From assembly GCF_005280275.1 (NCBI RefSeq), contig NZ_CP040021.1, forward strand, positions 1,451,001 through 1,515,000: a stretch of 64,000 nt of DNA. Reading direction: 5' to 3'. This document shows, in pieces, positions 1-64,000 of the stretch. How positions within the stretch are numbered: position 1 is the stretch's first letter; every line of letters starts with the position of its first letter. The stretch is from Salinivibrio kushneri. GTDB lineage: Bacteria; Pseudomonadota; Gammaproteobacteria; Enterobacterales; Vibrionaceae. Below the pieces are notes generated by a model that saw nothing but the letters and a program-made list of their open reading frames with translations, searched no databases and was not told where the DNA came from. A program made the position numbers and the translations under genes.

Positions 1-1051
1 AAGAGGCCGTTCCCGCCATTTGCGGATAGCAAGCCAACAAACACGCCATGCTGTTGCTGCCGATAGTTGAAATCACGCCAACGTACATCATCACTGGAAT
101 CACGGTGCCCCAAAGCCCAATATCTAACCATTGGAAAGTGGCAATGGCTATCCCAGCCACCAGCTGTAAGCCTAACCCTAGGCGAAGCATCCAATGCGAG
201 CCCATTTTGCGCACCAAACGGCCATTAATAAAGGTCATCACAATCAGACAGACAATGTTTAACGCAAACAAGTAGCCAAACATCTTCGCGCTGACGCCAT
301 AATAATCAATGTAAACAAATGAGCCTGCGGTCAAAAAAGAGAACATCCCAGCAAAGGAAAACCCGGAACAAAAGATCATGCCCACAGCAAACGGTGTTTT
401 CAGCATACGGGCATAGTTACGCAGTGACGCACCAATACGCATCGGCGGCCGATTGTGTTTAGGTAAGGTTTCAGGGATCCGGACAATAATGCAAAGCGTC
501 ACAAAGCACGCCCATCCGGCCAGCACCCAAAAAATTGCGCGCCAGTCAAACCAGGTCAGCAAATAACCACCAATCATCGGGGCAGCTAAAGGCGCAATCG
601 TCATGACCAAGGTGATGAACGACATAGTCCGCGCAAACTCCTCGCGCTCAAACATATCACGGACCAAGGCTTGGATAATGACGGCGGCAGCGGCTCCAGC
701 AAACCCTTGCGTTGCACGTACAACGGTCAGTACGTCTATATCTTGAGCCATCGCACTGACCACGGCACAAATGAAAAACAGTGCCACACCGACCAGCATC
801 ACCGGTTTGCGGCCATAACTATCAGAGATCGGGCCATGAAAAAGCTGTCCAATCGCAAAGCCGGCCGTGTACGCGACCAAGGTTGATTTCACCGCACTGC
901 TGGGTGCATTTAAGTCCGCGGCAATCGCTGGCATGGCTGGGAGGTACATATCAATCGCCAACGGCGTCAGCGCCGCAATCGCGCCAAGCACCAAGATCAA
1001 AAGCCAGCTTAATTGCGTCGGGGACGACGTGACAGCCGATGATTGCGACAT
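1..1051 (-). CDS. bcr: Bcr/CflA-family multidrug efflux MFS transporter (3' end outside window)
   Basis: This is an inner-membrane proton-driven drug exporter of the Bcr/CflA subfamily. About 350 residues are visible, starting MSQSSAVTSSPTQLSWLLIL, with repeated hydrophobic segments, the early MYLPAMP motif after the first membrane helix and a GRKP loop after helix 2, as in major facilitator proteins. The ATG at 1049-1051 follows a good AGGAGAG ribosome site. The gene runs off the left edge, so its C-terminus is not seen. It lies downstream of rsuA on the same strand; bcr-rsuA-radD-rplY is also the E. coli order, which supports the symbol. The actual substrate cannot be told from sequence. 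Confidence 0.88.
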   Translation of the reverse strand, partial: MSQSSAVTSSPTQLSWLLILVLGAIAALTPLAIDMYLPAMPAIAADLNAPSSAVKSTLVAYTAGFAIGQLFHGPISDSYGRKPVMLVGVALFFICAVVSAMAQDIDVLTVVRATQGFAGAAAAVIIQALVRDMFEREEFARTMSFITLVMTIAPLAAPMIGGYLLTWFDWRAIFWVLAGWACFVTLCIIVRIPETLPKHNRPPMRIGASLRNYARMLKTPFAVGMIFCSGFSFAGMFSFLTAGSFVYIDYYGVSAKMFGYLFALNIVCLIVMTFINGRLVRKMGSHWMLRLGLGLQLVAGIAIATFQWLDIGLWGTVIPVMMYVGVISTIGSNSMACLLACYPQMAGTAS

Positions 1052-1193
1052 AACTCTCCTTAACGTAAAAGACAGGAAAAAAGGAAATAACGTGAGCGTG
1101 GTCAAAGTGTAACAATTTATTGTGTCGCCGTGGGAAATAATGTCTTTCTTTTTATCACACCATCGTCACACTCCCCCCCCTTAGGCTGAAGGC

Positions 1194-1220
1194 AAAAAAA
1201 AGCACAGCCCATGCTGTGCT
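1194..1220 (-). terminator. Rho-independent terminator after rsuA
   Basis: An 8-bp perfect stem (AGCACAGC / GCTGTGCT, 1201-1220) with a 4-nt loop is followed on the minus strand by a run of about eight T (1201 down to 1194). It lies about 50 bases after the rsuA stop and before bcr. Confidence 0.85.
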
Positions 1221-1271
1221 TACCGTTGCTTACCGAGAACCTGCAATGACGAAGCGAGCCAGTCACCTGCG

Positions 1272-1964
1272 TTAACCCAGTAACGCGATCTCTTCGTCTG
1301 TTAATGGACGATATTCACCCGGCTCTAAGTGTTCGTCTAATACCAAGTGACCGATGGATTCTCGATGCAGCGCGTCGACTTTATTGCCCACTGCCGCAAA
1401 CATACGTTTTACTTGATGATACTTGCCCTCTTGAATGGTGAGCAGAGCCTCGTAATCACCCACTTTCTCTAGGGTTGCCGGTAGCGTGGTTTGCTTCTCG
1501 CCTCGTAGCATCACCCCTTCTTTAAACGCAGGAGCAGTCTCAGGACTAATCGGATCAACCAGCCACACACGATAGGTTTTAGAGCACTGATGCTTGGGTG
1601 AGGTAATACGATGTGACCACTGACCGTCATCAGTCAATAGCAACAGCCCGGTTGTATCCGCATCCAAGCGACCCGCTATATGCAGCTTCTCCGCATTGAC
1701 TTCATCCAGTAATACAAACACCGTCGGATTAAACGCATCCTCATGCGAGCACACCACGCCAGCAGGCTTGTGCATCATAAAATAGCGCGGGCCTGATAAC
1801 GTCAGCGGTCGTCCCTCAAACGCCACCTCTTCATGCTCGTTCACTTTGACGGCCCCCGACTTGATCACCTCACCATCAACCGTCACCCGTTCGCTTTTAA
1901 GCACACGCCCTGCTTGCTTGCGTGTCACCCCTAGGGTTTCACATAAAAATTTATCTAATCGCAT
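1272..1964 (-). CDS. rsuA: 16S rRNA pseudouridine(516) synthase RsuA
   Basis: RsuA converts U516 of 16S rRNA to pseudouridine during small-subunit assembly. The protein has 230 residues, close to the E. coli length. Residues 1-60 form an S4 RNA-binding domain (MRLDKFLCE start, basic helix near 15-25). The catalytic motif GRLDADTTG lies at 99-107, with Asp101 as the expected nucleophile. The YHQVKRM segment further on is typical of the RsuA/RluB/E/F subfamily. Its place between bcr and radD matches E. coli synteny. It is transcribed leftwards and ends at a strong terminator. Confidence 0.95.
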   Translation of the reverse strand: MRLDKFLCETLGVTRKQAGRVLKSERVTVDGEVIKSGAVKVNEHEEVAFEGRPLTLSGPRYFMMHKPAGVVCSHEDAFNPTVFVLLDEVNAEKLHIAGRLDADTTGLLLLTDDGQWSHRITSPKHQCSKTYRVWLVDPISPETAPAFKEGVMLRGEKQTTLPATLEKVGDYEALLTIQEGKYHQVKRMFAAVGNKVDALHRESIGHLVLDEHLEPGEYRPLTDEEIALLG

Positions 1965-2079
1965 ATTACCGCTTATTGCACCTTTGTTTGCCGCGGATTA
2001 TACGTCACATTGCGGCTCAGACACAGATCAAGTTTTATCATATCTGACGGAAAAACAGTCCGTGATGGGATAAACTGGA

Positions 2080-2109
2080 TGTCATTGTCCACGTGATGGA
2101 CAGATGACA
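2080..2109. repeat. Long imperfect palindrome in the rsuA/GNAT intergenic region
   Basis: TGTCATTGTCCA (2080-2091) pairs with TGGACA-g-ATGACA (2097-2109): a 12-bp stem, one bulged G and a 5-nt loop. No T-run follows on either strand, so it is not a normal terminator. It may be a protein-binding site or a scattered palindromic repeat. The rest of 1965-2252 shows nothing recognisable. Confidence 0.55.
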
Positions 2110-2252
2110 ATGCAAGCAAAACCCAACGCTTTTTGCTGAGACGCCGAGTCTGTCACAACCTGCCAATCAAAATATTGTTGGTGATTGAGCGTGCCAGCTT
2201 GGCGAGTATGATACGGTCGTCTTGACCAATCAGTGATATAGAAGGAAACACC

Positions 2253-2714
2253 ATGATTGTCTCTCTTCGCCGCCCCGACGCCGATGCCTTTGAAACCTTA
2301 TTGACGCTGTCACACGAACAGCACGACCACGAAGCGCTGCCTTTTGATCGTACTCCCGTCGCGGCCACCTTCAGCACCTTGCTCTCACAGCCAGAGCGTG
2401 GTGACGTTTTTCTGATTGATGTTGAGCATGAGGGAGAAACCGAAACCATTGGCTTTTTAGTCGTCGCCTATAGCTTCAGCGTAGAAAACGGGGGGAGCGT
2501 CGGTGTGATAGATCAATTCTTTATCCAACACAGCTGGCGACGGCAAGGCGTGGGGTCGCAAGTGATCCCACACGTGGAAGCGCGAGCCAAAGAAAAAGAA
2601 TGCGTGGCCGTCATCCTTGAGGTCAATATTGGTAACAAAGGCGCTCGGCTTTTCTATGAGCAGTTCGATTACCAGCCTCGCCGCCAGCACTGCATTATGA
2701 CGAAACGACTTTAA
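2253..2714 (+). CDS. GNAT-family N-acetyltransferase
   Basis: This is a 153-residue single-domain GNAT protein that would move an acetyl group from acetyl-CoA to an unknown amine. The CoA pyrophosphate-binding loop is visible as RRQGVG (about residues 90-95), preceded by the beta strand VIDQFFIQHSW and followed by a helix and the C-terminal NIGNKGARLFYEQFDY segment, all standard for the fold. The ATG follows an AGAAGGAAA ribosome site. It is a single gene ending at a terminator before radD. Substrate is not predictable; it could act on a small molecule or a protein N-terminus. Confidence 0.85.
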   Translation: MIVSLRRPDADAFETLLTLSHEQHDHEALPFDRTPVAATFSTLLSQPERGDVFLIDVEHEGETETIGFLVVAYSFSVENGGSVGVIDQFFIQHSWRRQGVGSQVIPHVEARAKEKECVAVILEVNIGNKGARLFYEQFDYQPRRQHCIMTKRL

Positions 2715-2746
2715 TTCTGTACCTGACGTCACAAGTCAGTAAACTA

Positions 2747-2771
2747 AACGGCCTCACTTAGGCCGTTTTTT
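2747..2771 (+). terminator. Rho-independent terminator between the GNAT gene and radD
   Basis: ACGGCCT and AGGCCGT form a stem around a CACTT loop, followed by a run of T. It ends five bases before the radD start codon, so radD transcription must start inside or just upstream of this element. Confidence 0.8.
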
Positions 2772-2775
2772 CATT

Positions 2776-4581
2776 ATGTATACCCTACGTCCCTATCAAT
2801 CTGACGCGGTGAAGGCCGTGCTGCATTATTTTCGTCGCCATGCGTCTCCTGCTGTCGCCGTGTTGCCGACCGGTGCGGGAAAAAGCTTGGTGATCGCAGA
2901 GCTTGCGCGTATCGCCAAAGGCCGAGTACTGGTGCTTGCCCACGTTAAAGAGCTCGTCGAACAAAATCATGCCAAATATGAAGGCTATGGATTAAACGGA
3001 GGGATCTTTTCCGCGGGGCTGGGCCGTAAAGAGTCTCAAGACAAAGTGGTTTTCGCCTCCGTTCAATCGGTGGTGCGAAATCTGGATGCCTTTGCCGATC
3101 AGTTTTCCTTACTGGTCATTGACGAGTGCCATCGTGTGCCTGATAACCAAGACAGCAGTTATCGCCGCGTGATTGCGCATCTGCAAACGGTCAACCCTGG
3201 CCTCAAAGTGTTGGGACTCACTGCCACCCCTTACCGGCTTGGACAAGGGTGGATATATCAGTACCACACCAGTGGCAAGGTGCGCACCACAGAGACACGC
3301 TTTTTTCGCGATTGCGTGTTCGAACTGCCGATAAGTCACTTGCTTGATGAGGGCTTTCTTACCCCTGCCCATGTCTTGGATGCGCCATTACTGAGCTATG
3401 ACTTTTCTCAAGTCTCTCGCACTGCAAACGGCTATTACCGCGAAGCCGATCTAGAAAAAGTGGTGGCCAACGCCCCTCGTGCAACCCCGCAAATTGTCGA
3501 ACAAATTGTTGACTATGCACGGGAAAGGCAAGGGGTGATGATCTTTGCCGCCACGGTGAATCATGCGCGAGAAGTCTTGTCTTATTTGCCAGCGCAAGCA
3601 TCCGCGCTGATCGTGGGTGACACGCCCAGCACAGAGCGCGATCGCTTGATCACTGCGTTCAAGCAAAAAGCACTGAAATATTTAGTCAACGTGTCAGTCC
3701 TGACCACCGGTTTTGATGCGCCTCATGTAGACTTGATAGCGATTTTACGCCCCACTGAATCGGTCAGTCTCTATCAGCAAATAGCCGGGCGTGGCCTTCG
3801 CCTCGCGCCAGGAAAGCAAGATTGTTTGATTCTCGACTACGCCGGTAATGTCTACGACTTGTACCAACCAGAAATAGGCATGCCCAAACCTGATAGTGAC
3901 AGTGAGCTGGTGACGATCCCCTGCCCGGCATGCGGGTTTAATAACAGCTTTTGGGGCAAACTTGAGGACAATGGTTTCTTGATTGAACACTATGGCCGCC
4001 AGTGCCAAGGCTATTTTGAGGATGAAGATGGCGAACGCGAGATCTGTGGTTACCGCTTTCGCGCCAAGTTTTGCGATGAGTGCGGCGCCGATAACGACAT
4101 TGCCGCGCGTCGCTGTCACCAATGCGATGCCCCTTTGATTGACCCCGATAAGAAATTGCGAGAGGCACTCAAATTGAAAGATGCGCTGGTCGTGGCGTGT
4201 AACGACATGACACTGACCGCCGGAAAAAACCGCTATCAAAAACCACAGCTCAAAGTGACCTATCACACCCATGAGGGCAACGACTTACACGAAGTGTGGC
4301 CGCTCGCCAGCAAAAAACAAAAACAAGACTTTCTGGCACGATTTGTCCGACCCCACCTGGTCGATCGCCACCGCCCATTCGACGCCACCGCCCCGACAAA
4401 AGTGACCGCGTCACAGCATCGATTTCATCCGCCTGACTTCGTGATTGCGCGTAAACAAGGCCGGTTCTGGCACCTGCGCCAGAAAATCTTTGATGTGGAG
4501 AACTTTATTAGCCAAGACAGGCTAACGGCCCTGTTAGCGCAAAGCCGAGGGCAAGCTTTCGCCGAATCCGACGCGAGTTGA
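2776..4581 (+). CDS. radD: RadD/YejH-type superfamily 2 DNA repair ATPase
   Basis: RadD is an SF2 helicase-like ATPase that works with RecA and SSB in DNA repair and limits genome instability in E. coli. The 601-residue protein starts with a Q-motif-like LRPYQ, then Walker A PTGAGKS (31-37), the DECH box (116-119), GLTATP (147-152) and the C-terminal motif QQIAGRGLRLAPGK. A cysteine-rich stretch (about residues 383-455: CPAC, CGYRF, CDEC, CHQC) would bind zinc, as in E. coli RadD. Match to E. coli YejH is recalled over the full length, and the gene sits between rsuA and rplY as in E. coli. Confidence 0.95.
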   Translation: MYTLRPYQSDAVKAVLHYFRRHASPAVAVLPTGAGKSLVIAELARIAKGRVLVLAHVKELVEQNHAKYEGYGLNGGIFSAGLGRKESQDKVVFASVQSVVRNLDAFADQFSLLVIDECHRVPDNQDSSYRRVIAHLQTVNPGLKVLGLTATPYRLGQGWIYQYHTSGKVRTTETRFFRDCVFELPISHLLDEGFLTPAHVLDAPLLSYDFSQVSRTANGYYREADLEKVVANAPRATPQIVEQIVDYARERQGVMIFAATVNHAREVLSYLPAQASALIVGDTPSTERDRLITAFKQKALKYLVNVSVLTTGFDAPHVDLIAILRPTESVSLYQQIAGRGLRLAPGKQDCLILDYAGNVYDLYQPEIGMPKPDSDSELVTIPCPACGFNNSFWGKLEDNGFLIEHYGRQCQGYFEDEDGEREICGYRFRAKFCDECGADNDIAARRCHQCDAPLIDPDKKLREALKLKDALVVACNDMTLTAGKNRYQKPQLKVTYHTHEGNDLHEVWPLASKKQKQDFLARFVRPHLVDRHRPFDATAPTKVTASQHRFHPPDFVIARKQGRFWHLRQKIFDVENFISQDRLTALLAQSRGQAFAESDAS

Positions 4582-4713
4582 ACGCACTGAGGGTCAATCC
4601 ATAAACAATTTCACGAGAAAAAGGCACAGTATGGGCGGCTTGGGCACTGATGCCCCCACCGATAAGGCTTGTTTTAGCGGCCAAGCGGTGCTAATATCCG
4701 CGCTCGTTTTTGG

Positions 4714-4742
4714 GTACTGAGTTAGGTCGCTACGCTCAGTAC
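4714..4742 (+). promoter_or_regulatory. Candidate rplY leader hairpin
   Basis: GTACTGAG (4714-4721) and CTCAGTAC (4735-4742) form a perfect 8-bp stem around a 13-nt loop, 31 bases before the rplY start. In E. coli, L25 is reported to repress its own mRNA through a leader that resembles its 5S rRNA site. This hairpin may have that role, but a loop-E-like fold was not shown here. A plain promoter-proximal hairpin is the alternative. Confidence 0.5.
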
Positions 4743-4773
4743 TGTGTTTTCACTCTAAAGAGAGTTATTAATT

Positions 4774-5055
4774 ATGTTTAAGTTCGAAGCTGAAGTACGT
4801 ACAGAAAAGGGTAAAGGTGCGAGCCGCCGCCTACGTCATCAGAAGAAATTCCCTGCGATCGTTTACGGTGGCAACCAAGAGCCTGTATCAATCGCACTTG
4901 ACCACCCAGTGGTTGTTAACCAAATGGACAAGCCTGAGTTCTACGAAGGCATCATCTTGGTTATCGATGGCCAAGAAGTAAAAGTTAAGCCACAAGACAT
5001 CCAGCGCCACGCGTTCAAGCCAAAAGTTGAGCACATGGACTTCATCCGCATCTAA
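4774..5055 (+). CDS. rplY: 50S ribosomal protein L25
   Basis: L25 binds loop E of 5S rRNA in the large ribosomal subunit. The 93-residue protein is the short single-domain form typical of gammaproteobacteria rather than the long CTC form. The start [20 protein letters not shown] and the GKGASRRLR segment are family hallmarks; the C-terminus [19 protein letters not shown] matches E. coli closely. It has an AGAG-rich ribosome site before ATG, a terminator directly downstream and a hairpin in its leader. It follows radD as in E. coli. Confidence 0.97.
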
Positions 5056-5083
5056 TCGCCCTGCGATCATGATAAGATGAGAG

Positions 5084-5108
5084 AAGGCGCCTTAACGGCG
5101 CCTTTTTT
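5084..5108 (+). terminator. Rho-independent terminator of rplY
   Basis: GGCGCC (5086-5091) and GGCGCC (5097-5102) pair around a TTAAC loop and are followed by six T. It lies about 30 bases after the rplY stop. Confidence 0.92.
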
Positions 5109-5135
5109 GATTGCTCGAGAGTCCTCTCTCTTCCC

Positions 5136-6098
5136 CTACCTCGTCATCTTCTTCACGAACACCACCACAAAAAGTGCCATGGTAAAGCTGCCTAGAAACG
5201 CCTCAAAGGCGGCGATAAAACGGGCAAAGCCAGACGGCGTAATGTCCCCGTAACCTAAAGTGGTAAAGGTCACCACACTAAAATATAACGCATTCAGCAG
5301 CTCATAAAAGCGAGCCTCTACGCCAGTTAGATCCGGATAAATCGGGTTGGCTTGCGTGGTGCCAAGCGCGAAATACGCCAGTGCACAAGAGACAATCACT
5401 AACACGGAAAAAATCACTACCCGTAGCGGATCTTCGCCGTAACCACAAAACAAATCGACCGTTTTCGACAGAGCGCGCTGAAAACTGAACGTTGGCATTT
5501 GATAGCGACGAAAACGCATTTCCTTTTTAAAAAAATAACCCGCCACATCAAACAGTCCTTGTTTTTCACACTGCTTACGAATGTTTCGGCATACCTCTTC
5601 CGACTCTTGGAACAGAGACTGACGCCGAGACGGATCCTTTTCCAAAAAGGCCAATCGCTCTTGCTTAAATTGCTCGCCCCAATCGACATTTTCAAGCCCC
5701 GTGCGCGCCATATCTGCACCCAATAAATTACTACCATCAAGGTGCGTACAGTTAAGGTTGGCGCGCAGCAAATTGGCTTTCATTAGCGACGCATTGCGTA
5801 AATCTAAGCCAAAGCAATGGGCTTCGGTCAAATTGGCACGATAGAAGTCTGCCCCTTGGCAAGAGTACCCTTGCTTATTGCCACGGTTGACCAAATGAAT
5901 ATCTGTCAAGTTGGTACGCGCCAGCTGAAAACCATCGAGTGGCCGGCCCGAAGCCGCCCACGCTTCCACATCCGCTTTGACATCATGATGCCGCTTATCA
6001 ACATTCGGATCATGCCAATAGCAAAGACCGGACTCACCCGCTTGCTGATCACATTGCCATCCATTACGCGCTTTAAAACCACACACTTTACCGCTCAT
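5136..6098 (-). CDS. Pentapeptide-repeat protein fused to a two-helix potassium channel
   Basis: This 320-residue membrane protein joins a soluble N-terminal sensor-like half to an ion-channel half. Residues 6-29 carry a C-x9-C-x9-C-x2-H knuckle that could bind zinc. Residues 55-140 hold pentapeptide repeats (units such as ADFYR ANLTE, ANLLR ANLNC, SNLLG ADMAR). After a charged linker, a first membrane helix (about 220-245), the selectivity filter TTLGYGDITP and a second helix (about 290-312) form a 2-TM channel of the Ion_trans_2 type. It would assemble as a tetramer and pass K+. The ligand is unknown. It lies convergent to rplY and stands alone. Confidence 0.88.
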   Translation of the reverse strand: MSGKVCGFKARNGWQCDQQAGESGLCYWHDPNVDKRHHDVKADVEAWAASGRPLDGFQLARTNLTDIHLVNRGNKQGYSCQGADFYRANLTEAHCFGLDLRNASLMKANLLRANLNCTHLDGSNLLGADMARTGLENVDWGEQFKQERLAFLEKDPSRRQSLFQESEEVCRNIRKQCEKQGLFDVAGYFFKKEMRFRRYQMPTFSFQRALSKTVDLFCGYGEDPLRVVIFSVLVIVSCALAYFALGTTQANPIYPDLTGVEARFYELLNALYFSVVTFTTLGYGDITPSGFARFIAAFEAFLGSFTMALFVVVFVKKMTR

Positions 6099-6185
6099 CG
6101 CTCACCCTCCTATTATTATTTTAGAAAGGACATGCCAACTCGCCAGCAAAAGTGACGTTCAATCAAGGAAAAGGAAAGCCAATCA

Positions 6186-6515
6186 CTAAGATGAGAGATC
6201 GTCGTTTGGCTCATCAAACAAGGAAGGTTGGTAAGGCAGGGGCTCAGCACCCAAAGCGGCGTCTTGCGCTTGTTTTCTTTTCGCACGTAAGATGCGCAGA
6301 TAGCGCTGATGGCAAAGGCGGACAACATTACGTTTTTGCTCGTTGGTGAAGTCATACCAATAAAAGCGCTCGTCGCGACTGCGAAAGCATCCTTTACAGT
6401 ACCCTTTATTGTTCACCTGACAGATGCCTTTGCATGGACTCGGCACCTCGAAAAAATCGAGCTGTTCCACGTCATCCTCCCTGCTGATTCTTTTATTCAA
6501 GCGGGTGGACAGCAA
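6186..6515 (-). CDS. DUF1289 cysteine-rich protein
   Basis: This 109-residue protein belongs to the DUF1289 family of unknown function. The core SPCKGICQVNNKGYCKGCFRSRDE (from about residue 27) has four cysteines spaced as in the family, followed by a W-x-F segment and a basic RYLRILRAKRKQ stretch. The cysteines could bind a metal; no catalytic residues are known. The start lies 15 bases after the polB stop, so the two are probably co-transcribed under the polB promoter. The C-terminal tail is acidic and low in complexity. Nothing in the sequence shows a direct link to repair. Confidence 0.85.
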   Translation of the reverse strand: MLSTRLNKRISREDDVEQLDFFEVPSPCKGICQVNNKGYCKGCFRSRDERFYWYDFTNEQKRNVVRLCHQRYLRILRAKRKQAQDAALGAEPLPYQPSLFDEPNDDLSS

Positions 6516-6530
6516 AATTGCAAATTTAGA

Positions 6531-8921
6531 TTAAAACAAGCCCAGTTGCGGCAAGGCTAAGGTATCAAACTCTTTGCCAATAAAAGGTAAAATACCGTCA
6601 GCAATCGGCTTAAGCTGTTTATCGATATAGTGCTGATAGTCAATTGGACTACGTAGGTAATCACAAGGTTCGGGGCCATTGACCGTGATCACGTATTCTA
6701 TCCAACCACCACGCTGATACTGCGCAGGCCGCCCCCGTTTCTGGTTTTCGCTTTCTGCCATCCGCGCCGCGCGCACGTGCGGTGGCACATTTTTTTGATA
6801 CTCCGCCAAGGGTCGGCGAAGCCGTTTGCGATAGACCAATGCATCGTCATGCTCACCTTGGTTGGTACGCTCGACAATCTCACGAATAAACCCGTCTACC
6901 TCGTCGCCATCAAACACACGTTGGTATAACTGTTTTTGGAAGGTTTGTGCCAATGGCGTCCAATCGGTACGAACGGTTTCTAACCCTTTAAACACCAACC
7001 TCGATTCGCCAGACTGTCTGTCTATTACGCGGCCGGCGTAGCGCTTTTTACTGCCCGTTTCCTGACCGCGAATGGTGGGCATGAGAAAGCGTTGGTAATG
7101 GGTTTCGTATTCAATGTCTAACGCCGAGTCCAAACCGTATGTGTCACTAAGGTGTGCTTGCCACCAACCATTCACCTCACTCACCAAGTGCTGCCCGATC
7201 TGATCAGCTTGCTCGCTCGACTTCTCGCCCCCCAAAGAGACAAACGTCGAGTCCGTATCGCCATAAATGACCTCAAAGCCTTGCGCCTCAATCAATTCAC
7301 GGGTGGTTTTCATGATTTCGTGACCACGCATGGTGATCGACGATGCCAAACGATGATCAAAAAACCGACACCCTTGTGAGCCCAGCACCCCATAGAAGGA
7401 ATTCATGATAATTTTTATCGCTTGTGAAAAGGCTTTTTCGCCGGCTTTTTTGGCCCGATCGCGAGCTTGCCATAAATCATCAATCAAGGCAGGAAGGTAA
7501 TGCTTTTCTCGGTGAAAGACGCCGCCACGGAAGCCAGGTACCGTCTTTGCCTCTTCACCCGTTTCTTGTGCTTTTAATCCCTCGATAAGCCCCAGCGGAT
7601 CGATAAGAAAGGTACGAATAATAGAGGGGTACAGGGATTTGAAATCCAAAACCAATACCGAGTGGTACAGCCCCGGCTTGGAGTCCATCACGTAACCACC
7701 AGGGCTTGCGATCCACCCCTCACTGGCAAGATTCGGTGCCACATACCCCGAACGATGCAAACGTGGCAAGAACAAATTAGTAAAGGCCGCTACCGACCCC
7801 CCGACACGGTCAAGCTCTACCCCTGTTAACCGCGATCGCTCAATAAGAAAATCCAGTAAATGGGTGTGAGCAAATATCCGGTTGACTAATACACAGTCTT
7901 GCAAGTTGTAGGTCGCCAGTGCCACCTTATCGTGGTGAAACATGCGATTGATAGAGGCCATCCGGTCATGGGGATTATCAATCGCTTTTCCCTCTCCCAA
8001 TAACGTTTGTGCAACCGCCTCCAGTGCCCATGAACGAAACCCATAAGTCGCGGTTTTTAGTGCGTCGATACCATCAATCACCACCCGTCCCGACAAACTG
8101 ATAAAGCCAGATTTATTGCTTCCCCCATCCCGCCAATAAGCCCGCTCTCCACCGCGACCAAGGCGCAGATCGCGCTGATAGGCCTGGGCGCGCTTCATAA
8201 GCAAGCGAAAATCAAAATCAATCACATTCCAGCCTACCACAACGTCAGGATCGTAGTAGGCAAACCATCTTTCTAACGCGCCCAGTAACGCTTCCTCGTT
8301 ATCGACCCACTCTATCCAGTCAGGCGCATTGTCTTCAGGCGTACCCACCATGATCACTCGGCTGTCTTTTTCACTCGCGAGTCCCACCGAATAAAGCTGG
8401 CCTTTTTGTGAGCATTCAATATCAAGAGAAACATGATGCAACGTCGGAGTGTAGTCTGCCTGTTTGGCTTTGCCTTGAGTCACCTCTAGGTAACCTTGGC
8501 GTTGACGAGCTTGGCCGGTGAATAGCAAGCTGCCACAAATGTACCGCTCCATTAAATAGCGGTCGGCGAGCCGAATATCGCCTTCATATAAAGGAATAGC
8601 CGCCCCGCTTATCACCCTTTGTCCCTCTTGCGCGCGTTTCACACTACTGAAATAACAAGCCGCCACGGGCGTGTGTTGAAAGGTGGATAATGACACTGCT
8701 TTACAGTAAGCGTGAGGATCAACCGATGGGAGTAAAGCATCCACGCGCGCTTTTTCTTCTTGCGGTACAAAAAACACGCTTTGCTGATCATCAACGCACA
8801 GCTTGACCGGGCCATCTGGCGTCGATAGCCAAAGTATAATCGACGTGGTTTGACCGCGATCACGCTGTTGACGTGTGATCACAAAGCCTTGCTGCATGTA
8901 GGACGAAGAGAGTGAGGGCAC
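6531..8921 (-). CDS. polB: DNA polymerase II (family B, SOS-inducible)
   Basis: Pol II is a proofreading family B polymerase used in replication restart and lesion bypass. The 796-residue protein has the 3'-5' exonuclease Exo I motif LDIEC (about 162), Exo II around NVIDFDFRLL, polymerase motif A DFKSLYPSI (about 423), motif B KIIMNSFYGVLGS and motif C YGDTDS (about 552), the last holding two catalytic aspartates. Length is close to E. coli PolB (783). A LexA box lies about 63 bases upstream (8984-8999), so SOS control is expected. DUF1289 follows in the same operon. Confidence 0.96.
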   Translation of the reverse strand: MPSLSSSYMQQGFVITRQQRDRGQTTSIILWLSTPDGPVKLCVDDQQSVFFVPQEEKARVDALLPSVDPHAYCKAVSLSTFQHTPVAACYFSSVKRAQEGQRVISGAAIPLYEGDIRLADRYLMERYICGSLLFTGQARQRQGYLEVTQGKAKQADYTPTLHHVSLDIECSQKGQLYSVGLASEKDSRVIMVGTPEDNAPDWIEWVDNEEALLGALERWFAYYDPDVVVGWNVIDFDFRLLMKRAQAYQRDLRLGRGGERAYWRDGGSNKSGFISLSGRVVIDGIDALKTATYGFRSWALEAVAQTLLGEGKAIDNPHDRMASINRMFHHDKVALATYNLQDCVLVNRIFAHTHLLDFLIERSRLTGVELDRVGGSVAAFTNLFLPRLHRSGYVAPNLASEGWIASPGGYVMDSKPGLYHSVLVLDFKSLYPSIIRTFLIDPLGLIEGLKAQETGEEAKTVPGFRGGVFHREKHYLPALIDDLWQARDRAKKAGEKAFSQAIKIIMNSFYGVLGSQGCRFFDHRLASSITMRGHEIMKTTRELIEAQGFEVIYGDTDSTFVSLGGEKSSEQADQIGQHLVSEVNGWWQAHLSDTYGLDSALDIEYETHYQRFLMPTIRGQETGSKKRYAGRVIDRQSGESRLVFKGLETVRTDWTPLAQTFQKQLYQRVFDGDEVDGFIREIVERTNQGEHDDALVYRKRLRRPLAEYQKNVPPHVRAARMAESENQKRGRPAQYQRGGWIEYVITVNGPEPCDYLRSPIDYQHYIDKQLKPIADGILPFIGKEFDTLALPQLGLF

Positions 8922-8983
8922 AGGCGTTATCAGGGTTACTTTGTGTGAGTCATCTTCTCAGTGTAACAAACCCCACCAATTAC

Positions 8984-8999
8984 TGTATAGATAAACAGC
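8984..8999 (-). promoter_or_regulatory. LexA (SOS) box of polB
   Basis: CTGTATAGATAAACAG fits CTGT-N8-ACAG exactly and its flanking bases (TA before, CT after) extend the match to the E. coli consensus. It lies 63 bases upstream of the polB start, between it and the preceding minus-strand gene. Confidence 0.88.
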
Positions 9000-9008
9000 T
9001 CTGAGAAA

Positions 9009-9896
9009 TTAGTCGGAATGCTCTGCGCGCCCGGCACCACCAATGACAATCAACCCAATCACCACAACTGCAGCCGCGCTCGTGAGGCGCATATTCATCA
9101 CGCTGTTTTGATCCCAAGCGACCAGACCCATCAAGACGAGCAAAACGGTCACCCAGATGATTGGTTGTACCAATAGCCTCTGAGTTGAAGCTATCATGTG
9201 CCAGAATACGCCAGCAGCCAACACAAACAAAGCGCCAGCAAAGACAGCGAACCCAACACCGCGCAGTGAGAGAAACCCATTGGGTAAAGTAAAAATGAGT
9301 AAGGGCAGCACGAACAATAAACTCATCCGTAAACTGGTCGCCACGATGACGTCGGCTTGATGAGCACGTTGGGTCACTTGCAGCCAAAAACTCGCCCATG
9401 CACCACCACTCATCAGCCCAAGAATCATGCCTAACGGGCTGGGTGCATACATGCCCGGGGCAAGTAAGTACCCCAACCCCGCGAAAATCAACATTAAACC
9501 CATCCATAATCGGTGTTGATGGGGAGAGCGAGATGCCAGCCCCAATACACCTTGCACACTCGCCACCAGCACCAAGCCCAAGGTGGCGATATCCAGTAAT
9601 CGGCAGGCGAATACCGCACTGGTCACCGCAAGGAAAAGCAAGCCTGCAAGACGCCATGTCGAAAAAGGCGGCATTTGACGCGAGAAGCATGCTTCTCCTC
9701 GCCAACGCTCGGCCACGTCCTTTAGCGGGTAAAGTCGCTGTCCTACCAACGCCATGACGGCGGCAGATAACAACCAAAGGCCAATGTAACTGGCCGGATC
9801 TACCCATTGGTTAATCGCACGACGGCCCACCTCGGCATTGATCACCGCAATCACGACCACTACTAACGCGCCAATGACACCACCCGCTTTTTTCAT
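9009..9896 (-). CDS. DMT/EamA-like integral membrane protein
   Basis: This 295-residue protein has about ten hydrophobic segments in the arrangement of drug/metabolite transporters, including an alanine/valine-rich first helix, LMLIFAGLGYLLAPG near the middle and a C-terminal helix VVVIGLIVIGGAG. Sequence signatures are weak, so the family assignment rests mainly on topology and length. Substrate is unknown. A short periplasm-facing loop carries many charges around residues 58-75. The gene ends just before the polB SOS box and starts divergently from the DUF2786 gene. A general permease or a membrane protein of another fold remains possible. Confidence 0.6.
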   Translation of the reverse strand: MKKAGGVIGALVVVVIAVINAEVGRRAINQWVDPASYIGLWLLSAAVMALVGQRLYPLKDVAERWRGEACFSRQMPPFSTWRLAGLLFLAVTSAVFACRLLDIATLGLVLVASVQGVLGLASRSPHQHRLWMGLMLIFAGLGYLLAPGMYAPSPLGMILGLMSGGAWASFWLQVTQRAHQADVIVATSLRMSLLFVLPLLIFTLPNGFLSLRGVGFAVFAGALFVLAAGVFWHMIASTQRLLVQPIIWVTVLLVLMGLVAWDQNSVMNMRLTSAAAVVVIGLIVIGGAGRAEHSD

Positions 9897-10020
9897 TCGT
9901 ATTCACGCCTTGTTACTCATCCTTTCTATAAGACCGAGCACAACCGTCAATACTTTCAACCCTTTGTTGTCTCTCGCGGACGCGATACAATACGCGTTTG
10001 TTCGTTTCCGGGAAGTATGC

Positions 10021-10722
10021 ATGTCAGATCCGAAAAGCAAAGCGCTCAAAAAAATTGCTAAATGCCTGGAGCTTAGCAATTCCGCCAATGTGAATGAGGC
10101 AGCGCAGGCGATCAAAATGGCCGAGCGGCTGATGCGTAAGCATGGTCTCGATCAGGACGACATTGACTTCATCAGCATGGGTAAAACGCGCTCAGAAAAA
10201 CTGTTACCTGCTTCGATTAGCCAATCGATCTTAAAAATTATTCGCGGTATTAATAGCCGGTTTGGGGTGGAGTGTGTGCTCGTCAATCACAAGGGGTTAA
10301 AACAGGCTGAGTTTATCGGTGATGCAGACCGCGCTATCTTTGCCGCTTTTGCTTTCGATGTGGTCTATCGTGATATGAATGAGCATATCGGCCAGTTTCG
10401 CAATAGCTTTGCAGGCACCGGCACCAGTACGCAAGAGGTAACGCGACGCGTACAGTCATTTACCACGGGCTGGCTTGAGGGCGCGCTCGATAAGCTCCCA
10501 CAGCTTGACGCACGTGATAGCGACGACAAAATCAAAAACTATATTGATAAAGAGTTCGCCAATATTGACCGCGAGACCTTTAAGCAACAATTGAAAGAAG
10601 CCATGGCGGCGATGACAGATGATTACGAGCGGGGGATGAAAAAGGGCCGCGAAATCTCAGTCAGCCGCCCTGTGAATGGGCAAGGCCCACAAAAGCGCCT
10701 GACGGGGACCCGAAAGTCATAA
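10021..10722 (+). CDS. DUF2786 domain protein
   Basis: The N-terminal residues (about 1-45, MSDPKSKALKKIAKCLELSN, followed by AAQAIKMAERLMRKHGL) match DUF2786, a small helical domain found in phage and bacterial proteins of unknown function. The following region (GVECVLVNHKGLKQAEFIGD and FAFDVVYRDMNE) matches the usual partner region. The C-terminus is basic (GQGPQKRLTGTRKS), consistent with nucleic-acid binding, which is an inference. The chosen ATG at 10021 follows GGGAAG; an upstream in-frame extension overlaps the divergent membrane-protein gene and lacks family match. Protein length is 233 residues. Confidence 0.8.
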   Translation: MSDPKSKALKKIAKCLELSNSANVNEAAQAIKMAERLMRKHGLDQDDIDFISMGKTRSEKLLPASISQSILKIIRGINSRFGVECVLVNHKGLKQAEFIGDADRAIFAAFAFDVVYRDMNEHIGQFRNSFAGTGTSTQEVTRRVQSFTTGWLEGALDKLPQLDARDSDDKIKNYIDKEFANIDRETFKQQLKEAMAAMTDDYERGMKKGREISVSRPVNGQGPQKRLTGTRKS

Positions 10723-10736
10723 CCTTGATGAATCAC

Positions 10737-10759
10737 AGGCCGGCTTATGTCCGGCCTTT
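10737..10759 (+). terminator. Hairpin terminator after the DUF2786 gene
   Basis: AGGCCGG and CCGGCCT form a 7-bp GC-rich stem around a 7-nt loop, followed by only three T. It is a plausible but weak intrinsic terminator. The remaining bases up to ompA (10760-10996) show no gene. Confidence 0.65.
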
Positions 10760-10996
10760 GTCAGCACTTTCCCATCAATAAGACACCTGTGTTAAACACG
10801 TCAAATCATGGTCAAATCGCTTCTCGCCTATTGTGTTACACGCCTCTCAGGTCTAGCCTAGGATCCACGTCACGTTATCCATGTTCAGCCTGCTCTACTC
10901 ACTGGCAGTTGCAACCCCATGGTCTAAGGTGACTGAATAACAAGCATTCACAATGCGTAAAATAAGATACTTCATATCCTTGAATAGGAGAGTGGC

Positions 10997-12019
10997 ATGA
11001 AAAAAGTCGTGACAGGTCTCGGCCTCTTACTCGCCGTCGCACCAGCAGCTTATGCACAGCAAGACAGCGGTCTATACATGGGTGGCCGCATTGGCCCTTC
11101 GTTTTTAGAAGATAGCTGTGTGACTGACACCGATTGCGGAGATTCAGAGCTCGGCGCGGGTATTATTACCGGCTATGATTTCAACAATTGGTTTGCGCTC
11201 GAGGGAACCTATGATTATTTAGGCCGCTTTGATACCGCATTTGACCAATCAGGTACCACTGTTGGCGCCTCGGGCGATCTGACTGCGTTGACACTTGCGC
11301 CCAAGTTTTCTTATCACTTCAAACCTGATACGGCCCTTTACGGTAAGCTTGGTGCCGCCATGTGGGACTTTAATAGCAACGCCGGCGATCGTGACGATGT
11401 ATCACTGATGGGAGCACTCGGTATCGATCACCAAGCGACGGAAAAACTCAACGTTCGCCTGGAATATCAGCACATCAACGATATGGATGATGGCTACTTC
11501 TCAAGCGTCGATAACAACTTCGTGACTGTCGGCATGACGTATCACTTCGGACGCACTGACAACCAGCCAATGCCAGAGCCGATGGTTGAAGAGCCAGTCA
11601 TGGCAGAGCCTGAGCCCGTTCAAGAACCAGAGCCGGTTGCCGAACCGCAATCGATTGTGCTCTCTGAGGCCGGCGAAACTGAAATGTTTGGTTTTGATAA
11701 AGCCAGTCTCTCTGAGCAAGCGATCGCCTCCTTGCAACCCTTGGTCGACCGCTTGCTGAAGTATGACGAAGCGACGGCAACGATCGTGGGTCATACCGAC
11801 AGCCAAGGGCCAGCCGCTTATAACCAAACACTCTCTGAAGAGCGTGCACAAGTCGTTGCGGATGTCTTCTTAGACGCGGGCATTGCGGCTGAGCGCTTAA
11901 CCGTGATGGGCAAAGGCGAATCCGCCCCGACGGCCAGTAACGATACTGCCGATGGTCGCGCGAAAAACCGCCGCGTAGAAGTTACCTCGCCAGAGTTTGT
12001 TTATGTGGAAATGAATTAA
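10997..12019 (+). CDS. ompA: OmpA-family outer membrane protein
   Basis: This is an outer-membrane barrel with a peptidoglycan-binding tail. A signal peptide ends near AYA-QQD (residue 21). Residues about 25-180 form an eight-strand barrel (OmpA_membrane type), ending in VTVGMTYHFG. A proline/glutamate linker (about 185-215, repeated PEP units) leads to the OmpA C-terminal domain (about 220-340) with NQTLSEERAQVVADV and the peptidoglycan-binding NRRVEV region. It has a good GGAGAG ribosome site and a terminator after the stop. The residues TDTDCGD contain a possible disulfide pair with the nearby cysteine in an outer loop. Organisms of this group often hold several OmpA paralogues. Confidence 0.93.
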   Translation: MKKVVTGLGLLLAVAPAAYAQQDSGLYMGGRIGPSFLEDSCVTDTDCGDSELGAGIITGYDFNNWFALEGTYDYLGRFDTAFDQSGTTVGASGDLTALTLAPKFSYHFKPDTALYGKLGAAMWDFNSNAGDRDDVSLMGALGIDHQATEKLNVRLEYQHINDMDDGYFSSVDNNFVTVGMTYHFGRTDNQPMPEPMVEEPVMAEPEPVQEPEPVAEPQSIVLSEAGETEMFGFDKASLSEQAIASLQPLVDRLLKYDEATATIVGHTDSQGPAAYNQTLSEERAQVVADVFLDAGIAAERLTVMGKGESAPTASNDTADGRAKNRRVEVTSPEFVYVEMN

Positions 12020-12050
12020 TCACATCGACGATCGCATCATGTAAACACGC

Positions 12051-12080
12051 AAAAGGCCACCGCATTGTCGGTGGCCTTTT
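12051..12080. terminator. Bidirectional terminator between ompA and the cyclotransferase-like gene
   Basis: AAAAGGCCACCG (12051-12062) pairs with CGGTGGCCTTTT (12069-12080) around a 6-nt loop, with A-run and T-run on the two sides. It can stop both convergent transcripts. Confidence 0.9.
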
Positions 12081-12105
12081 CTTGTCATGAACAATCAATG
12101 AATGA

Positions 12106-12675
12106 TTAGCCGCGCGCCGCAAAACCCGTCAAGTGCATCTGCATCAAACGATCAATGTCGATTCTATCTTGATCGCTGACTCCCGCCACCCGTGGGTATC
12201 TGGGCTCGGCGCGATCATTATGATAAGCACCTTTCCATCCCTGAGTGGTGGTTAAAAACGCGCGAGCAAAGTCGGTCGAATAGCGCAAACACCCTGCCAT
12301 AACCGTATCGACATAGGATTGGGCAATCGGCTTGTCTGCATCTGGGGGACGCCGTGTATCGGCAACATACACGTACACGGGGCCATCAAGCGTCACGTCT
12401 TCGGGCAGCGCGATGTTTGATTCAGCTAACTGTAAACGCTGATAGCCTGCCTCACGCCGATCAAAGTCGGGCAGTGACTCGGGGTCGATATTGACCAATA
12501 CTCCGTTGCATTCACCCTCCCCTTCAAGCACTACCAGCGGTGAGATAAGCGCCTCACTCACATTGCTCCAATGGCGGCTTAGTCCACTGACAGTCACCGG
12601 ACACGCCCACCCTGAATCGCCTGTCAGCGCCCGTGAGGCTGGATTCATCAAACTCCCGTACCCAAATAGATACAT
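12106..12675 (-). CDS. Gamma-glutamylcyclotransferase-like (AIG2/GGCT fold) protein
   Basis: The start MYLFGYGSLMNPAS is the substrate-binding YGSL motif of the gamma-glutamylcyclotransferase fold, whose members cleave gamma-glutamyl groups to 5-oxoproline. The FDRREAGYQR segment (about residues 70-79) supplies the expected catalytic glutamate in the E-x-G-Y context. The protein has 189 residues from the ATG at 12675, which follows an AAAGGAG ribosome site; a longer reading frame adds 40 residues without family match. C-terminal residues from about 120 (CLRYSTDFARAFLTTTQGW) are less typical. The exact substrate is unknown. It is divergent from the M32 carboxypeptidase gene. Confidence 0.82.
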   Translation of the reverse strand: MYLFGYGSLMNPASRALTGDSGWACPVTVSGLSRHWSNVSEALISPLVVLEGEGECNGVLVNIDPESLPDFDRREAGYQRLQLAESNIALPEDVTLDGPVYVYVADTRRPPDADKPIAQSYVDTVMAGCLRYSTDFARAFLTTTQGWKGAYHNDRAEPRYPRVAGVSDQDRIDIDRLMQMHLTGFAARG

Positions 12676-12786
12676 GACGTTGCAAACTCCTTTATTGCAT
12701 TTACTGGCAGAACCAGAGGCGCTGCCTTGCTTTTCTCTCTGAAATTGCCAGAATATCCGGCAACGTTGTAAACAAGGAAAGTGATT

Positions 12787-14274
12787 ATGGAACAACTAGA
12801 TAAGCTGGAAGCTCACTTCAAACGTCTATCGCATTTTCAGCACCTTGCCGCAATCTGCGGTTGGGATCAAGCCACCATGATGCCAGATGGCGGCAATCAC
12901 GCCCGGGCCGACGCCATGGCAGAACTCGCCCTCTACTGTCATCAACAAATGACCCAGCCAGAGCTGGGTGACTGGTTCGCGGACGTGGATGAAAAATCCC
13001 GCCACCTAAGCGCCACGCAAAAAGCAAGCGTGGCAGAGATGAAGCGCCAATGGCAGCAGGCCAGCGTACTTCCCGACACCTTGGTCAAAGCCAAATCTTT
13101 AGCGGGCGCTAAATGCGAGCATGCTTGGCGTCAGCAACGCCAAGATAATGACTGGGACGGGTTTGCCAAAAATTTAAAAGAAGTGGTCGCCCTAGCGCGT
13201 GAAGAAGCCCATATCCGCGCTGACCAGAAGCTGTGTGCCCCTTATGATGCGCTCCTTGATTTGTACGAGCCCGGGATGACGGCCGAGCGTATTGATGAAG
13301 TGTTTGGTGCCCTCAAACAATGGCTACCAGAGACCATCCAAGCCGTGGTCGACAAGCAAGCACAACAGCCGGTGATCACGCCTAAAGGCCCTTTCCCACA
13401 AGCGCAACAAAAAGCCTTGGGTGAACACGTGATGAAGCAGCTTGGGTTTAGCTTTGAGTATGGTCGACTCGATATCAGCACGCATCCATTTTGTGGTGGT
13501 GTGCCCACCGATGTGCGCATCACCACCCGCTATGATGAGCAAGATTTCACCTCGGCATTAATGGGCGTGATCCACGAAACCGGCCATGCGCGCTATGAAC
13601 AAGGGTTACCTCAAGACTTAGCAGGCTTGCCGGTGGGCCAAGCGCGCTCGATGGGCGTACATGAAAGCCAAAGCCTATTTTTTGAAATGCAGCTCGCCCG
13701 CAGCGCCCCCTTCGCGACTTTAATCTGCCAACAAGCCAAACAGGCCTTTAACCGCCAGGATGATCCCGCGTTTCAGGTCGAAAACCTCCACCGCGTGCTC
13801 ACTGAGGTATCACCTGGCTATATCCGTGTCGATGCCGACGAGGTCACCTATCCTGCCCATATCATGCTGCGCTACGACATTGAACGCGATCTGATCAGCG
13901 GCAAAATGGAGGTGGATCATATTCCTGAGCGTTGGGACACCGCGATGCAGCAATACCTTGGCCTGAGCACCGCCGGCAACTACAAAAACGGCTGTATGCA
14001 AGACATTCACTGGACCGATGGCAGCTTTGGTTACTTCCCCACCTACACCTTGGGTGCCCTGTATGCCGCGCAATTGATGCAAGCGATGCGCCAGCAACTG
14101 GATGTCGACGGTATAATCGCCAGCGGCAACCTCTCGCCTATTTTTGACTGGTTGTCCCAACATATCTGGCAACGCGCCAGCACCACTTCAACCGACAACC
14201 TACTTAAAGACGCCACCGGCGAAACCCTCAACCCCGCCCACTTCCGCGAGTATATTCAAGGGCGGTATTTGTAA
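12787..14274 (+). CDS. M32-family metallocarboxypeptidase (Taq type)
   Basis: This zinc carboxypeptidase removes C-terminal amino acids from peptides. The zinc motif HETGH lies near residue 263, in the context MGVIHETGHARYEQG, with the third ligand expected in MGVHESQSLFFE (about 298). Other M32 blocks are visible, such as TDVRITTRY and EVTYPAHIMLRYDIE. The length of about 495 residues is normal. ATG at 12787 is preferred over the GTG six bases earlier because the AAGGAAAG site is better spaced. It is cytoplasmic with no signal peptide and is divergently arranged with the GGCT-like gene. Confidence 0.93.
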   Translation: MEQLDKLEAHFKRLSHFQHLAAICGWDQATMMPDGGNHARADAMAELALYCHQQMTQPELGDWFADVDEKSRHLSATQKASVAEMKRQWQQASVLPDTLVKAKSLAGAKCEHAWRQQRQDNDWDGFAKNLKEVVALAREEAHIRADQKLCAPYDALLDLYEPGMTAERIDEVFGALKQWLPETIQAVVDKQAQQPVITPKGPFPQAQQKALGEHVMKQLGFSFEYGRLDISTHPFCGGVPTDVRITTRYDEQDFTSALMGVIHETGHARYEQGLPQDLAGLPVGQARSMGVHESQSLFFEMQLARSAPFATLICQQAKQAFNRQDDPAFQVENLHRVLTEVSPGYIRVDADEVTYPAHIMLRYDIERDLISGKMEVDHIPERWDTAMQQYLGLSTAGNYKNGCMQDIHWTDGSFGYFPTYTLGALYAAQLMQAMRQQLDVDGIIASGNLSPIFDWLSQHIWQRASTTSTDNLLKDATGETLNPAHFREYIQGRYL

Positions 14275-14339
14275 ACTCACAGCATCTCCATGGCTAGCCC
14301 AGCTGGTCATGGAGCCTCTTATTAATGACGGGAGGCACT

Positions 14340-14987
14340 ATGCCCAACTATGAATCCCTTAAAGCGCGGCAGCGCCAAGAGCGCGAGCATTATCCTGAAA
14401 ATTTGTCTATTCGTGTACACAGAGCTCTCAGCTGGCTAAAGCAAGCCGAGCAAACGGATGATACAGACAGCCAGTTTATTTTCTTATGGATTGCATTTAA
14501 CGCCGCTTATGCGCAAGAGTTTGCGCAAAAACGACAGTTTACCGAGAAAAACCTCTATCAAAGCTTTCTAGAAAAACTGATTTACCTCGATAAAGAAGCG
14601 CGTTTAACTCATTTGGTGTGGCAAGAGTTCTCAGGCCCGATCCGGGTGATTCTCGATAATGATTATATCCTGCAAGCCTATTGGGAATATCAAGCCGGTC
14701 ATATCACTGAAGACAGTTGGCAAGCTTCACGCAAAAGCGCCAAAGCCCGCGCGCACAAAGCCTTGGCAAACAGTGATACCGCAACCGTATTAGCCGCTGT
14801 TTTTAGCCGTTTGTATACGTTACGTAATCAACTACTCCACGGCGGCGCCACCCACGGCAGCCAAGCCAACCGCGCCCAGCTAAAAGACTGCGTATGCATG
14901 ATGCAAAAAATCGTACCTTTAACCATTGAATTGATGATGGACGGCAACACCGCCACCTGGGGCGACCCTGTGTATCCGTTGGTGTGA
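14340..14987 (+). CDS. HEPN-domain protein (possible RNase)
   Basis: This 215-residue helical protein carries the HEPN signature R-x4-H as LRNQLLHGG around residues 164-172. HEPN proteins are often metal-independent RNases in toxin and defence systems, but others are only structural. Earlier residues FIFLWIAFNAAYAQEF (about 45-60) match the helix typical of the Apea-like HEPN group. The ATG at 14340 follows GGGAGG. It sits on the strand opposite to, and just beside, the accessory island, and could be a chromosomal neighbour or part of it. No partner nucleotidyltransferase is seen. Confidence 0.78.
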   Translation: MPNYESLKARQRQEREHYPENLSIRVHRALSWLKQAEQTDDTDSQFIFLWIAFNAAYAQEFAQKRQFTEKNLYQSFLEKLIYLDKEARLTHLVWQEFSGPIRVILDNDYILQAYWEYQAGHITEDSWQASRKSAKARAHKALANSDTATVLAAVFSRLYTLRNQLLHGGATHGSQANRAQLKDCVCMMQKIVPLTIELMMDGNTATWGDPVYPLV

Positions 14988-15149
14988 GTGTGGACACTGA
15001 CTGGTTGCAATACGTTGCTCCAGTTTAGCAAGGTATATACGCTAAGATATGTACCTTGCATCAGCGTTAAACACGGGGCTAGGTGCAAAATGCATTTGCA
15101 AATGCCTCGAACTAGGACCATCAGTGCGCTTAATGAAACGTCTTTTTAG

Positions 15150-15302
15150 TTAGTACATAATGAGCGTAATCTTGTCCGACCGACATTTAGGACATACAAA
15201 CTTCTTTAAGCGCATCTTGATTAAAAATGCTTGTCTATCGGATAGAATATAACCACACTCTTTACACGCTATATTTGATTTTCCAGGTGGTTTTATTGGC
15301 AT
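15150..15302 (-). CDS. 50-residue zinc-ribbon protein, last gene of the accessory operon
   Basis: The frame reads MPIKPPGKSNIACKECGYIL at its start and ends in KKFVCPKCRSDKITLIMY. Two CxxC pairs (Cys13/16 and Cys37/40) separated by 20 residues make a classic zinc ribbon, and the protein is basic, so it may touch nucleic acid or a partner protein. A GGGAAAG site precedes the ATG. It lies 93 bases after the GrpE-like gene on the same strand, with no terminator noticed between, so it is probably co-transcribed. Function is unknown. The flanking sequence 14988-15149 holds two small palindromes and no other gene. Confidence 0.7.
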   Translation of the reverse strand: MPIKPPGKSNIACKECGYILSDRQAFLIKMRLKKFVCPKCRSDKITLIMY

Positions 15303-15395
15303 ATCTTTCCCGACTTTTAATATTAAAAACTCTCATGAATAACTATTTTCATTAGACAATTTCTCATAAGAATTGGTTATATTTAACCTTATAGT

Positions 15396-16223
15396 TCACA
15401 AAAAAACGACTGATGGCTTGATTACTTTATTGGTGTTGGTGTTTACATAACCTCTGAGCAATACGTGTTGAATAGGACCGCTGGTATTCTTACTCGTATT
15501 GTGTTTGATGTGCTGTTGAGTATCGAATTCTATACCTTTAGTTACTTCCTGAAACGCGAACATCGGATAAGCCAAAATAAAGCGTTCGAATAGAGCATCA
15601 AACATCTTAATAACCCTATCTATATCGGCATTATCACCGTTAACCACTTCGTTTTTTATATAATCCCAAAGATTAGAAATATTCTTTTCTTGGATACCAC
15701 AAGCTACTAGCCCCTGCATGCTGGTATCCTTAAAAATGCCTCGTAACGACCCCTGAGTTTTTTCGCTTAACTCGTGATACAGCTGGCTGAGTAATATATC
15801 GCTTTCAAAGGTATGCTTATACTTATCTAACGCTGCGTTCACTTCACTCACTTGTTCTTGCTTGCTTTTTAGCTCACCTTTCTTGTCACCCAACGCCTCG
15901 ATCAGTTTTTTGTTATCTTCTTTAAAAGCATTAATATCCTCCTCTGTATTTTTCTTTTTTTGCGCTAGATCTTCATAAGCTTTAACCAGATCGGAAAGCT
16001 CCTTTCTTAACACTTCAACCTTCTCTTTTTGTTCAGTCAGTGCCAGCTCTAGCTCTTCATTCCTCTCCTTGATAAGATCATACTCTTCAACTCTAACGGT
16101 GTTTTCTCTTTCGCTCAACTGCTTAGCATTTATCTGCTTAGCGCTCTCAACAATAGCAATAATTTTGTTTTTTACCGTTTCATTTTCCAGTGCAGATAAT
16201 AAATCATTTTCGGAAATAGCCAT
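15396..16223 (-). CDS. Coiled-coil protein with GrpE-like C-terminal domain
   Basis: Residues about 40-140 form a long charged coiled coil (heptads such as EELELALTEQKEKVEVLRKE). Residues 145-230 are helical. The last 45 residues resemble the beta domain of GrpE: a G-x-x-F-D-x-x-x-H element (GIEFDTQQH) and a terminal GY-x6-KVIKPSVV, comparable to the GYTLNGRVLRPA pattern of GrpE. GrpE is the nucleotide-exchange factor of Hsp70, and an Hsp70-like ATPase is encoded in the same operon, so a dedicated pair is a reasonable inference. The first codon overlaps the stop of the preceding gene by one base, suggesting translational coupling. Confidence 0.7.
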   Translation of the reverse strand: MAISENDLLSALENETVKNKIIAIVESAKQINAKQLSERENTVRVEEYDLIKERNEELELALTEQKEKVEVLRKELSDLVKAYEDLAQKKKNTEEDINAFKEDNKKLIEALGDKKGELKSKQEQVSEVNAALDKYKHTFESDILLSQLYHELSEKTQGSLRGIFKDTSMQGLVACGIQEKNISNLWDYIKNEVVNGDNADIDRVIKMFDALFERFILAYPMFAFQEVTKGIEFDTQQHIKHNTSKNTSGPIQHVLLRGYVNTNTNKVIKPSVVFL

Positions 16224-16699
16224 TATTGTTGCCTTTTGTAGCTGCGCGTTTTTTTAAGATAAAATGACTGAATACTGATTTCATCGGAAGAAGAGCTATC
16301 GGAATCAGACAGGTTATCATCAACTATCGGCGCTTCGTTATAGGGCCGCTCTTGACTCACGCGCCGATAATCCACTTTATCGATCGAATTTGGGAAGCAC
16401 AAAGCTTCACGGTTCCGTAAGCAAAATTCATCGATCACACCCCGGACATCTTCTAAGTCATTATTAAAGCGATCAGCGATGGTCACATCAGGGTCGATAC
16501 TGAATTCTGGATCATCCCTAATCATGACAATCGCGATTTTTTCTCCCTCGACATACTCAATTTTTTTCTTAAAGGTGTGCCAAAAATCAGCCTTCGAAAG
16601 ATACTCTTCTCCCTCAAACCGAATAATTTCTCTCTGGCCCCAAATTAGTCGATAGGCTTGCGCTTGGTCACCTTTTACAGAAACGATATAATCTGTCAT
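16223..16699 (-). CDS. Unknown 158-residue acidic protein of the accessory operon
   Basis: I do not recognise a family. Residues 1-110 look globular, with alternating strands (DYIVSVKG, AYRLIWGQREIIRFEGEEYL, KIAIVMIRDDPEF) and an acidic DPDVTIADRFNNDLEDV segment. Residues about 125-142 are a low-complexity stretch of Ser and Asp (DDNLSDSDSSSSDE), then a short basic tail SYKRQQ. There is no signal peptide or membrane helix. The ATG abuts the stop codon of the upstream gene, and its stop overlaps the next start, so it is expressed with its neighbours. It could be an adaptor; this is a guess. Confidence 0.7.
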   Translation of the reverse strand: MTDYIVSVKGDQAQAYRLIWGQREIIRFEGEEYLSKADFWHTFKKKIEYVEGEKIAIVMIRDDPEFSIDPDVTIADRFNNDLEDVRGVIDEFCLRNREALCFPNSIDKVDYRRVSQERPYNEAPIVDDNLSDSDSSSSDEISIQSFYLKKTRSYKRQQ

Positions 16700-17362
16700 T
16701 TAAGACTTTAACCTCATCACTTTTTCTTCTATTTGTTCCACCGATAGATCGGGCTCAACCCTTTGGTAGGCTGCAACCAATGCATCCGCGTGTTTTCCAC
16801 TTTCACTAACACTTAACTCATCCTTGATGTAAAGACCATAGTCACCCGTTTCTAACTGCTTTTCTTTATATACTTTTATGGTTTCGATAATTTCTTTTGA
16901 TTCGACACCCTGTTGCGCAACTACCGCCAGAAAATCAGGCGTAACAACAGTATCTAGCTTTTCATTAATGCCTTTTAATGTAATCGATGCACCAATCGAC
17001 GAGCGAGCCAATAGATCTTTCTCGTCCAAATTATCAAACTTTTCCCGATCAATGGTCACGTCATCTTGAAGATAGTTAATGTATTCATTAATGGTATCAA
17101 AGTCATCTGGCTTCATATCAGCCATCATGGCTTTTTCGCCAAGCTCTGCCATATCGGAGTTAGGGTTAATAATACCTAGACTAATACCAATCGCCTTGAT
17201 CGTATCACCGACTTTTGCTGCCAGTTCCACTCCCATTTCAGCGATCTTCGTAGCGGTCGTACTTACCGCATCTGTAATTTTACTCGCCACACTACTGATT
17301 ACGTTGCATGCGCTAGACGCTATGCTAGATAACGCTGAACCCAAGCTACTGAAAAAACCCAT
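16700..17362 (-). CDS. Island protein B: amphipathic N-terminus, paralogue of island protein A
   Basis: The first 60 residues are small and hydrophobic with few charges (MGFFSSLGSALSSIASSACN), like membrane-inserting or coiled assembly segments. The rest is helical and clearly related to the gene at 20352-20999: both have an N-P-x4-L-G-E-K-A element followed by a K-P-x-D-F-D-x-I-N-x-Y-I-x-Y-L block, and both end in a helix with a xNPD/EPD-x(3)-xQ-x-E pattern. No family is recognised. The ATG follows AGGAGGCG. The gene lies 8 bases after the HerA-type ATPase gene. Roles such as a membrane-active effector or an assembly subunit are open. Confidence 0.75.
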   Translation of the reverse strand: MGFFSSLGSALSSIASSACNVISSVASKITDAVSTTATKIAEMGVELAAKVGDTIKAIGISLGIINPNSDMAELGEKAMMADMKPDDFDTINEYINYLQDDVTIDREKFDNLDEKDLLARSSIGASITLKGINEKLDTVVTPDFLAVVAQQGVESKEIIETIKVYKEKQLETGDYGLYIKDELSVSESGKHADALVAAYQRVEPDLSVEQIEEKVMRLKS

Positions 17363-17370
17363 AACGCCTC

Positions 17371-20343
17371 CTAAACTTTAACTTTTAGATCTTTTCTAAA
17401 AGTATCATGATGTCGCAATGTAATGCGCACATCATGATCGATATATAAACTGTGTAAAAAATCATTTAGCAATGATTGTCTTTCCTGTTCATCCGCGTTA
17501 TCACCCGTATTGTAACAGTTTTCATTAATAAAATGACACATAAACTCCCATCCAAAACGGTCGATATAATATACTAAATCATCCTTTTTCTTGTCTTGAC
17601 CTACGGCCTGGTACCACGCCATTGCCACCTTACCATGTAAAAAATCAATAATATCGTCCTCGTTGGGTGGTACATTGAGAAATTCTAGGCCAGGAATTAA
17701 TCCTGAACGATAGTTATTGATATAAAAGTTAAGTGCTAACTTTCTAATTTCATCTTCATCAATCTCTTCTTCATTAGTAGTACTGATATACTCTTTTATT
17801 TGTACTTGCAGTGGTTTACTCATCCCAGAGCTCGATAGTAACACCCGCCCCGGTTCTAAGTTAGATAAGAAATCTTTTTGTTCATCCGTAAGCGCCATAG
17901 TGTTCCCTACGGCCTCTTTATCGTCTTTAGCAAATAGCTTATGGATAATTTTTGTGTTGGTATTTTTAAGTACTTCGGGAGTGAGTTTATTAGGAATCTG
18001 ATCGACAATAATCAAAGATTCGCCGTACTTTCTCACTTCAGCTAACATATCCGCAAAGGTTTCAACACCCTGCTTTTTATTCTGACTATCACCAACTTCA
18101 AACTTAGACAACAAACGGTGCGCTTCTTCAATTAAGGTGATATGGCGAAATTTTTTCCCTTGTTTTTGATAGGCTCGATGATTAGCTCTAATCGCTTCAT
18201 TTAGATTCGATAAAACGAAGCCCATGATCAATGATTTTTCACTCGGATTGCGTATTTCTTCCAACTCAATAATGACATTTCTTTTTGCCAGATCATTAAA
18301 GTTAATCGAGCGTGGGGTATCGAGCATGATGCCTTTCGCCCCAATCAATAAGCCTTGTAATCTGGCTTTAATGGATCCAATATAATCTTGCTTAAGTCGG
18401 TCATCAAAACCTTGGCTAGCGACCACTTCTTCGGTCTTCAAGACCAAGTCACTTAAAGTAGGAAACGCATAGACGCCATCAGAAAAAGGATCATCATAAA
18501 ATCGGTTCGTTGAGGTAGCAATATCCCAACCTTTATCTTCATAGCACTGATAAATTGCCGCTTCAATTAATTGAGGGATCGCTGCTTCCATATCGAATGA
18601 GGATTCAATACTGGCTTTTATCATATCAACACGAGAGGTGATATTCTCATGTGGGAAGAACTCAAATGGATTGAGTTTAAATGGAGCGATATTATTATTC
18701 CCTAAGGTGAAAATAAGAATATCGTCATTGTTCTTAGCAAGCACCCTGTATTCAGTTTTTGCCGGTTCAATCACCAAAAAAGGCATATCCGCAGAGTCCA
18801 GTAATCGCTGACAGGTGGTGGTTTTTCCGCTACCTGTTACCCCCGCGATAAAGATATGTTTATCTAACTCATTTTTATCTAAATGAACATCAACACCTTG
18901 AATTAAGCCACTTTTAACCAAATTACCAAGATAAAGCTGGTTAGGTTCCCTAATCGCTTTCGCTATATTCAAACCAAACTCAACTTCTTCTTTTAGGGTT
19001 AACCCAACGACTTCCTTTTGTGGTAGACCTGCCACCACACTTAACTCATTAGTTGAAAGCCAATTGCAATCGTAACTGTTTAATGGGTTTTTAGCATGTA
19101 ACAGATTTAACTGCCTATAAGTTTCGGGGTTTTCTCTGTTATTATTTCTCTTTAATATCGGCAGTTGTAAGTTTCTAAAAGCATAAACCTCTTTTTTGTT
19201 TGTCACACGCGTTACTGTGAGCGGTGACTTATTTGCTTCTTCGCCAGAAAATATCGACCGAGCCGTGTTCCCTAATTTAATCGCACTGGCCTTGTTTTTG
19301 GCCAGCATATAGATATTCGACAGATAAAGCCCTTTGTTTTTGCCAACTTGCACGCGATGCAATAGCACATCATCAATGTAATTAAGCCATTCTTGAATGG
19401 CTTTATCGGTAAACTCTCGAGACTCACTCGATGAGGTCCCTTTTTGTTCTGATGTATTACTACCTATGTTTTTAGCCACAGATGTCGAAGTCGTCGTGCC
19501 TTTATTTTTAGCTTCTGAACCACTTTTGTATTTATCATGATCGTTTGTGGTATAGCTATTGGAGGACTGCTTTTCTCCGCCTGTTGTTGATGTGCCTTCT
19601 GTTATAGAGTGAGTCTTTCCTGTGTTTTGAGTAATGGTGATTCCATCATTTTTCCCGGTTGATGTTGTCTCCGAACTTCCCTCAGTTTCACCGGTTGTCC
19701 TTGCCTCGTTTTTTCCATCTTGAACTGTTTTTTTCGCTAGGGGTAACAGCTTGTTATAAATGGTATAAAGCTCTGACTCAATCGTATTAATCTCTAATAA
19801 TGACAAGGGATCAGCTAATACTGCAAAGCAGAACTCATCCCCAGACATGATGTCAACGAGTCGGTCTACACCTTGGAACTCCTCATTATCCTCATGCACA
19901 CTGGGGACCCCTTGCAGTCGATACATATGAGGAAAATCTTCCAATGCTTCTTTCACTGCTGTTCGTTGATTTTTATCTAGTTTTTCTACAACACTGCCTC
20001 TAAAATTACCTTCGATGGAGGGCTTGAGTATTTTTTCACCAATATCATCAACATCTAAGACAGTATCATCTTGATACTGTTTGTTTTTAGCAATACCAAA
20101 ATAAAAATAAACACTGTCTTTGGTACCCAGCAATAGATAGGTAAAAACAATACCTTGAACCGTTAATGCATTTAATACATTTTCGAACGCTTCTTTTCGT
20201 GGTGAGTCTTCATCAAATGTCACTTCTTTGATGTGATAGAGCGAAAACTCATGCTCAAGAATATGAATGGGTTTTTCAAGCCCAAACTGTTTTTGTGTAA
20301 TACCTGCATGCTCTTCAAGCAGCTCAATTAGTGACTTTTTCAT
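17371..20343 (-). CDS. HerA/FtsK-type P-loop ATPase with Ser/Thr-rich linker
   Basis: This 990-residue protein has an N-terminal globular part (1-210), a low-complexity Ser/Thr/Gly/Lys linker (about 212-308), then an ATPase core of the HerA/VirB4/FtsK class. Walker A GVTGSGKTT lies near 501-509 in the phrase HIFIAGVTGSGKTT; Walker B is LIEEAHRLL near 735-743, where the two acidic residues are IEEAH. Proteins of this class form hexameric motors that move DNA or protein. The last 170 residues have no recognised domain. The start follows AGGATC, 8 bases after the preceding gene. Which substrate it moves cannot be told. Confidence 0.88.
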   Translation of the reverse strand: MKKSLIELLEEHAGITQKQFGLEKPIHILEHEFSLYHIKEVTFDEDSPRKEAFENVLNALTVQGIVFTYLLLGTKDSVYFYFGIAKNKQYQDDTVLDVDDIGEKILKPSIEGNFRGSVVEKLDKNQRTAVKEALEDFPHMYRLQGVPSVHEDNEEFQGVDRLVDIMSGDEFCFAVLADPLSLLEINTIESELYTIYNKLLPLAKKTVQDGKNEARTTGETEGSSETTSTGKNDGITITQNTGKTHSITEGTSTTGGEKQSSNSYTTNDHDKYKSGSEAKNKGTTTSTSVAKNIGSNTSEQKGTSSSESREFTDKAIQEWLNYIDDVLLHRVQVGKNKGLYLSNIYMLAKNKASAIKLGNTARSIFSGEEANKSPLTVTRVTNKKEVYAFRNLQLPILKRNNNRENPETYRQLNLLHAKNPLNSYDCNWLSTNELSVVAGLPQKEVVGLTLKEEVEFGLNIAKAIREPNQLYLGNLVKSGLIQGVDVHLDKNELDKHIFIAGVTGSGKTTTCQRLLDSADMPFLVIEPAKTEYRVLAKNNDDILIFTLGNNNIAPFKLNPFEFFPHENITSRVDMIKASIESSFDMEAAIPQLIEAAIYQCYEDKGWDIATSTNRFYDDPFSDGVYAFPTLSDLVLKTEEVVASQGFDDRLKQDYIGSIKARLQGLLIGAKGIMLDTPRSINFNDLAKRNVIIELEEIRNPSEKSLIMGFVLSNLNEAIRANHRAYQKQGKKFRHITLIEEAHRLLSKFEVGDSQNKKQGVETFADMLAEVRKYGESLIIVDQIPNKLTPEVLKNTNTKIIHKLFAKDDKEAVGNTMALTDEQKDFLSNLEPGRVLLSSSGMSKPLQVQIKEYISTTNEEEIDEDEIRKLALNFYINNYRSGLIPGLEFLNVPPNEDDIIDFLHGKVAMAWYQAVGQDKKKDDLVYYIDRFGWEFMCHFINENCYNTGDNADEQERQSLLNDFLHSLYIDHDVRITLRHHDTFRKDLKVKV

Positions 20344-20351
20344 TGTTGATC

Positions 20352-20999
20352 CTATCGTAAATTCATGACCGCATTTTCAGCTTGTGTCGTGTCCATGTCG
20401 GGATTGGCGATCTGGTGTGCTCTTACTAACACATCACTGTGTTGATGCGCTTCTTGTAGACTTAATTTATCCGCCAAGTATTTCTCAAGATGAGCAGGCT
20501 CTAATTCAGTTTGCGCATAAGCCGTCATGATTGCGAGTGTCAATTTTGGTTCTACATCTAGTCTACTTACGGTATTCAACAATGGCAGTGATATGTTTGA
20601 CATCTTCATGTCCATATTTTCTGCAATGGCTTTAATGGCAATCGTTGTTCCAACAACATCGCGAACGGCAGTATCAACTGACGATGTATTCAACCCATGC
20701 TCTTCAACCTGAACATCATGTTTAAGATAGTCAATATAATCATTGATTTTATCGAAATCTTCAGGCTTTTTATCTGCGGCCAGTGCTTTTTCACCCAGGT
20801 TACTGACACTATCACCGGGGTTAAATACCCCAGTGACGACGTTGATTGCCTCGACAGTATTCATTACTTTCGGTAAATTTTCTCCCACGGTTTTAATCAC
20901 CATAGGTCCGTATTTAGCAACCATAGGCCCGACCGTTGCCGCGACTTTTGCTATGGCACTCACAATTGGTGAGATAAGCGTAGGTAATAAAGCAATCAT
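20352..20999 (-). CDS. Island protein A: amphipathic N-terminus, paralogue of island protein B
   Basis: This 215-residue protein starts with about 60 hydrophobic, low-charge residues (MIALLPTLISPIVSAIAKVA, then GPMVAKYGPMVIKTVG) that could form membrane-inserting or packing helices. The rest matches the gene at 16700-17362: FNPGDSVSNLGEKALAADKK parallels the same place in protein B, and KPEDFDKINDYIDYLK parallels KPDDFDTINEYINYLQ. The two paralogues flank the HerA-type gene, which suggests they form a mixed complex with it. The ATG follows AAGGAGAA, 11 bases after the Hsp70-like gene. Function is unknown. Confidence 0.75.
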   Translation of the reverse strand: MIALLPTLISPIVSAIAKVAATVGPMVAKYGPMVIKTVGENLPKVMNTVEAINVVTGVFNPGDSVSNLGEKALAADKKPEDFDKINDYIDYLKHDVQVEEHGLNTSSVDTAVRDVVGTTIAIKAIAENMDMKMSNISLPLLNTVSRLDVEPKLTLAIMTAYAQTELEPAHLEKYLADKLSLQEAHQHSDVLVRAHQIANPDMDTTQAENAVMNLR

Positions 21000-21010
21000 C
21001 GTCGTTCTCC

Positions 21011-23800
21011 TTAAAGTTCGATACGATTGATTTCATTGAGGTATATGTCATTGTGAATATCGTCTTCGTTCGCAATGACGTACTCGATGGCAGTGGGAGA
21101 GACAACGCGAATGAACACCAAAGCGTCATCATCCGTCGTGTCTAGCTTTATCACTTTCTTTTTGATACTCGTGTCGGAAATTGCCACTTGCCCAGTGCTG
21201 GTGCTGGGTTGGTCAGTATAAAAAATCTCGAACGTTTGGTAATCCGCGTAGGTAAAGTCAATCCACTCATTAAAGCTGACGTCGCGTTCGATAAGCGGCT
21301 TAAATTTTTTCTTTCTATTCTCGCCAAGATAATATTTAAAGCGAATATCATCGTCATTCACATTGTGATCAATTACTTTAATTCGGCCACCTTCACGTGA
21401 TTCGATCAACCCAAAAGCCACCCCAGTTTTACCGGTTGGCTTCTCAAGATCCTGGCTATCAACGCCCAGTGGCTGAAAAAGCTCAAACCGGCTTTCACCT
21501 TCAACTAGCCCCATTTCTTGATGTTGCAACGCAATATGTTTATCAAAAAGTGCCCTTACGAAGCTCGACTGACTCGCATTACCGGCCAGGAATATCTTCA
21601 CATTAGAAATATCCGATAGCATATGTTGGCGATTACTAAATGCTAGCCGCAGTGCATCGAAAAAGTTTTCGACACCACGCTCGATACGGTTTGATAAAAT
21701 GACGTTTAATTCTTGTTCATCGATTTGTAATCCAAAAGCAGAGTGCTGTACACCATTGACATCTGTGAGTGTCACTTGCAATTCACCTGATGCATCAAAC
21801 GAAAAGTCGTCATGCTCTTCCCAGTAGGGCCGCAAGGCAATGCACAGCTGTTTGGTATTTGTACGTGCCTCTTGCGAACGGCTTAACAGTTGCTCACTAC
21901 CCGCAAATGCATCTCGTTCTGGATGTTTCTCAAATTGAATCCCCTGCTCTAATAAGCTATTTTTGTTTTTCTTAAACACTTCAAAGGCAAGAAGCTCGAG
22001 TAAATTCTCACCGCCTAAAAACTTATCACCGCCGGCGCCAAAGTGCTCAATCACATAGTCAAAGCGACGCCGGTCCTTCTTATCTGTTGGCTCACGATAA
22101 ATGCCAAAGTCAAAATCTGTTGTACCGCCACCAAAATCGAACACGCTATAAAAAATACGTTCATCGCCTTCTGGCTCGATATGGTAAGCTTGTAATGCTG
22201 TCAGTGCATAAGCCGCTGGCTCGCTGGCACCTTTCTTCACCGATATAGTATCGATTGTCTCTTTACCCAGCTCGGCCGGCAGCGATTTTTTAAGTCCATT
22301 TCTAAAGCTATGGATAATTTTGTCGCGAATGGCCACTTCATAGGTGACAGGGAAAGACAAAATGTAGTCCATAAAAATACCGTTATTCAGGTTATTGATA
22401 TATAACCCTAAGTAATAGGCATAAATTTCAATGGGATTAAAATCTCCATCCTCAAGAGATAGGAAAGGCGGAAGATCGATGATCTTGCCATGCTGGCCGA
22501 CAACCTTTAAGTTTCGGTTTTTATCCCCAGCCCATTGCTTTAACGCATCAAGAAAGGTATTAAACTTGCTAGATTCACTGCCTTGTAATGAATTTTGCGC
22601 TGTGTGAGAAATCGTCAGATCACACCAACGCGTATCGGGCTTGTTCTCTTTTTGATGGTAAGCGGTTAAAAATGCGTTGAGATTAACAAACTCCATAATG
22701 GTTGGGTTTTCATAGTGATGCGCTGCAATATCTTTGCTGAGATCCCCGGTACCAATCCGCATCGGATGAATGTTAACGTTATCTTTTTGATACGCCACAA
22801 CTGTGCTTTTAGTACCAAAGTCAATCGCTACAACCCCTTCATTAATGCTGCTTTTAGGATCACGCGCGACCAGTTTTTTAGCTAATGGCACTGCCTCCAT
22901 TTCACTGGTATCGAGCTCATCTTGCCATAAACTCCAATGCCCTAAATCAGTATCTTCGATGATTTTTTGATGATAAGGGCTAAGATCAGCACGTTGTTTA
23001 TCCTCATTTAGCAGTTTTTTAATGATTATATTTTTTTTCATTATTTTTAGTAAGCCATCGCCACCCTCTCTATTAACATATATATTAATTAGACTTTTAT
23101 AATACTCATCATCAATAAGGGCGTTAGGCGTAAAACCACAAAGTAAAGCCTGAATAAAAATTTTCCTGCCGGCTTTCCCGTCTGAAAATCGAGAAAAATC
23201 TACGGGTAAGGAAAGCAAGGATTTTTTATATTTTTTTGTATTTGATGAGACAGCGTGAGCGTACAATTCTGAATAACGAGAAGGTTTAGTTGAAGCTGAA
23301 AATGATATGCTAGAAGCTAGTTTAGCTTTATCAGAACGGCATGGTAAATCTGAGATATTCTCTAAAAAGTTATTTAGTTTTTTGGGCCGGACTGTTGAAG
23401 ACAAAAGGCTCTGCAGGTTACTTTTTTCAGGGATATTCCACCAATTTATCGGGTCATTGATTTTTTTATTCAGTTTCTGCTCAAGATGATCTTGATCATC
23501 TGAACTATCTACCAAATCCTTACATAACCAAAAAACCTTTCTTTTTTTATCAAAATAAATATTGTCTTGGAAGCAAAGCCATCTTACACTTCCTGAATCA
23601 TAGGTATCATTCGGCATTAAAGATTCATAACATTTATTTAGTGCATAGCCAATTTCACTGTCATCATTTCGAGAGCGAATAAACGAATCGATGTGATAAT
23701 TGAGCTTTTTTTCTAACTTTTCATTTAACTCTGATCCTAACCCAATCTGCTCAATGATCTCTTTTGACAGCTTCCATTCCGATACTAGTTTTGTATTCAT
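21011..23800 (-). CDS. Large Hsp70/actin-fold ATPase with unique N-terminal region
   Basis: About 929 residues from ATG 23800, which follows GAGGAAATG; TTG 23842 would add 14 residues but has no better site. Residues 1-310 are unrecognised. The Hsp70/actin ATPase core follows: phosphate-1 motif VAIDFGTKSTVVAY (about 320), phosphate-2 motif VFDFGGGTTDFDFG (about 552) and adenosine motif IFLAGNASQSSF (about 731). The last 150 residues do not look like a canonical DnaK peptide-binding domain. It is not DnaK: the layout and the operon differ. It probably binds ATP and acts as a switch or chaperone for its neighbours, with the GrpE-like protein as exchange factor. Confidence 0.85.
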   Translation of the reverse strand: MNTKLVSEWKLSKEIIEQIGLGSELNEKLEKKLNYHIDSFIRSRNDDSEIGYALNKCYESLMPNDTYDSGSVRWLCFQDNIYFDKKRKVFWLCKDLVDSSDDQDHLEQKLNKKINDPINWWNIPEKSNLQSLLSSTVRPKKLNNFLENISDLPCRSDKAKLASSISFSASTKPSRYSELYAHAVSSNTKKYKKSLLSLPVDFSRFSDGKAGRKIFIQALLCGFTPNALIDDEYYKSLINIYVNREGGDGLLKIMKKNIIIKKLLNEDKQRADLSPYHQKIIEDTDLGHWSLWQDELDTSEMEAVPLAKKLVARDPKSSINEGVVAIDFGTKSTVVAYQKDNVNIHPMRIGTGDLSKDIAAHHYENPTIMEFVNLNAFLTAYHQKENKPDTRWCDLTISHTAQNSLQGSESSKFNTFLDALKQWAGDKNRNLKVVGQHGKIIDLPPFLSLEDGDFNPIEIYAYYLGLYINNLNNGIFMDYILSFPVTYEVAIRDKIIHSFRNGLKKSLPAELGKETIDTISVKKGASEPAAYALTALQAYHIEPEGDERIFYSVFDFGGGTTDFDFGIYREPTDKKDRRRFDYVIEHFGAGGDKFLGGENLLELLAFEVFKKNKNSLLEQGIQFEKHPERDAFAGSEQLLSRSQEARTNTKQLCIALRPYWEEHDDFSFDASGELQVTLTDVNGVQHSAFGLQIDEQELNVILSNRIERGVENFFDALRLAFSNRQHMLSDISNVKIFLAGNASQSSFVRALFDKHIALQHQEMGLVEGESRFELFQPLGVDSQDLEKPTGKTGVAFGLIESREGGRIKVIDHNVNDDDIRFKYYLGENRKKKFKPLIERDVSFNEWIDFTYADYQTFEIFYTDQPSTSTGQVAISDTSIKKKVIKLDTTDDDALVFIRVVSPTAIEYVIANEDDIHNDIYLNEINRIEL

Positions 23801-23860
23801 CATTTCCTCGATTCTGTTAATACTGAGAAATGTCTTCTCCAATAAAATTCAATGCAAGGC

Positions 23861-24868
23861 TTATCCTTCACAGACAGCGATCGCGTCTTTCATCTCGACG
23901 CCCCACACCAACTCCCCAAATCCATCAAGCCAGTGGGTAAGTTGTTGTGAGCGGATGACCGTGGCGGTGACTTGATAATGATCGTCCTGCTCGGTCATGG
24001 TTTGATCGGAAGACAGTGGCGTTTCTTGTAAATAGTGGCCGGCGCTTTTTTTAATGTTAAAGGTCAGTGAGCAGCGCTCGCCTTCTCCAAAACCAAACCG
24101 GCCGTCGTCATCGTATTTTTTTAGATCAAAATCTGATGGCGGCGTAAATGGGAATTTAGACACATTGGCACGGTTAATGCGGTGAACCGCTATGCTGCGT
24201 TCGTTGTCGTAGCCCTCGAACCGGCATACTAAATATAAGCGTGGGCCTTGTTGCGCTAGGCCGAGTGGGTAAACCCGTTGGCCAGTTTTTTGTTGCTGTT
24301 TGGCGTTGTAGTAATCGAGGATCAGCGGATAGTCGTTGTAGAGCGCGTCAGTAACATTTTTGAAAACCTCATCACTCATCTTGGGGGGGAGCAACGGCTG
24401 GGTCTCGCTGACCACACGCACTTTCTTGGTCCAGGCGCGCGCTTTTTCGGCATCACCCGTCGGGTTTAATTCATAGCGCGCCGCCGCAAACATAGCACTG
24501 AGTGATTCGGTCACATTAGCCGGCAGCAAGTTAGTGAGGTAGTTTTCAGCCAGCGACAACAATAACGCCTCTTGCGTGGATAACTTGCCGTTGCTCAGCT
24601 CTGGGGCATAGCGCGATAACCGATAGCCATAAGGCTTGCTCGTATCATCACACTCGGCAAACCCTTCCTCGCAAAGCATCTCTAAGTTACGTTGAATAGT
24701 ACGGATATTGCGGTCTATCCCATCGCTGGCAACGGCTTTTTGTAGATCGCCTGCGGTTTGTTTGATCCGGTGTGAAAGGTGGCGCAATAACAAGAATGCG
24801 AGCCTTAGCGAGTCACTTTTAGGCGGACGGGTTGTCATAAATGTTTCGATGTCTAATGATTGTTTCAC
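23861..24868 (-). CDS. WYL-domain transcriptional regulator, first gene of the accessory operon
   Basis: The 335-residue protein has an N-terminal winged helix (about 18-85, with QRNLEMLCEEGFAE as recognition and turn) and a WYL domain (about 195-265; RVYPLGLAQQGPRLYLVCRF and RSIAVHRI). WYL regulators often control defence and conflict operons and sense nucleic-acid or nucleotide ligands. The GTG at 24868 is the likely start, with AGGTAAATAATA upstream; an ATG ten codons later is possible. It lies 60 bases before the Hsp70-like gene on the same strand, so it could both lead and regulate the operon. It appears richer in GC than the genes it precedes. Confidence 0.88.
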   Translation of the reverse strand: MKQSLDIETFMTTRPPKSDSLRLAFLLLRHLSHRIKQTAGDLQKAVASDGIDRNIRTIQRNLEMLCEEGFAECDDTSKPYGYRLSRYAPELSNGKLSTQEALLLSLAENYLTNLLPANVTESLSAMFAAARYELNPTGDAEKARAWTKKVRVVSETQPLLPPKMSDEVFKNVTDALYNDYPLILDYYNAKQQQKTGQRVYPLGLAQQGPRLYLVCRFEGYDNERSIAVHRINRANVSKFPFTPPSDFDLKKYDDDGRFGFGEGERCSLTFNIKKSAGHYLQETPLSSDQTMTEQDDHYQVTATVIRSQQLTHWLDGFGELVWGVEMKDAIAVCEG

Positions 24869-24899
24869 TATTATTTACCTGCCTACTTTCACAAACAAG

Positions 24900-24911
24900 C
24901 CGCGATCGCGG
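24900..24911. promoter_or_regulatory. Perfect palindrome upstream of the WYL gene, possible operator
   Basis: CCGCGATCGCGG is a 12-bp perfect palindrome, 32 bases upstream of the WYL start and between it and the divergent diguanylate cyclase gene. Its position suits an operator for autoregulation, which is an inference. A shorter inverted repeat, ATGCGTCGCAT, lies nearby at about 24952-24962. Confidence 0.4.
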
Positions 24912-25062
24912 TTCCATTTCATAACCGAGCCTACCATCACAAAAAGGCAAAATGCGTCGCATATAAAACAATCAGTTAAACCGATTTAATCAGACACATT
25001 CTGTCGCACCGTACCGATAAAGTGGCCTCATACTTGGTTAGGGTGCGTAAAGGAATATAGTC

Positions 25063-25698
25063 ATGAACGATGTGCTAGAACAAGTCAAAACGCTGATAAA
25101 CGATGACACCAAAACCATTAAACAACTGCGTTATCAGGTGGGTCAGTGTGAGCAATTGATTGCCGCATTAGAAACGGAAAACCAACGCTTGGTCGATCAG
25201 TTGGGGCATTTGGTACAAAAGCTCAATGCCGATGACATGACAGGCCTTGCCAATCGGTATCATCTCGAAACCAGCTTCAATACACTGCTAAGTCAACCTC
25301 AATGCCACCAGTTGGCACTGGTGTTTATCGATATGAATAAGTTGAAGACGGTGAATGATCAATACGGCCACCTGGTGGGCGACCAGGCGATTTGTCACCT
25401 GGCTACACTGCTCGCCAACAATACGCACGAGGGGATCGCGGCGCGCTTTGGCGGGGATGAATTTGCGGTGTTATTGCCCAACACCACACACGCGGCTGCC
25501 ACTGATTGGGCCCAGTCACTGGTAATGCAACTGGCTCATTCACCAATCCTGATTGATCAACGCCCGCATTATTTAAGCTTTAGTTTCGGTGTGAGCGACA
25601 TGCGCGCGGATAATTCCCCTCAGTTAACCAGCAGCAAAACCGCGTTGGATCAGTTAATTCGTCAAGCCGATACACGTATGCTCAGTCGCAAGGCCTAA
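25063..25698 (+). CDS. Diguanylate cyclase (GGDEF domain)
   Basis: A 211-residue cytoplasmic GGDEF protein that would make cyclic di-GMP from two GTP. Residues 1-55 form a short coiled coil (TIKQLRYQVGQCEQLIAALE) that may drive dimerisation. The GGDEF domain spans about 56-210; the active-site loop RFGGDEF is near 128-134, and the metal-binding D in FIDMNKLK and the nearby DADDMTGLANR are present. The inhibitory RxxD I-site is absent five residues before GGDEF. No sensor domain or membrane helix is seen. The ATG follows AAAGGAAT. It is divergent from the WYL operon. Confidence 0.93.
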   Translation: MNDVLEQVKTLINDDTKTIKQLRYQVGQCEQLIAALETENQRLVDQLGHLVQKLNADDMTGLANRYHLETSFNTLLSQPQCHQLALVFIDMNKLKTVNDQYGHLVGDQAICHLATLLANNTHEGIAARFGGDEFAVLLPNTTHAAATDWAQSLVMQLAHSPILIDQRPHYLSFSFGVSDMRADNSPQLTSSKTALDQLIRQADTRMLSRKA

Positions 25699-25730
25699 CA
25701 CCATATACGTACCTAAGTAAAAGCCATGAC

Positions 25731-25763
25731 ATCACAAGGTGGTAACCATCAGCACCTTGTGAT
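25731..25763 (+). terminator. Hairpin after the diguanylate cyclase gene
   Basis: ATCACAAGGTG (25731-25741) and CACCTTGTGAT (25753-25763) form a perfect 11-bp stem around an 11-nt loop, followed by a weak T-rich stretch. It may terminate transcription before ybiT. Confidence 0.55.
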
Positions 25764-25912
25764 TCTTCACCATTAATCTGTTAATTCCATCACATTTCTG
25801 TACAATGCGCGCTCAGTCATATTTATCTTTACACCCTCCTCGCTGGGCCGTGGATTTATCCCTGGTGATAAACGACACGGACCTTGGTTGAGACAGTCGC
25901 TAGGAACCTCTT

Positions 25913-27517
25913 TTGATTTCAATCGCCAATATCACCATGCAGTTTGGTGCCGAGCCGCTATTCGAAAACATCTCTGCCAAATTTGGTAACGGTAACCGCT
26001 ACGGGTTAATCGGTGCTAATGGTTGTGGCAAATCGACCTTGATGAAGATTATGAGCGGCGCCCTCAACCCGACTGCAGGCAATGTGTCCATCACCCCAGG
26101 ACAAACCTTGGGCGAGCTTAGCCAAGACCAATTTGCCTATGAGCAGTATTCAGTGATTGATACGGTGATGATGGGTGACCGCAAACTGTGGGAAATCAAA
26201 CAAGAGCGTGAGCGCATTTATTCTCTGCCGGAAATGAGCGAAGAGGACGGCATGGCCGTGGCAGAGCTAGAAAGCCAGTTCGCCGAAATGGACGGTTACA
26301 CCGCCGAAAGCCGTGCCGGCGATATTCTGCTACAAGCGGGCATTGCCGAGGAACTCCACTTTGGCTTGATGTCGCAAGTCGCGCCGGGCTGGAAATTACG
26401 AGTGCTACTTGCTCAAGCCCTGTTCGCCAATCCTGACATTTTGCTGCTGGACGAGCCAACCAACAACTTGGATATTCATACCATCAATTGGTTGGCCGGT
26501 GAGCTGCAACAGCGCCAGTGCACCATGATTATTATTTCCCACGATCGCCACTTCTTGAACGCCACCTGCACCCATATGGCGGATATTGATTTTGGTGAGC
26601 TTCGTGTTTATCCCGGTAACTATGATGATTTCGTCGCTGCATCTAGCTTGGCACGTGAACAATTGCTCGCCAGCAACGCTAAAAAAGAAGCTGAACTTAG
26701 TGAGCTGCAAGACTTTGTGAACCGTTTTGGTGCCAACGCCTCTAAGGCCAAACAAGCCAGCTCACGCGCCAAACGCATGGAAAAGATCCAGCTTGATGAA
26801 GTCAAAGCCTCCAGTCGCGTGCACCCTTACATCCAATTCACTGAAAGCAAAAAGCTCCATCGCCAAGCGGTTGAATTGCGTGAGGTGGGCCATGCATTTG
26901 ACGATACGCCCCTATTCCGCGGTGGCCATTTCTTACTCGAAGCCGGCTCGCGCCTCGCGATTATTGGCGAAAATGGTGTCGGTAAATCGACGTTACTGCG
27001 CTGTTTGGTCGGTGAACTTGCGCAAAGCGAAGGCACAATCAAATGGTCAGAAAACGCATCCATTGGTTACTGTGCGCAAGATAACAGTGCCGAGTTTGAT
27101 AACGATCTCACCGTGTTTGAGTGGATGTCGCAATGGCGCACCGCTAAGCATGATGATTTGATGGTTCGTGGCATTTTGGGTCGCTTGTTGTTCTCAGCCG
27201 ATGATGTGAACAAAAAAGCCAAAAGCTGCTCAGGGGGCGAGAAAAACCGCCTGATGTTCGGCAAGCTGATGATGCAAGATATCAATGTGATTGTGATGGA
27301 TGAACCCACCAACCACATGGATATGGAAGCCATCGAGTCACTCAACAAAGGCTTGGAGCAATTCCCCGGTACTTTGATTTTTGTCAGCCACGACCGTGAG
27401 TTTGTTTCCTCACTGGCGACCGACATTATTGAGATAAAAGATCAGCAATTGATCCACTTTAACGGCAGCTACGATGAGTACCTCGCCCACTTAGAAAAAG
27501 TGCGGGCCGTAGCTTAA
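25913..27517 (+). CDS. ybiT: ABC-F family ATPase YbiT
   Basis: ABC-F proteins act on the ribosome with two ABC domains and no membrane part. Domain 1 has Walker [10 protein letters not shown] (about 34-42) and [11 protein letters not shown]; domain 2 has GENGVGKST, signature SGGEKNR and [10 protein letters not shown], joined by the linker helices (about 240-290). The 534-residue length and the start ([20 protein letters not shown]) match E. coli YbiT closely. The start codon is TTG with an AGGAAC site 8 bases upstream; no better ATG precedes the conserved start. It is a single gene. Confidence 0.95.
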
Positions 27518-27591
27518 TCACCTCGATTATCGATCACCAATAACGATTCACTCGCCCCAGCCACATTCCATGCCGCCGGGGCGAGTTTTTG

Positions 27592-28170
27592 TTACTGGTC
27601 TGTCACTAGCAGTACGCTGCCCTCAAGCTGCGTCGGCCCGTAAGCAAAGATCTCAGCGTTACGCACGTCAAACATCAAAATCGTATTATCCGCTTGCACA
27701 TGGCTATTGCTCCACACGTAAGCGCGCACATCACCACTGCCATAGCCTTCTTCTGACGTAGAGTATGGGAATCCGGCGGCAAATGCCTTTGGATTAAGCG
27801 CGGGTTTCATACAGGCATGTTCAGCCAAGGACGCTAGCTCTTTGATATTGGGCATGCGCCACTGCGTGTGACCGGCAAATTGATGCAGTGGGTGCGCCTG
27901 GCTTTGATTGATCGCTTGCACTTCATTGAGTGCGGCTTGCCAATACATTCCTGTGCCCTCGCCACGACACGCCTGCTGTTCGGCTTGCCAGGTTTTACCC
28001 AGAGGGCAACGCATCCAAGTTAATCCGGTAAAGGTGTCCGTTACCGTGCCATTATCCTCAAAGCTGTAACGGACATTCGGTGCCGTTTTGGTTAAATCAA
28101 TCGAGCATTCTTGGCCCGCCCATGCGGTTGCAGATGCGAAGATACTGGCGGCAATGATCAGCTTGTTCAT
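27592..28170 (-). CDS. Secreted DUF1566 (Lcl-type) protein
   Basis: This 192-residue protein has a signal peptide (MNKLIIAASIFASATAWAGQ) and one DUF1566 domain, known from Lcl and other surface proteins. The typical pattern is G-L-T-W-M at about 50, W-R-M-P-N-x-K-E-L in the middle (here MPNIKELASLAEH) and a W-S-N/S near the end (YVWSNSHVQ). It is likely periplasmic or on the cell surface. Its ATG overlaps the stop of the upstream lipoprotein gene by one base, after a GGAGAA site, so the two are coupled. Its function in the operon is unknown; cysteines are paired in number. Confidence 0.82.
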   Translation of the reverse strand: MNKLIIAASIFASATAWAGQECSIDLTKTAPNVRYSFEDNGTVTDTFTGLTWMRCPLGKTWQAEQQACRGEGTGMYWQAALNEVQAINQSQAHPLHQFAGHTQWRMPNIKELASLAEHACMKPALNPKAFAAGFPYSTSEEGYGSGDVRAYVWSNSHVQADNTILMFDVRNAEIFAYGPTQLEGSVLLVTDQ

Positions 28171-29633
28171 TATTTTTCTCCTTGGGCGACAAGACGAATA
28201 GGCAGTTGCCATGAGGTGTAATCAGAATCGACCTGATCGCTATAGATCTCTAGCGATACCGTCGTGCCACGATCACTGCCTCGTGTTTGCGGCAGCTGGA
28301 TATAGCGCGCGCCCGGTGTTGTAAATGCGGAATATTCGGTTAAGAAAGAGGTGGAAGACCACAGCAAGCCAGCATCATATTCACTGGCGGAGGATTGATG
28401 AGGGAAATACCCGGTATCGAGCCCATAAACACGTCCATCGCTGTCGGTTTGTGTCTCACCAAAATCGATAAGACTGTACAGCTCAATAAAGGTGGGCAAG
28501 CGCCATTGATCAATCCCACAGATCTGTTGCTGATTTAGGTACGCTTGGTATTGGGCCGTGGTGCAAATACCCTCAGCGTCTTTGCAGCCTGTCGCCTCAA
28601 TGTCTTTGTCAAACGGTTCGAACTGCCCGGGCACTTGATAGGCAAAAAGGCGATCAACATATCGGGGGGATTGAGGATCCGTGTGTTTGCTCTCCCATAC
28701 CAGTCCGCTGCGATTATCTTGCACACAATCCCACGTGGTAGCGCTATCGGGCAAAGGCTGACCCTTGCCATCCAGTTTGGTGAAGCTAAACCCACCTTCC
28801 GTTGCATCAAACCCATAGTCAGCATCTTGACCGGGGTAATCGACAGGCGCGGTGGTAACATTCCCGCTGTCGGAATAATAGCTAACAATGCCGGTATCGT
28901 TCACAGGGCGCATTTGAGTCCGTTCATCCAACTCAACCAAAATCGCGTTCAGCTCAGCCTCGCTCGGGACACCTTTTAGCAAGACATCCGAATAACGCGC
29001 CAGTTCACCGCTTAGTAGCCCCAGCATGCGATTCGCCCGCGTGGGCGTCATACCCGATATTAGCGACAAAACGTTATTTTCAAGCTGTACAAAGCGGTTA
29101 TCCGCCCCGTTGGTAAGCAAGTCCGCTTGCGTCGTGACGCCCATCGCCTCCAATTGCTCACGTAAATTCGCAACCGCATCTTGATAGGCATCCCCTGCCG
29201 CCATGTTGCTAGCGACCAATGTGCTGATCACATTGATCTCATTGCCGGTAGTCTTACGCACGCCGGGGGCAACAAGGAATGCATTCGCTTGGCGAGGCGC
29301 GTCAGCCTGCGCATCCATACGTTGCGACGATAACGTGGTCACGCCGGTGTCGATTTGCGCGACAATCGGTGAGGACAAGATCGCTTTATCGGCGCTGGTG
29401 AGGGTAAATGCCCCCTGCTCCGCTTGTGTGGTGGGTTCGTTGGCGTTACAGGCAAAGTCACCATTTAAATCAGCACACACGGTTTCATTACCGGTGGCAT
29501 TGGTGGCGCTAATGGTACCAGAGACGCTGTAGGTCGGCGCGATCGAGTCGCTTGCACTCGTTTCTGATCCAGAACCATTACAGCCTGCCAGTAGCAATGC
29601 ACTGGCGAGTAGAGAGTAGTTAAATTTCATCAT
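28170..29633 (-). CDS. Lipoprotein with DUF1566 C-terminal domain
   Basis: About 487 residues. The N-terminus MMKFNYSLLASALLLAGCNG is a lipoprotein signal, with the lipobox LAGC, so residue Cys18 would carry the lipid. Residues 40-250 are unrecognised but helical, with DLNGDFACNANEPTT resembling a Ca-binding or EF-like acidic loop. The C-terminal half (about 290-480) has the DUF1566 pattern: S-G-L-V-W-E near 340, QWRLPTFIELYSLIDFGE and a W-S-S-T-S-F block. It lies third from the end of the heme/protease operon, 46 bases after the protease gene. Anchor side (outer membrane or inner) is not certain. Confidence 0.8.
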   Translation of the reverse strand: MMKFNYSLLASALLLAGCNGSGSETSASDSIAPTYSVSGTISATNATGNETVCADLNGDFACNANEPTTQAEQGAFTLTSADKAILSSPIVAQIDTGVTTLSSQRMDAQADAPRQANAFLVAPGVRKTTGNEINVISTLVASNMAAGDAYQDAVANLREQLEAMGVTTQADLLTNGADNRFVQLENNVLSLISGMTPTRANRMLGLLSGELARYSDVLLKGVPSEAELNAILVELDERTQMRPVNDTGIVSYYSDSGNVTTAPVDYPGQDADYGFDATEGGFSFTKLDGKGQPLPDSATTWDCVQDNRSGLVWESKHTDPQSPRYVDRLFAYQVPGQFEPFDKDIEATGCKDAEGICTTAQYQAYLNQQQICGIDQWRLPTFIELYSLIDFGETQTDSDGRVYGLDTGYFPHQSSASEYDAGLLWSSTSFLTEYSAFTTPGARYIQLPQTRGSDRGTTVSLEIYSDQVDSDYTSWQLPIRLVAQGEK

Positions 29634-29679
29634 ATCTGTCTTTTTAATAAGGGTGTTAAGGTGATTGAATAACGCGCTA

Positions 29680-31953
29680 TCAGGACTCGCCCTTTCGTGC
29701 TCGCCAGCCGCCCCAAAGCAAGCCCACCAGAAGCAGTGGCCATGACAACGCGCCGCCTCCCGAGCTAGCGGTGTCGAGCGCATCCTTGGTGCTAAGGTCG
29801 GTATCTTGGCAATCGAATCCCGTCACGCGTCCCACTTGCCATGCCACCAGCTCACCACTGCTGCCCTGGGCATAGTCCGTCACTTCAAGACGCCAACTCC
29901 CCGCTAGGGGGTCGCCATCAAAGGCTTGCAAAAGATCGTCGTGCTGGCTGGTCCAATATCGCACCAAGTCATCGCTCTGATGGGCGGTATTGGCATGTAA
30001 CGTGACCCGTGAGCCTGCGGGGGAGACAAGAACAACGCGTAAATCTGATGGGCTGGCATGGTTGATATGGACATACACGCCAAGATCGGCACGAATGGCA
30101 TTCGCGTCATCATTAATAATGAAGTTAAAACTCTTGAAACCATTGTTTTGAGCGCCATTACTGGCCACCGATGCATCTGGCAAGGTCGCATTCAGGGTTT
30201 GGCGCGATTGGGTGAGTTGAGGCAAGCCTTTAATCACCGTCAAACTGTCTTGCCATTGATGGGTTTGCAGCGTGTCATTAAATTGATAGTCAATTTGCGC
30301 CTCAAGAGTTAGTGGCTGACCGCATTGCGCCGCAGGCGGTAGAGAGATAGAAAACGACTGAGCCTGATCGAGTGATTGATTAATGGACGTGGGCGCTCCA
30401 CCCTCCACTTGAATATCACCACGCACTGAGGCTGTGCGCCCTTGTGGTGTTAAGCGTGTGTGGATCGCCGCCGTATCGGCAACATAACGCTGGCTCGTTT
30501 CAAAGCGAAACGGTGCTTTGAGCAAACCGTGTTTTTCAAAGTTCGCTTTCAACAAGGCTGCATAGTCGCGTGATGGATAATAGGTTTTAGCCACATAGAG
30601 CATGCTTTCTGCCAGATCGTGCATTTTCATGCCCCGGCCTAGCCCAAACATCGACTCCAGCACCAAGGTATCTATCTCTTTAAAAGCGGGTTCACCATAC
30701 AGCGCGACGGCTTGCTTGAGGGTTTGGAACAAAGGCGTCGACCAAAGCTCATCCCCTAATTCACCACCGACGTTTTCATGCGCACGGTATTCACTGCTCT
30801 CAAAATAGCGCGCTTTTTGATTCCACAAACTGCGCGTGCCTTGCTTAAAACCGAAATAACCATCCCAGTTAAAGACGGTATCAATCTCGAAGTCATCACC
30901 TTGTTGATACAAGGTGCGATAGCTGGCAGAGCCCGCCCAATAATCAGCAAATCCCTCACCCAAAGCGCCCGTATGGCCGTACGCCCAGTCGGGCAAAATA
31001 TGGTAGTGAATCCCATGGGCCAACTCATGAACCACCACATCGGCATCGAGCGTATCAGGCGAGCCAGATACCCCAAACATCAGGGCGTTAGGACCCGCAT
31101 AGTAAGACGAGTTGTTCGAGCTGAAGGCGCGCGCATCAAAGCGTACTGGGCCGTCAAATAATGAGTACCCTAACGAAGACACATATTGCAGTGACTTATC
31201 CAAATGATAAAACGCCATCATTTGTGCAAAATCTTGACTGTCAAAAGGCAACGCTGTGAGCGAAGCATGGCTCGCAAACTGTGTGACACCATCCGGATTT
31301 AAAAACGAGACACTGTCACTTTTCTGCCATTGTCCAGACTCAGGGTTTTTGTCTTCAAAGGCGATAGCATCAACGGCTTGGACTCTGGGATTATTCAGGT
31401 AGAGCGTACCGCCCACATCCAATAAAGAGACATCACGCATAACAAAGCGTGGCGCGTGGGGATAATCCGCCAGCGTTGTCCAGAGCGTTTCGGGGGCGGG
31501 CTGTTTATCCATACTACGCAGATCCGGATCAACCACATTGACGGTGCGCGTCACTAATTCTCCGTCTGATAGCGCTGGCGGCGCATCCGCGATCAGGCGA
31601 CGCGGGATCTCAATCGCCGCCTCTTTCACTGCCTCACCCTGTCGGATCATGGTGTCGGTTAGACTTTTATACACCCGAGTCACCAAACCGTGTTTGTCGG
31701 TATGTAGCACCAACGTACGCTGCGGCTGATACTCGCCACCGCGATAAATATCAAAGTTGTATTGACGACCAAGCAAACTGCTGGTTTGGTAGCGTAACGA
31801 CAACTCCCCCACTGACGGATAGTGCTCGCGCAAATACTGCTGTGCTTGAGTGGCATCACTTGCTTGATAATTGCCCGCAGGGTAATCCCATTCCCCTGCC
31901 ATGACATTGGCACTGGCAAGTACCAACGCCACAAGACTGATCGCTGATTTCAT
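29680..31953 (-). CDS. Secreted metallopeptidase with P domain and GlyGly-CTERM sorting tail
   Basis: 757 residues. A signal peptide (ends near VMA-GEW) leads to a propeptide-like N-terminal region, then a zinc-peptidase motif HELAHG (about 307-312) in VVHELAHGIHYHILP, with the third ligand in GEGFADYW (about 336). This fits the fungalysin/thermolysin clan. Residues about 595-715 are a proprotein-convertase P domain (HASPSDLRVVLVSPAGSRV). The tail has SSGGGALSWPLLLVGLLWGG followed by basic residues: Gly-Gly, one hydrophobic helix, arginines, which is the GlyGly-CTERM signal cut by rhombosortase. A rhombosortase gene lies at 36340. It would act at the cell surface on proteins. Confidence 0.85.
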   Translation of the reverse strand: MKSAISLVALVLASANVMAGEWDYPAGNYQASDATQAQQYLREHYPSVGELSLRYQTSSLLGRQYNFDIYRGGEYQPQRTLVLHTDKHGLVTRVYKSLTDTMIRQGEAVKEAAIEIPRRLIADAPPALSDGELVTRTVNVVDPDLRSMDKQPAPETLWTTLADYPHAPRFVMRDVSLLDVGGTLYLNNPRVQAVDAIAFEDKNPESGQWQKSDSVSFLNPDGVTQFASHASLTALPFDSQDFAQMMAFYHLDKSLQYVSSLGYSLFDGPVRFDARAFSSNNSSYYAGPNALMFGVSGSPDTLDADVVVHELAHGIHYHILPDWAYGHTGALGEGFADYWAGSASYRTLYQQGDDFEIDTVFNWDGYFGFKQGTRSLWNQKARYFESSEYRAHENVGGELGDELWSTPLFQTLKQAVALYGEPAFKEIDTLVLESMFGLGRGMKMHDLAESMLYVAKTYYPSRDYAALLKANFEKHGLLKAPFRFETSQRYVADTAAIHTRLTPQGRTASVRGDIQVEGGAPTSINQSLDQAQSFSISLPPAAQCGQPLTLEAQIDYQFNDTLQTHQWQDSLTVIKGLPQLTQSRQTLNATLPDASVASNGAQNNGFKSFNFIINDDANAIRADLGVYVHINHASPSDLRVVLVSPAGSRVTLHANTAHQSDDLVRYWTSQHDDLLQAFDGDPLAGSWRLEVTDYAQGSSGELVAWQVGRVTGFDCQDTDLSTKDALDTASSGGGALSWPLLLVGLLWGGWRARKGES

Positions 31954-31962
31954 GGTTCTTCC

Positions 31963-34131
31963 TTAAAACGCATAACGTGCATTGAGGGTGAAGTAACGAC
32001 CGGGCTCGGTCGAAAAACGGGTTTGTGACTCAGAAATACCGGCAACGTCTTGATAACGAATGTATTCGCGGTCTAACACGTTATAGACATTGAGATTGAT
32101 AGAAGCATGAGACGAGAACTGATAGCCCAAACCAAGGTCAACGCTCGCCCAGCCAGACGTCTGAGCACACTCAGTGCGGGTGCCTAACTCGGTGTAACAC
32201 ATGGGCGTGCGGGTCATCTGATCTGCCCAGTTCAAACGGGTATAACCGTTAAACGATTGGTTATCGAAGTGAAGCGACAGACTGCCTTCGAGGGGGGCTA
32301 AATTGCGAACGTACTCGTCATTGTCGTCTTTGCCGGAGATCCAGCCGATCTGACTTTTCGCTTGCCATTGATCGGTCAATGCATAGGCCGCTGATGCCTC
32401 AACGCCATACGTTTTTACACCATCAAGGTTTTCATAGCGTTTCTCAAACAGGCCGGTTTCCGCATTAAAACCCTGATCGGCAATATCAATAAACTGGCTA
32501 AACCGGTTGTAATATGCCGCGGTATATAAGCGGAGCTTGCCGTCATCATATTTGGCCCCGAGCTCAAAACTATCGCTGGTTTCCGCGTCAAGCGACGGAT
32601 TGGGCAGCACCACAAATGGCGTCACCGGCACAGAGGCGTGATTAGAGTAGCCATAGCTTTTGTCGTATTCAGGCGCTCGATAACCATGCTTATAACTGAG
32701 GTAGGTATTGAACGCGGGCGTCCAGTGATAAGCCACCGAAGCACTGGGCGATAACGCTGCACTGTTATTGTCCGCCACACTCGCCATGCCAATGGCTTGG
32801 GGATCGTCTGCGCTTAATCGGTACGCATCAGCACGTAGACCCAGCATTACACGCCACTGCCCGATACTCATTGCATCTTGCGCATAAACACCTAACGCAT
32901 AACTCCGTGCTGGCGCGAACGGTTGCGTATCACTCACCGTTTCGCCGTTCCAATCGAGAGTCGTTTTCGTCACAGGGCGTTCATGGTAAGCCGTTTCTAA
33001 CACACCACCGTAAACCAGCGTATGCACCACGTCTCCGCTGATTTGCTCAGCGTTGGCATCTACCGACCAACCGATTGACTGATCTTGAAAACGGCGATCA
33101 TCCAGCACCCGACGTTGCTCATTGATCCCCATGTTCCAGCGAGTCATCAAGCGGTTCGTGTTCTGGGTAAAATCGGTATTTCGGTAATAGAGCTTGGTAT
33201 TGAGAGTTTCTAACCAAGGCTGCTGGGCGTGATATTCACTGCCAAGCCAAAATTGCGTGGTTTCGATTTGTTCGGCTTGATCAAACGTTTTGATATCCCA
33301 CTTACCTTCAGGTTGAATCGATGCTGTTCCTTCTCGTCGCAATGCCTCTTCACGGTAGAGCTTGGCTCGGGCACTTAGCTTCCAGCGATCGGAAACATAA
33401 TGATCCAGACGCAACGACGCACTGCCACCATCCAAAGTGCGGTTATACAAATCTTGCTGGTAATTACGGGTTTCTTCCCCTTCCCAATAGCTCACATCGA
33501 GCAATGCACTGGTATCACCATGACGGAGCGCGAGACGGCTGCCGACTCGGCCTTTATCACTGAGCTCGCTATAGGTAACTTGCGCGTCGGCGTACCAATC
33601 CTTGTTGCGGAGGAGATCGTCCGCGGACAGCGATGTCACGATCACGGCACCGCCCAATGCGCCTGATCCATGACTGGTTGAGCTAGCGCCCTTCACCACT
33701 TGGATTTGCTTGGCGCTTGCGATATCAAAGGAATTACGCCCTGCTTTATCATTCAAATCAGCGGCACCGAACCCATCCGCGACGGGGACGCCATCTTCCA
33801 CAATCAAGATACGGTTACCGGACATGCCGCGAATAGTGATGTTTTGAGGGCGACCCGCTCCGCCTGTCACACTGACACCCGGTTCGTTTGTGAGTGCATC
33901 ATAGAGCTCGGTGGCGCCTTTTTTTTGGATATCTTCGCCACGATAAATGGCTACCGAGCCCGCTGTATCTGACGGCAATTCAGCAAATTTATTGGCCGTA
34001 ACGACCACCGTCTCGACGTGGCGATTGGTCGCGTCACCAGAGGTGTTCTCCTCGGTGTTGGCAGAATTGGCGTGCACGATGCCAGTAGCCAGTGCCGTCA
34101 GCACTGCCACAGAGACAGAAGACAATTTCAT
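31963..34131 (-). CDS. TonB-dependent outer-membrane receptor, heme-receptor type
   Basis: 722 residues. Signal peptide (ends near VHA-NSA), a TonB-box-like VETVVVTA (about 40), plug domain (about 45-165; GATELYDALTNEPGV, ITIRGMSGNRILIVEDGVP) and a 22-strand barrel ending in Phe. The C-half carries YRAPEYDKSYG (about 480) and NPSLDAETSDSFELG (about 508) with His near 496 between them: the FRAP-His-NPNL arrangement of heme/hemoglobin receptors, with Y for F and S for N. It sits 12 bases after the prolyl oligopeptidase gene and 9 before the protease gene. Iron control is expected. Confidence 0.88.
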   Translation of the reverse strand: MKLSSVSVAVLTALATGIVHANSANTEENTSGDATNRHVETVVVTANKFAELPSDTAGSVAIYRGEDIQKKGATELYDALTNEPGVSVTGGAGRPQNITIRGMSGNRILIVEDGVPVADGFGAADLNDKAGRNSFDIASAKQIQVVKGASSTSHGSGALGGAVIVTSLSADDLLRNKDWYADAQVTYSELSDKGRVGSRLALRHGDTSALLDVSYWEGEETRNYQQDLYNRTLDGGSASLRLDHYVSDRWKLSARAKLYREEALRREGTASIQPEGKWDIKTFDQAEQIETTQFWLGSEYHAQQPWLETLNTKLYYRNTDFTQNTNRLMTRWNMGINEQRRVLDDRRFQDQSIGWSVDANAEQISGDVVHTLVYGGVLETAYHERPVTKTTLDWNGETVSDTQPFAPARSYALGVYAQDAMSIGQWRVMLGLRADAYRLSADDPQAIGMASVADNNSAALSPSASVAYHWTPAFNTYLSYKHGYRAPEYDKSYGYSNHASVPVTPFVVLPNPSLDAETSDSFELGAKYDDGKLRLYTAAYYNRFSQFIDIADQGFNAETGLFEKRYENLDGVKTYGVEASAAYALTDQWQAKSQIGWISGKDDNDEYVRNLAPLEGSLSLHFDNQSFNGYTRLNWADQMTRTPMCYTELGTRTECAQTSGWASVDLGLGYQFSSHASINLNVYNVLDREYIRYQDVAGISESQTRFSTEPGRYFTLNARYAF

Positions 34132-34143
34132 TTAATACTCCGG

Positions 34144-36174
34144 TTAGTTCACACGCTTCAGTTGGTGTAAGAGAAAGGCATAGTCGGTCGCTTGTTGCGT
34201 CAGCCCATGACGCGCATCGGCTTGGTGGCCACGGGAAAAATCCGTCAACAACAAATAAGGGCCCGATCGAGTACTCGTTTCGGCTAAATGCGAAAGGTAT
34301 TGCGCCCCTTCCCAAAACGGCACACGCTGGTCGTCCCAGCCGACGCGCACCAGCATAGGGGGATAAGGTTTTGGCTGGATGTTGCGCAAAGGATCATAAC
34401 CTTGCATGACCTCGCGCTGATCGCTTTTCGCGGGGTTGCCCCATTCTTGGTATTGCTGTGCCGTTAACGGCAATTCTGGGTCAGACATACTGCCAAGCAC
34501 ATCGACAAACGGAACATTAAGACTAGCGGCTGCAAACGCGGCGGGCGCTTGGTTAAGTGCCGCGGCAACCAAGGTACCGCCAGCGCTGGATCCCACAGCC
34601 GCGACTGCGCGCTGTCCATCTTGATAACGGCCCATCGCTTTGGCGACATCAATAAAATCTTGGATGCCATGCTTTTTATTCATTCCGCTGCCGGCTTGGT
34701 GCCATGTTGCACCGTAATAGCCGCCGCCACGCACATGTGCAATTGCATAGATGACGCCTCGGTCCATTAGCGAGACGGTTTGCGACATAAAATACGGCTT
34801 CATGGTAAAGCCATACGCGCCATAGCCATACAGCACGACTGGCGATGACGGGGTCAGCGCATCTTTACGATACGCCAACGTGACAGGAATACGATGCGGT
34901 CCGACGTACAGGCGTTCAGAGTGATAACGAGATGCATCAAAGTCGGGGTAATAATCGGCACTGACTTCACGACGCGTGCCGGATTTAAGATCCAGCGCTT
35001 CCCATCGTGGTGGCTGTACGAGCGACATGCTGCGAATAAACAACTGATTGCTGGCATAGTCCCCTCCGCGCGCAAACCAAGCGACCTGCCCTTGTGCCGC
35101 CAAAAGCTGCTTAACCACGCGCTCACCGTCCGCATTGAGTAAGACAAACCACTGCTCACCCTCGTGCTGTTGGGTGAGGACAATGCCATCTTCGAAAAGG
35201 TAAAACGTGTTTAATTCAGCGCCCGACTCGGCAGCATAAACCACGTGCCAATCATTCGGCGTCCCAACGGCAGCGCGATAAAGCTGTTTAGCTCCTTGGT
35301 GGTTGCTCAGCATCCATAACGTATCATCCGTCTTATCGAGGTAGTATTCGACATCCGGTTGACGCGCTTTGAGCGGTGCAGACAGGCTGCCATTATTCAG
35401 ACGGAGCAGACGTTGTTCGGTCGACGATTCATTGTTGACTTGCACAATGGCCGTATCTGTATGGCTAGCACGGTATACCGACAACAACCAAGCTGGATCG
35501 ACTTCTTCATACACCAAGCTATCGCCACCGGTGGTACCTATTTCATGGCGGAACAACTGGTAGGGACGCGCGGTTTTCGCCTCTTTGCCGACATAGTAGA
35601 GCTGCTGATTATCCGGCGACCAGATGACAGACGCGTCTGCCTCGGTGGCAATAATATCGGTTTGCCCAGACTGGCGGTTGATCAGCACGATGCGGTAGTC
35701 TTCCTCACCGTGAATATCCTCGGCAATGGCGAGCCATTGTCCATTGGGACTTAACGACCAACTCCCCAGATGATAATACGCATGCTCAGCGGCTCGCGCC
35801 TCAATGTTGAGCAACGTCGATGCTTTTTCGCGAACTGCTTCTTGTTCGCTGACGGCTTTGCGCATACGCAGCACGCGCTCACCATTAACCCGTGTTTGCA
35901 AAAATTCACGACCATCCCGCGCTAACCAAGGTTTGGAACCGGTTTGCGGTGTGCGCTGCCACTCATTCAAAAGCTCATCGCGAAGCGATTGACTCGCCAT
36001 CAGCGACTGCTGCGCATGCTGATTTTGGCGCTCCAGATATGCCCGAATTTTATCCTGTTGTTGCGTCACATCTTGCAGCCAAGAAAATGACGACAACGTA
36101 TCCGTTTCATCATCGCTATGGCTCAATGGCGACACAAACAAAAGTCCGACTAACAGCGCATTCAATAACTTCAT
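34144..36174 (-). CDS. S9A prolyl oligopeptidase (periplasmic)
   Basis: About 676 residues. The N-terminus MKLLNALLVGLLFVSPLSHS is a signal peptide, so the enzyme works in the periplasm or outside. Residues 60-400 form the seven-blade propeller, and the catalytic alpha/beta-hydrolase domain follows. The nucleophile motif GSSAGGTL (about 545) and the loops AHVRGGGYYG and TGLTATP-free region, WDDQRVPFWEGAQYL (Asp) and SRGHQADARHG (His, near the end) show the full Ser-Asp-His triad. Relatives are oligopeptidase B and prolyl endopeptidase. The ATG at 36174 is chosen over a TTG nine bases earlier. It is first in the operon, after a Fur-like site. Confidence 0.88.
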   Translation of the reverse strand: MKLLNALLVGLLFVSPLSHSDDETDTLSSFSWLQDVTQQQDKIRAYLERQNQHAQQSLMASQSLRDELLNEWQRTPQTGSKPWLARDGREFLQTRVNGERVLRMRKAVSEQEAVREKASTLLNIEARAAEHAYYHLGSWSLSPNGQWLAIAEDIHGEEDYRIVLINRQSGQTDIIATEADASVIWSPDNQQLYYVGKEAKTARPYQLFRHEIGTTGGDSLVYEEVDPAWLLSVYRASHTDTAIVQVNNESSTEQRLLRLNNGSLSAPLKARQPDVEYYLDKTDDTLWMLSNHQGAKQLYRAAVGTPNDWHVVYAAESGAELNTFYLFEDGIVLTQQHEGEQWFVLLNADGERVVKQLLAAQGQVAWFARGGDYASNQLFIRSMSLVQPPRWEALDLKSGTRREVSADYYPDFDASRYHSERLYVGPHRIPVTLAYRKDALTPSSPVVLYGYGAYGFTMKPYFMSQTVSLMDRGVIYAIAHVRGGGYYGATWHQAGSGMNKKHGIQDFIDVAKAMGRYQDGQRAVAAVGSSAGGTLVAAALNQAPAAFAAASLNVPFVDVLGSMSDPELPLTAQQYQEWGNPAKSDQREVMQGYDPLRNIQPKPYPPMLVRVGWDDQRVPFWEGAQYLSHLAETSTRSGPYLLLTDFSRGHQADARHGLTQQATDYAFLLHQLKRVN

Positions 36175-36234
36175 GTTATACAAACATTAAATTGGGGGTA
36201 AGTTCAGGGCGCGCATCATAGATGCAAATACGAT

Positions 36235-36249
36235 TGAGATCAATTATCA
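36235..36249 (-). promoter_or_regulatory. Candidate Fur box of the protease/heme operon
   Basis: Read on the minus strand, TGATAATTGATCTCA matches 11 of 14 informative positions of the 7-1-7 Fur core TGATAAT-N-ATTATCA. It lies about 60 bases upstream of the prolyl oligopeptidase start and about 90 bases from the divergent rhombosortase gene. Iron repression of both directions is possible. Confidence 0.55.
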
Positions 36250-36339
36250 TTTGTAATGTTTTTTGAGGGAGATCTCATTCAGTCATATTGACTGCAATAA
36301 AGCGTTGTTATTCAAGCTATAACGAGATAAAAGGCGCTC

Positions 36340-36924
36340 ATGAAGCGAAAACGACCTATCACCCCACACGCGCCAACTCAGACACTTGGATTGCTGACAG
36401 TCGTCGCGTTAGTGTGCGTGGGTGTCCATTATTCGTCGCTCGCGGAGACGTGGATGTGGCAGCGAAGTGCGCTGATATCCGGTCAATGGTGGCGATTCGT
36501 TACAGGCAACCTGGTTCATCAAAACCTATTTCATTTGTTGGTCAATATGGCGGGATTAGGCGTATTCGGCCTTGTTTTTTATCGCCATATCAGCGCCGGC
36601 ACGCTGGTGTCGCTGATCTTGTGGCTTGCGTGTGTGGTTGGTCTGGTAATGTGGTGGGGCCCCTACCAGCAATATATGGGGCTGTCTGGGGTGTTATACG
36701 GGTTGTTTATGTTTGGGGGGTTAAGCACGATTCACACCCCTAGCGGAAAATGCATCGCTTTAGTCACGGGTATAAAATGTGTGGCTGATGCCTTGTTGGG
36801 TCAAGCTCTGCCCATGCGTGCCGCATTGGGTATCGACATTGCTCACCTCGCTCATGGTGGGGGTATCCTCGGGGCGCTGGTCTTTTTTTTGCCATCAAAC
36901 AGCGGGGCTAACGTCGTTTCTTAA
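36340..36924 (+). CDS. Rhombosortase (rhomboid protease for GlyGly-CTERM proteins)
   Basis: A 194-residue intramembrane serine protease of the rhombosortase group, which cuts the C-terminal GlyGly-CTERM tails and passes proteins to the cell surface. It has about six membrane helices. Motifs: WWRFVTGNLVHQNLFHLLVNM (about 48-68, the HxxxN-type rhomboid pattern), catalytic Ser in YMGLSGVLYGL (about 112-122) and catalytic His in AHLAHGGGILG (about 168-178). The closest visible substrate is the metalloprotease at 29680-31953. It is divergent from that operon, so they may share control. The ATG follows AAGG. Confidence 0.88.
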   Translation: MKRKRPITPHAPTQTLGLLTVVALVCVGVHYSSLAETWMWQRSALISGQWWRFVTGNLVHQNLFHLLVNMAGLGVFGLVFYRHISAGTLVSLILWLACVVGLVMWWGPYQQYMGLSGVLYGLFMFGGLSTIHTPSGKCIALVTGIKCVADALLGQALPMRAALGIDIAHLAHGGGILGALVFFLPSNSGANVVS

Positions 36925-37032
36925 CGTTTAAAAAGCCAAACTTTCACTATCTTGATGCTTGGTGGCTTTCATTCAACGCCATTTGCCGCTATACCTAGAG
37001 CACGGTGCATTTTTCTGTTTAACGGATAATCG

Positions 37033-37518
37033 ATGATGAAATACGTAGCGACTTTGCTCACGCTCTCAAGCCTTGTGTTCGCAACACCAAGCTACGCTCT
37101 GTTCGGCCAAGGTGATAAAACCACTGATGTGATGACGCAAATGGCGACCCAATTCGCGGATGAGCAAGCCAGTCAATCTCCCCTTGTCCAATCCATTACC
37201 GAGCAAGTGGATGTGAGTTCAACACAAGCCGCCGGTGGTGCCAGCGCATTATTAGCGATGGCAGCCAATAACCTCACCGGTAACAACCAACAAGAGCTTA
37301 CGAGTCTCCGCCCTGATTTAGGCTCGCTGTCTTCGTTACTCGGTGATAGTGGTGCTAGTAACAACATCAGCTCACTCAATAGCCTGTACAGCGTGGCAGA
37401 AAAGCTAGGGATTAATGCGGCAACCTTGCAGCAATTTGTTCCGGTTATTCTTAAGTACCTCGGGCAAGAGGGCGCTAGCCAGGAATTACTCGGCTCACTC
37501 ACCCAGCTTTGGCCTTAA
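37033..37518 (+). CDS. DUF2780 secreted protein
   Basis: This 161-residue protein has a signal peptide (MMKYVATLLTLSSLVFATPS, cleaved near YA-LFG) and a helical body rich in Gln, Ser and Ala that fits DUF2780, a VcgC/VcgE-like family of unknown function found in Vibrio and relatives. The C-terminal part (GINAATLQQFVPVILKYLGQEGASQELLGSLTQLW) is the most conserved piece. It has no cysteines. It is a single gene with a hairpin downstream. Two adjacent ATG codons could serve as start; the second is equally likely. Confidence 0.78.
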   Translation: MMKYVATLLTLSSLVFATPSYALFGQGDKTTDVMTQMATQFADEQASQSPLVQSITEQVDVSSTQAAGGASALLAMAANNLTGNNQQELTSLRPDLGSLSSLLGDSGASNNISSLNSLYSVAEKLGINAATLQQFVPVILKYLGQEGASQELLGSLTQLWP

Positions 37519-37538
37519 CCTTCTAACCTTGTAATCAC

Positions 37539-37559
37539 ACGCGGCTATCAAAGCCGCGT
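37539..37559 (+). terminator. Hairpin terminator after the DUF2780 gene
   Basis: ACGCGGCT and AGCCGCGT form a perfect 8-bp stem around a 5-nt loop, followed by an A/T-rich tract (ATTTATTT). It is a reasonable intrinsic terminator. Confidence 0.75.
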
Positions 37560-37637
37560 ATTTATTTGCCCTATCCTCAAGCAAAAAATAGCGAGACGCG
37601 TTATCATGTTCGCCTTGTTGTTCAACGCCGTGTGATT

Positions 37638-38537
37638 ATGCCTGCCTTATCTTTCTCTGCGATCCCCATCGGGATCCGCTATATGCTGCTCTCTGCATTC
37701 GGGTTCGCGCTAATGTCGGCCTGTGTAAAATATGTGAGCCTCAAGGGTATCCCAGTGTTTGAGATCGTGGCATCGCGGGCCTTGGTCTCACTCATCATCA
37801 GCTACACCGATGTCAGGCGCAAAGGTCTATCGCCTTTGGGCAACAACAAACCGCTACTTTTATTGCGCGGCGTATTGGGAACCATGGCATTAATGTGTGT
37901 GTACTATGCAGTTACGACGCTGCCGCTCGCCGAAGCCACAGTGCTGCAATACACCCACCCGGTATTTACCGCTATCCTTGGGCTCGTGCTGCTTAAAGAG
38001 CGCTTACAAGGGGCAACGTTAGTGTGTATCGCCCTCTGTTTAACTGGGCTCTATATCATGGTTCAACCTAACCTTAATGCCTCTATTGACGATGCCCTCC
38101 CCACCTTTAGCGTGGTGGTTGCGTTAATGGGCGCCTTAGGCAGCTCGATTGCCTATGTGATTGTCCGCAAGCTCAGTCGCACCGAAGACAGCTCAGTAAT
38201 TATTTTGTACTTTCCCATGGTTGCCCTGCCCGTCGCGACCGTGCTGATGTGGCCGTCTTTTGTACTGCCCAGCCTGTCACTGACCTTGCTGTTGGTGTTA
38301 GTGGGCGTCTTTACCCAAGTTGGCCAATACGGCTTAACTAAAGCGATGCAAACCCAACAAGCGGGACAAGCCTCCGCCTACGCGTATATTCAAATCGTGT
38401 TCTCGACATTAATTGGGGTATGGATATTTAACGAAGTCCCGTCTATCTGGACCTATACCGGTGGCGGGTTAATTGTCGCTGGCGCTGTGTTCAATGCCAT
38501 GGGGCATCGTCTCTTTAGAGGACGCGCGAGTGCTTAG
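37638..38537 (+). CDS. EamA/DMT-family permease
   Basis: 299 residues from the ATG at 37638, with ten hydrophobic segments and the two EamA repeats. Typical blocks are PLAEATVLQYTHPVFTAIL (about 92-110) at the end of repeat 1, LLLVLVGVFTQVGQYGLTKA and the C-terminal helix IWTYTGGGLIVAGAVFNAMG. Such proteins export or import amino acids, nucleosides or other metabolites; substrate is unknown. A longer frame adds 24 residues that do not resemble the family. It is unlinked to its neighbours, and the next gene is on the opposite strand. Confidence 0.88.
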   Translation: MPALSFSAIPIGIRYMLLSAFGFALMSACVKYVSLKGIPVFEIVASRALVSLIISYTDVRRKGLSPLGNNKPLLLLRGVLGTMALMCVYYAVTTLPLAEATVLQYTHPVFTAILGLVLLKERLQGATLVCIALCLTGLYIMVQPNLNASIDDALPTFSVVVALMGALGSSIAYVIVRKLSRTEDSSVIILYFPMVALPVATVLMWPSFVLPSLSLTLLLVLVGVFTQVGQYGLTKAMQTQQAGQASAYAYIQIVFSTLIGVWIFNEVPSIWTYTGGGLIVAGAVFNAMGHRLFRGRASA

Positions 38538-38649
38538 TCTCGAGCCTGCTTTTAAACTGGATGGCGGTGGAAGGTCACGCTGAAAGCACATGCACTGGCC
38601 TAGCGTGAATTGCTGCTTGCCTATCCCTGGCAAGCAGCTCAACGGGCGG

Positions 38650-40407
38650 CTATTCTGTGCGAATATGTCGAATAGCGCCACTAAGCGAGTCAACATTCTC
38701 TTTCAAATTAGAGACAATCGGACCTAATTGCTCAATTGCCTCGTTCATATCACTCGACAAGTGCTTTATACTCGACAAGTGCTTTATATTCGATAAGTTG
38801 CCAGAAATCTCGTCACTGACAGATAACTGCTCTTCGGTCGCGGAGGCAATCGAGGTATTGAGGCGATGTATTTCCACCGCCGACTCTTTGATTGTCCCCA
38901 GGGCATCATTCGCTGTGGTCATATTATCCCGTGTGGATGAGATCTTTTCTGCATTAACGCGGATGGTTTGTGTCGACTGCTCGGCTTTCCCTTGTAAACC
39001 ACCAATCATTTCCTCTATCTCGCCAGCCGACTTTTGCGTGCGCTGTGCAAGTGACCTAACTTCATCCGCTACCACAGCAAAGCCGCGGCCTTGGTCACCT
39101 GCACGTGCTGCCTCAATAGCCGCATTAAGGGCCAACAAGTTTGTTTGCTCAGCGATGTCTTTAATCACGTCCAACACATTACCAACATTGGTCGATTCAT
39201 CAGCCAATTCTTGAATGACTTCCGAGGTTTTCTTGAACTCCGTTTCCAAGCTACCGAATTCTAGCATTGTCTTGTCAAACACCTCTTTACTCGAACCAGT
39301 TTCTTGCTCGGTATTGCCCGCATATTTTTCCGCCATCGACGTGTTTTCCGCAACCGTTGATAATGCAGACGTCATTTCTTCCATCGCGGTCGCAGCCATT
39401 TCCAATTCCTGATTTTGCTGGCTCGATACTTTGGCGTTTTTATCCGTGATGTTCACTAAGCTCTCTGTGATCTGAGAAATCATATGGTTGACGGCGTTGA
39501 TTTTTTCAATAGTCGACGAATAGCTACTGATTACTTTATTTACCGTGCTACCAATCGTGCCGATTTCATTATTTTTGCTATCATCAACACGCAACGTTAG
39601 ATCTGAGTTATCATCAACGCTTTTGAGGGTAGATGCCATTCTATCAATGGGGTTAACAACATTACGTTTGGTGATTACATAACCCAGCACAGCAATCACA
39701 ACCACAACGGCTAACGAAATATTGCCAATGAGAACGGTTTTCTTCACGCTAGCCGCCGCCTGATTAAATTGCGCATTGGTTCGTTTTTCCAATGCCACAA
39801 AAAAACGCTCGATAGGCTTCATGATCTTTGCTTTTTCTTGGTGATATTGTGGGCTATGTAACAAGTCGATCGCCATTTGCCGATCTGGCTCGCCACGGAC
39901 GGTATAGTTACCGCTACTGTCCGGATAAAGCCCTTTGACCGCATTCATGGCTTTCACTTCCATATTCACCAATCCATCAGAGTTAGCCTGGGCTTTTTTA
40001 AGAAAATCAAACTCTTTCTCCGTAAAGCCAAGTTCCCGCATACGCTGGTTTAACGCGATTGTCTCTCCATCAGGTTTTGGCTTTTGCCCATAATCTAATA
40101 CTAAATCCCAATAAATAGTGTGATAATTTTCGGGGCGAGGTTTCTCTCCATTACGGATAGCGAGAATATCCATGTACATTTTTTCGTACTTTTCATCCCC
40201 CGTCACCACATACGTTCTTCCTAAGCGGGTCAAGTCATCAGAGCTTTGCCTTAATTCATCAGCCGTTTGATACGATTCATATCGCACCTGAGCCATCTCA
40301 TCGACTTTATTCATTAGGCCGTTGAGTTGAATAATCGTTATAAAACTAACGACAATCCCTGCCCCAATTATAAAAAACACTAACTTCATGGTGTTATTGA
40401 TATTCAT
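38650..40407 (-). CDS. Methyl-accepting chemotaxis protein
   Basis: 585 residues from the ATG at 40407 (AGGAG site). One membrane helix (about 7-29), a helical periplasmic sensor (30-205), a second helix (206-226), HAMP (227-280) and the coiled-coil signalling region with the conserved hairpin tip [20 protein letters not shown]. The periplasmic part is mostly helical and acidic; its ligand is unknown. An 18-base tandem duplication near the 3' end repeats IKHLSS in frame within the second methylation helix. The C-terminus has no CheR-binding pentapeptide. It is a single gene. Confidence 0.93.
38752..38787 (-). repeat. 18-bp in-frame tandem duplication inside the chemoreceptor gene
   Basis: ACTCGACAAGTGCTTTAT occurs twice in direct succession, with a partial diverged third unit after it. 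It adds six residues in frame to a coiled-coil helix. Copy-number change by slippage is possible. A six-residue change shifts the heptad phase. Confidence 0.85.
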
Positions 40408-40700
40408 ACCCAACTCCTGCCAGTCAACAACAGACAACATCGACCAAAAATCGCTATCTTCTTATCGTAGAATAGATTCTTGCCACCGGTTAAAAAGAAC
40501 TAGACAGGAGTAGTCTCCCCGTCGATTAGTTTTTGATTGATCGATAGAAAATATTCAACGATTAAAGTCAGGGCATAAAGCTTAATCACCTAGAGGTATT
40601 TCAAATTAGTCATTTCTATGAAAAACCCAGACAGGCATCAACAGTAAGAGAAATAGAGGTAAGGAGGAAAGCTCAAAGCAGCGGAACACCTGCAAAGCTT

Positions 40701-40968
40701 TTTCTAAGCTGCCTATGCGGCAGTGAACACCGCACACCAGAGCCGGCACAAACGCCAAACTTTCTAAGCTGCCTATGCGGCAGTGAACTTGATGCCGCGC
40801 CCCTGCGAATCTCTCACTGTTTTCTAAGCTGCCTGTGCGGCAGTGAACCTTTAACTGCTCGGTCGATTGCTGACTTGGTTTTTCTAAGCTGCCTGTGCGG
40901 CAGTGAACCATTGAGCACCGACTGAGCAGCGAACAAGTCATTTCTAAGCTGCCTATGCGGCAGTGAAC
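40701..40968 (-). CRISPR. Type I-F CRISPR array 1 (5 repeats, 4 spacers)
   Basis: Five 28-bp repeats start at 40701, 40761, 40821, 40881 and 40941, with exact 60-base spacing and 32-nt spacers. The repeat contains CTGCC and GGCAG in inverted order; read on the minus strand it begins GTTCACTGCCGCA, which is the type I-F family. Repeats 1, 2 and 5 have CCTATGCGG, and 3 and 4 have CCTGTGCGG. The leader lies to the right (40969 on), so transcription runs leftwards and new spacers enter at the right end. No cas gene is near. An open frame across the array is an artefact of the regular spacing. Confidence 0.95.
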
Positions 40969-41105
40969 TATAGAATAACCTAACAATCATCTGTTACAAC
41001 AGGCCGTTAGGATAAAAATCGCCTTTTACCCTTGTTAAAAATCGCTTTCCGTAACGCTCTGTATTTATTGCTTATTTTTGAATAGCTAAAAAATAAGGGT
41101 AAGAA
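40969..41105 (-). promoter_or_regulatory. Leader of CRISPR array 1
   Basis: An AT-rich stretch of about 135 bases directly next to the last repeat. It aligns by eye at roughly 85 % with the leader of array 2 (44381-44517), sharing ACAACAGGCCGTTAGGATA and CTTTTACCCTTG. This identity next to the repeat on the same side in both arrays marks it as the leader. Confidence 0.85.
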
Positions 41106-41130
41106 GATGCCGGCTTAGTTCTCCGTTGGG

Positions 41131-42390
41131 TTACGAATCGATGGTGAAGTCCTTGTGCAGGGCTTTCCAATGATTACGTAGCATCGCTTTGTGCTCCGTT
41201 AACATCGGTAATTGCACAAGTTGATTTGGCCAGATATCTCTCGCCAAGTTGATCGTATCCAACAGATGCGGTTTGATCATTTGCCACGGCACACCTACAT
41301 CTTGCGACCAACATTCGAAGTGGCTCAAACTAATATCAGACCACCGCTTGCTTTTCGCCATTTTCAACGCAATGTTGTCATATTCAATATAAGGCTGCGT
41401 AAAGACCACATCATAAAGCGGTGCTAAACGCGGCAACATACGGTCGGGGTAACAGATCGTCCAGTTTTTTAAGTGCGCATCACCATTCCCGAGCAAGATA
41501 TTAATCAGTAGCCTGCGTGCCATTTGCTGTATGTCTTCTCGCCCATTAGCACTCTCACAATATAACACTTTACCCAACTGCTCATAATTCACTTTTTGAT
41601 ATTTATCTGAAGGATATAAGCCAAACACCTGAGCAAAATCCTCCGCATGTATTCGGCCATCCGACCCGCGATCAAAGCGTTGTATGCCATACGCAAAGGG
41701 CTCGTTTGGTAGCTGAATATTGGGTAAGCCCTCTAACTCAGCCACATTGATCAAACGTATTTCAGGAACCACGGCGCCGGCCTGCGCAGCGAGCGTCATA
41801 CAGGTGAGCTCGTTGAGAGGCACGCCTTTATGCACGGTTGAGGGTGTTTTTATGATCCATGAGTCTTCATTGGCGTCGTGATCAATATGGTATCGACCAT
41901 CACGGTGCGATGAAGAAAATTTCATCTGTACGCCGGCTAATGAAAATTTGCTATCAGCATGCTTAACATCAATCTGCTGCGGTGCAGTTGAGAGCCTTTG
42001 CGCCAATGCCCAACGCGGTAACTCGCCCGCTTTAATCGGCGTCGCCACAATGGCACCGGGCAGGTTTTTGCCCATGTATGCCAGTATCGCGAACTCATTG
42101 TTTGTATGACACTGTAACGCCTGTGAGACGACGTCTCTCAATGCGCCTTCTGGGAGCAAGTTGGAGAGCACTGGCGGCAGTTTATCCGTGCGAATTTGTG
42201 GTATGTGTAAGTATTGCGGATCGCGACGTTGCCTTAACGAAAAGGTTAAACGCTCATGCTGAGAGGAGGCGATAAACGCCGGATTGAACGTGAGAATATT
42301 CTTCCCGCCCGCGCAGTGCGTAACAACAGCTACATCAACGCCATGCAGTTGAATGTTCAGCCCCTCAACGTCTTCACTGGTTTTGGTCAT
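41131..42390 (-). CDS. hipA: HipA-family serine/threonine kinase toxin
   Basis: 419 residues. HipA kinases phosphorylate a translation factor (GltX in E. coli) and cause growth arrest or persistence. The N-terminal HipA_N part (about 1-125) is followed by couple_hipA, with ATP-binding loop SLAGVQMKF (about 150-158) and catalytic loop GNGDAHLKNW (about 299-308); Asp in NGDAH is catalytic, and a later LYDVV holds the metal-binding Asp. It overlaps hipB by 17 bases and is its downstream partner. Operator-like palindromes precede hipB. It lies between two CRISPR arrays. The E. coli substrate need not be the substrate here. Confidence 0.92.
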   Translation of the reverse strand: MTKTSEDVEGLNIQLHGVDVAVVTHCAGGKNILTFNPAFIASSQHERLTFSLRQRRDPQYLHIPQIRTDKLPPVLSNLLPEGALRDVVSQALQCHTNNEFAILAYMGKNLPGAIVATPIKAGELPRWALAQRLSTAPQQIDVKHADSKFSLAGVQMKFSSSHRDGRYHIDHDANEDSWIIKTPSTVHKGVPLNELTCMTLAAQAGAVVPEIRLINVAELEGLPNIQLPNEPFAYGIQRFDRGSDGRIHAEDFAQVFGLYPSDKYQKVNYEQLGKVLYCESANGREDIQQMARRLLINILLGNGDAHLKNWTICYPDRMLPRLAPLYDVVFTQPYIEYDNIALKMAKSKRWSDISLSHFECWSQDVGVPWQMIKPHLLDTINLARDIWPNQLVQLPMLTEHKAMLRNHWKALHKDFTIDS

Positions 42391-42682
42391 CGCTATGCTC
42401 CGTCCCTAACCAAAAGTCGAGATCGTCGTTATCATCATCTTTATAACGATCAAGGTTTACTGGCTCATCAACCATCTGAGACGTTTTGGGCTCGAGCGTT
42501 AATGTGAGGTCGAGCCCTTCGAGCACGCGCAGTAAAGTCGATAACCGAACATCACTCCCCGCTTCTACTCGCTGATACTGCTGTTGTTTCATGCCAATAC
42601 GCATGTACATGTCAGACTGCTCTAGCCCGAGTGATTTGCGACGCGCTTGCAATGCGCGCGCTATATCTTTTAGTGACACCAT
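42374..42682 (-). CDS. hipB: HipB-type helix-turn-helix antitoxin
   Basis: 102 residues from the ATG at 42682, which follows GAGGGTG; a longer frame adds 20 unlikely residues. The N-terminal HTH_3 domain (about 5-62: IARALQARRKSLGLEQSDMY and QYQRVEAGSDVRLSTLLRVL) binds DNA. The C-terminus is acidic (DRYKDDDNDDLDFW). HipB neutralises HipA and represses the operon. Three evenly spaced palindromes upstream and overlapping the 5' region (42694-42768) are its likely operators. Overlap with hipA supports co-expression. Confidence 0.88.
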   Translation of the reverse strand: MVSLKDIARALQARRKSLGLEQSDMYMRIGMKQQQYQRVEAGSDVRLSTLLRVLEGLDLTLTLEPKTSQMVDEPVNLDRYKDDDNDDLDFWLGTEHSDDQNQ

Positions 42683-42693
42683 TACACCCTCAA

Positions 42694-42768
42694 ACAACTT
42701 TAATGTTGTATCAAAGCTTATATACAACATATTAGTTGTCATTTAAGGAATTACAACATATTCATTGT
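42694..42768 (-). promoter_or_regulatory. Three HipB operator-like palindromes
   Basis: ACAACTTTAATGTTGT (42694-42709), ACAACATATTAGTTGT (42724-42739) and ACAACATATTCATTGT (42753-42768) all fit ACAAC-N6-GTTGT, the third with one mismatch. Their centres are about 30 bases apart, close to three helical turns, so one protein could bind all three on one face. They lie directly upstream of hipB. Confidence 0.8.
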
Positions 42769-42815
42769 TTAATAAGTCACAATATCAAGACTAGCATGGT
42801 GCATTGACATCAGTT

Positions 42816-42870
42816 GGTATAAGTGCCAACTCGATCGCGCAAGCTGGGTATGATTGACACCGTGCGCAGT
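42816..42870. repeat. Partial copy of the palindromic element seen at 43600-43940
   Basis: TATAAGTGCCAACTCGATCG and the bases after it match the start of the element units at 43600 and 43784 with a few changes. Only about 55 bases remain. A short tandem repeat of CAGTGCAACTGG follows at about 42866-42893. Confidence 0.6.
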
Positions 42871-42919
42871 GCAACTGGCGCAGTGCAACTGGCAGATTAC
42901 GCCAAGAATATAGCCTAAG

Positions 42920-42948
42920 CACATTGCAATGTGCGACATTTTGTCGCA
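42920..42948. promoter_or_regulatory. Paired palindromes upstream of the ParD-like antitoxin gene
   Basis: CACATTGCAATGTG (42920-42933) is a perfect 14-bp palindrome that overlaps TGCGACATTTTGTCGCA (42932-42948), an inverted repeat around a short centre. They lie 40-70 bases before the antitoxin ATG, where an antitoxin would bind for autorepression. Confidence 0.65.
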
Positions 42949-42987
42949 TAGTGACTTGTGAAGATTTATAAACGAGGTAAGTGAATC

Positions 42988-43224
42988 ATGCCAACCAGCG
43001 TACGGTTAGATGATGAGTTTGTGTCAGATGTAAAAGTGCATGCAGAAGCTGAAATGCGCTCTGTGCCCAAGCAAATTGAGTACTGGGCAAAAATCGGAAA
43101 AATTATGACTGAGAACCCTGATTTACCCTACAGCTTTGTGCAAGAGGCGCTGATTGCACCTGAAGAAGTTAAGCTTGGTAAGGTAAAACGTTATGAGCGA
43201 CGGACCCCACGACAATCAGATTGA
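42988..43224 (+). CDS. ParD-like antitoxin
   Basis: 78 residues. The start PTSVRLDDEFVSDVKVHAEA resembles the ribbon-helix-helix DNA-binding part of ParD-like antitoxins, with the second half (about 50-78) binding the toxin. Its 3' end overlaps the toxin gene by 32 bases, so the pair is coupled. The start follows GAGGTAAGTG. Palindromes upstream suit autoregulation. The family is a best guess; it could be another short RHH antitoxin. Confidence 0.75.
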   Translation: MPTSVRLDDEFVSDVKVHAEAEMRSVPKQIEYWAKIGKIMTENPDLPYSFVQEALIAPEEVKLGKVKRYERRTPRQSD

Positions 43225-43540
43225 TGTCTTCGTCTCTCGTGTTTTTGAAAAGCAGATGAACAAGTTGTCCGAGGCGCAATGTGAAGTGGTCGAGGACGAG
43301 ATAGACAGAATCATTGAAGATCCCACGCTTGGCACCCAGAAAAAAGGCGATCTGTCTTATCTTTGGGTGCACAAGTTCAAGCTCGATAGGCAAGAGGTGT
43401 TACTTGGCTACGCGTGGGTTGAAAACAAACTCGAGCTCTACCTGCTTAATATTAGCTCGCACGAGAATTTCTACGCGACGATGAAAAAGCGTAGAAAAGC
43501 GGATTTAAAAATCATTGGTGCACCGCCGAATCGACTCTAG
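43193..43540 (+). CDS. RelE/ParE-superfamily toxin
   Basis: 115 residues. The core fits the RelE-type fold: helix FVSRVFEKQMNKLSEAQCEV, then DPTLGTQKKGDLSYLWVHKFKL and strands QEVLLGYAWVENKLELYLLN, ending near a basic MKKRRKADLK. In this superfamily the target is mRNA on the ribosome (RelE) or gyrase (ParE); which one applies here is not determined. It is encoded with the ParD-like antitoxin, overlapping its 3' end. The C-terminal aromatic residues usual in RelE are less clear. It sits between the two CRISPR arrays. Confidence 0.78.
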   Translation: MSDGPHDNQIDVFVSRVFEKQMNKLSEAQCEVVEDEIDRIIEDPTLGTQKKGDLSYLWVHKFKLDRQEVLLGYAWVENKLELYLLNISSHENFYATMKKRRKADLKIIGAPPNRL

Positions 43541-43581
43541 CGACGGTAAATGAACACGTAACCCAACGAGATCTCGTTCTC

Positions 43582-43600
43582 TTCATAAGCTGCCTGTGCG
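43582..43600 (-). CRISPR. Truncated CRISPR repeat left of the inserted element
   Basis: CATAAGCTGCCTGTGCG (with one changed base near its left end) matches the first 18-19 bases of the I-F repeat and then stops where the palindromic element begins. It is the distal remnant of array 2. A 14-bp palindrome AACGAGATCTCGTT lies just before it at 43565-43578. Confidence 0.75.
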
Positions 43601-43940
43601 TAGGTCGGACAAGCGCTAACTCGATCGTACAAGCTTGGTGTGATTTGCACTGCGCCATCCGACATTGAGGCCAACTATTAACCCCTGATCGTGACAGGCG
43701 CCCGTTGGCAATGTGCATCTATCCAACACCGTGCTGGGGCTTGTGTCTCGGTCGCCAATGGCACCACCGACGTTAAAGTTCGCGTAGGTCGGCATAAGCG
43801 CCAACTCGATCGTGCAAACTTGGTATTACTTTCGCCGCGCGCCATCCGACATCGGAGCCAACTATTAACCCCTGATCGTGACAGGCGCCCGTTGGCAATG
43901 TCCCCCTATCCAACATCGTGCTGGGGCTTGTGTCACCTAC
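43600..43940. mobile_element. MITE/REP-like palindromic element inside CRISPR array 2
   Basis: About 340 bases of two tandem related units (43600-43783 and 43784-43940, offset 184) that share a block GCCAACTATTAACCCCTGAT followed by the same 25 bases. The ends are inverted: GTAGGTCGGACAAGC at the left and, on the other strand, GTAGGTGACACAAGC at the right. The 12 bases GCTGCCTGTGCG occur on both sides, which could be a target duplication or simply two CRISPR repeats. Each unit contains a GTCGG...CCGAC hairpin. No transposase is encoded. An open frame through it is not considered real. Confidence 0.6.
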
Positions 43941-44380
43941 GCTGCCTGTGCGGCAGTGAATTTGTCGATCCGTGGTTTATGAAAACGTACGACTTTCTAA
44001 GCTGCCTGTGCGGCAGTGAACCACCGCTTCGGGCGCGAAAAAATGGCACGAACTTTCTAAGCTGCCTGTGCGGCAGTGAACGGGCACGGTTTACGGCCTG
44101 GCCCGTCCGGTATTTTCTAAGCTGCCTGTGCGGCAGTGAACCCACAACCCAGGACGCCCATGATTACCTGTGTTTTCTAAGCTGCCTGTGCGGCAGTGAA
44201 CCTAGTAACAGGCCCCACCTACCAGCAAATCGATTTCTAAGCTGCCTGTGCGGCAGTGAACACACTGAAACACAGTTTACCCACAGACATGTTTCTAAGC
44301 TGCCTGTGCGGCAGTGAACCTATGTCACGGTAGACAGCGACGCCGAGGTCAATTTCTAAGCTGCCTGTGCGGCAGTGAAC
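43934..44380 (-). CRISPR. Type I-F CRISPR array 2 (8 repeats, 7 spacers)
   Basis: 28-bp repeats start at 43934 (degenerate, leader-distal), 43994, 44054, 44114, 44174, 44234, 44292 and 44353. Most spacers have 32 nt, but the two nearest the leader have 30 and 33. All intact repeats have CCTGTGCGG. The leader is on the right (44381 on), so the array reads on the minus strand, like array 1. The distal end is broken by the palindromic element. No cas gene is visible in the window. An open frame with repeated SCLCGSE across it is an artefact. Confidence 0.95.
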
Positions 44381-44517
44381 ATAGAATAGCGTAATAATCG
44401 TCAGTAACAACAGGCCGTTAGGATAGATATCATCTTTTACCCTTGCTAAAAATGGCTTTCCGTAACTATCTGTATTTATTGTTTATTTTTAAATATCCCA
44501 AAAACAAGGGTAACAGG
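44381..44517 (-). promoter_or_regulatory. Leader of CRISPR array 2
   Basis: AT-rich sequence next to the terminal repeat that starts ATAGAATAGC and ends ACAAGGGTAA. It is about 85 % identical by eye to the leader of array 1, with ACAACAGGCCGTTAGGATA and CTTTTACCCTTG fully shared. Confidence 0.85.
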
Positions 44518-44597
44518 ATTGATGGGTTAGAAGGAACACGCTGATCGGTTTTTCCGACTCTACGCGTACTATTGGCCACCAGCACAAGGAGACCGAC

Positions 44598-44867
44598 ATG
44601 GCATTGAACGAACAACCGGGAGAGATTGACCGAATTATAGAAATGGCGTGGGAAGATAGAACCCCGTTTGAGGCGATTGAAGCACTCTATGGGCTATGCC
44701 AAGACGATGTGATTGCGTTAATGCGACGTGAATTAAAACCGCGGAGCTTCAAAGTATGGCGCGAACGGACTCGCGGGCGCAAAACTAAACACACCGCCCT
44801 GCGTTCGAGGCACGTGATGCGTAGCCATTGTAAGACACAGTACAAACTTAAATCAGCCAAAAAGTGA
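44598..44867 (+). CDS. TIGR03643-type small protein
   Basis: 89 residues. The start IDRIIEMAWEDRTPFEAIEA and the block LCQDDVIALMRRELKPRSFK match the TIGR03643/DUF2805 family, which is common in marine gammaproteobacteria and has no known function. The helix pattern resembles a DNA-binding or RNA-binding helix bundle. The C-terminus is basic (KTKHTALRSRHVMRSHCKTQ). A GGAGACC site precedes ATG. It lies just outside CRISPR array 2. Confidence 0.85.
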   Translation: MALNEQPGEIDRIIEMAWEDRTPFEAIEALYGLCQDDVIALMRRELKPRSFKVWRERTRGRKTKHTALRSRHVMRSHCKTQYKLKSAKK

Positions 44868-44930
44868 CAACAGTGACAGCATCACCGGATCAGAATATGG
44901 ATGAATACAGTCTCTACGCGGTGTTAAACC

Positions 44931-44955
44931 AAAGTGACAGCTAATTTGTCACTTT
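44931..44955. other. Hairpin in a gene-free region (44868-45192)
   Basis: AAAGTGACA (44931-44939) and TGTCACTTT (44947-44955) form a 9-bp stem. Two more GTGACA copies lie at about 44863-44878. No gene of useful length was found in 44868-45192, which is AT-rich. A hairpin or operator role is open. Confidence 0.4.
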
Positions 44956-45192
44956 CTCGTAACACTCACCAGAGTTATCACCGAAAGCGACAACATGTAA
45001 AATAAAACTATTTTTCATGAACTTATAAAGCTAAACACCGACTAATCCAAGCGGTTATCCACAGTTTCTGTTGATAGTAAACGCGTAACCCCTAACTTAT
45101 TTTTTAGTTCATTATCAATACTTTAAAAGCAATAAACGGTTTTTTATAGAAAATTCTTGACGGCTGGGCGGATAAAGGTGCAATCCAAACGG

Positions 45193-46371
45193 TTAATCGA
45201 GCCAACGGCGTGCTACTTCCATCAATAACTTATCTTTGTAAGGGTGAGCCAGTAATGTTACCCCGTAAGGTGTGTTTTGATGCTCAAACAACGGGATAGT
45301 GAGCTGGGGTAAACCACAAACCTCCGCTAGCGCCATCAGTCGGCGCTGCGATAAATTAAACGCATCACTGTCTGACGCATCCGCATCACGAGGTAAAATG
45401 GCGCCCGGTGTGGATGGAAGCAGCAACACCTTATCACTTGGCCACATAGCACAAACGGTATCTCTCAACTGCTTGCGGGTTTTCTTCGCCTGATAATGCG
45501 CTTTGTAGTCGACCGCTTGTAAGCGATCTAAATACTGTTGCGTTGAGGTGGGTAAATCAAGCTTGGCCTGTTGCAACCACGTACCATACATCAGCAAAAA
45601 TTCTTGGCTAGCGATCGACACCTGCGCATTTTCAAGCCGCGACAGCACAAGTTTGTTCATGGCTAGGGTCGACTCTTGCGGTAAGCTTAAACGCTCAAGA
45701 TGCTGATAAACCTGCGCCATCGCTTCGTCACTGTAAAACAAGGCAAACACCGCTTCGGCGATGACTACGCCCTGGATATTCGTCACCGCAGAGGAAGGCT
45801 TGGCGACCAGCTCTTGAAACTGACTGAGCGGGCCAAGTGCCGCGCTGCACACACCCACATTATCAAAGGTTTCTGCGACAGAGATGATCCCCTGGGTATC
45901 GATCAGGTTTGGCGTGGGACGATAACCAAACAGGCCGCAGTGTGCTGCAGGGATCCGCACGCCGCCAAATGCATCATTACCCATGCCCAAATCAGCCAAT
46001 TTTTTTGCCACCGCCACCGCAATACCTGCGTTTACTCCTCCCACTCGGTACTGACGAAAGTGGGGATTGCGAAGCTCCGCGTAAAAGGGATTAAAACCGG
46101 TAATACTAACGCCTAAGGGGTCCATTTGCAGTTGCCCTATCAGGCTGGCCCCTTGCGCCATCATGGTTTTAACCACCGCAGCGTCTTGGCTGGCGGCGGT
46201 GCGTCCCTCAGACCATGAGGGGATCCCGATACCAGCGACATGTTCCTCAACAGACACCGAGTGAGAGACTGCCAGTTTATAACGCCGAAACACCCCACTA
46301 AGGCTGTCTTGCCGTGGTGGATCGAATTGGTGCGCAAACATCGCTTGATCGAGCATAGTTACAGGCCTCAT
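45193..46371 (-). CDS. Amidase-signature-fold protein lacking the catalytic residues
   Basis: 392 residues that follow the amidase-signature fold but lose its catalytic Ser-cisSer-Lys triad. The standard block reads GGSSGGSAAAVA...D-T-G-G-S-I-R-x-P-A. Here the first part is GGVNAGIAVAVA (about 110) and the second NDAFGGVRIPA (about 130-140), so the nucleophile Ser position holds Gly and the cis-Ser stretch is changed. The usual Lys region near the N-terminus (VKDN) reads GIPSWSEGR. It therefore looks inactive as an amidase, unless it works by another route. ATG 46371 or 46356 could be the start. It stands alone. Confidence 0.75.
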   Translation of the reverse strand: MRPVTMLDQAMFAHQFDPPRQDSLSGVFRRYKLAVSHSVSVEEHVAGIGIPSWSEGRTAASQDAAVVKTMMAQGASLIGQLQMDPLGVSITGFNPFYAELRNPHFRQYRVGGVNAGIAVAVAKKLADLGMGNDAFGGVRIPAAHCGLFGYRPTPNLIDTQGIISVAETFDNVGVCSAALGPLSQFQELVAKPSSAVTNIQGVVIAEAVFALFYSDEAMAQVYQHLERLSLPQESTLAMNKLVLSRLENAQVSIASQEFLLMYGTWLQQAKLDLPTSTQQYLDRLQAVDYKAHYQAKKTRKQLRDTVCAMWPSDKVLLLPSTPGAILPRDADASDSDAFNLSQRRLMALAEVCGLPQLTIPLFEHQNTPYGVTLLAHPYKDKLLMEVARRWLD

Positions 46372-46545
46372 CAGTCACGCTTATTACTTATTGGTCAGTG
46401 TAATACATGGGCATGAAATCAGGCGCTATTTCACGGTTTATCGTACTGATATCTCGAACATGCCAGCTTGCGACCTGTAATCTTACTATCGACTCTCTTG
46501 CGACACGAGGCGATGTGAGATGTCTTGCTTCGTCACGTGACTATT

Positions 46546-47712
46546 TTATAAGTTTACCGCGGTTAAGCCGGGTACTTGTCGGCACGATTGTTCAAATGCG
46601 CTGAGTTTGGGCGCCAAGTCAGCACTGACAAAGGTATGCTCGAGTATTTCGACCTTACGTGCGAGCTGCCAACTATCCACCGATGCGCCCTGTCCGTAAG
46701 GAATGGCATAAACATGAAAGTGCTGACGCTGTGCCAAGTAATCCAAGTTAGGTGGCACACGAAGCGGCTGATAGCCCTGATTGAGGTAGATATAAAATTC
46801 ACCCATACAATTCGCAACCACATACGATCCTTGCTCGCTGCGCAATGCTAAGTAAGGTCGTGCGGTCTCAGCATATTGATTGATATGCCACTGATTCGCG
46901 TCAGGGTTAAGCTGAATCATTGGGGCAACAGGTCTCACTGGCGCAGGCGTCGCCTGAGGCTGAGGCACATTATTCACTTGCGTGGGCTGAGGCTCTGAGG
47001 GCGCTGGATCGATAATACGTACACGTTGAGCCGTCTGATCCTGATCTTGACCCAAAACGCGATCAACCCATTGCTGCCATTGATGCAAAGGGCTAATTAG
47101 CAGTGCTATCATTGCCCAAGACGCAAGCACCCAGCGCCACGATAAGCCAGGTTTCGCTGGCTTTAATGTGACAGGGGTGGCTTTGCGGGTAAGATCGGTT
47201 TCCAGTTGCTCTGCGCGCGTTAGCGCTTCTTTTAACTCGCGGTTCACCAGCAGCAAATCTTTTTTGCGTTGGTCCTGCTCGCGCTGTAAAGCATGATGTT
47301 GAGATTCCAACGACTGGTGCTGTCGCTCGAGTTTTTGATATTGCTCACGCCATTGGCGGTTATCAAACTCAAGCTTGGCCATTTTGGCCGCCAAGTGGGC
47401 GGGGATTTGGGTATCGGCTTGGCGAGACTTCAGTGTTCGGTTTTCTTGTTGCAACGCCGACACTTCTTTTTGCAGTTGCGCGATCTGGCTGCGCAATGCC
47501 GCTTGGCTGGCGTCACTTTGTGATTGACCGAGCGCACTCCCCTCGCCCTTGCCTGACTTCACCGCTTGATAGGCCTCACTGACCAGCTGCATTAGCCCCG
47601 TACTCCCTCCTTTGTCTGGATGTACGCGGCTAGAAAGTCGCTTATAGCGTTGTTTTATTTGCTCGGCATTATCGCCAGCATTCACGCCTAAAAGTTCGTT
47701 CCACGTGGTCAT
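46546..47712 (-). CDS. Membrane-anchored J-domain protein
   Basis: 388 residues. The N-terminal J domain (about 1-50) has the essential HPD at 31-33 (RVHPDKGGSTGLMQLVSEAY). A coiled coil covers about 72-185 (QLQKEVSALQQENRTLKSRQ and more). One membrane helix follows (about 195-215, WRWVLASWAMIALLISPLHQ), then a Pro/Gln-rich stretch and a C-terminal domain (about 275-385) that should be periplasmic. The J domain would recruit DnaK at the inner membrane. It is not a DnaJ or DjlA copy. Function is unknown. The ATG has no strong ribosome site. Confidence 0.8.
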   Translation of the reverse strand: MTTWNELLGVNAGDNAEQIKQRYKRLSSRVHPDKGGSTGLMQLVSEAYQAVKSGKGEGSALGQSQSDASQAALRSQIAQLQKEVSALQQENRTLKSRQADTQIPAHLAAKMAKLEFDNRQWREQYQKLERQHQSLESQHHALQREQDQRKKDLLLVNRELKEALTRAEQLETDLTRKATPVTLKPAKPGLSWRWVLASWAMIALLISPLHQWQQWVDRVLGQDQDQTAQRVRIIDPAPSEPQPTQVNNVPQPQATPAPVRPVAPMIQLNPDANQWHINQYAETARPYLALRSEQGSYVVANCMGEFYIYLNQGYQPLRVPPNLDYLAQRQHFHVYAIPYGQGASVDSWQLARKVEILEHTFVSADLAPKLSAFEQSCRQVPGLTAVNL

Positions 47713-47919
47713 GTGACTGCTCGTTATCCTAGTATACGCCTGCCTAGATTAGCCAATTTATCGGCCAATGTGGGAAAAAATTAACCCCCTTTTGTCTCAT
47801 TTAGCGTTAAAAAACTCGGAGAAAGCGAGAGTTGTCGCCTCGGTTGTTAGAAAAAAACACTAGAAATTGGCATTTTTTACTCTTAAGAAAAAATTATTCC
47901 CCGTTCACTCATTTTTGCA

Positions 47920-47947
47920 TTGCATTCAAATTTTTGTGATCTATCAT
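47920..47947 (+). promoter_or_regulatory. Candidate promoter of the glycine riboswitch transcript
   Basis: TTGCAT (47920-47925) as -35 and TATCAT (47942-47947) as -10, with a 16-base spacer, lie about 30 bases upstream of the riboswitch. Match to the sigma-70 consensus is moderate. The rest of 47713-47919 shows no gene. Confidence 0.5.
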
Positions 47948-47974
47948 ACTTTCCGTCATAACGACGTTCCGATG

Positions 47975-48147
47975 AAGACAGCAGGAGAGAGGTGGCAAGC
48001 GCCATCCGCCGAAGAAGTAAATCTTTCAGGCACTTAATTGTATGGACTGCTGTTGGAGGAGACTCTGGAGAGACCCGTTAGTTCGGGCGCCGAAGGAGCA
48101 AGCTTGTACTCAAGTGAAACTCTCAGGCAAAAGGACAGAGGAGATAC
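47975..48147 (+). ncRNA. Tandem glycine riboswitch
   Basis: Two aptamers lie in tandem. Aptamer 1 (about 47975-48054) has GACAGCAGGAGAGA, then GCCGAAGAAGTAAAT, CTTTCAGGCA, and closes with GGACTGCTG. Aptamer 2 (about 48055-48147) has GGAGACTCTGGAGAGACC, GCGCCGAAGGAGCAA, CTCTCAGGCAAAAGGACAGA. These are the hallmark glycine-aptamer strings. Downstream, TATCTCCTCCTTT (48189-48201) can pair with AGAGGAGATA (48137-48146) or with the ribosome site AAAGGGGGA before the symporter ATG, which offers a switch. The on/off direction is not determined from sequence. Confidence 0.93.
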
Positions 48148-48221
48148 CCACCCCAATATGTAGCACTTTTGTTAATATTAGTGTGGTCTATCTCCTCCTT
48201 TGATGTTTAAAGGGGGAATTA

Positions 48222-49640
48222 ATGCCATTTTTTTCGCAACTACCGGATATACAAACACTTCTAGGCACCATTGACGACTGGATATGGGGGCCACCGCTTC
48301 TTTTGCTACTCACCGGTACAGGGCTCTTTTTTACAGTACGGTTGGGGTTACTCCAACTCCGTCGCCTGCCGTTTGCGCTCAAGCAAATCTTTAAGTCCTC
48401 GAACGCCAAAACCCAGGGGGATGTGTCAGGGTTTGCGGCACTGTGTACAGCCTTATCCGCGACCATAGGGACGGGGAATATTATCGGCGTGGCTACAGCC
48501 ATCTCTCTTGGCGGCCCTGGTGCGCTGTTTTGGATGTGGCTCGCCGCCTTTTTAGGGATGGCGACCAAGTATGCAGAGTGCTTGTTGGCGGTCAAATACC
48601 GCGAGACTGACCACAAAGGCAATATGCTCGGTGGGCCGATGATGTACCTGTCTAAAGGGGCCGGTAAACCTATTCTCGCCAAGCTCTTTGCTTTATTTGG
48701 ACTGGGCGTGGCATGTTTTGGCATTGGCACCTTCCCACAAGTCAACGCCATTAGCAGCGCAGCGACCCATTTATTCAACATTCCTACTGTCGCCGTTGCT
48801 GGACTTTTGACCGTGCTTGTCGCCTTAGTGACATTAGGCGGAGTTAAATCCATTTCTGCCGTCGCCGCCAAGATTGTGCCCGTAATGGCAGTACTCTATG
48901 TAAGCGCATGCTTATGGGTACTCGTGGCAAACGCCGCGCAACTGCCACAAGCCGTCAGTTTGGTGTTTGAGTCTGCTTTCAACGGTATGGCCGCGACCGG
49001 TGGCTTTGCGGGTGCCGGCATGATGCTGGCGATTCAATCGGGTATTGCACGTGGGGTATTCTCTAACGAATCTGGCCTCGGGAGTGCGCCCATTGCCGCG
49101 GCCGCAGCAAAAACCGACTCCTGTGTCGAGCAAGGTTTGGTATCAATGACCGGCACCTTTATCGATACACTGGTGATTTGCACCATGACCGGGCTCACCT
49201 TGATCCTGACGCAATCTTGGTCGGGTGAGTTAGCGGGGGCCGCCATGACTTCACATGCCTTTGCGGTAGGGATGGAAAGCGCTGTTGGTCCGATGCTGGT
49301 GAATATTGGTCTATTGTTTTTTGCCTTTACCACCATTTTAGGTTGGCACTATTACGGTGAACGCTGTGTTGCGTACCTGTTTGGCAAAAAAGCGATTTAT
49401 ATCTACAAGCTATTCTTTATTGGCTTAATTGCATCTGGTGCCTTTATTCAATTAAACACCATTTGGATACTGGCCGATATCGTCAATGGCTTAATGGCTA
49501 TTCCTAACTTGATTGGCTTATTGCTGCTGCGCAAGGTAGTGATAGAGGAAACTCAAGCCTACTTTGCTTCCTATGACAACCGCGCAGCCTCAAACGCTGT
49601 GCCTAACCAAGGCAACAATGCGGTGGTTGATACACAGTAA
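48222..49640 (+). CDS. Sodium:alanine/glycine symporter (AGCS family)
   Basis: 472 residues with about 11 membrane helices. AGCS signatures are visible: GLFFTVRLGLLQLR near the start, SATIGTGNIIGVATAIS (about 86-102), GGPMMYLSKG and SESGLGSAPIAAAA-like FSNESGLGSAPIAAAAAKTD (about 278-297). It imports glycine or alanine with Na+ and would feed glycine use or protect the cell from excess. The ATG follows AAAGGGGG, which the riboswitch can cover. A bidirectional terminator follows the stop. Confidence 0.95.
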   Translation: MPFFSQLPDIQTLLGTIDDWIWGPPLLLLLTGTGLFFTVRLGLLQLRRLPFALKQIFKSSNAKTQGDVSGFAALCTALSATIGTGNIIGVATAISLGGPGALFWMWLAAFLGMATKYAECLLAVKYRETDHKGNMLGGPMMYLSKGAGKPILAKLFALFGLGVACFGIGTFPQVNAISSAATHLFNIPTVAVAGLLTVLVALVTLGGVKSISAVAAKIVPVMAVLYVSACLWVLVANAAQLPQAVSLVFESAFNGMAATGGFAGAGMMLAIQSGIARGVFSNESGLGSAPIAAAAAKTDSCVEQGLVSMTGTFIDTLVICTMTGLTLILTQSWSGELAGAAMTSHAFAVGMESAVGPMLVNIGLLFFAFTTILGWHYYGERCVAYLFGKKAIYIYKLFFIGLIASGAFIQLNTIWILADIVNGLMAIPNLIGLLLLRKVVIEETQAYFASYDNRAASNAVPNQGNNAVVDTQ

Positions 49641-49673
49641 GCAAGTCATGTATTGGCGAATGCTCGTCTGATA

Positions 49674-49703
49674 AAAAGCCGAAGCATCGATGCTTCGGCT
49701 TTT
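49674..49703. terminator. Bidirectional terminator after the symporter gene
   Basis: AAAAGCCGAAGCATC (49674-49688) and GATGCTTCGGCTTTT (49689-49703) form a 30-bp perfect palindrome with an 11-bp GC-rich core and T-runs on both strands. It can end the symporter and HAD transcripts that converge here. Confidence 0.92.
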
Positions 49704-49757
49704 CTTGTCTGCTCATTGTTCGCGTTCACGCATTGTATCGCGTTTACACACAAGCGA

Positions 49758-50438
49758 TTAAGCGTATTGGCGCTGCGATTCTTCAATGCCAAGCTTACCC
49801 AAAATAGCACGTGGGTTAGTAAAATTACTTACCCTCACATCATGCTCCACTTTGTCACCGACGGCGACAAACTCATAGTTAAGAGACTGTGTGGCTTGTT
49901 TATCCCACACCCCATCACCAAAATAAATGCGACGCTCAAAATGGACACCGTAATCTTGTTTGGCACGGAAAGCAGCCAATGCCATTACCTCGCTGCGACT
50001 CATCGCATCTGAGCAAGAAGAAAAAACAATACCGTCAATATTAAAACCAGCGGCTTTAAGCTTCATCCGTGCGGTTTCTTCCCAACCGCCTGTTGCTATC
50101 GCCAAGGCAACCGTGGGCATATGACGCATCTCATCAATAAATGCCACTGCGCCTGGCAACGGCTTTAATCCTTGCTGAGCAATGGCGTCGGCCAGTTTAT
50201 GGGTGAATACGCGCTTTATTTCTCGAAACAACATGATTTTTTCGCGCTGAAGCTCATGGCTATCAATCAGCTCTTCAATGATCCCCGCATCGGTGACATT
50301 GGTATAGCCTCCCCAATCATCCGGCACCGTTAAGCCGGTGACGTCATAAACCGCTTCGCTAAAACACTCGTGGTCCATTTGGCAGCTGTCGACCAGCGTG
50401 CCATCCACGTCTAACATAAATAAATTTTTCACGCGCAT
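49758..50438 (-). CDS. HAD-superfamily hydrolase, phosphatase type
   Basis: About 226 residues from the ATG at 50438; the GTG six bases later is also possible because the GAGGA site suits it better. Motif I is MLDVDGTLVDS (DxDG, nucleophile Asp), motif II is IATGGWEET, motif III the Lys-bearing SRSEVMALAAF region and motif IV FGDGVWDKQA. The helical cap (about 20-85) is of subfamily I, as in phosphoglycolate phosphatase and related enzymes. It would hydrolyse a small phosphate ester of unknown identity. A longer upstream frame has no family match. 50439-50756 holds the divergent promoters and no gene. Confidence 0.88.
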   Translation of the reverse strand: MRVKNLFMLDVDGTLVDSCQMDHECFSEAVYDVTGLTVPDDWGGYTNVTDAGIIEELIDSHELQREKIMLFREIKRVFTHKLADAIAQQGLKPLPGAVAFIDEMRHMPTVALAIATGGWEETARMKLKAAGFNIDGIVFSSCSDAMSRSEVMALAAFRAKQDYGVHFERRIYFGDGVWDKQATQSLNYEFVAVGDKVEHDVRVSNFTNPRAILGKLGIEESQRQYA

Positions 50439-50756
50439 TTCCTCAAACCCCGTTGCGTCCCACAAGCGACCGACTTGTGATTTGATCTGGCGCTTTGCCG
50501 TTCTTTGTTCTGGGTACCTAGCCAACACAACGGGCATTATAACATTATTTTTACATTTTGAACGACTATCGGCCGCCATCATACGCTCATACTCACGTCG
50601 CGCAACTCACCACGCCACGCGTATCGACATCAACAAAAATTTTGAACAAGTTTAACGAATCTGTACGCTGGTGTTCGTTGTGAAAATCTCTAGACTACAT
50701 CGAGTCAACAAAACAACATCATGTGCAATACGCCCATTAACTTTAAGGAGAGACGC

Positions 50757-51341
50757 ATGAAAGCGCTGGTATTGAAATCAAGTATTCTTGGCCCCTACTC
50801 AAGCTCAAACGCGGTGATTAATAGTGTGGTGGATGAGCTATCTCCTGACACGCTGATTGAGCGCGATCTTGCTTCTACCCCATTGCCAGTTCTCACTGGT
50901 GACAATGTGGGCGGTTTACGCGGGGCAGACGGGCTTACTGACGCCCAGCAACAAGTACAGCAAGCCTCCGATCAGTTGATTGAAGAAATTCAGCAAAGCG
51001 ATACCTTGGTGATTGCGGCACCTATGTACAACTTTACGATCCCCGTGCAACTCAAAGCCTGGATCGATCTCGTTGCCCGTGCCGGCGTGACCTTCCGTTA
51101 CACCGAAAATGGCCCCGAAGGTTTATTGCAAGGCAAGCGCGCGATTGTTGTAACAACCCGTGGTGGCATGCATAAGGGCGGCGCGACGGATCATGTCACT
51201 GGCTATATGCAAACCGTACTTGGCTTTATCGGCATCACCGACGTCGAGTTTGTTTACGCCGAGGGACTGGCGATGGGCGAAGACACTGCAAGCCAAGCCA
51301 TTGATGAGGCCAAGCAAACGCTTAAGCGCCTTGCCTCATAA
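50757..51341 (+). CDS. azoR: FMN-dependent NADH-azoreductase/quinone reductase
   Basis: 194 residues from ATG 50757 (AAGGAG site). AzoR is a dimeric flavoprotein that reduces azo dyes and quinones with NADH. The start KALVLKSSILGPYSSSNAVI binds FMN phosphate, and PMYNFTIPVQLKAWIDLVARAGVTFRY (about 95-121) and RGGMHKGG (about 140) are the family blocks around the flavin. It shares its divergent promoter area with the HAD gene. Length and motifs agree with E. coli AzoR (201 residues). Confidence 0.93.
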   Translation: MKALVLKSSILGPYSSSNAVINSVVDELSPDTLIERDLASTPLPVLTGDNVGGLRGADGLTDAQQQVQQASDQLIEEIQQSDTLVIAAPMYNFTIPVQLKAWIDLVARAGVTFRYTENGPEGLLQGKRAIVVTTRGGMHKGGATDHVTGYMQTVLGFIGITDVEFVYAEGLAMGEDTASQAIDEAKQTLKRLAS

Positions 51342-51536
51342 CGGAAAGCGGTGCGGTAAACCGATTTCGCAACGAGCAACACTCTGCTCGCCTATGAGAG
51401 TCTGCCGACTGGCAGGCTTTCTTTGTTTCTGGATGCGTCACGACTCCAATCACCCCAACCAAGCCAAGATTGGTGTTAAACGGTGCCAATGTTACCATGA
51501 GCCTTTATCGCAGGGTCTCAACCTGCCCCCTTTTGA

Positions 51537-52979
51537 TTGATCAAGTTGGATTCGATTGTGACAGACGCCGACCAGCCAAGCTTTTTTTTCTACGACTTTG
51601 AAACATTCGGCACCCATCCAGGTAAAGACAGACCTTGCCAATTTGCTGGCGTGCGTACCGACAGTGACTTTAATGTCATCGGTGAACCCTTAGTCCTGTA
51701 CTGCCAACCACCCAATGACTACTTACCGGCACCGGAAGCCTGTTTGGTCACCGGGATTACGCCACAGCTGGCATTGAAAAAAGGCTTACCCGAGCCGGAA
51801 TTCATCGCACAAATCCATGCTGCTTTCTCGCAACCGAATACCTGTATCGTTGGGTATAACAACGTCCGTTTCGATGATGAAGTGACGCGCTACACGCTGT
51901 ACCGCAACTTTTTTGACCCATACGGCTGGAGCTGGCAAAACGGTAATTCTCGCTGGGATTTGCTCGATGTGATGCGCGCCTGCTACGCACTGCGCCCCGA
52001 CGGCATTGAATGGCCCTACGATGACAACGGTAAGCCCAGCTTTAAACTCGAAAACTTATCCGTCGCCAACGGTATTGAACATAGCGACGCGCACGATGCC
52101 ATGGCCGATGTACACGCGACCATAGAGCTGGCGAAAAAGATCAAGGCGGCACAGCCACGGCTATTTGATTATTTGTTAAAACATCGGAATAAAAACAAAA
52201 TCAAGCATCTGATTGATGTGGTCAATATGACACCATTGGTTCATGTTTCCGGTATGTTCGGCACAGAGCGCGGCAACACCAGCTGGATCGTGCCCGTCGC
52301 CTGGCATCCTGATAACCCCAACGCTGTGATTACTGTCGATCTGGCCCGTGATCCAGCCCCTTTGTTTGAATTGGATGCCGATGCGCTTCGCGAACGTTTG
52401 TATACGCCCCATCACGCACTCGCTGACAATGAGTTACCCGCACCACTCAAGCTGGTGCATATCAATAAATGTCCCGTTCTCGCCGATGCGAAAACCTTAC
52501 GCCCCGACGATGCCACCCGGCTCGGTGTGGATCGCGAAGGCTGCTTACAACACCTAAAAACATTGAAAGCCGCGCCAGAATTGCGTGAAAAACTGGTTAA
52601 TGTGTTTGCCGATGCCAAGCCTTTCGACGATCAGGACGTGGATACGGCCCTGTATGCGGGCTTTTTCTCGAAAAGCGATCGCAGTGCGATGGATATCATC
52701 CGTGCACGCGATCCAGAGAATCTTGCCGCCCTGGATCTCAGCGTTGACGACTGGCGTATCAAGCCACTGTTATTCCGGTATCGCGCGCGCAATTACCCGT
52801 GGACGCTGACCGAAGCCGAGCAGAAAAAGTGGTTTATGCATCGACGTGATTACTTTGAAACACACCTTCCTGCCTATATGGATAATCTGCAGCACCTCGC
52901 TGAACAGCACCAAGCGGAGGAAGATAAGGTGCGCATTTTAAAAGCGGTTTACCACTATGTGGAATCACTGGTTGGCTAA
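51537..52979 (+). CDS. sbcB: Exodeoxyribonuclease I
   Basis: ExoI digests single-stranded DNA 3'-5' and works with RecJ and SSB. The DEDD exonuclease motif I is FFYDFETFGTHPGKDRPCQF (Asp and Glu), and later blocks are GYNNVRFDDEVTRY, DAHDAMADVHATIELAKKI, and FDLLRGR-like C-terminal regions. The 480-residue length fits E. coli SbcB (475). The start is uncertain: a TTG at 51537 or GTG at 51558 are possible, with no clear ribosome site near either. The C-terminal domain is complete. No SOS box was seen upstream. Confidence 0.95.
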   Translation: MIKLDSIVTDADQPSFFFYDFETFGTHPGKDRPCQFAGVRTDSDFNVIGEPLVLYCQPPNDYLPAPEACLVTGITPQLALKKGLPEPEFIAQIHAAFSQPNTCIVGYNNVRFDDEVTRYTLYRNFFDPYGWSWQNGNSRWDLLDVMRACYALRPDGIEWPYDDNGKPSFKLENLSVANGIEHSDAHDAMADVHATIELAKKIKAAQPRLFDYLLKHRNKNKIKHLIDVVNMTPLVHVSGMFGTERGNTSWIVPVAWHPDNPNAVITVDLARDPAPLFELDADALRERLYTPHHALADNELPAPLKLVHINKCPVLADAKTLRPDDATRLGVDREGCLQHLKTLKAAPELREKLVNVFADAKPFDDQDVDTALYAGFFSKSDRSAMDIIRARDPENLAALDLSVDDWRIKPLLFRYRARNYPWTLTEAEQKKWFMHRRDYFETHLPAYMDNLQHLAEQHQAEEDKVRILKAVYHYVESLVG

Positions 52980-53248
52980 CACGGGGACGGTTACGATAGA
53001 CGCATCACCGATACACCGACTGGTCAATACGGCGACCCAACCTCATTCCGACGTTCGTCTACCCACCAGATGGCGAGCGTGGACTCGCTGGGTCGCCTTC
53101 TATTAATAACTTTATGTTTTTTAAGTGATTAACTAGCAATGCTGACATGCTGCCTGCTTTGCCCTACCAAAAAAAAGATAGCTTGACTAGTTGCAGTTCT
53201 GTGATTTGAGTCCACACTTTTAAAAAGGATGTTGTTTGGAGTGTGGCA

Positions 53249-53752
53249 ATGATGACAACAAAAGTAGATACGCGCTGTTACCGCTTTCCTGAGGTTGATT
53301 TCGAGCCAGAAAGCCGTACGTTATATTGGATCGATGACACGATGACGGTCCTCTCTTACGAAGAATCTCGTTTGCTCGAGATGCTCTGCTACTATGCCGG
53401 AGAAGTACTCTCTAGCCGCACATTGTTCAAACAAGTGGCCTTACCTGATAGCTCGTTTGCTCAGCACCAAAGTGTGGTGACGTCATTAATGGCCAAATCC
53501 TACCGCAACGGCAAAAAATGCCTTCCGTTTGAGGTGGTCGGTGAGTTTGGTTTTCGTGTGTCACTGCCACAGCAAACACTGTCTAAGCGTCCAGGACGCG
53601 CTGCAAACACTGCATCGCAGACGCCCCCAGCGTCTTTAACGCATTCAGCCACCATTGAGGCGTCGTCGTTTAGTATTGCTAAACCACTCACGATCCTAGT
53701 CACGGCAGCGGCAGTCATTATTGGCATGACAGCGTTACTGACCCAAGCTTAG
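53249..53752 (+). CDS. ToxR-like membrane-bound winged-helix regulator
   Basis: About 167 residues from ATG 53249 (GGAG 8 bases upstream). Residues 10-105 form an OmpR/ToxR-type winged helix (YRFPEVDFEPESRTLYWIDD, LSYEESRLLEMLCYYAGEVL, VVGEFGFRVSLPQQ). A Thr/Ser/Pro-rich linker (about 110-140) leads to a single C-terminal membrane helix (about 145-166) with almost no periplasmic part. Such regulators act at the inner membrane, as ToxR, TcpP and CadC do. The adjacent binding protein gene could be a target or partner. No periplasmic sensor domain is present. Confidence 0.78.
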   Translation: MMTTKVDTRCYRFPEVDFEPESRTLYWIDDTMTVLSYEESRLLEMLCYYAGEVLSSRTLFKQVALPDSSFAQHQSVVTSLMAKSYRNGKKCLPFEVVGEFGFRVSLPQQTLSKRPGRAANTASQTPPASLTHSATIEASSFSIAKPLTILVTAAAVIIGMTALLTQA

Positions 53753-53837
53753 CGTTGATGCCCGTGCTATGCCGCGGGCATGTTGTGTCAGAGCGTCATG
53801 GTTGCTTTGGCCATTGGTCTTGATATCTGGGAGAGAG

Positions 53838-54575
53838 ATGATGCCACGCCACTACTTATCGCTTCTGTTGTTTATCACGATGCTCATTCTCTCCGCACCG
53901 ACTCGGGCGACTATTGAACAAACCTATGTGGCACACCTTGGCGCACTGCCTGGCTTGATCAATTTGGATGGTAGCGGCGCGTTTGTCGATTTTGTCCGCT
54001 ATCTCGACGCGCAAGACCCAAGCACCAAGATCAATATCGAGGTTTTTCCGATCCATAGAGCGATTAATCATGTGGCCCAAGGTCAGGCTGATTTTGGTTT
54101 ACCCGCCGTGCGCCCAACGCGGGAGGTATCCACCCTGCCATTCGACTTTAGCGAGGTATCATTTGGTCAGGTCACTCATGTCCTTTACACCAATAAAGCG
54201 GTCCCCCTCACAGTTAAAGAACTCTGGGCGAACCCCTCGCGCTATACCGTTGAGGCCGTCCCCTACTATATGCCTTTTAAGGTGCAACGCTCGCACAGTA
54301 TTAAACAATCTTTGTTGCGTTTGGCGGCGGGAAGAATTGATGGCTTCATTTGGGCGCAAGAGGAAGCAGACATGGTACTCAAAGAGCTAGGTTTGACCAC
54401 GATAAAACGCGCGCACTTTGCCGACTTGGAAGACGTCTTTTTTATCCCGAAAGGCGAAGCAGGTCGAGAAATCGATGCGTATCTCACACGCTTGATTACC
54501 CGCTTACGCGAGGAGGGGGATCTCGCGCGTGAGTATCGTAAGGTGCACCTCCCCTATGTAGATTGGCAGCCATAA
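53838..54575 (+). CDS. Periplasmic solute-binding-like protein
   Basis: About 245 residues from the ATG at 53838 (GGGAGAGAG site). A signal peptide (MPRHYLSLLLFITMLILSAP, cleaved near TRA) precedes a two-lobe fold of the family-3 extracellular binding protein type: TKINIEVFPIHRAINHVAQGQADFGLPAVR, then a hinge and LRLAAGRIDGFIWAQEEADM. No permease or ATPase gene is next to it, so it could sense a ligand for the ToxR-like regulator 86 bases upstream or serve another transporter. Ligand is unknown. Confidence 0.8.
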   Translation: MMPRHYLSLLLFITMLILSAPTRATIEQTYVAHLGALPGLINLDGSGAFVDFVRYLDAQDPSTKINIEVFPIHRAINHVAQGQADFGLPAVRPTREVSTLPFDFSEVSFGQVTHVLYTNKAVPLTVKELWANPSRYTVEAVPYYMPFKVQRSHSIKQSLLRLAAGRIDGFIWAQEEADMVLKELGLTTIKRAHFADLEDVFFIPKGEAGREIDAYLTRLITRLREEGDLAREYRKVHLPYVDWQP

Positions 54576-54704
54576 ATGCATTAACCGCCTTTCGGCTCAC
54601 AAACGTTTCTGCCTACTCACGCCGTCATAATGGCCACTTTCATCGTCATAGAAACATTGATGTCACTCTAACTTTCAGCAACAAATATCTCTTTGCAAAC
54701 CATA

Positions 54705-54720
54705 CGTGACATTAATCACA
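54705..54720 (+). promoter_or_regulatory. CRP site upstream of cdd
   Basis: CGTGACATTAATCACA matches TGTGA-N6-TCACA at nine of ten positions. The centre is about 66 bases before the cdd start. In E. coli, cdd is controlled by CRP with CytR, so the site fits the gene. Confidence 0.75.
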
Positions 54721-54778
54721 CAACTATCAGAAAGGCTTCTCTACACTATCCGCCCGTTAATGATAAAGAAGAGATGCT

Positions 54779-55669
54779 ATGCGAACCGCACTTACTGACG
54801 CACTGACACAATTACCCGACGCCCTACAAAGCGTCGTCTCTGATTGGATAAATGACGCAAACTTTGGTGCTAGCTTCACACCAGAGCAGGTGGCGCAGAT
54901 GGAATCCGCCAGTGGCCTTAGCGGCGCCGCACTGCGTCTTGCTTTATTGCCTTTGGCGGCGGCCTACGCTGTTACCCCCATTTCGCAGTTTAATGTGGGT
55001 GCGATTGTCCGTGATGAAAGCGGCACCCTGTATTTAGGCGCAAACATTGAATTCACCGGGGTGCAGCTAGGGCAAACAGTGCATGCCGAGCAATGCGCTA
55101 TCAGCCATGCTTGGACAAAAGGGGCGAAACGCCTCACCGATATTACGATCAATTACAGCCCATGCGGCCACTGTCGACAGTTCATGAATGAACTCAATGG
55201 CGCTGAGTCCTTAAGCATCCAGCTGCCACAATGCGACGCGAAAGATCTGCACACTTATCTACCTGAGCCGTTTGGTCCTGCCGATTTGGGCATTGAATCT
55301 CGCTTATTGACCGACGAGTCCAATCAATTATCAACGGATGATATTGATATCCCCTTGCTAAAAGCGGCCGCTGACGCCGCTAACCGCAGTCACGCGCCCT
55401 ACTCAGGTAACTATAGCGGGGCAGCGGTTGAAACCAGTGATGGCGAGTTTTTCTCTGGCATGTATGCCGAAAACGCGGCGTTTAACCCAAGCCTTCCGCC
55501 TCTTCAGGTCGCATTAATTGCGGTTAATATGGCGGGCTATCATTGGACAGACATTCGCTCTGTTGCGCTGGCCGAGATGGCTAGTAGTACAGTCAGTCAC
55601 CTTGCCGATACCCAGGCAACACTGGATGCCATTGACCCGGATATTCCCTTAGTCTATTCAACCCGCTAG
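54779..55669 (+). CDS. cdd: Cytidine deaminase
   Basis: Cdd deaminates cytidine and deoxycytidine to uridine and deoxyuridine for pyrimidine salvage. The 296-residue, two-domain form (E. coli 294) is seen. The zinc site is HAEQCA (His102, Glu104) and PCGHC (Cys129, Cys132), the same spacing as E. coli. The second domain lacks zinc ligands, as usual. Upstream lies a CRP-like site and the gene ends at a strong hairpin. It is a single gene. Confidence 0.96.
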   Translation: MRTALTDALTQLPDALQSVVSDWINDANFGASFTPEQVAQMESASGLSGAALRLALLPLAAAYAVTPISQFNVGAIVRDESGTLYLGANIEFTGVQLGQTVHAEQCAISHAWTKGAKRLTDITINYSPCGHCRQFMNELNGAESLSIQLPQCDAKDLHTYLPEPFGPADLGIESRLLTDESNQLSTDDIDIPLLKAAADAANRSHAPYSGNYSGAAVETSDGEFFSGMYAENAAFNPSLPPLQVALIAVNMAGYHWTDIRSVALAEMASSTVSHLADTQATLDAIDPDIPLVYSTR

Positions 55670-55683
55670 CGCTCTCCTGATTG

Positions 55684-55723
55684 ATCCGGCCTTCAGGGAT
55701 TTCAGGTCGCCCTGAGGCCGGAT
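55684..55723 (+). terminator. Hairpin terminator of cdd
   Basis: ATCCGGCCTTCAGGG and CCCTGAGGCCGGAT form a stem of about 14 bp with one bulged base, around an 11-nt loop. It lies 14 bases after the cdd stop, with a short T-run (GATTTG). Confidence 0.8.
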
Positions 55724-55765
55724 TTGCGCTACTATCCGTGCGTCTTTTCTCTGATAGTCACGGCA

Positions 55766-56665
55766 ATGAAACAGATTCATCACCCACTCCAAGGCGCGAC
55801 CTGGATGCTGACCGCAGGCTTGTGTTTTGCCCTTGTTAACAGCCTGTCTCAGTACGTTAGTTTTAAAATGGGCTTACCCTCTACCACGGTTGCCTTCATT
55901 CAATACGCTATCGCCCTGGTGGCGATGATCCCTTGGTTGAAACAACTGGGGGTCCGTCAAGCACTGAAAACTCAGCACCTTAGTCAGCATTGCCTGCGGG
56001 TGTTTATCTCTGTGATTGGTATTCAACTGTGGCTCTGGGCGCTGGCCTATCCAGTGCCCATTTGGCAAGGGATTGCGCTATTAATGACCTCACCGCTATT
56101 CGCCACGGTCGGCTCGGGGCTATTTTTGCGTGAGCGGGTCGGGATCGCACGCGGCCTTGCGACGCTCGCTGGATTTTGTGGTGCCATGATTATCCTCGAG
56201 CCTTGGTCAAGTGCGTTCACTTGGGCAACCTTGTTGCCCGTGGGGGCGGCGTTTTTCTGGGCAACTTACTCGCTGATGGTGAAACGTTTATCCGCTTACG
56301 ACCCACCCACCACCATGGTGGTATACCTACTCTTGTTGATTACGCCCTTTAATTTGCTACTCGCCGTACCTGATTGGACGCTCCCCCAAACATCCACTGC
56401 TTGGTGGATGTTATTTGGCGCTGGCATACTGACTGCCCTCGCCCAGTGGGCCATTGCGAAGGCATATGCCGTTTCCGATGCCTCTTTTGTCCAGCCTTTT
56501 GATCACGCTAAACTCCCTCTTAACGTCCTCTTTGGTTGGCTGGTGTTTAGTTGGGTCCCTCCCGGCCGACTATGGTTAGGGGCGGGTATTATTATTGCAG
56601 CGGTCTTTTTTATTACTCACTGGGAATCACGCCAATACACACAGGCCAAAAACAAGCTCGCGTAA
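55766..56665 (+). CDS. EamA/DMT-family permease
   Basis: 299 residues from the ATG at 55766, with ten membrane segments and two EamA repeats. Visible blocks are GATWMLTAGLCFALVNSLSQ, TSPLFATVGSGLFLRERVG and AKAYAVSDASFVQPFDHAKL. It resembles the permease at 37638 only in fold, with different loops, so it is not a recent duplicate. Substrate unknown; amino acids, riboflavin or other metabolites are typical. It is a single gene. Confidence 0.88.
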   Translation: MKQIHHPLQGATWMLTAGLCFALVNSLSQYVSFKMGLPSTTVAFIQYAIALVAMIPWLKQLGVRQALKTQHLSQHCLRVFISVIGIQLWLWALAYPVPIWQGIALLMTSPLFATVGSGLFLRERVGIARGLATLAGFCGAMIILEPWSSAFTWATLLPVGAAFFWATYSLMVKRLSAYDPPTTMVVYLLLLITPFNLLLAVPDWTLPQTSTAWWMLFGAGILTALAQWAIAKAYAVSDASFVQPFDHAKLPLNVLFGWLVFSWVPPGRLWLGAGIIIAAVFFITHWESRQYTQAKNKLA

Positions 56666-56718
56666 CCGGTTTTCCCGCTTCTACGTTCACTTGCCCACTA
56701 AGAAAGCGCTGTCAAAGA

Positions 56719-56740
56719 AAAGGGGCCGTTATGGCCCCTT
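56719..56740 (-). terminator. Terminator of the thiopurine methyltransferase gene
   Basis: AAGGGGCC and GGCCCCTT form an 8-bp stem around a 6-nt loop (GTTATG type), followed on the minus strand by T-rich sequence (CTTTTCTTTG). It lies about 25 bases after the tpm stop. Confidence 0.8.
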
Positions 56741-56765
56741 GACACGCTCTCATTCAAATCAGCCA

Positions 56766-57386
56766 CTACGAAGCCGCCGCTTTGATTAACCACGCTTGTT
56801 CACCACGCTCGCCGTCTGGTTCCGTATGGGTTTCAAGCAACCGAAAGTCTAACCCTTGGAACGCCTCTTCTACCACTGACGCATCAATGGAAAATGGCGG
56901 CGTGTCATCCGCTTGCGGATAAAATAAGGTAATCAGTAGCAAACGCCCCCCAGGTGCCAGCAAGGTTCGAATATGGCTGACATACTGCGCGCGCATCGCA
57001 GGCGGCATGGCCACCAAGGCCGCGCGATCATAAATCAATGGCATAGGACTCAGGCGCGCGGTAAAGAAATCGCCATTGATCAGCTCCAGTTCATCAAAAC
57101 AATAATGGGTATGCCCTGACGGTGCGCGATAAACCTGCGGGGTATATAAGTTTTCCGAGAAAAAGGCACGAACGGCGATCTCACTAAGCTCGACGCCAAT
57201 CACATGCTGGTGTTTTTCCGCAAGCCAGTTGAGATCGATCGACTTTCCGCAAAGGGGCACCAAAACCGTTTCGTCACTTTGTGGTGCTAGTGACGGCCAA
57301 TGGCGGATAAGCATCGGGTGTACCGTATCTCGGTGAAAGCCTATTTGATTTTCAGCCCAGCGCTGATGCCAGAACTCTTGTTCCAT
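56766..57386 (-). CDS. tpm: Thiopurine S-methyltransferase (TPMT family)
   Basis: 206 residues. The start EFWHQRWAENQIGFHRDTVH is the bacterial TPMT signature. The SAM-binding part is VLVPLCGKSIDLNWLAEKHQ (about 41-60), followed by VIGVELSEIAV and YDRAALVAMPPAMR. Members transfer a methyl group from SAM to thiopurines and to selenium or tellurium compounds. The C-terminus is complete. It stands alone, ends at a terminator, and its promoter lies in the 57387-57534 interval next to the sulA SOS box. Confidence 0.9.
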   Translation of the reverse strand: MEQEFWHQRWAENQIGFHRDTVHPMLIRHWPSLAPQSDETVLVPLCGKSIDLNWLAEKHQHVIGVELSEIAVRAFFSENLYTPQVYRAPSGHTHYCFDELELINGDFFTARLSPMPLIYDRAALVAMPPAMRAQYVSHIRTLLAPGGRLLLITLFYPQADDTPPFSIDASVVEEAFQGLDFRLLETHTEPDGERGEQAWLIKAAAS

Positions 57387-57534
57387 GCGCTCTCCAACGT
57401 GATGAAAACCGTGATTTTAGCAAGTTATTTCCCCAAACTCATTCATCGTATTAACCCGATGCCTCGCGATCTAATTCCGATCCTGATCACAAACTAACCA
57501 CTGAGTGACTTGCGAGTGACGCCACAAAACATTA

Positions 57535-57550
57535 CTGTTTAAACATACAG
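57535..57550 (+). promoter_or_regulatory. LexA (SOS) box of sulA
   Basis: CTGTTTAAACATACAG fits CTGT-N8-ACAG exactly, flanked by TA on both sides, so the 20-base E. coli consensus is followed closely. It lies 25 bases before the sulA ATG and overlaps the likely promoter. Confidence 0.93.
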
Positions 57551-57575
57551 TAATGATGATATATACAGGTGTTTT

Positions 57576-57992
57576 ATGTACGTGACGTCCAATGTGTCAA
57601 ATCAAACGAAAGCTCAGTCTTCTGCGCGTGTCACGCCATCGTCTTGCTATCATGCTGCTTTTACCGTCACCACACAGGTAAACGCACACTGGCAGGCGGT
57701 CTTACGCGCGATTGCACTACAAGCACGCCAGCCCAAGTGGGTCACGATCATTAATCCACCTCGCGCTTTAAATGCGGCACAGCTTAGCCTCTGGGGCATC
57801 AATACCAATCAGGTGCGAGTGGTCCATCGCCAAGCGGGGTACGATGATGAAGCGCTTATTGACGCAGCGTTAGCCGCTGACACCTCATGTGCCATTATTG
57901 CCTTTACCGCAACAGACAAGCCGTTCAATTATTGTGAGCAAAACAAACAAGGGATCGCGCGCGTCGATCCCGCCTTCATCCAGCGTCACTAA
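57576..57992 (+). CDS. sulA: SulA-like cell division inhibitor
   Basis: SulA binds FtsZ monomers and blocks septation during the SOS response. This 138-residue protein is shorter than E. coli SulA (169). It keeps the core pattern of strands and helices (WQAVLRAIALQARQPKWVTI, NPPRALNAAQLSLWGINTNQ, VRVVHRQAGYDDEALIDAAL). A perfect LexA box lies 25 bases upstream, the strongest support. The N-terminal 20 residues differ from SulA of enterics. It is a single gene. Whether Lon degrades it is not known, though the C-terminal His in RH could matter as in E. coli. Confidence 0.82.
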   Translation: MYVTSNVSNQTKAQSSARVTPSSCYHAAFTVTTQVNAHWQAVLRAIALQARQPKWVTIINPPRALNAAQLSLWGINTNQVRVVHRQAGYDDEALIDAALAADTSCAIIAFTATDKPFNYCEQNKQGIARVDPAFIQRH

Positions 57993-58027
57993 TTCACGCA
58001 GTATCAATAAACTGGGCTTACGGGTGG

Positions 58028-58459
58028 TTAGGATTGAGGGTTAAGACTTGAGGATAGCGTTAGGCGAACCCATTCACGGTTCTCGTTGCTGTACTCTATT
58101 TGCGCATCGGTTTGCTGGCTAATGGTTTCCATTTGCCGATATTCAAGGGCATAAGGCATTAAAATGGTTAGCTCTTCAATGCCTTGTTGACGTGCAATGC
58201 GTGCGAGCTGTACCAAGTTGGCTGTATCAGTGTTACGCACCGACATTACGCGAGTGGCTTGCTGGTAAAGCTGCTCTTGTGCAGAAAGCGGTGGGTTGCC
58301 ATCACTGGTTTGGTGTTCAAGCACAGTCGTAAAGATGGGCAATAAACTGCGAAAAATATCGGTAAACGTCCAATTGGGTTGCTGACTCTCACACAAAAAG
58401 TGGGTGTAGTCGAAAACGACTTCTGTGGGCGCTTTCAGCTGGGTTGACAGCACATCCAT
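58028..58459 (-). CDS. Hypothetical protein, helical (143 residues)
   Basis: I recognise no family. The protein is mostly helical (IFRSLLPIFTTVLEHQTSDG, QLYQQATRVMSVRN), with a middle stretch IARQQGIEELTILMPYALEY that ends in charged residues. No signal peptide, membrane helix or cysteine motif is seen, apart from one Cys. The ATG follows GGAGGT. It is convergent with sulA and has no partner gene. The upstream interval 58460-58751 (292 bases) is AT-rich and shows no gene. Codon use looks normal for the window. Confidence 0.6.
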   Translation of the reverse strand: MDVLSTQLKAPTEVVFDYTHFLCESQQPNWTFTDIFRSLLPIFTTVLEHQTSDGNPPLSAQEQLYQQATRVMSVRNTDTANLVQLARIARQQGIEELTILMPYALEYRQMETISQQTDAQIEYSNENREWVRLTLSSSLNPQS

Positions 58460-58751
58460 GGCTTACCTCCAGACAGAAAATGAAATAGACACTCCCACTA
58501 TAGGCAGTTTTAAACGTATGTCTGGAAGATCGTACAGTATTTTGCGCTTGATCATGCTTTAGATAAGGGAATACGCAATAAAGACATACTTCATTAACAC
58601 CATAAAAACAACTGGTTGATAATAGAAATTTTTATTTACCCTTACATCACAATGCAGGAAAAAAATCAGACAAGCATATTAGCGAGTCGGGTGAACATCC
58701 GCTTACGCATTAAATACCGTCATCAAACACGTAAGCGGGTGCGCAAAGGGA

Positions 58752-59117
58752 TCAGCAAGCTTTGTAAATCACCTTGTTAGCGGCGACTTGAACACGCTCA
58801 ACGGCGCCTTCTTCGGTCAGCTTTTTCAATGCACCTGTCGCCCACGATGCCGCTTTGGTGTCTTCTTGACCTGCCGCAAGGCCAATCCCTTTTGGATTAA
58901 TTCCTTCGGGGTTTGCTTGAACAATCTCGAGCACTTGCTGTTGCTTCGGCGTCAATGAAGAGGCTGCGCTCGCCACCGGTGCCTTGGTAGATGGTTTTGC
59001 GGCGGGTTTCGCAGCGGCAACCGGTTTTGATTTAACCGGACGCTGACGTGCTGGCGATGATGCCTTAACACGTTTGTTGAGTTTAAGTTGTACCTTACGC
59101 TTGTGAGAGATTTTCAT
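58752..59117 (-). CDS. Small basic protein with winged-helix-like C-terminus
   Basis: 121 residues in two parts. The first 58 are a lysine/alanine/proline-rich unstructured tail (KRKVQLKLNKRVKASSPARQ, then several KPAAKP units) like histone H1 tails. The second part (about 59-121, LTPKQQQVLEIVQANPEGIN and SWATGALKKLTEEGAVERV) has the order of helices of a small winged helix, as in MarR-like or H-NS-interacting proteins. It probably binds DNA non-specifically. The start follows a GTAGGATGATT site. It has no partner gene. Close relatives are common in Vibrio but unnamed. Confidence 0.72.
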   Translation of the reverse strand: MKISHKRKVQLKLNKRVKASSPARQRPVKSKPVAAAKPAAKPSTKAPVASAASSLTPKQQQVLEIVQANPEGINPKGIGLAAGQEDTKAASWATGALKKLTEEGAVERVQVAANKVIYKAC

Positions 59118-59372
59118 TCAATCATCCTACTCCGACGCACTGCGTTCAGGCTTGCTGAATGCAGCGGGTGAAAAACAAAGCGCGTGTTATACCAAATTTC
59201 CCGCCACTTTTGTAGGTAACCGCCCCCTAATAGGCGCAAAGATCGTGATATTCAGCGATAAATGTTTACCAATCCAGTGATTCTTAGGCAAACTAATCAG
59301 ACACTATGGGCGTATTATCAACCGATAGTTTATGAAAAATGCGGAGCGGTTCCGTCCCCCTGCGTAGAATGG

Positions 59373-60065
59373 ATGACCATGGATGCTTTAAAAACGATCA
59401 AAATCTATCCTCCTCAATTTGAAGCGGCGCGCTGGAGCATGTTGGCCGCCATGGCGGTGGCGTTTCTTTTGATCTGCTTTTTCCTCGTCCAGCCCACGCT
59501 CTCTCTTGGCCAGGGCATATTGGGCTTGGCGGCGATGATGGCTATTTTTTATGCCGTCAACCAGTTGCTTCAACGTGCTCAGCTCTCTTTTTCCTTATCA
59601 TTTATGCATTTACAGCACCACAGTTTTCGCGGTGGCTGGGTGCTTAAGTGGCGAAACATTGAAGCCATTGGCATTCCGCATCTCCATCAGCAAGGGTTAG
59701 GTGAGCCACTTCCATGGGTTGGGATTAAGATTAAGCGTTACGATGCGCTTTTAGACAGCATCAGCTTGCGCATGGTGACCCATATTATTATGACGCAACG
59801 CGCGTTGCTGATCACGGCGTATCGACGTGGAGACCATAAACCCAGCAAACCGCTGGAAGACATGATGTTTGATGACACGCCCTATCGGGGAGGTAACGGC
59901 GTGCTCTACAAAGGCTTGATGGCCATGCTGGCAAACCGTATGCGCTATACCAGAGAATTGCTGGGGTACGATTTGTTTGTCAGTGAAGACTTGCTTGACA
60001 GGCCGCTCGAAGACTTTGTTGGCGTCACTCGGCGCTACTTGGCCGCTGCCAGCGGTGATGACTAA
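59373..60065 (+). CDS. DUF2982 membrane protein
   Basis: About 230 residues from the ATG at 59373 or the one 6 bases later; a longer frame adds 37 residues with no family match. Two membrane helices near the N-terminus (about 20-42 and 44-64, MAVAFLLICFFLVQP and LGLAAMMAIFYAVNQLL) are followed by a soluble domain with WRNIEAIGIPHLHQQG and RYDALLDSISLRMVTHIIMT. It matches DUF2982, a family of unknown function in Vibrionaceae and Shewanella. It is a single gene, convergent to the hydrolase. No ribosome site is clear. Confidence 0.78.
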   Translation: MTMDALKTIKIYPPQFEAARWSMLAAMAVAFLLICFFLVQPTLSLGQGILGLAAMMAIFYAVNQLLQRAQLSFSLSFMHLQHHSFRGGWVLKWRNIEAIGIPHLHQQGLGEPLPWVGIKIKRYDALLDSISLRMVTHIIMTQRALLITAYRRGDHKPSKPLEDMMFDDTPYRGGNGVLYKGLMAMLANRMRYTRELLGYDLFVSEDLLDRPLEDFVGVTRRYLAAASGDD

Positions 60066-60120
60066 CAGCCCCAGTTCTTAGCCTGGGGCGCCAGCGAGGC
60101 CAGCTGCTTTCGACGATATG

Positions 60121-60765
60121 CTAGAACGCCCCGGTCAAAAAGGGATTCGTTTTCCGCTCATGTCCCAAGGTCGATGTCGGGCCATGGCCAGGGATAAAGG
60201 TCACATCATCCCCAACCGGCAGCAGGGTGTTTTTAATGGCGTTGATCAAGGTCGCATGATCCCCTTTAGGAAAATCAGTCCGCCCGATCCCCCCGTTAAA
60301 CAGTACATCCCCGACCCAAGCGGTGCGCCCTTCTAAATCGACAAACACAATGTGGCCTGGGGTATGTCCTGGGGCAAACAACACTGAGAGTGTGCTATCG
60401 CCGACCGATACGGTGTCACCTTGTTGTAGCCACTGATCAGGGTCAAACGGCTCAGCGTGCGCGAAACCAAACATTTGGGCTTGTGCCGGCAACGCTTGTA
60501 ACCAGAAAGCGTCTTCTTTGTGCGGTCCCACCACGGGGACATTCAACGCCCTAGCAAGCTCGACAGTGCCACCAACATGATCTAAATGGCCATGGGTTAA
60601 AAGGATTTTCGTCACTGTCACGTCTAGTGAATGAATGACCTGGCGAATTTTAGCTATATCCCCACCGGGATCCACGACAGCCGCCTGTTGCGTTTGGTCG
60701 CACCAAATAATGGAGCAATTTTGCTGAAATGCCGTGACTGGCACAATGTCATAATGCAACGCCAT
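60121..60765 (-). CDS. YcbL-type metallo-beta-lactamase-fold hydrolase
   Basis: 214 residues of the metallo-beta-lactamase fold, group of glyoxalase II-like YcbL. The zinc motif is [10 protein letters not shown] (His58, His60, Asp62, His63), with further ligands in APGHTPGH (about 132) and [14 protein letters not shown] (about 155). The end [20 protein letters not shown] supplies the final His. YcbL hydrolyses thioesters of glutathione in E. coli relatives. It starts divergently from the acyltransferase gene and the L,D-transpeptidase YcbB gene is close by, as in E. coli (ycbB-ycbK-ycbL), although ycbK is absent here. Confidence 0.9.
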
Positions 60766-60975
60766 GGGGGTAACCTTCTCTTTGTCTGTTCAGTGGCGTA
60801 ATAACACGCAATCCGTGACACGCCCTCAGGTTTTGAATCGTCAATACGCGCCTCACTATGCCACGCTGTCATCAGTTTGCAACTATGCTGCCAAGGAGGT
60901 GTCACTTTTACTATCTAGGCTAACGCCAGGATATCTGGATAAATCAGATACGCATTTTTGCATGCAGGGTTGCTT

Positions 60976-62724
60976 ATGTTAGATGTTGATAAAGTTCTAT
61001 CGTCTCATTATCCCCAACTAGAACAGCGAGACTGGCTGAAACGTCCCGTCAGTAGAACCCTTAAACGGTTACTTCATGAACAGGAGTTTCAATCCTTTGC
61101 CGAGCGGTATCCTCATCTGCAAGGGTTTGAGTTTGTTGAGCAAGTGCTCGACTACTTTAACTTTAGCTATCGGGTGAGCGATCGTGAGAAAGAGCGAATC
61201 CCCGAATCAGGGCGGGTAGTGATTATCGCCAACCACCCTATCGGCTCGTTGGATGGATTAGCGCTGTTAAAACTGGTGCGTTCTGTCCGACCGGACGTCA
61301 AAGTGATTGCCAACGATTTATTGATGCAAGTAAAACCACTCCACGGTTGCTTATTGCCCGTCAACAATATGGGAGGGTATACCCCGAAACAAAACCTACA
61401 AAATATCACTCAGTGGCTGGAAAATGACGGGGCAGTCATCATTTTTCCGGCCGGTGAAGTGTCCCGGGTGGCACCAACCGGGATCCGTGATGGTGCCTGG
61501 CATCCTGGCTTTTTACGCATGGCGACCAAATCAAAGGCACCGATTCTCCCGATTCATGTCCATGGCCGCAATTCCGCCCGTTTTTATGGCGCATCCATGG
61601 TATACAAGCCACTCTCGACCCTGCTATTGGTTGAAGAGATGTTTCGCCAAGAGAACAATACCATTGCTTTTACCGTCGGCGAATTGATCCCCCACCACAG
61701 TTACAGTGCCACCGCCTCCCTCCCCGTCAAAACACGGATTAAGCTATTCCATAAGCACTTGTATCGTATTGCCAAACGCAAACCTGGCTTGTTTCCCACA
61801 GAGACAGCAATCGCCGCTCCCGAGCCTCGTTTAGCGCTTAAACAAGCACTCAATGCCGGCCAGCAACTCGGACAAACACCTGATGGCAAACTGATTTATT
61901 TACTCGACTATCAAGCCGACTCCCCAGTCATGCGCGAGATTGGACGATTGCGTGAAGTCGCGTTTCGTGCGGTGGGAGAAGGCACAGGTCAGCGACGTGA
62001 TCTTGATAAATATGATCAGCATTACTGGCATTTGGTCCTTTGGGATCCTGCCGAGCTCGATATTGTGGGTGCCTACCGCTTGTGTGACACCCAAGCGACG
62101 CTTAACACCCAAGGGCTGGATGGGATCTATAGCGCAAGCTTATTCGACTTTGAGCAAGGCATGCAGCCGTTTCTTGCGCAGGGGTTGGAGCTGGGACGTA
62201 GTTTTGTGCAACCCAAATATTGGGGAAAACGGAGTTTGGACTATTTATGGCTTGGTATTGGTGCGCTGCTCGCCCAGAAACCTCAGTATCGTTATTTATT
62301 TGGTCCAGTCACCATCAGCAACGCCATGCCACAGGCGGCTAAAGAGTTACTGATTTTCTTTTACCGTACCTACTTTACAGGCGAGAGCGAGTACGCACGC
62401 TCTAAACGCCCCTTTGAACTGGCAGACAGTAAAGAAAGTGAGCTTCTGGGTCACTTCTGCGGGAACGATTACGCCAAAGACCTTAAACAACTTAAAATGC
62501 TACTCGATCACTTGGGCGTTGGGATCCCCACCTTGTATAAACAATACAGTGAGTTATGCGAGCCCGGAGGGGTCCAATTCTTGGACTTTGGTGTGGATCC
62601 TGACTTTGCCGATTGTATTGATGGCCTTGTGTTGGTCGACCTTAAACGCTTAAAACCCAAACGCTATCAACGCTACATTGCCCCTCACTTCAGCCACCAG
62701 CCTAACGCTGATACTTCTCATTGA
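60976..62724 (+). CDS. Acyltransferase-GNAT fusion (PlsC-like and OlsB/hemolysin-like)
   Basis: 582 residues from the ATG at 60976 (AGGG site). The first half (about 50-300) has PlsC-like lysophospholipid acyltransferase motifs: NHPIGSLDG (about 90-98, HX4D), FPAGEVSRV (about 155-163) and PILPIHVHGRNS. The second half (about 320-560) has the OlsB/hemolysin GNAT pattern: VMREIGRLREVAFRAVGEGT and ELGRSFVQPKYWGKR. The fused form is known in marine proteobacteria and would make ornithine-type or other acylated lipids. It is a single gene between ycbL and ycbB-type genes. Confidence 0.88.
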   Translation: MLDVDKVLSSHYPQLEQRDWLKRPVSRTLKRLLHEQEFQSFAERYPHLQGFEFVEQVLDYFNFSYRVSDREKERIPESGRVVIIANHPIGSLDGLALLKLVRSVRPDVKVIANDLLMQVKPLHGCLLPVNNMGGYTPKQNLQNITQWLENDGAVIIFPAGEVSRVAPTGIRDGAWHPGFLRMATKSKAPILPIHVHGRNSARFYGASMVYKPLSTLLLVEEMFRQENNTIAFTVGELIPHHSYSATASLPVKTRIKLFHKHLYRIAKRKPGLFPTETAIAAPEPRLALKQALNAGQQLGQTPDGKLIYLLDYQADSPVMREIGRLREVAFRAVGEGTGQRRDLDKYDQHYWHLVLWDPAELDIVGAYRLCDTQATLNTQGLDGIYSASLFDFEQGMQPFLAQGLELGRSFVQPKYWGKRSLDYLWLGIGALLAQKPQYRYLFGPVTISNAMPQAAKELLIFFYRTYFTGESEYARSKRPFELADSKESELLGHFCGNDYAKDLKQLKMLLDHLGVGIPTLYKQYSELCEPGGVQFLDFGVDPDFADCIDGLVLVDLKRLKPKRYQRYIAPHFSHQPNADTSH

Positions 62725-62797
62725 GATAACGACAATGGCGTGGCTCGCTGACACCGACATGAAGAGGGAGCCACGGTTGTACGCGGCTTCCTGATGA

Positions 62798-64000
62798 CTA
62801 TTGCGCTTGCATCTCCACGGAATGACGCTGCTGGGTTAAATAACTGGGCTTTTGTGTGGTGATCGTCCGTTTTGCGGGGACATCGTAAGCGTACACGTCA
62901 TCGCGAAAGGTCACCTCCCCGTCATCCGTGACCCAAGCCGTCTGATAAATAGTCTGCACCGCCAAACGTCTTTTGAGTGGTACCCACTTGGTCTGGGTTT
63001 TATCAATATAGTGCTGATAATCGGTCAGCTGCTTACCCGATAAATCCAGTAATAAGTCCGCCAGTTGCTCCGCTTGCTCGACACGGATACAGCCGGAACT
63101 AAATGCACGCCGTGATCGGCTGAATAAACTTTGCGCTGGCGTATCATGCAGGTAAATCGCGTTACGATTGGGCGTGTTAAACTTGTATTTTCCGAGGGCG
63201 TTGCCACGACCTGGTGCCTGCTGAAGTCGGTAGGGAAATCCGTCGACTGACACTTTTTGCCAATCAATCGAGCTAGGATCTATTTGGGTATCACTTTGCC
63301 AGTTGGGCAGAATGCGGTACTGATGCTGAGAGAGGTAGTCGTGCCCATCAACCAGCTTGGGTAGAATATCTTTTTGCACGATGCTCCGGGGCACATTCCA
63401 GCTCGGATTGAGTACCACAGAGTCGAGTCGTGACGAGAACAGGGGCGTACGTCTCGATTGGCGACCGACCACCACCTTGCTTTCGAACACATTCTGATCG
63501 TTAGCCCACAGACGCATACGATAATCAGGGATATTAACCACAATGCGATCCGGTTGTTGCGCTGACCACAAGCGTAACCGCTCTGCGTTGAGAGCAAGCA
63601 GCCGGATCCGCGCCGACGCATCTAAATTAAGCCATTTCAAGGTTGATGGGCCAATGATGCCATCCACACTCAGCCCATGTTGTGACTGAAATCGTTTGAC
63701 AGCATCGAGTAAATCGCCGCCATATCGCACCGTTTTACCATCCAGTGCCTCCAACCGCTGACTGTCCCCCCAATAACCCTGCATACTTAGGTTATCGACG
63801 AGATTGAGCGCCAGAGATATCGTGACTGCTTGGTCAGGGTAAATTAATCCATCGCTGTTCACGCTGGGCCACATTGAGCGGGCTTGCCGTTGTAAACGAA
63901 CAATCTGCTTAATAAGCGCGGTATATTGTGGATGCTGTGGCCGAAGCTTACGCAGAAAAGCAGGCAAAGACGGCCCCAAACCGGCTTTAAAAACCGCCTT
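62798..64000 (-). CDS. ldtD: L,D-transpeptidase YcbB/LdtD type (5' end outside window)
   Basis: This enzyme cross-links peptidoglycan by 3-3 bonds. About 400 C-terminal residues are visible; the frame stays open to the right edge, so the start and signal peptide are missing. A peptidoglycan-binding domain (LLDAVKRFQSQHGLSVDGII) is followed by the YkuD domain with HDTPAQSLF and the catalytic motif SSGCIRV (Cys nucleophile). The C-terminal extension VPLKRRLAVQTIYQTAWVTD matches YcbB. It lies near an ycbL-type gene as in E. coli. It should be periplasmic and resist beta-lactams. Confidence 0.92.
   Translation of the reverse strand, partial: KAVFKAGLGPSLPAFLRKLRPQHPQYTALIKQIVRLQRQARSMWPSVNSDGLIYPDQAVTISLALNLVDNLSMQGYWGDSQRLEALDGKTVRYGGDLLDAVKRFQSQHGLSVDGIIGPSTLKWLNLDASARIRLLALNAERLRLWSAQQPDRIVVNIPDYRMRLWANDQNVFESKVVVGRQSRRTPLFSSRLDSVVLNPSWNVPRSIVQKDILPKLVDGHDYLSQHQYRILPNWQSDTQIDPSSIDWQKVSVDGFPYRLQQAPGRGNALGKYKFNTPNRNAIYLHDTPAQSLFSRSRRAFSSGCIRVEQAEQLADLLLDLSGKQLTDYQHYIDKTQTKWVPLKRRLAVQTIYQTAWVTDDGEVTFRDDVYAYDVPAKRTITTQKPSYLTQQRHSVEMQAQ

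What the first reader, a model, noticed from the sequence alone, without database searches (positions are those of the whole stretch)
15150..24868. Tight operon with Hsp70-like ATPase, GrpE-like protein, HerA-type motor and two paralogues: candidate undescribed system
Seen: eight minus-strand genes from a WYL regulator to a 50-residue zinc ribbon; the six-gene core from the Hsp70-like gene to the GrpE-like gene has gaps of 11 bases or fewer, including one abutting start/stop and one 1-base overlap. Known: WYL regulators often control defence or conflict systems, and HerA-type ATPases occur in several phage-defence systems. Inference: an Hsp70/GrpE pair would fold, load or switch the membrane-active-looking proteins A and B, with the HerA motor as the assembly core. 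I do not recognise this gene set from named defence systems, but I cannot search. A non-defence surface or secretion assembly is the main alternative.
Basis: partly seen in the sequence, partly recalled or inferred. Interest (0 to 1): 0.92.

Follow-up and report, generated by a model that had tools for sequence, protein, structure and literature searches.

The report
Mobile Hsp70–GrpE–HerA conflict cassette
A piece of foreign DNA in a marine bacterium carries a conserved set of genes that couples a chaperone pair (Hsp70 and its exchange factor) to a ring-shaped pump and two new helical proteins, probably an immunity or toxin-delivery machine not found in the family libraries and open papers searched.

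Summary
Six genes (Hsp70-like, A, HerA, B, C, GrpE-like) keep the same order in 9 of the 11 gammaproteobacterial loci seen. They lie in an insert of about 11.4 kb: in 6 of 7 same-genus genomes its flanks are 33–48 bp apart, and its GC is 41.6% against 51–52%. The Hsp70 call holds (DnaK NBD+SBDβ fold, catalytic residues invariant in 43 rows, no lid), and so does the GrpE call (hhalign 95%). A/B are paralogues with a confident helical model and no match at E<=0.001 in PDB or BFVD. Across phyla the commoner core is Hsp70+GrpE-like; HerA+A/B+C is one attachable module, and some relatives have FtsK–WXG100–nuclease–immunity or VgrG-like genes beside the core. No PADLOC or NCBIfam model names the set, and nine paper searches listed none that describes it. 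Best reading: a chaperone-gated pump used in conflict, more likely anti-phage than secretion. The mechanism is inferred and untested.

The parts
14275..25772 (.). inserted island (about 11.4 kb); left border just after the M32 carboxypeptidase stop/terminator, exact homology to the empty site of G018 resumes at 25773
   Evidence: flanks 33-48 bp apart in 6 of 7 same-genus genomes; GC 41.6% vs 51.3% and 52.2% in flanks
14325..14987 (+). HEPN-family protein, R-N-x3-H motif (R167, N168, H172); convergent with the operon; accessory
   Evidence: adjacent in 4 of 9 loci (the copy at L023 is an ORF of only 137 aa) and on the Acinetobacter plasmid, where the homologue is annotated HEPN domain-containing; weak Csx1/CARF_HEPN hits
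15150..15302 (-). 50-aa zinc ribbon (CxxC...CxxC); small ribbon-like ORFs also lie near L020, L010 and L041
   Evidence: (hits under Pfam cut-offs)
15396..16223 (-). GrpE-like exchange factor: variable coiled coil plus C-terminal GrpE beta-wing
   Evidence: hhalign 95%, E 2e-8 against 18 GrpEs; four unrelated families 1.3% or less; present in 64 of 75 Hsp70-like loci
16223..16699 (-). protein C (158 aa), no known family, fast evolving
16700..17362 (-). protein B, paralogue of A; small-residue-rich N-terminus, all-helical
   Evidence: AF2 pLDDT 91; no match at E<=0.001 in PDB or BFVD
17371..20343 (-). HerA/FtsK-superfamily ATPase (Walker A GVTGSGKTT with K507; EE at 739-740) with an N-terminal domain and an S/T/G/N-rich insertion (aa 206-312)
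   Evidence: DUF87 9e-8, PADLOC HerA and mad8 models, HerA chains of PDB, alignment
20352..20999 (-). protein A, paralogue of B
21011..23842 (-). Hsp70-like ATPase, lidless, with a variable N-terminal domain (probable start near 23800)
   Evidence: AF2 model matches DnaK NBD+SBDbeta, best E 1.5e-19; hhalign to DnaK
21401..22840 (-). Hsp70 nucleotide-binding domain (aa 335-814): D341, K435, E541, D569, T574, D576 align with DnaK D8, K70, E171, D194, T199, D201
   Evidence: mean identity 78% over six homologues of five family genomes
22913..23794 (-). fast-evolving N-terminal domain of the Hsp70 (aa 17-310), candidate sensor
   Evidence: mean identity 32% over the same six homologues; Lcl_C 1e-6 in the Acinetobacter homologue, below Pfam's cut-off; no Pfam hit in the window protein
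23861..24868 (-). WYL-domain regulator
   Evidence: PF13280 3.7e-9; beside the core in 5 of 9 loci
25063..25698 (+). GGDEF protein inside the island (named from its motif, not scanned with Pfam); no DNA match in the 7 same-genus genomes; role in the system unclear

Best explanation
A horizontally acquired conflict cassette, most likely anti-phage, built as a chaperone-gated pump. Shown: an Hsp70 with intact ATPase residues and SBDbeta but no helical lid, paired with its own GrpE-type exchange factor, is kept in one gene cluster with a HerA-type ATPase, two helical paralogues A/B and a small protein C. Inferred: the fast-evolving N-terminal domain of the Hsp70 (and C) detects a foreign or damaged state; the GrpE-like protein resets the Hsp70; in the resting cell the Hsp70 holds A/B inactive; on triggering, A/B are handed to the HerA hexamer, which drives them into the membrane (or into an assembly), stopping growth before phage release. 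Where present, the HEPN RNase is a second effector, and WYL controls expression.
For: Empty sites and low GC show gain as a block. Patchy: 6 of 121 family genomes, own included; a related set lies on an Acinetobacter plasmid next to an integrase. Distances correlate: r = 0.97 for Hsp70-HerA over 24 loci, r = 0.90 for Hsp70-GrpE-like over 23 (plain vertical descent would also give this). A/B found only with the Hsp70 family: 4 of 4 A/B-positive of 398 phylum genomes. Active-site residues invariant in 43 Hsp70s. GrpE wing. Fast-evolving Hsp70 N-terminal domain 32% vs NBD 78%, HerA C-terminal domain 37% vs ATPase 84%, C 35%, as expected for recognition surfaces, though weak constraint would look the same. 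Defence neighbours (Type I RM, CARF; GmrSD at one) at 2 of 9 loci; no Type I RM or CARF among the 25 of 60 families shown for 81 control proteins. HEPN co-occurs with the system in 3 of 6 genomes, Fisher p = 0.0013. No toxin-immunity pair among the island's scanned proteins.
Against: No phage phenotype is known. Only 2 of 9 loci have clear defence neighbours, and the 81 control proteins also ring generic PADLOC models (mad3 in 5). Membrane action of A/B rests on composition only: 11 of 33, the window's B among them, stay under 1.6. Relatives of the core lie beside toxin-delivery genes, and many Bacillota carry the Hsp70-GrpE pair with no A/B detected in the genome (24 of 27 genomes, some of them incomplete), so A/B cannot be the effector of the whole family. 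A lone homologue without GrpE-like neighbour is widespread in one group of genomes (40 of 398), which looks like another role. HEPN also occurs without the system (3 of 6 genomes), and the copy at L023 is shortened. Promoter scan not above shuffles.
Confidence: 0.42

Rival explanations
1. An export or delivery machine: the HerA-type ATPase is a secretion pump and A/B are its exported, chaperone-kept substrates, in the manner of an EssC-type pump with WXG100 substrates; Hsp70-GrpE keeps cargo unfolded and loads it.
For: A Helicobacter plasmid relative has WXG100 (4.8e-5, under cut-off), an FtsK/SpoIIIE ATPase, a WHH/colicin-type nuclease and a SUKH immunity protein next to (split) Hsp70 and weakly GrpE-like genes; Selenomonadaceae L076 has a VgrG-like spike domain, Imm11 and a sub-threshold AHH nuclease, and Ureibacillus L032 has DUF4280. 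CoCoNuT authors propose conjugation or secretion for a HerA-type ATPase with a small helical partner (PMC11090510, section 10 read).
Against: No immunity gene, toxin domain or secretion-channel gene was recognised among the island's scanned proteins; A/B gave no fold match. The 103 neighbours of HerA-less Hsp70 loci show no dominant secretion family among the 25 of 128 families printed: Phage_base_V in 2.
Confidence: 0.28
2. A DNA-directed defence complex: the HerA ring loads on phage DNA as in SIR2-HerA or DUF4297-HerA, A/B/C are scaffold or sensor subunits, Hsp70-GrpE regulates assembly and the HEPN RNase is the effector.
For: HerA similarity to defence HerAs and MAD8 (1e-24); intact Walker motifs; HEPN adjacent at 4 of 9 loci.
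Against: No SIR2, DUF4297 or other nuclease hit in the operon; HEPN is not adjacent at 5 of 9 loci and occurs without the system; A/B N-termini look membrane-seeking in two thirds of the proteins.
Confidence: 0.16
3. A stress or proteostasis cassette unrelated to conflict: an alternative Hsp70-GrpE pair with an ATPase that handles aggregation or membrane damage.
For: Hsp70 and GrpE are chaperone parts; a lone homologue is widespread in one group of genomes (40 of 398); the minimal pair in Peribacillus sits in a shared neighbourhood.
Against: Patchy distribution and block transfer, no J-domain hit among the nine proteins scanned, rapid change of the N-terminal domain, defence neighbours at 2 of 9 loci.
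Confidence: 0.12

Closest known systems
CoCoNuT type III-A systems, third extended variant (PMC11090510; passages and section 10 read)
   Same: Combine an Hsp70-like NBD/SBD, an FtsK/HerA-superfamily ATPase with a variable beta-strand insertion and a small helical operon partner; HEPN domains occur among CoCoNuT proteins.
   Different: No McrB/CnuB GTPase and no McrC/CnuC hit among the nine proteins scanned here; here Hsp70 is not fused to DUF2357, keeps its catalytic residues (theirs described as degenerate, hydrolysing at extremely low efficiency at best) and has its own GrpE-like factor.
HSP70 + GrpE theme of GAP1-N2 GTPase-centred conflict systems (PMC7159879, passages read)
   Same: Hsp70 with a dedicated GrpE in a predicted conflict operon; some with a second Hsp70, as in several relatives here.
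   Different: No GTPase or FNIII hit of that kind here; HerA, A/B and C have no counterpart in the passages read.
HerA-nuclease defence complexes (SIR2-HerA, DUF4297-HerA) and MADS
   Same: HerA-type ATPase; mad8 is the best PADLOC model (1e-24).
   Different: No SIR2, DUF4297 or other mad gene hit in the operon.
DnaK-GrpE chaperone machine
   Same: NBD catalytic residues, SBDbeta fold, GrpE wing.
   Different: No SBDalpha lid, extra N-terminal domain of about 310 residues, no J-domain hit in the operon, accessory and mobile.
Type VII-like FtsK/WXG100 modules
   Same: Ring ATPase plus small helical partners beside the same Hsp70 family in a Helicobacter relative.
   Different: No WXG100 hit in the window operon; A/B are about 220-aa, 12-helix proteins with no PDB match at E<=0.001.

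Membership tests
Hsp70/DnaK ATPase | NBD fold with catalytic D8, K70, E171, D194, T199, D201 equivalents | tested here: met
   D341, K435, E541, D569, T574, D576 aligned and invariant in 43 rows; DnaK is the best PDB match
Hsp70/DnaK ATPase | C-terminal helical lid (SBDalpha) | tested here: not met
   model ends in beta strands at residue 942 of 943
GrpE | C-terminal beta-wing that contacts the Hsp70 NBD | tested here: met
   hhalign 95% against 18 GrpEs, controls 1.3% or less; no Pfam GrpE hit in the window protein and one below cut-off in a relative
HerA/FtsK superfamily ATPase | Walker A and Walker B with DUF87/HerA similarity | tested here: met
SIR2-HerA / DUF4297-HerA defence | partner SIR2 or nuclease subunit in the operon | tested here: not met
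   no such hit for any operon protein
MADS | the other mad genes beside mad8 | tested here: not met
   only a mad8-like HerA hit among nine proteins
CoCoNuT type III-A | McrB-type GTPase (CnuB) and McrC-type protein (CnuC) | tested here: not met
   no McrB or DUF2357 hit among the nine proteins scanned
CoCoNuT type III-A | EccE3-like domain fused to the HerA ATPase | not tested
GAP1-N2 GTPase systems | GAP1-N2-type GTPase | tested here: not met
   no GAP1 hit among the nine proteins scanned
HEPN RNase | R-x4-6-H motif in a helical domain | tested here: inconclusive
   motif met: RNQLLH, R167/N168/H172 invariant in 3 rows; family name from annotation of the Acinetobacter homologue; no Pfam hit for the window protein, fold not modelled
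Type VII / WXG100 secretion | WXG100 substrate and membrane components in the locus | tested here: not met
   no hit in the window operon; WXG100 only in Helicobacter relative L011, under cut-off
anti-phage defence system | protects against phage | not testable with these tools
   needs plaque assays

The most novel reading that the evidence does not exclude
A widespread family of conflict machines in which a dedicated Hsp70-GrpE pair is the sensor and gate, and interchangeable pump/effector modules are plugged in: HerA + A/B + C here, FtsK + WXG100 + nuclease/immunity or VgrG-like sets in relatives. It would be an immune or weapon system run by an Hsp70 cycle, with a new helical effector fold (A/B).
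Probability: 0.35. Interest if true: 0.9.

Novelty: categorically new. Interest (0 to 1): 0.76.

Why it matters
Hsp70 and GrpE are textbook chaperones. A mobile operon that keeps its own lidless Hsp70 and its own exchange factor and ties them to a ring pump and two proteins of unmatched fold would mean the Hsp70 ATP cycle has been turned into a conflict switch. The family spans Pseudomonadota, Campylobacterota, Bacillota and Lentisphaerota, is not named by the libraries searched, and is compact enough to clone whole, so the question can be tested directly.

Tried and rejected
Looked for a named system: PADLOC, Pfam, NCBIfam, PHROGs gave no name for A, B, C or the set, and for the Hsp70 only faint DnaK hits. 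Viral contigs: no HerA relative by peptide-pattern scan. E. coli genomes: no DNA match to the HerA gene. Plasmids: 2 records with the Hsp70. PDB sequence search with the GrpE-like profile gave coiled-coil proteins in the 60 of 386 rows shown; the GrpE link came from profile comparison. A first GrpE comparison failed because the GrpE set held wrong-strand ORFs; rebuilt with 18 verified GrpEs. Promoter and terminator counts in the island were not above shuffles. Idea that HEPN is an obligatory part: rejected (not adjacent at 5 of 9 loci, found without the system). Idea that HerA is the family core: rejected. Idea that the Hsp70-GrpE pair is always tied to secretion genes: not borne out, no dominant neighbour family printed.

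Limits: the neighbour test used 81 proteins of 100-899 aa from 9 loci (longer ones dropped) and 81 of 245 control proteins from 16 regions of 6 genomes; only 25 of 173 and 25 of 60 families were printed. Type I RM and CARF at L024 are assigned through clusters shared with L021. Partner counts use profiles built partly from the same loci. Loci at contig ends and incomplete MAGs undercount partners. The distance correlations have no species-tree control. The PADLOC copy is of 2023. On the second reading I mended these: '9 of 9 gammaproteobacterial loci' is 9 of 11; the GrpE set is 18, not 20; the lone homologue is not shown to be near-universal; the HEPN fold is inconclusive.
Full report
OBSERVATION. 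The eight minus-strand ORFs exist as described. The six-gene core has gaps of 11, 8, 8, 0 and -1 bases. The Hsp70 start is probably about 42 bases inside the listed TTG start, since most homologues begin at that Met.

IT IS ONE INSERTED BLOCK. The carboxypeptidase gene ending at 14274 and the ABC-F gene region from about 25756 are present in all 7 other genomes of the genus searched. In 6 of these 7 the two matches are 33-48 bp apart; in the seventh (G023) a different stretch of about 1.6 kb with one 452-aa ORF lies there. The window therefore carries an insert of about 11.4 kb, GC 41.6% against 51.3% and 52.2% in the flanks. No integrase or transposase hit appeared among the nine proteins scanned. 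The genome is a member of the Vibrionaceae: its family holds contigs whose lengths match contigs that names as Vibrio, Photobacterium and Aliivibrio.

DISTRIBUTION. The Hsp70 protein was found in 6 of 121 family genomes, own included, and the full core in the same order in each of the 6. Two plasmid records hold relatives, in Acinetobacter and Helicobacter. The Acinetobacter plasmid has WYL, zinc ribbon, HerA, a 78-aa protein with the same MGFWSS start as its A/B protein, an A/B protein, one unassigned protein, a GrpE-like protein, two Hsp70s, HEPN, a dynamin-family protein and an integrase. A scan of named genomes gave 303 relatives, of which 76 loci were kept. Of 75 loci with a clear Hsp70, 64 have the GrpE-like gene, 26 have C and 23 have A/B. 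Full-length HerA is in 24 loci and a broken one in L028; 23 of these 25 have A/B, and the other two (L039, L090) lie on short contigs that end nearby. Two layouts recur: GrpE-like-Hsp70-HerA-A/B-C (Bacillota) and Hsp70-A-HerA-B-C-GrpE-like (Vibrionaceae, Pseudoalteromonas, Ferrimonas: 9 loci); many Bacillota have only GrpE-like-Hsp70. Of 27 genomes with a HerA-less Hsp70 locus, 24 show no A/B match (3 of 3 HerA-positive controls rang). Among 398 genomes of the phylum A/B was found in 4, all of them also strong Hsp70 hits. The HerA tree puts Pseudoalteromonas inside Vibrionaceae and splits Photobacterium, as horizontal transfer would, though the tree alone is no proof.

THE HSP70. No Pfam Hsp70 hit and only a faint NCBIfam DnaK hit (0.0069), but AlphaFold2 with 43 sequences (pLDDT 84) matches DnaK over NBD and SBDbeta (best E 1.5e-19; 283 matches at E<=0.001). 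Profile alignment with the host's own DnaK and HscA places D341, K435, E541, D569, T574 and D576 on D8, K70, E171, D194, T199 and D201 (the catalytic roles are recalled knowledge), and all six are invariant in 43 rows. There is no helical lid. The first 310 residues are a separate, weakly modelled domain that changes fast: mean identity 32% against 78% for the NBD and 68% for SBDbeta over the same six homologues of five genomes. In one Acinetobacter homologue it scores as Lcl_C at 1e-6, under Pfam's cut-off; in a Domibacillus homologue the N-terminus is a biotin/lipoyl domain (1.2e-8). So the N-terminus is variable and seems exchangeable.

THE GrpE-LIKE PROTEIN. Its C-terminal half aligns with 18 true GrpEs at 95% probability (E 2e-8); A/B, C, WYL and HEPN profiles score 1.3% or less. 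The coiled coil is only 20% identical to its five family homologues, the GrpE part 61%.

THE HerA MODULE. HerA has intact Walker motifs and matches HerA models and structures; its ATPase core is 84% and its C-terminal domain 37% identical to five homologues. An insertion at aa 206-312 is 59% S, T, G and N, reminiscent of the beta-strand insertion reported for CoCoNuT HerAs (PMC11090510, section 10), which also have a small helical operon partner; homology between the two was not tested. A/B: 12 helices, pLDDT 91 (modelled on B), no match at E<=0.001 in PDB or BFVD. Their first 55 residues carry 0-10 charges and 8-32 G, A or S; best hydropathy 1.09-2.35, 1.6 or more in 22 of 33; the window's A has 1.88 and B 1.35. 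C matches no library family.

CONTEXT. Among 81 neighbours of the nine loci, PADLOC models ring for Type I specificity (3 proteins), Type I methylase (2-3) and CARF/Csx1 (2); 81 control proteins show none of these among the 25 of 60 families printed, but do ring generic models such as mad3 (5). The clear cases are L021 (HsdM, HsdS, CARF) and L024 (same clusters plus two GmrSD proteins), 2 of 9 loci. HEPN is adjacent at 4 of 9, shortened at L023, and occurs in 6 of 121 family genomes, 3 with the system (Fisher p = 0.0013); in G107 one copy lies near GTPase-like genes and another near a recombinase (read from sequence, not scanned). Against a pure defence reading, a Helicobacter plasmid relative has WXG100 (4.8e-5, under cut-off), FtsK/SpoIIIE (3.6e-38), a WHH/colicin-DNase protein and SUKH immunity; L076 has Phage_base_V, Imm11 and a sub-threshold AHH; L032 has DUF4280 and an Hsp70-VWA protein. 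Over 103 neighbours of HerA-less loci no family dominates in the 25 of 128 printed.

MECHANISM. Shown: parts, active-site residues, fold, conserved gene order, block gain. Inferred: the Hsp70 N-terminal domain as sensor; Hsp70 holding A/B; HerA moving A/B; membrane damage or assembly as outcome; HEPN as second effector. I put the anti-phage form at 0.42, export at 0.28, DNA-directed defence at 0.16 and stress at 0.12.

NOVELTY. Nine searches of open papers listed no paper whose title or abstract start describes this set; the lists were capped. Passages of PMC11090510 (with its section 10), PMC12839542 and PMC7159879 were read, and DefensePredictor (PMC13092281) has none of the words Hsp70, DnaK, HerA, GrpE, chaperone or WYL in its main text. 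Most subscription papers and bioRxiv itself are outside that library, and PADLOC is of 2023. Relative to what was searched the gene set is new, and it fails at least one defining test of each known system considered.

Noticed in passing
L098-L122: A lone Hsp70-like homologue of about 970 aa with a similar N-terminal motif occurs in 40 of 398 phylum genomes outside the class, with no GrpE-like neighbour in the 9 loci read (L114-L122). G126's single contig of 4,719,581 bases suggests Magnetococcus (recalled), so the group may be Magnetococcia; how many of that group lack it was not shown.
   Followed up: partly
L011 5100-13810; L054, L055: Helicobacter relatives carry the Hsp70/GrpE-like core beside WHH nuclease genes; L011, a plasmid, also has WXG100, FtsK/SpoIIIE and SUKH immunity genes, a type VII-like set. 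Its Hsp70 gene is split into two ORFs.
   Followed up: partly
L076 12261-20818, L063 33-8204, L032 1116-8355: Bacillota Hsp70-GrpE loci next to VgrG-like (Phage_base_V), Imm11, DUF4280 and Hsp70-VWA genes.
   Followed up: partly
L021 7220-12796 (G044), L058, L088, L036, L010: Two tandem Hsp70-like genes in several loci, as if the partner works as a heterodimer.
   Followed up: no
L010 8383-8619, L081 16567-16839: Short proteins whose start resembles the MGFxS N-terminus of A/B without its helical body; the start motif may be a separate targeting or assembly signal.
   Followed up: no
G023 at the same insertion site (L152, L160): A different insert of about 1.6 kb with one 452-aa ORF lies between the same two genes, so the site may be a hotspot.
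   Followed up: no
L200, L201 (G107): The same HEPN family occurs beside other operons with GTPase-like genes and near a recombinase (read from sequence); it may be an exchangeable RNase add-on.
   Followed up: no
window 27592-29783: Two proteins whose sequences resemble the DUF1566/Lcl_C motif (read by eye) lie just right of the island; not part of it.
   Followed up: no
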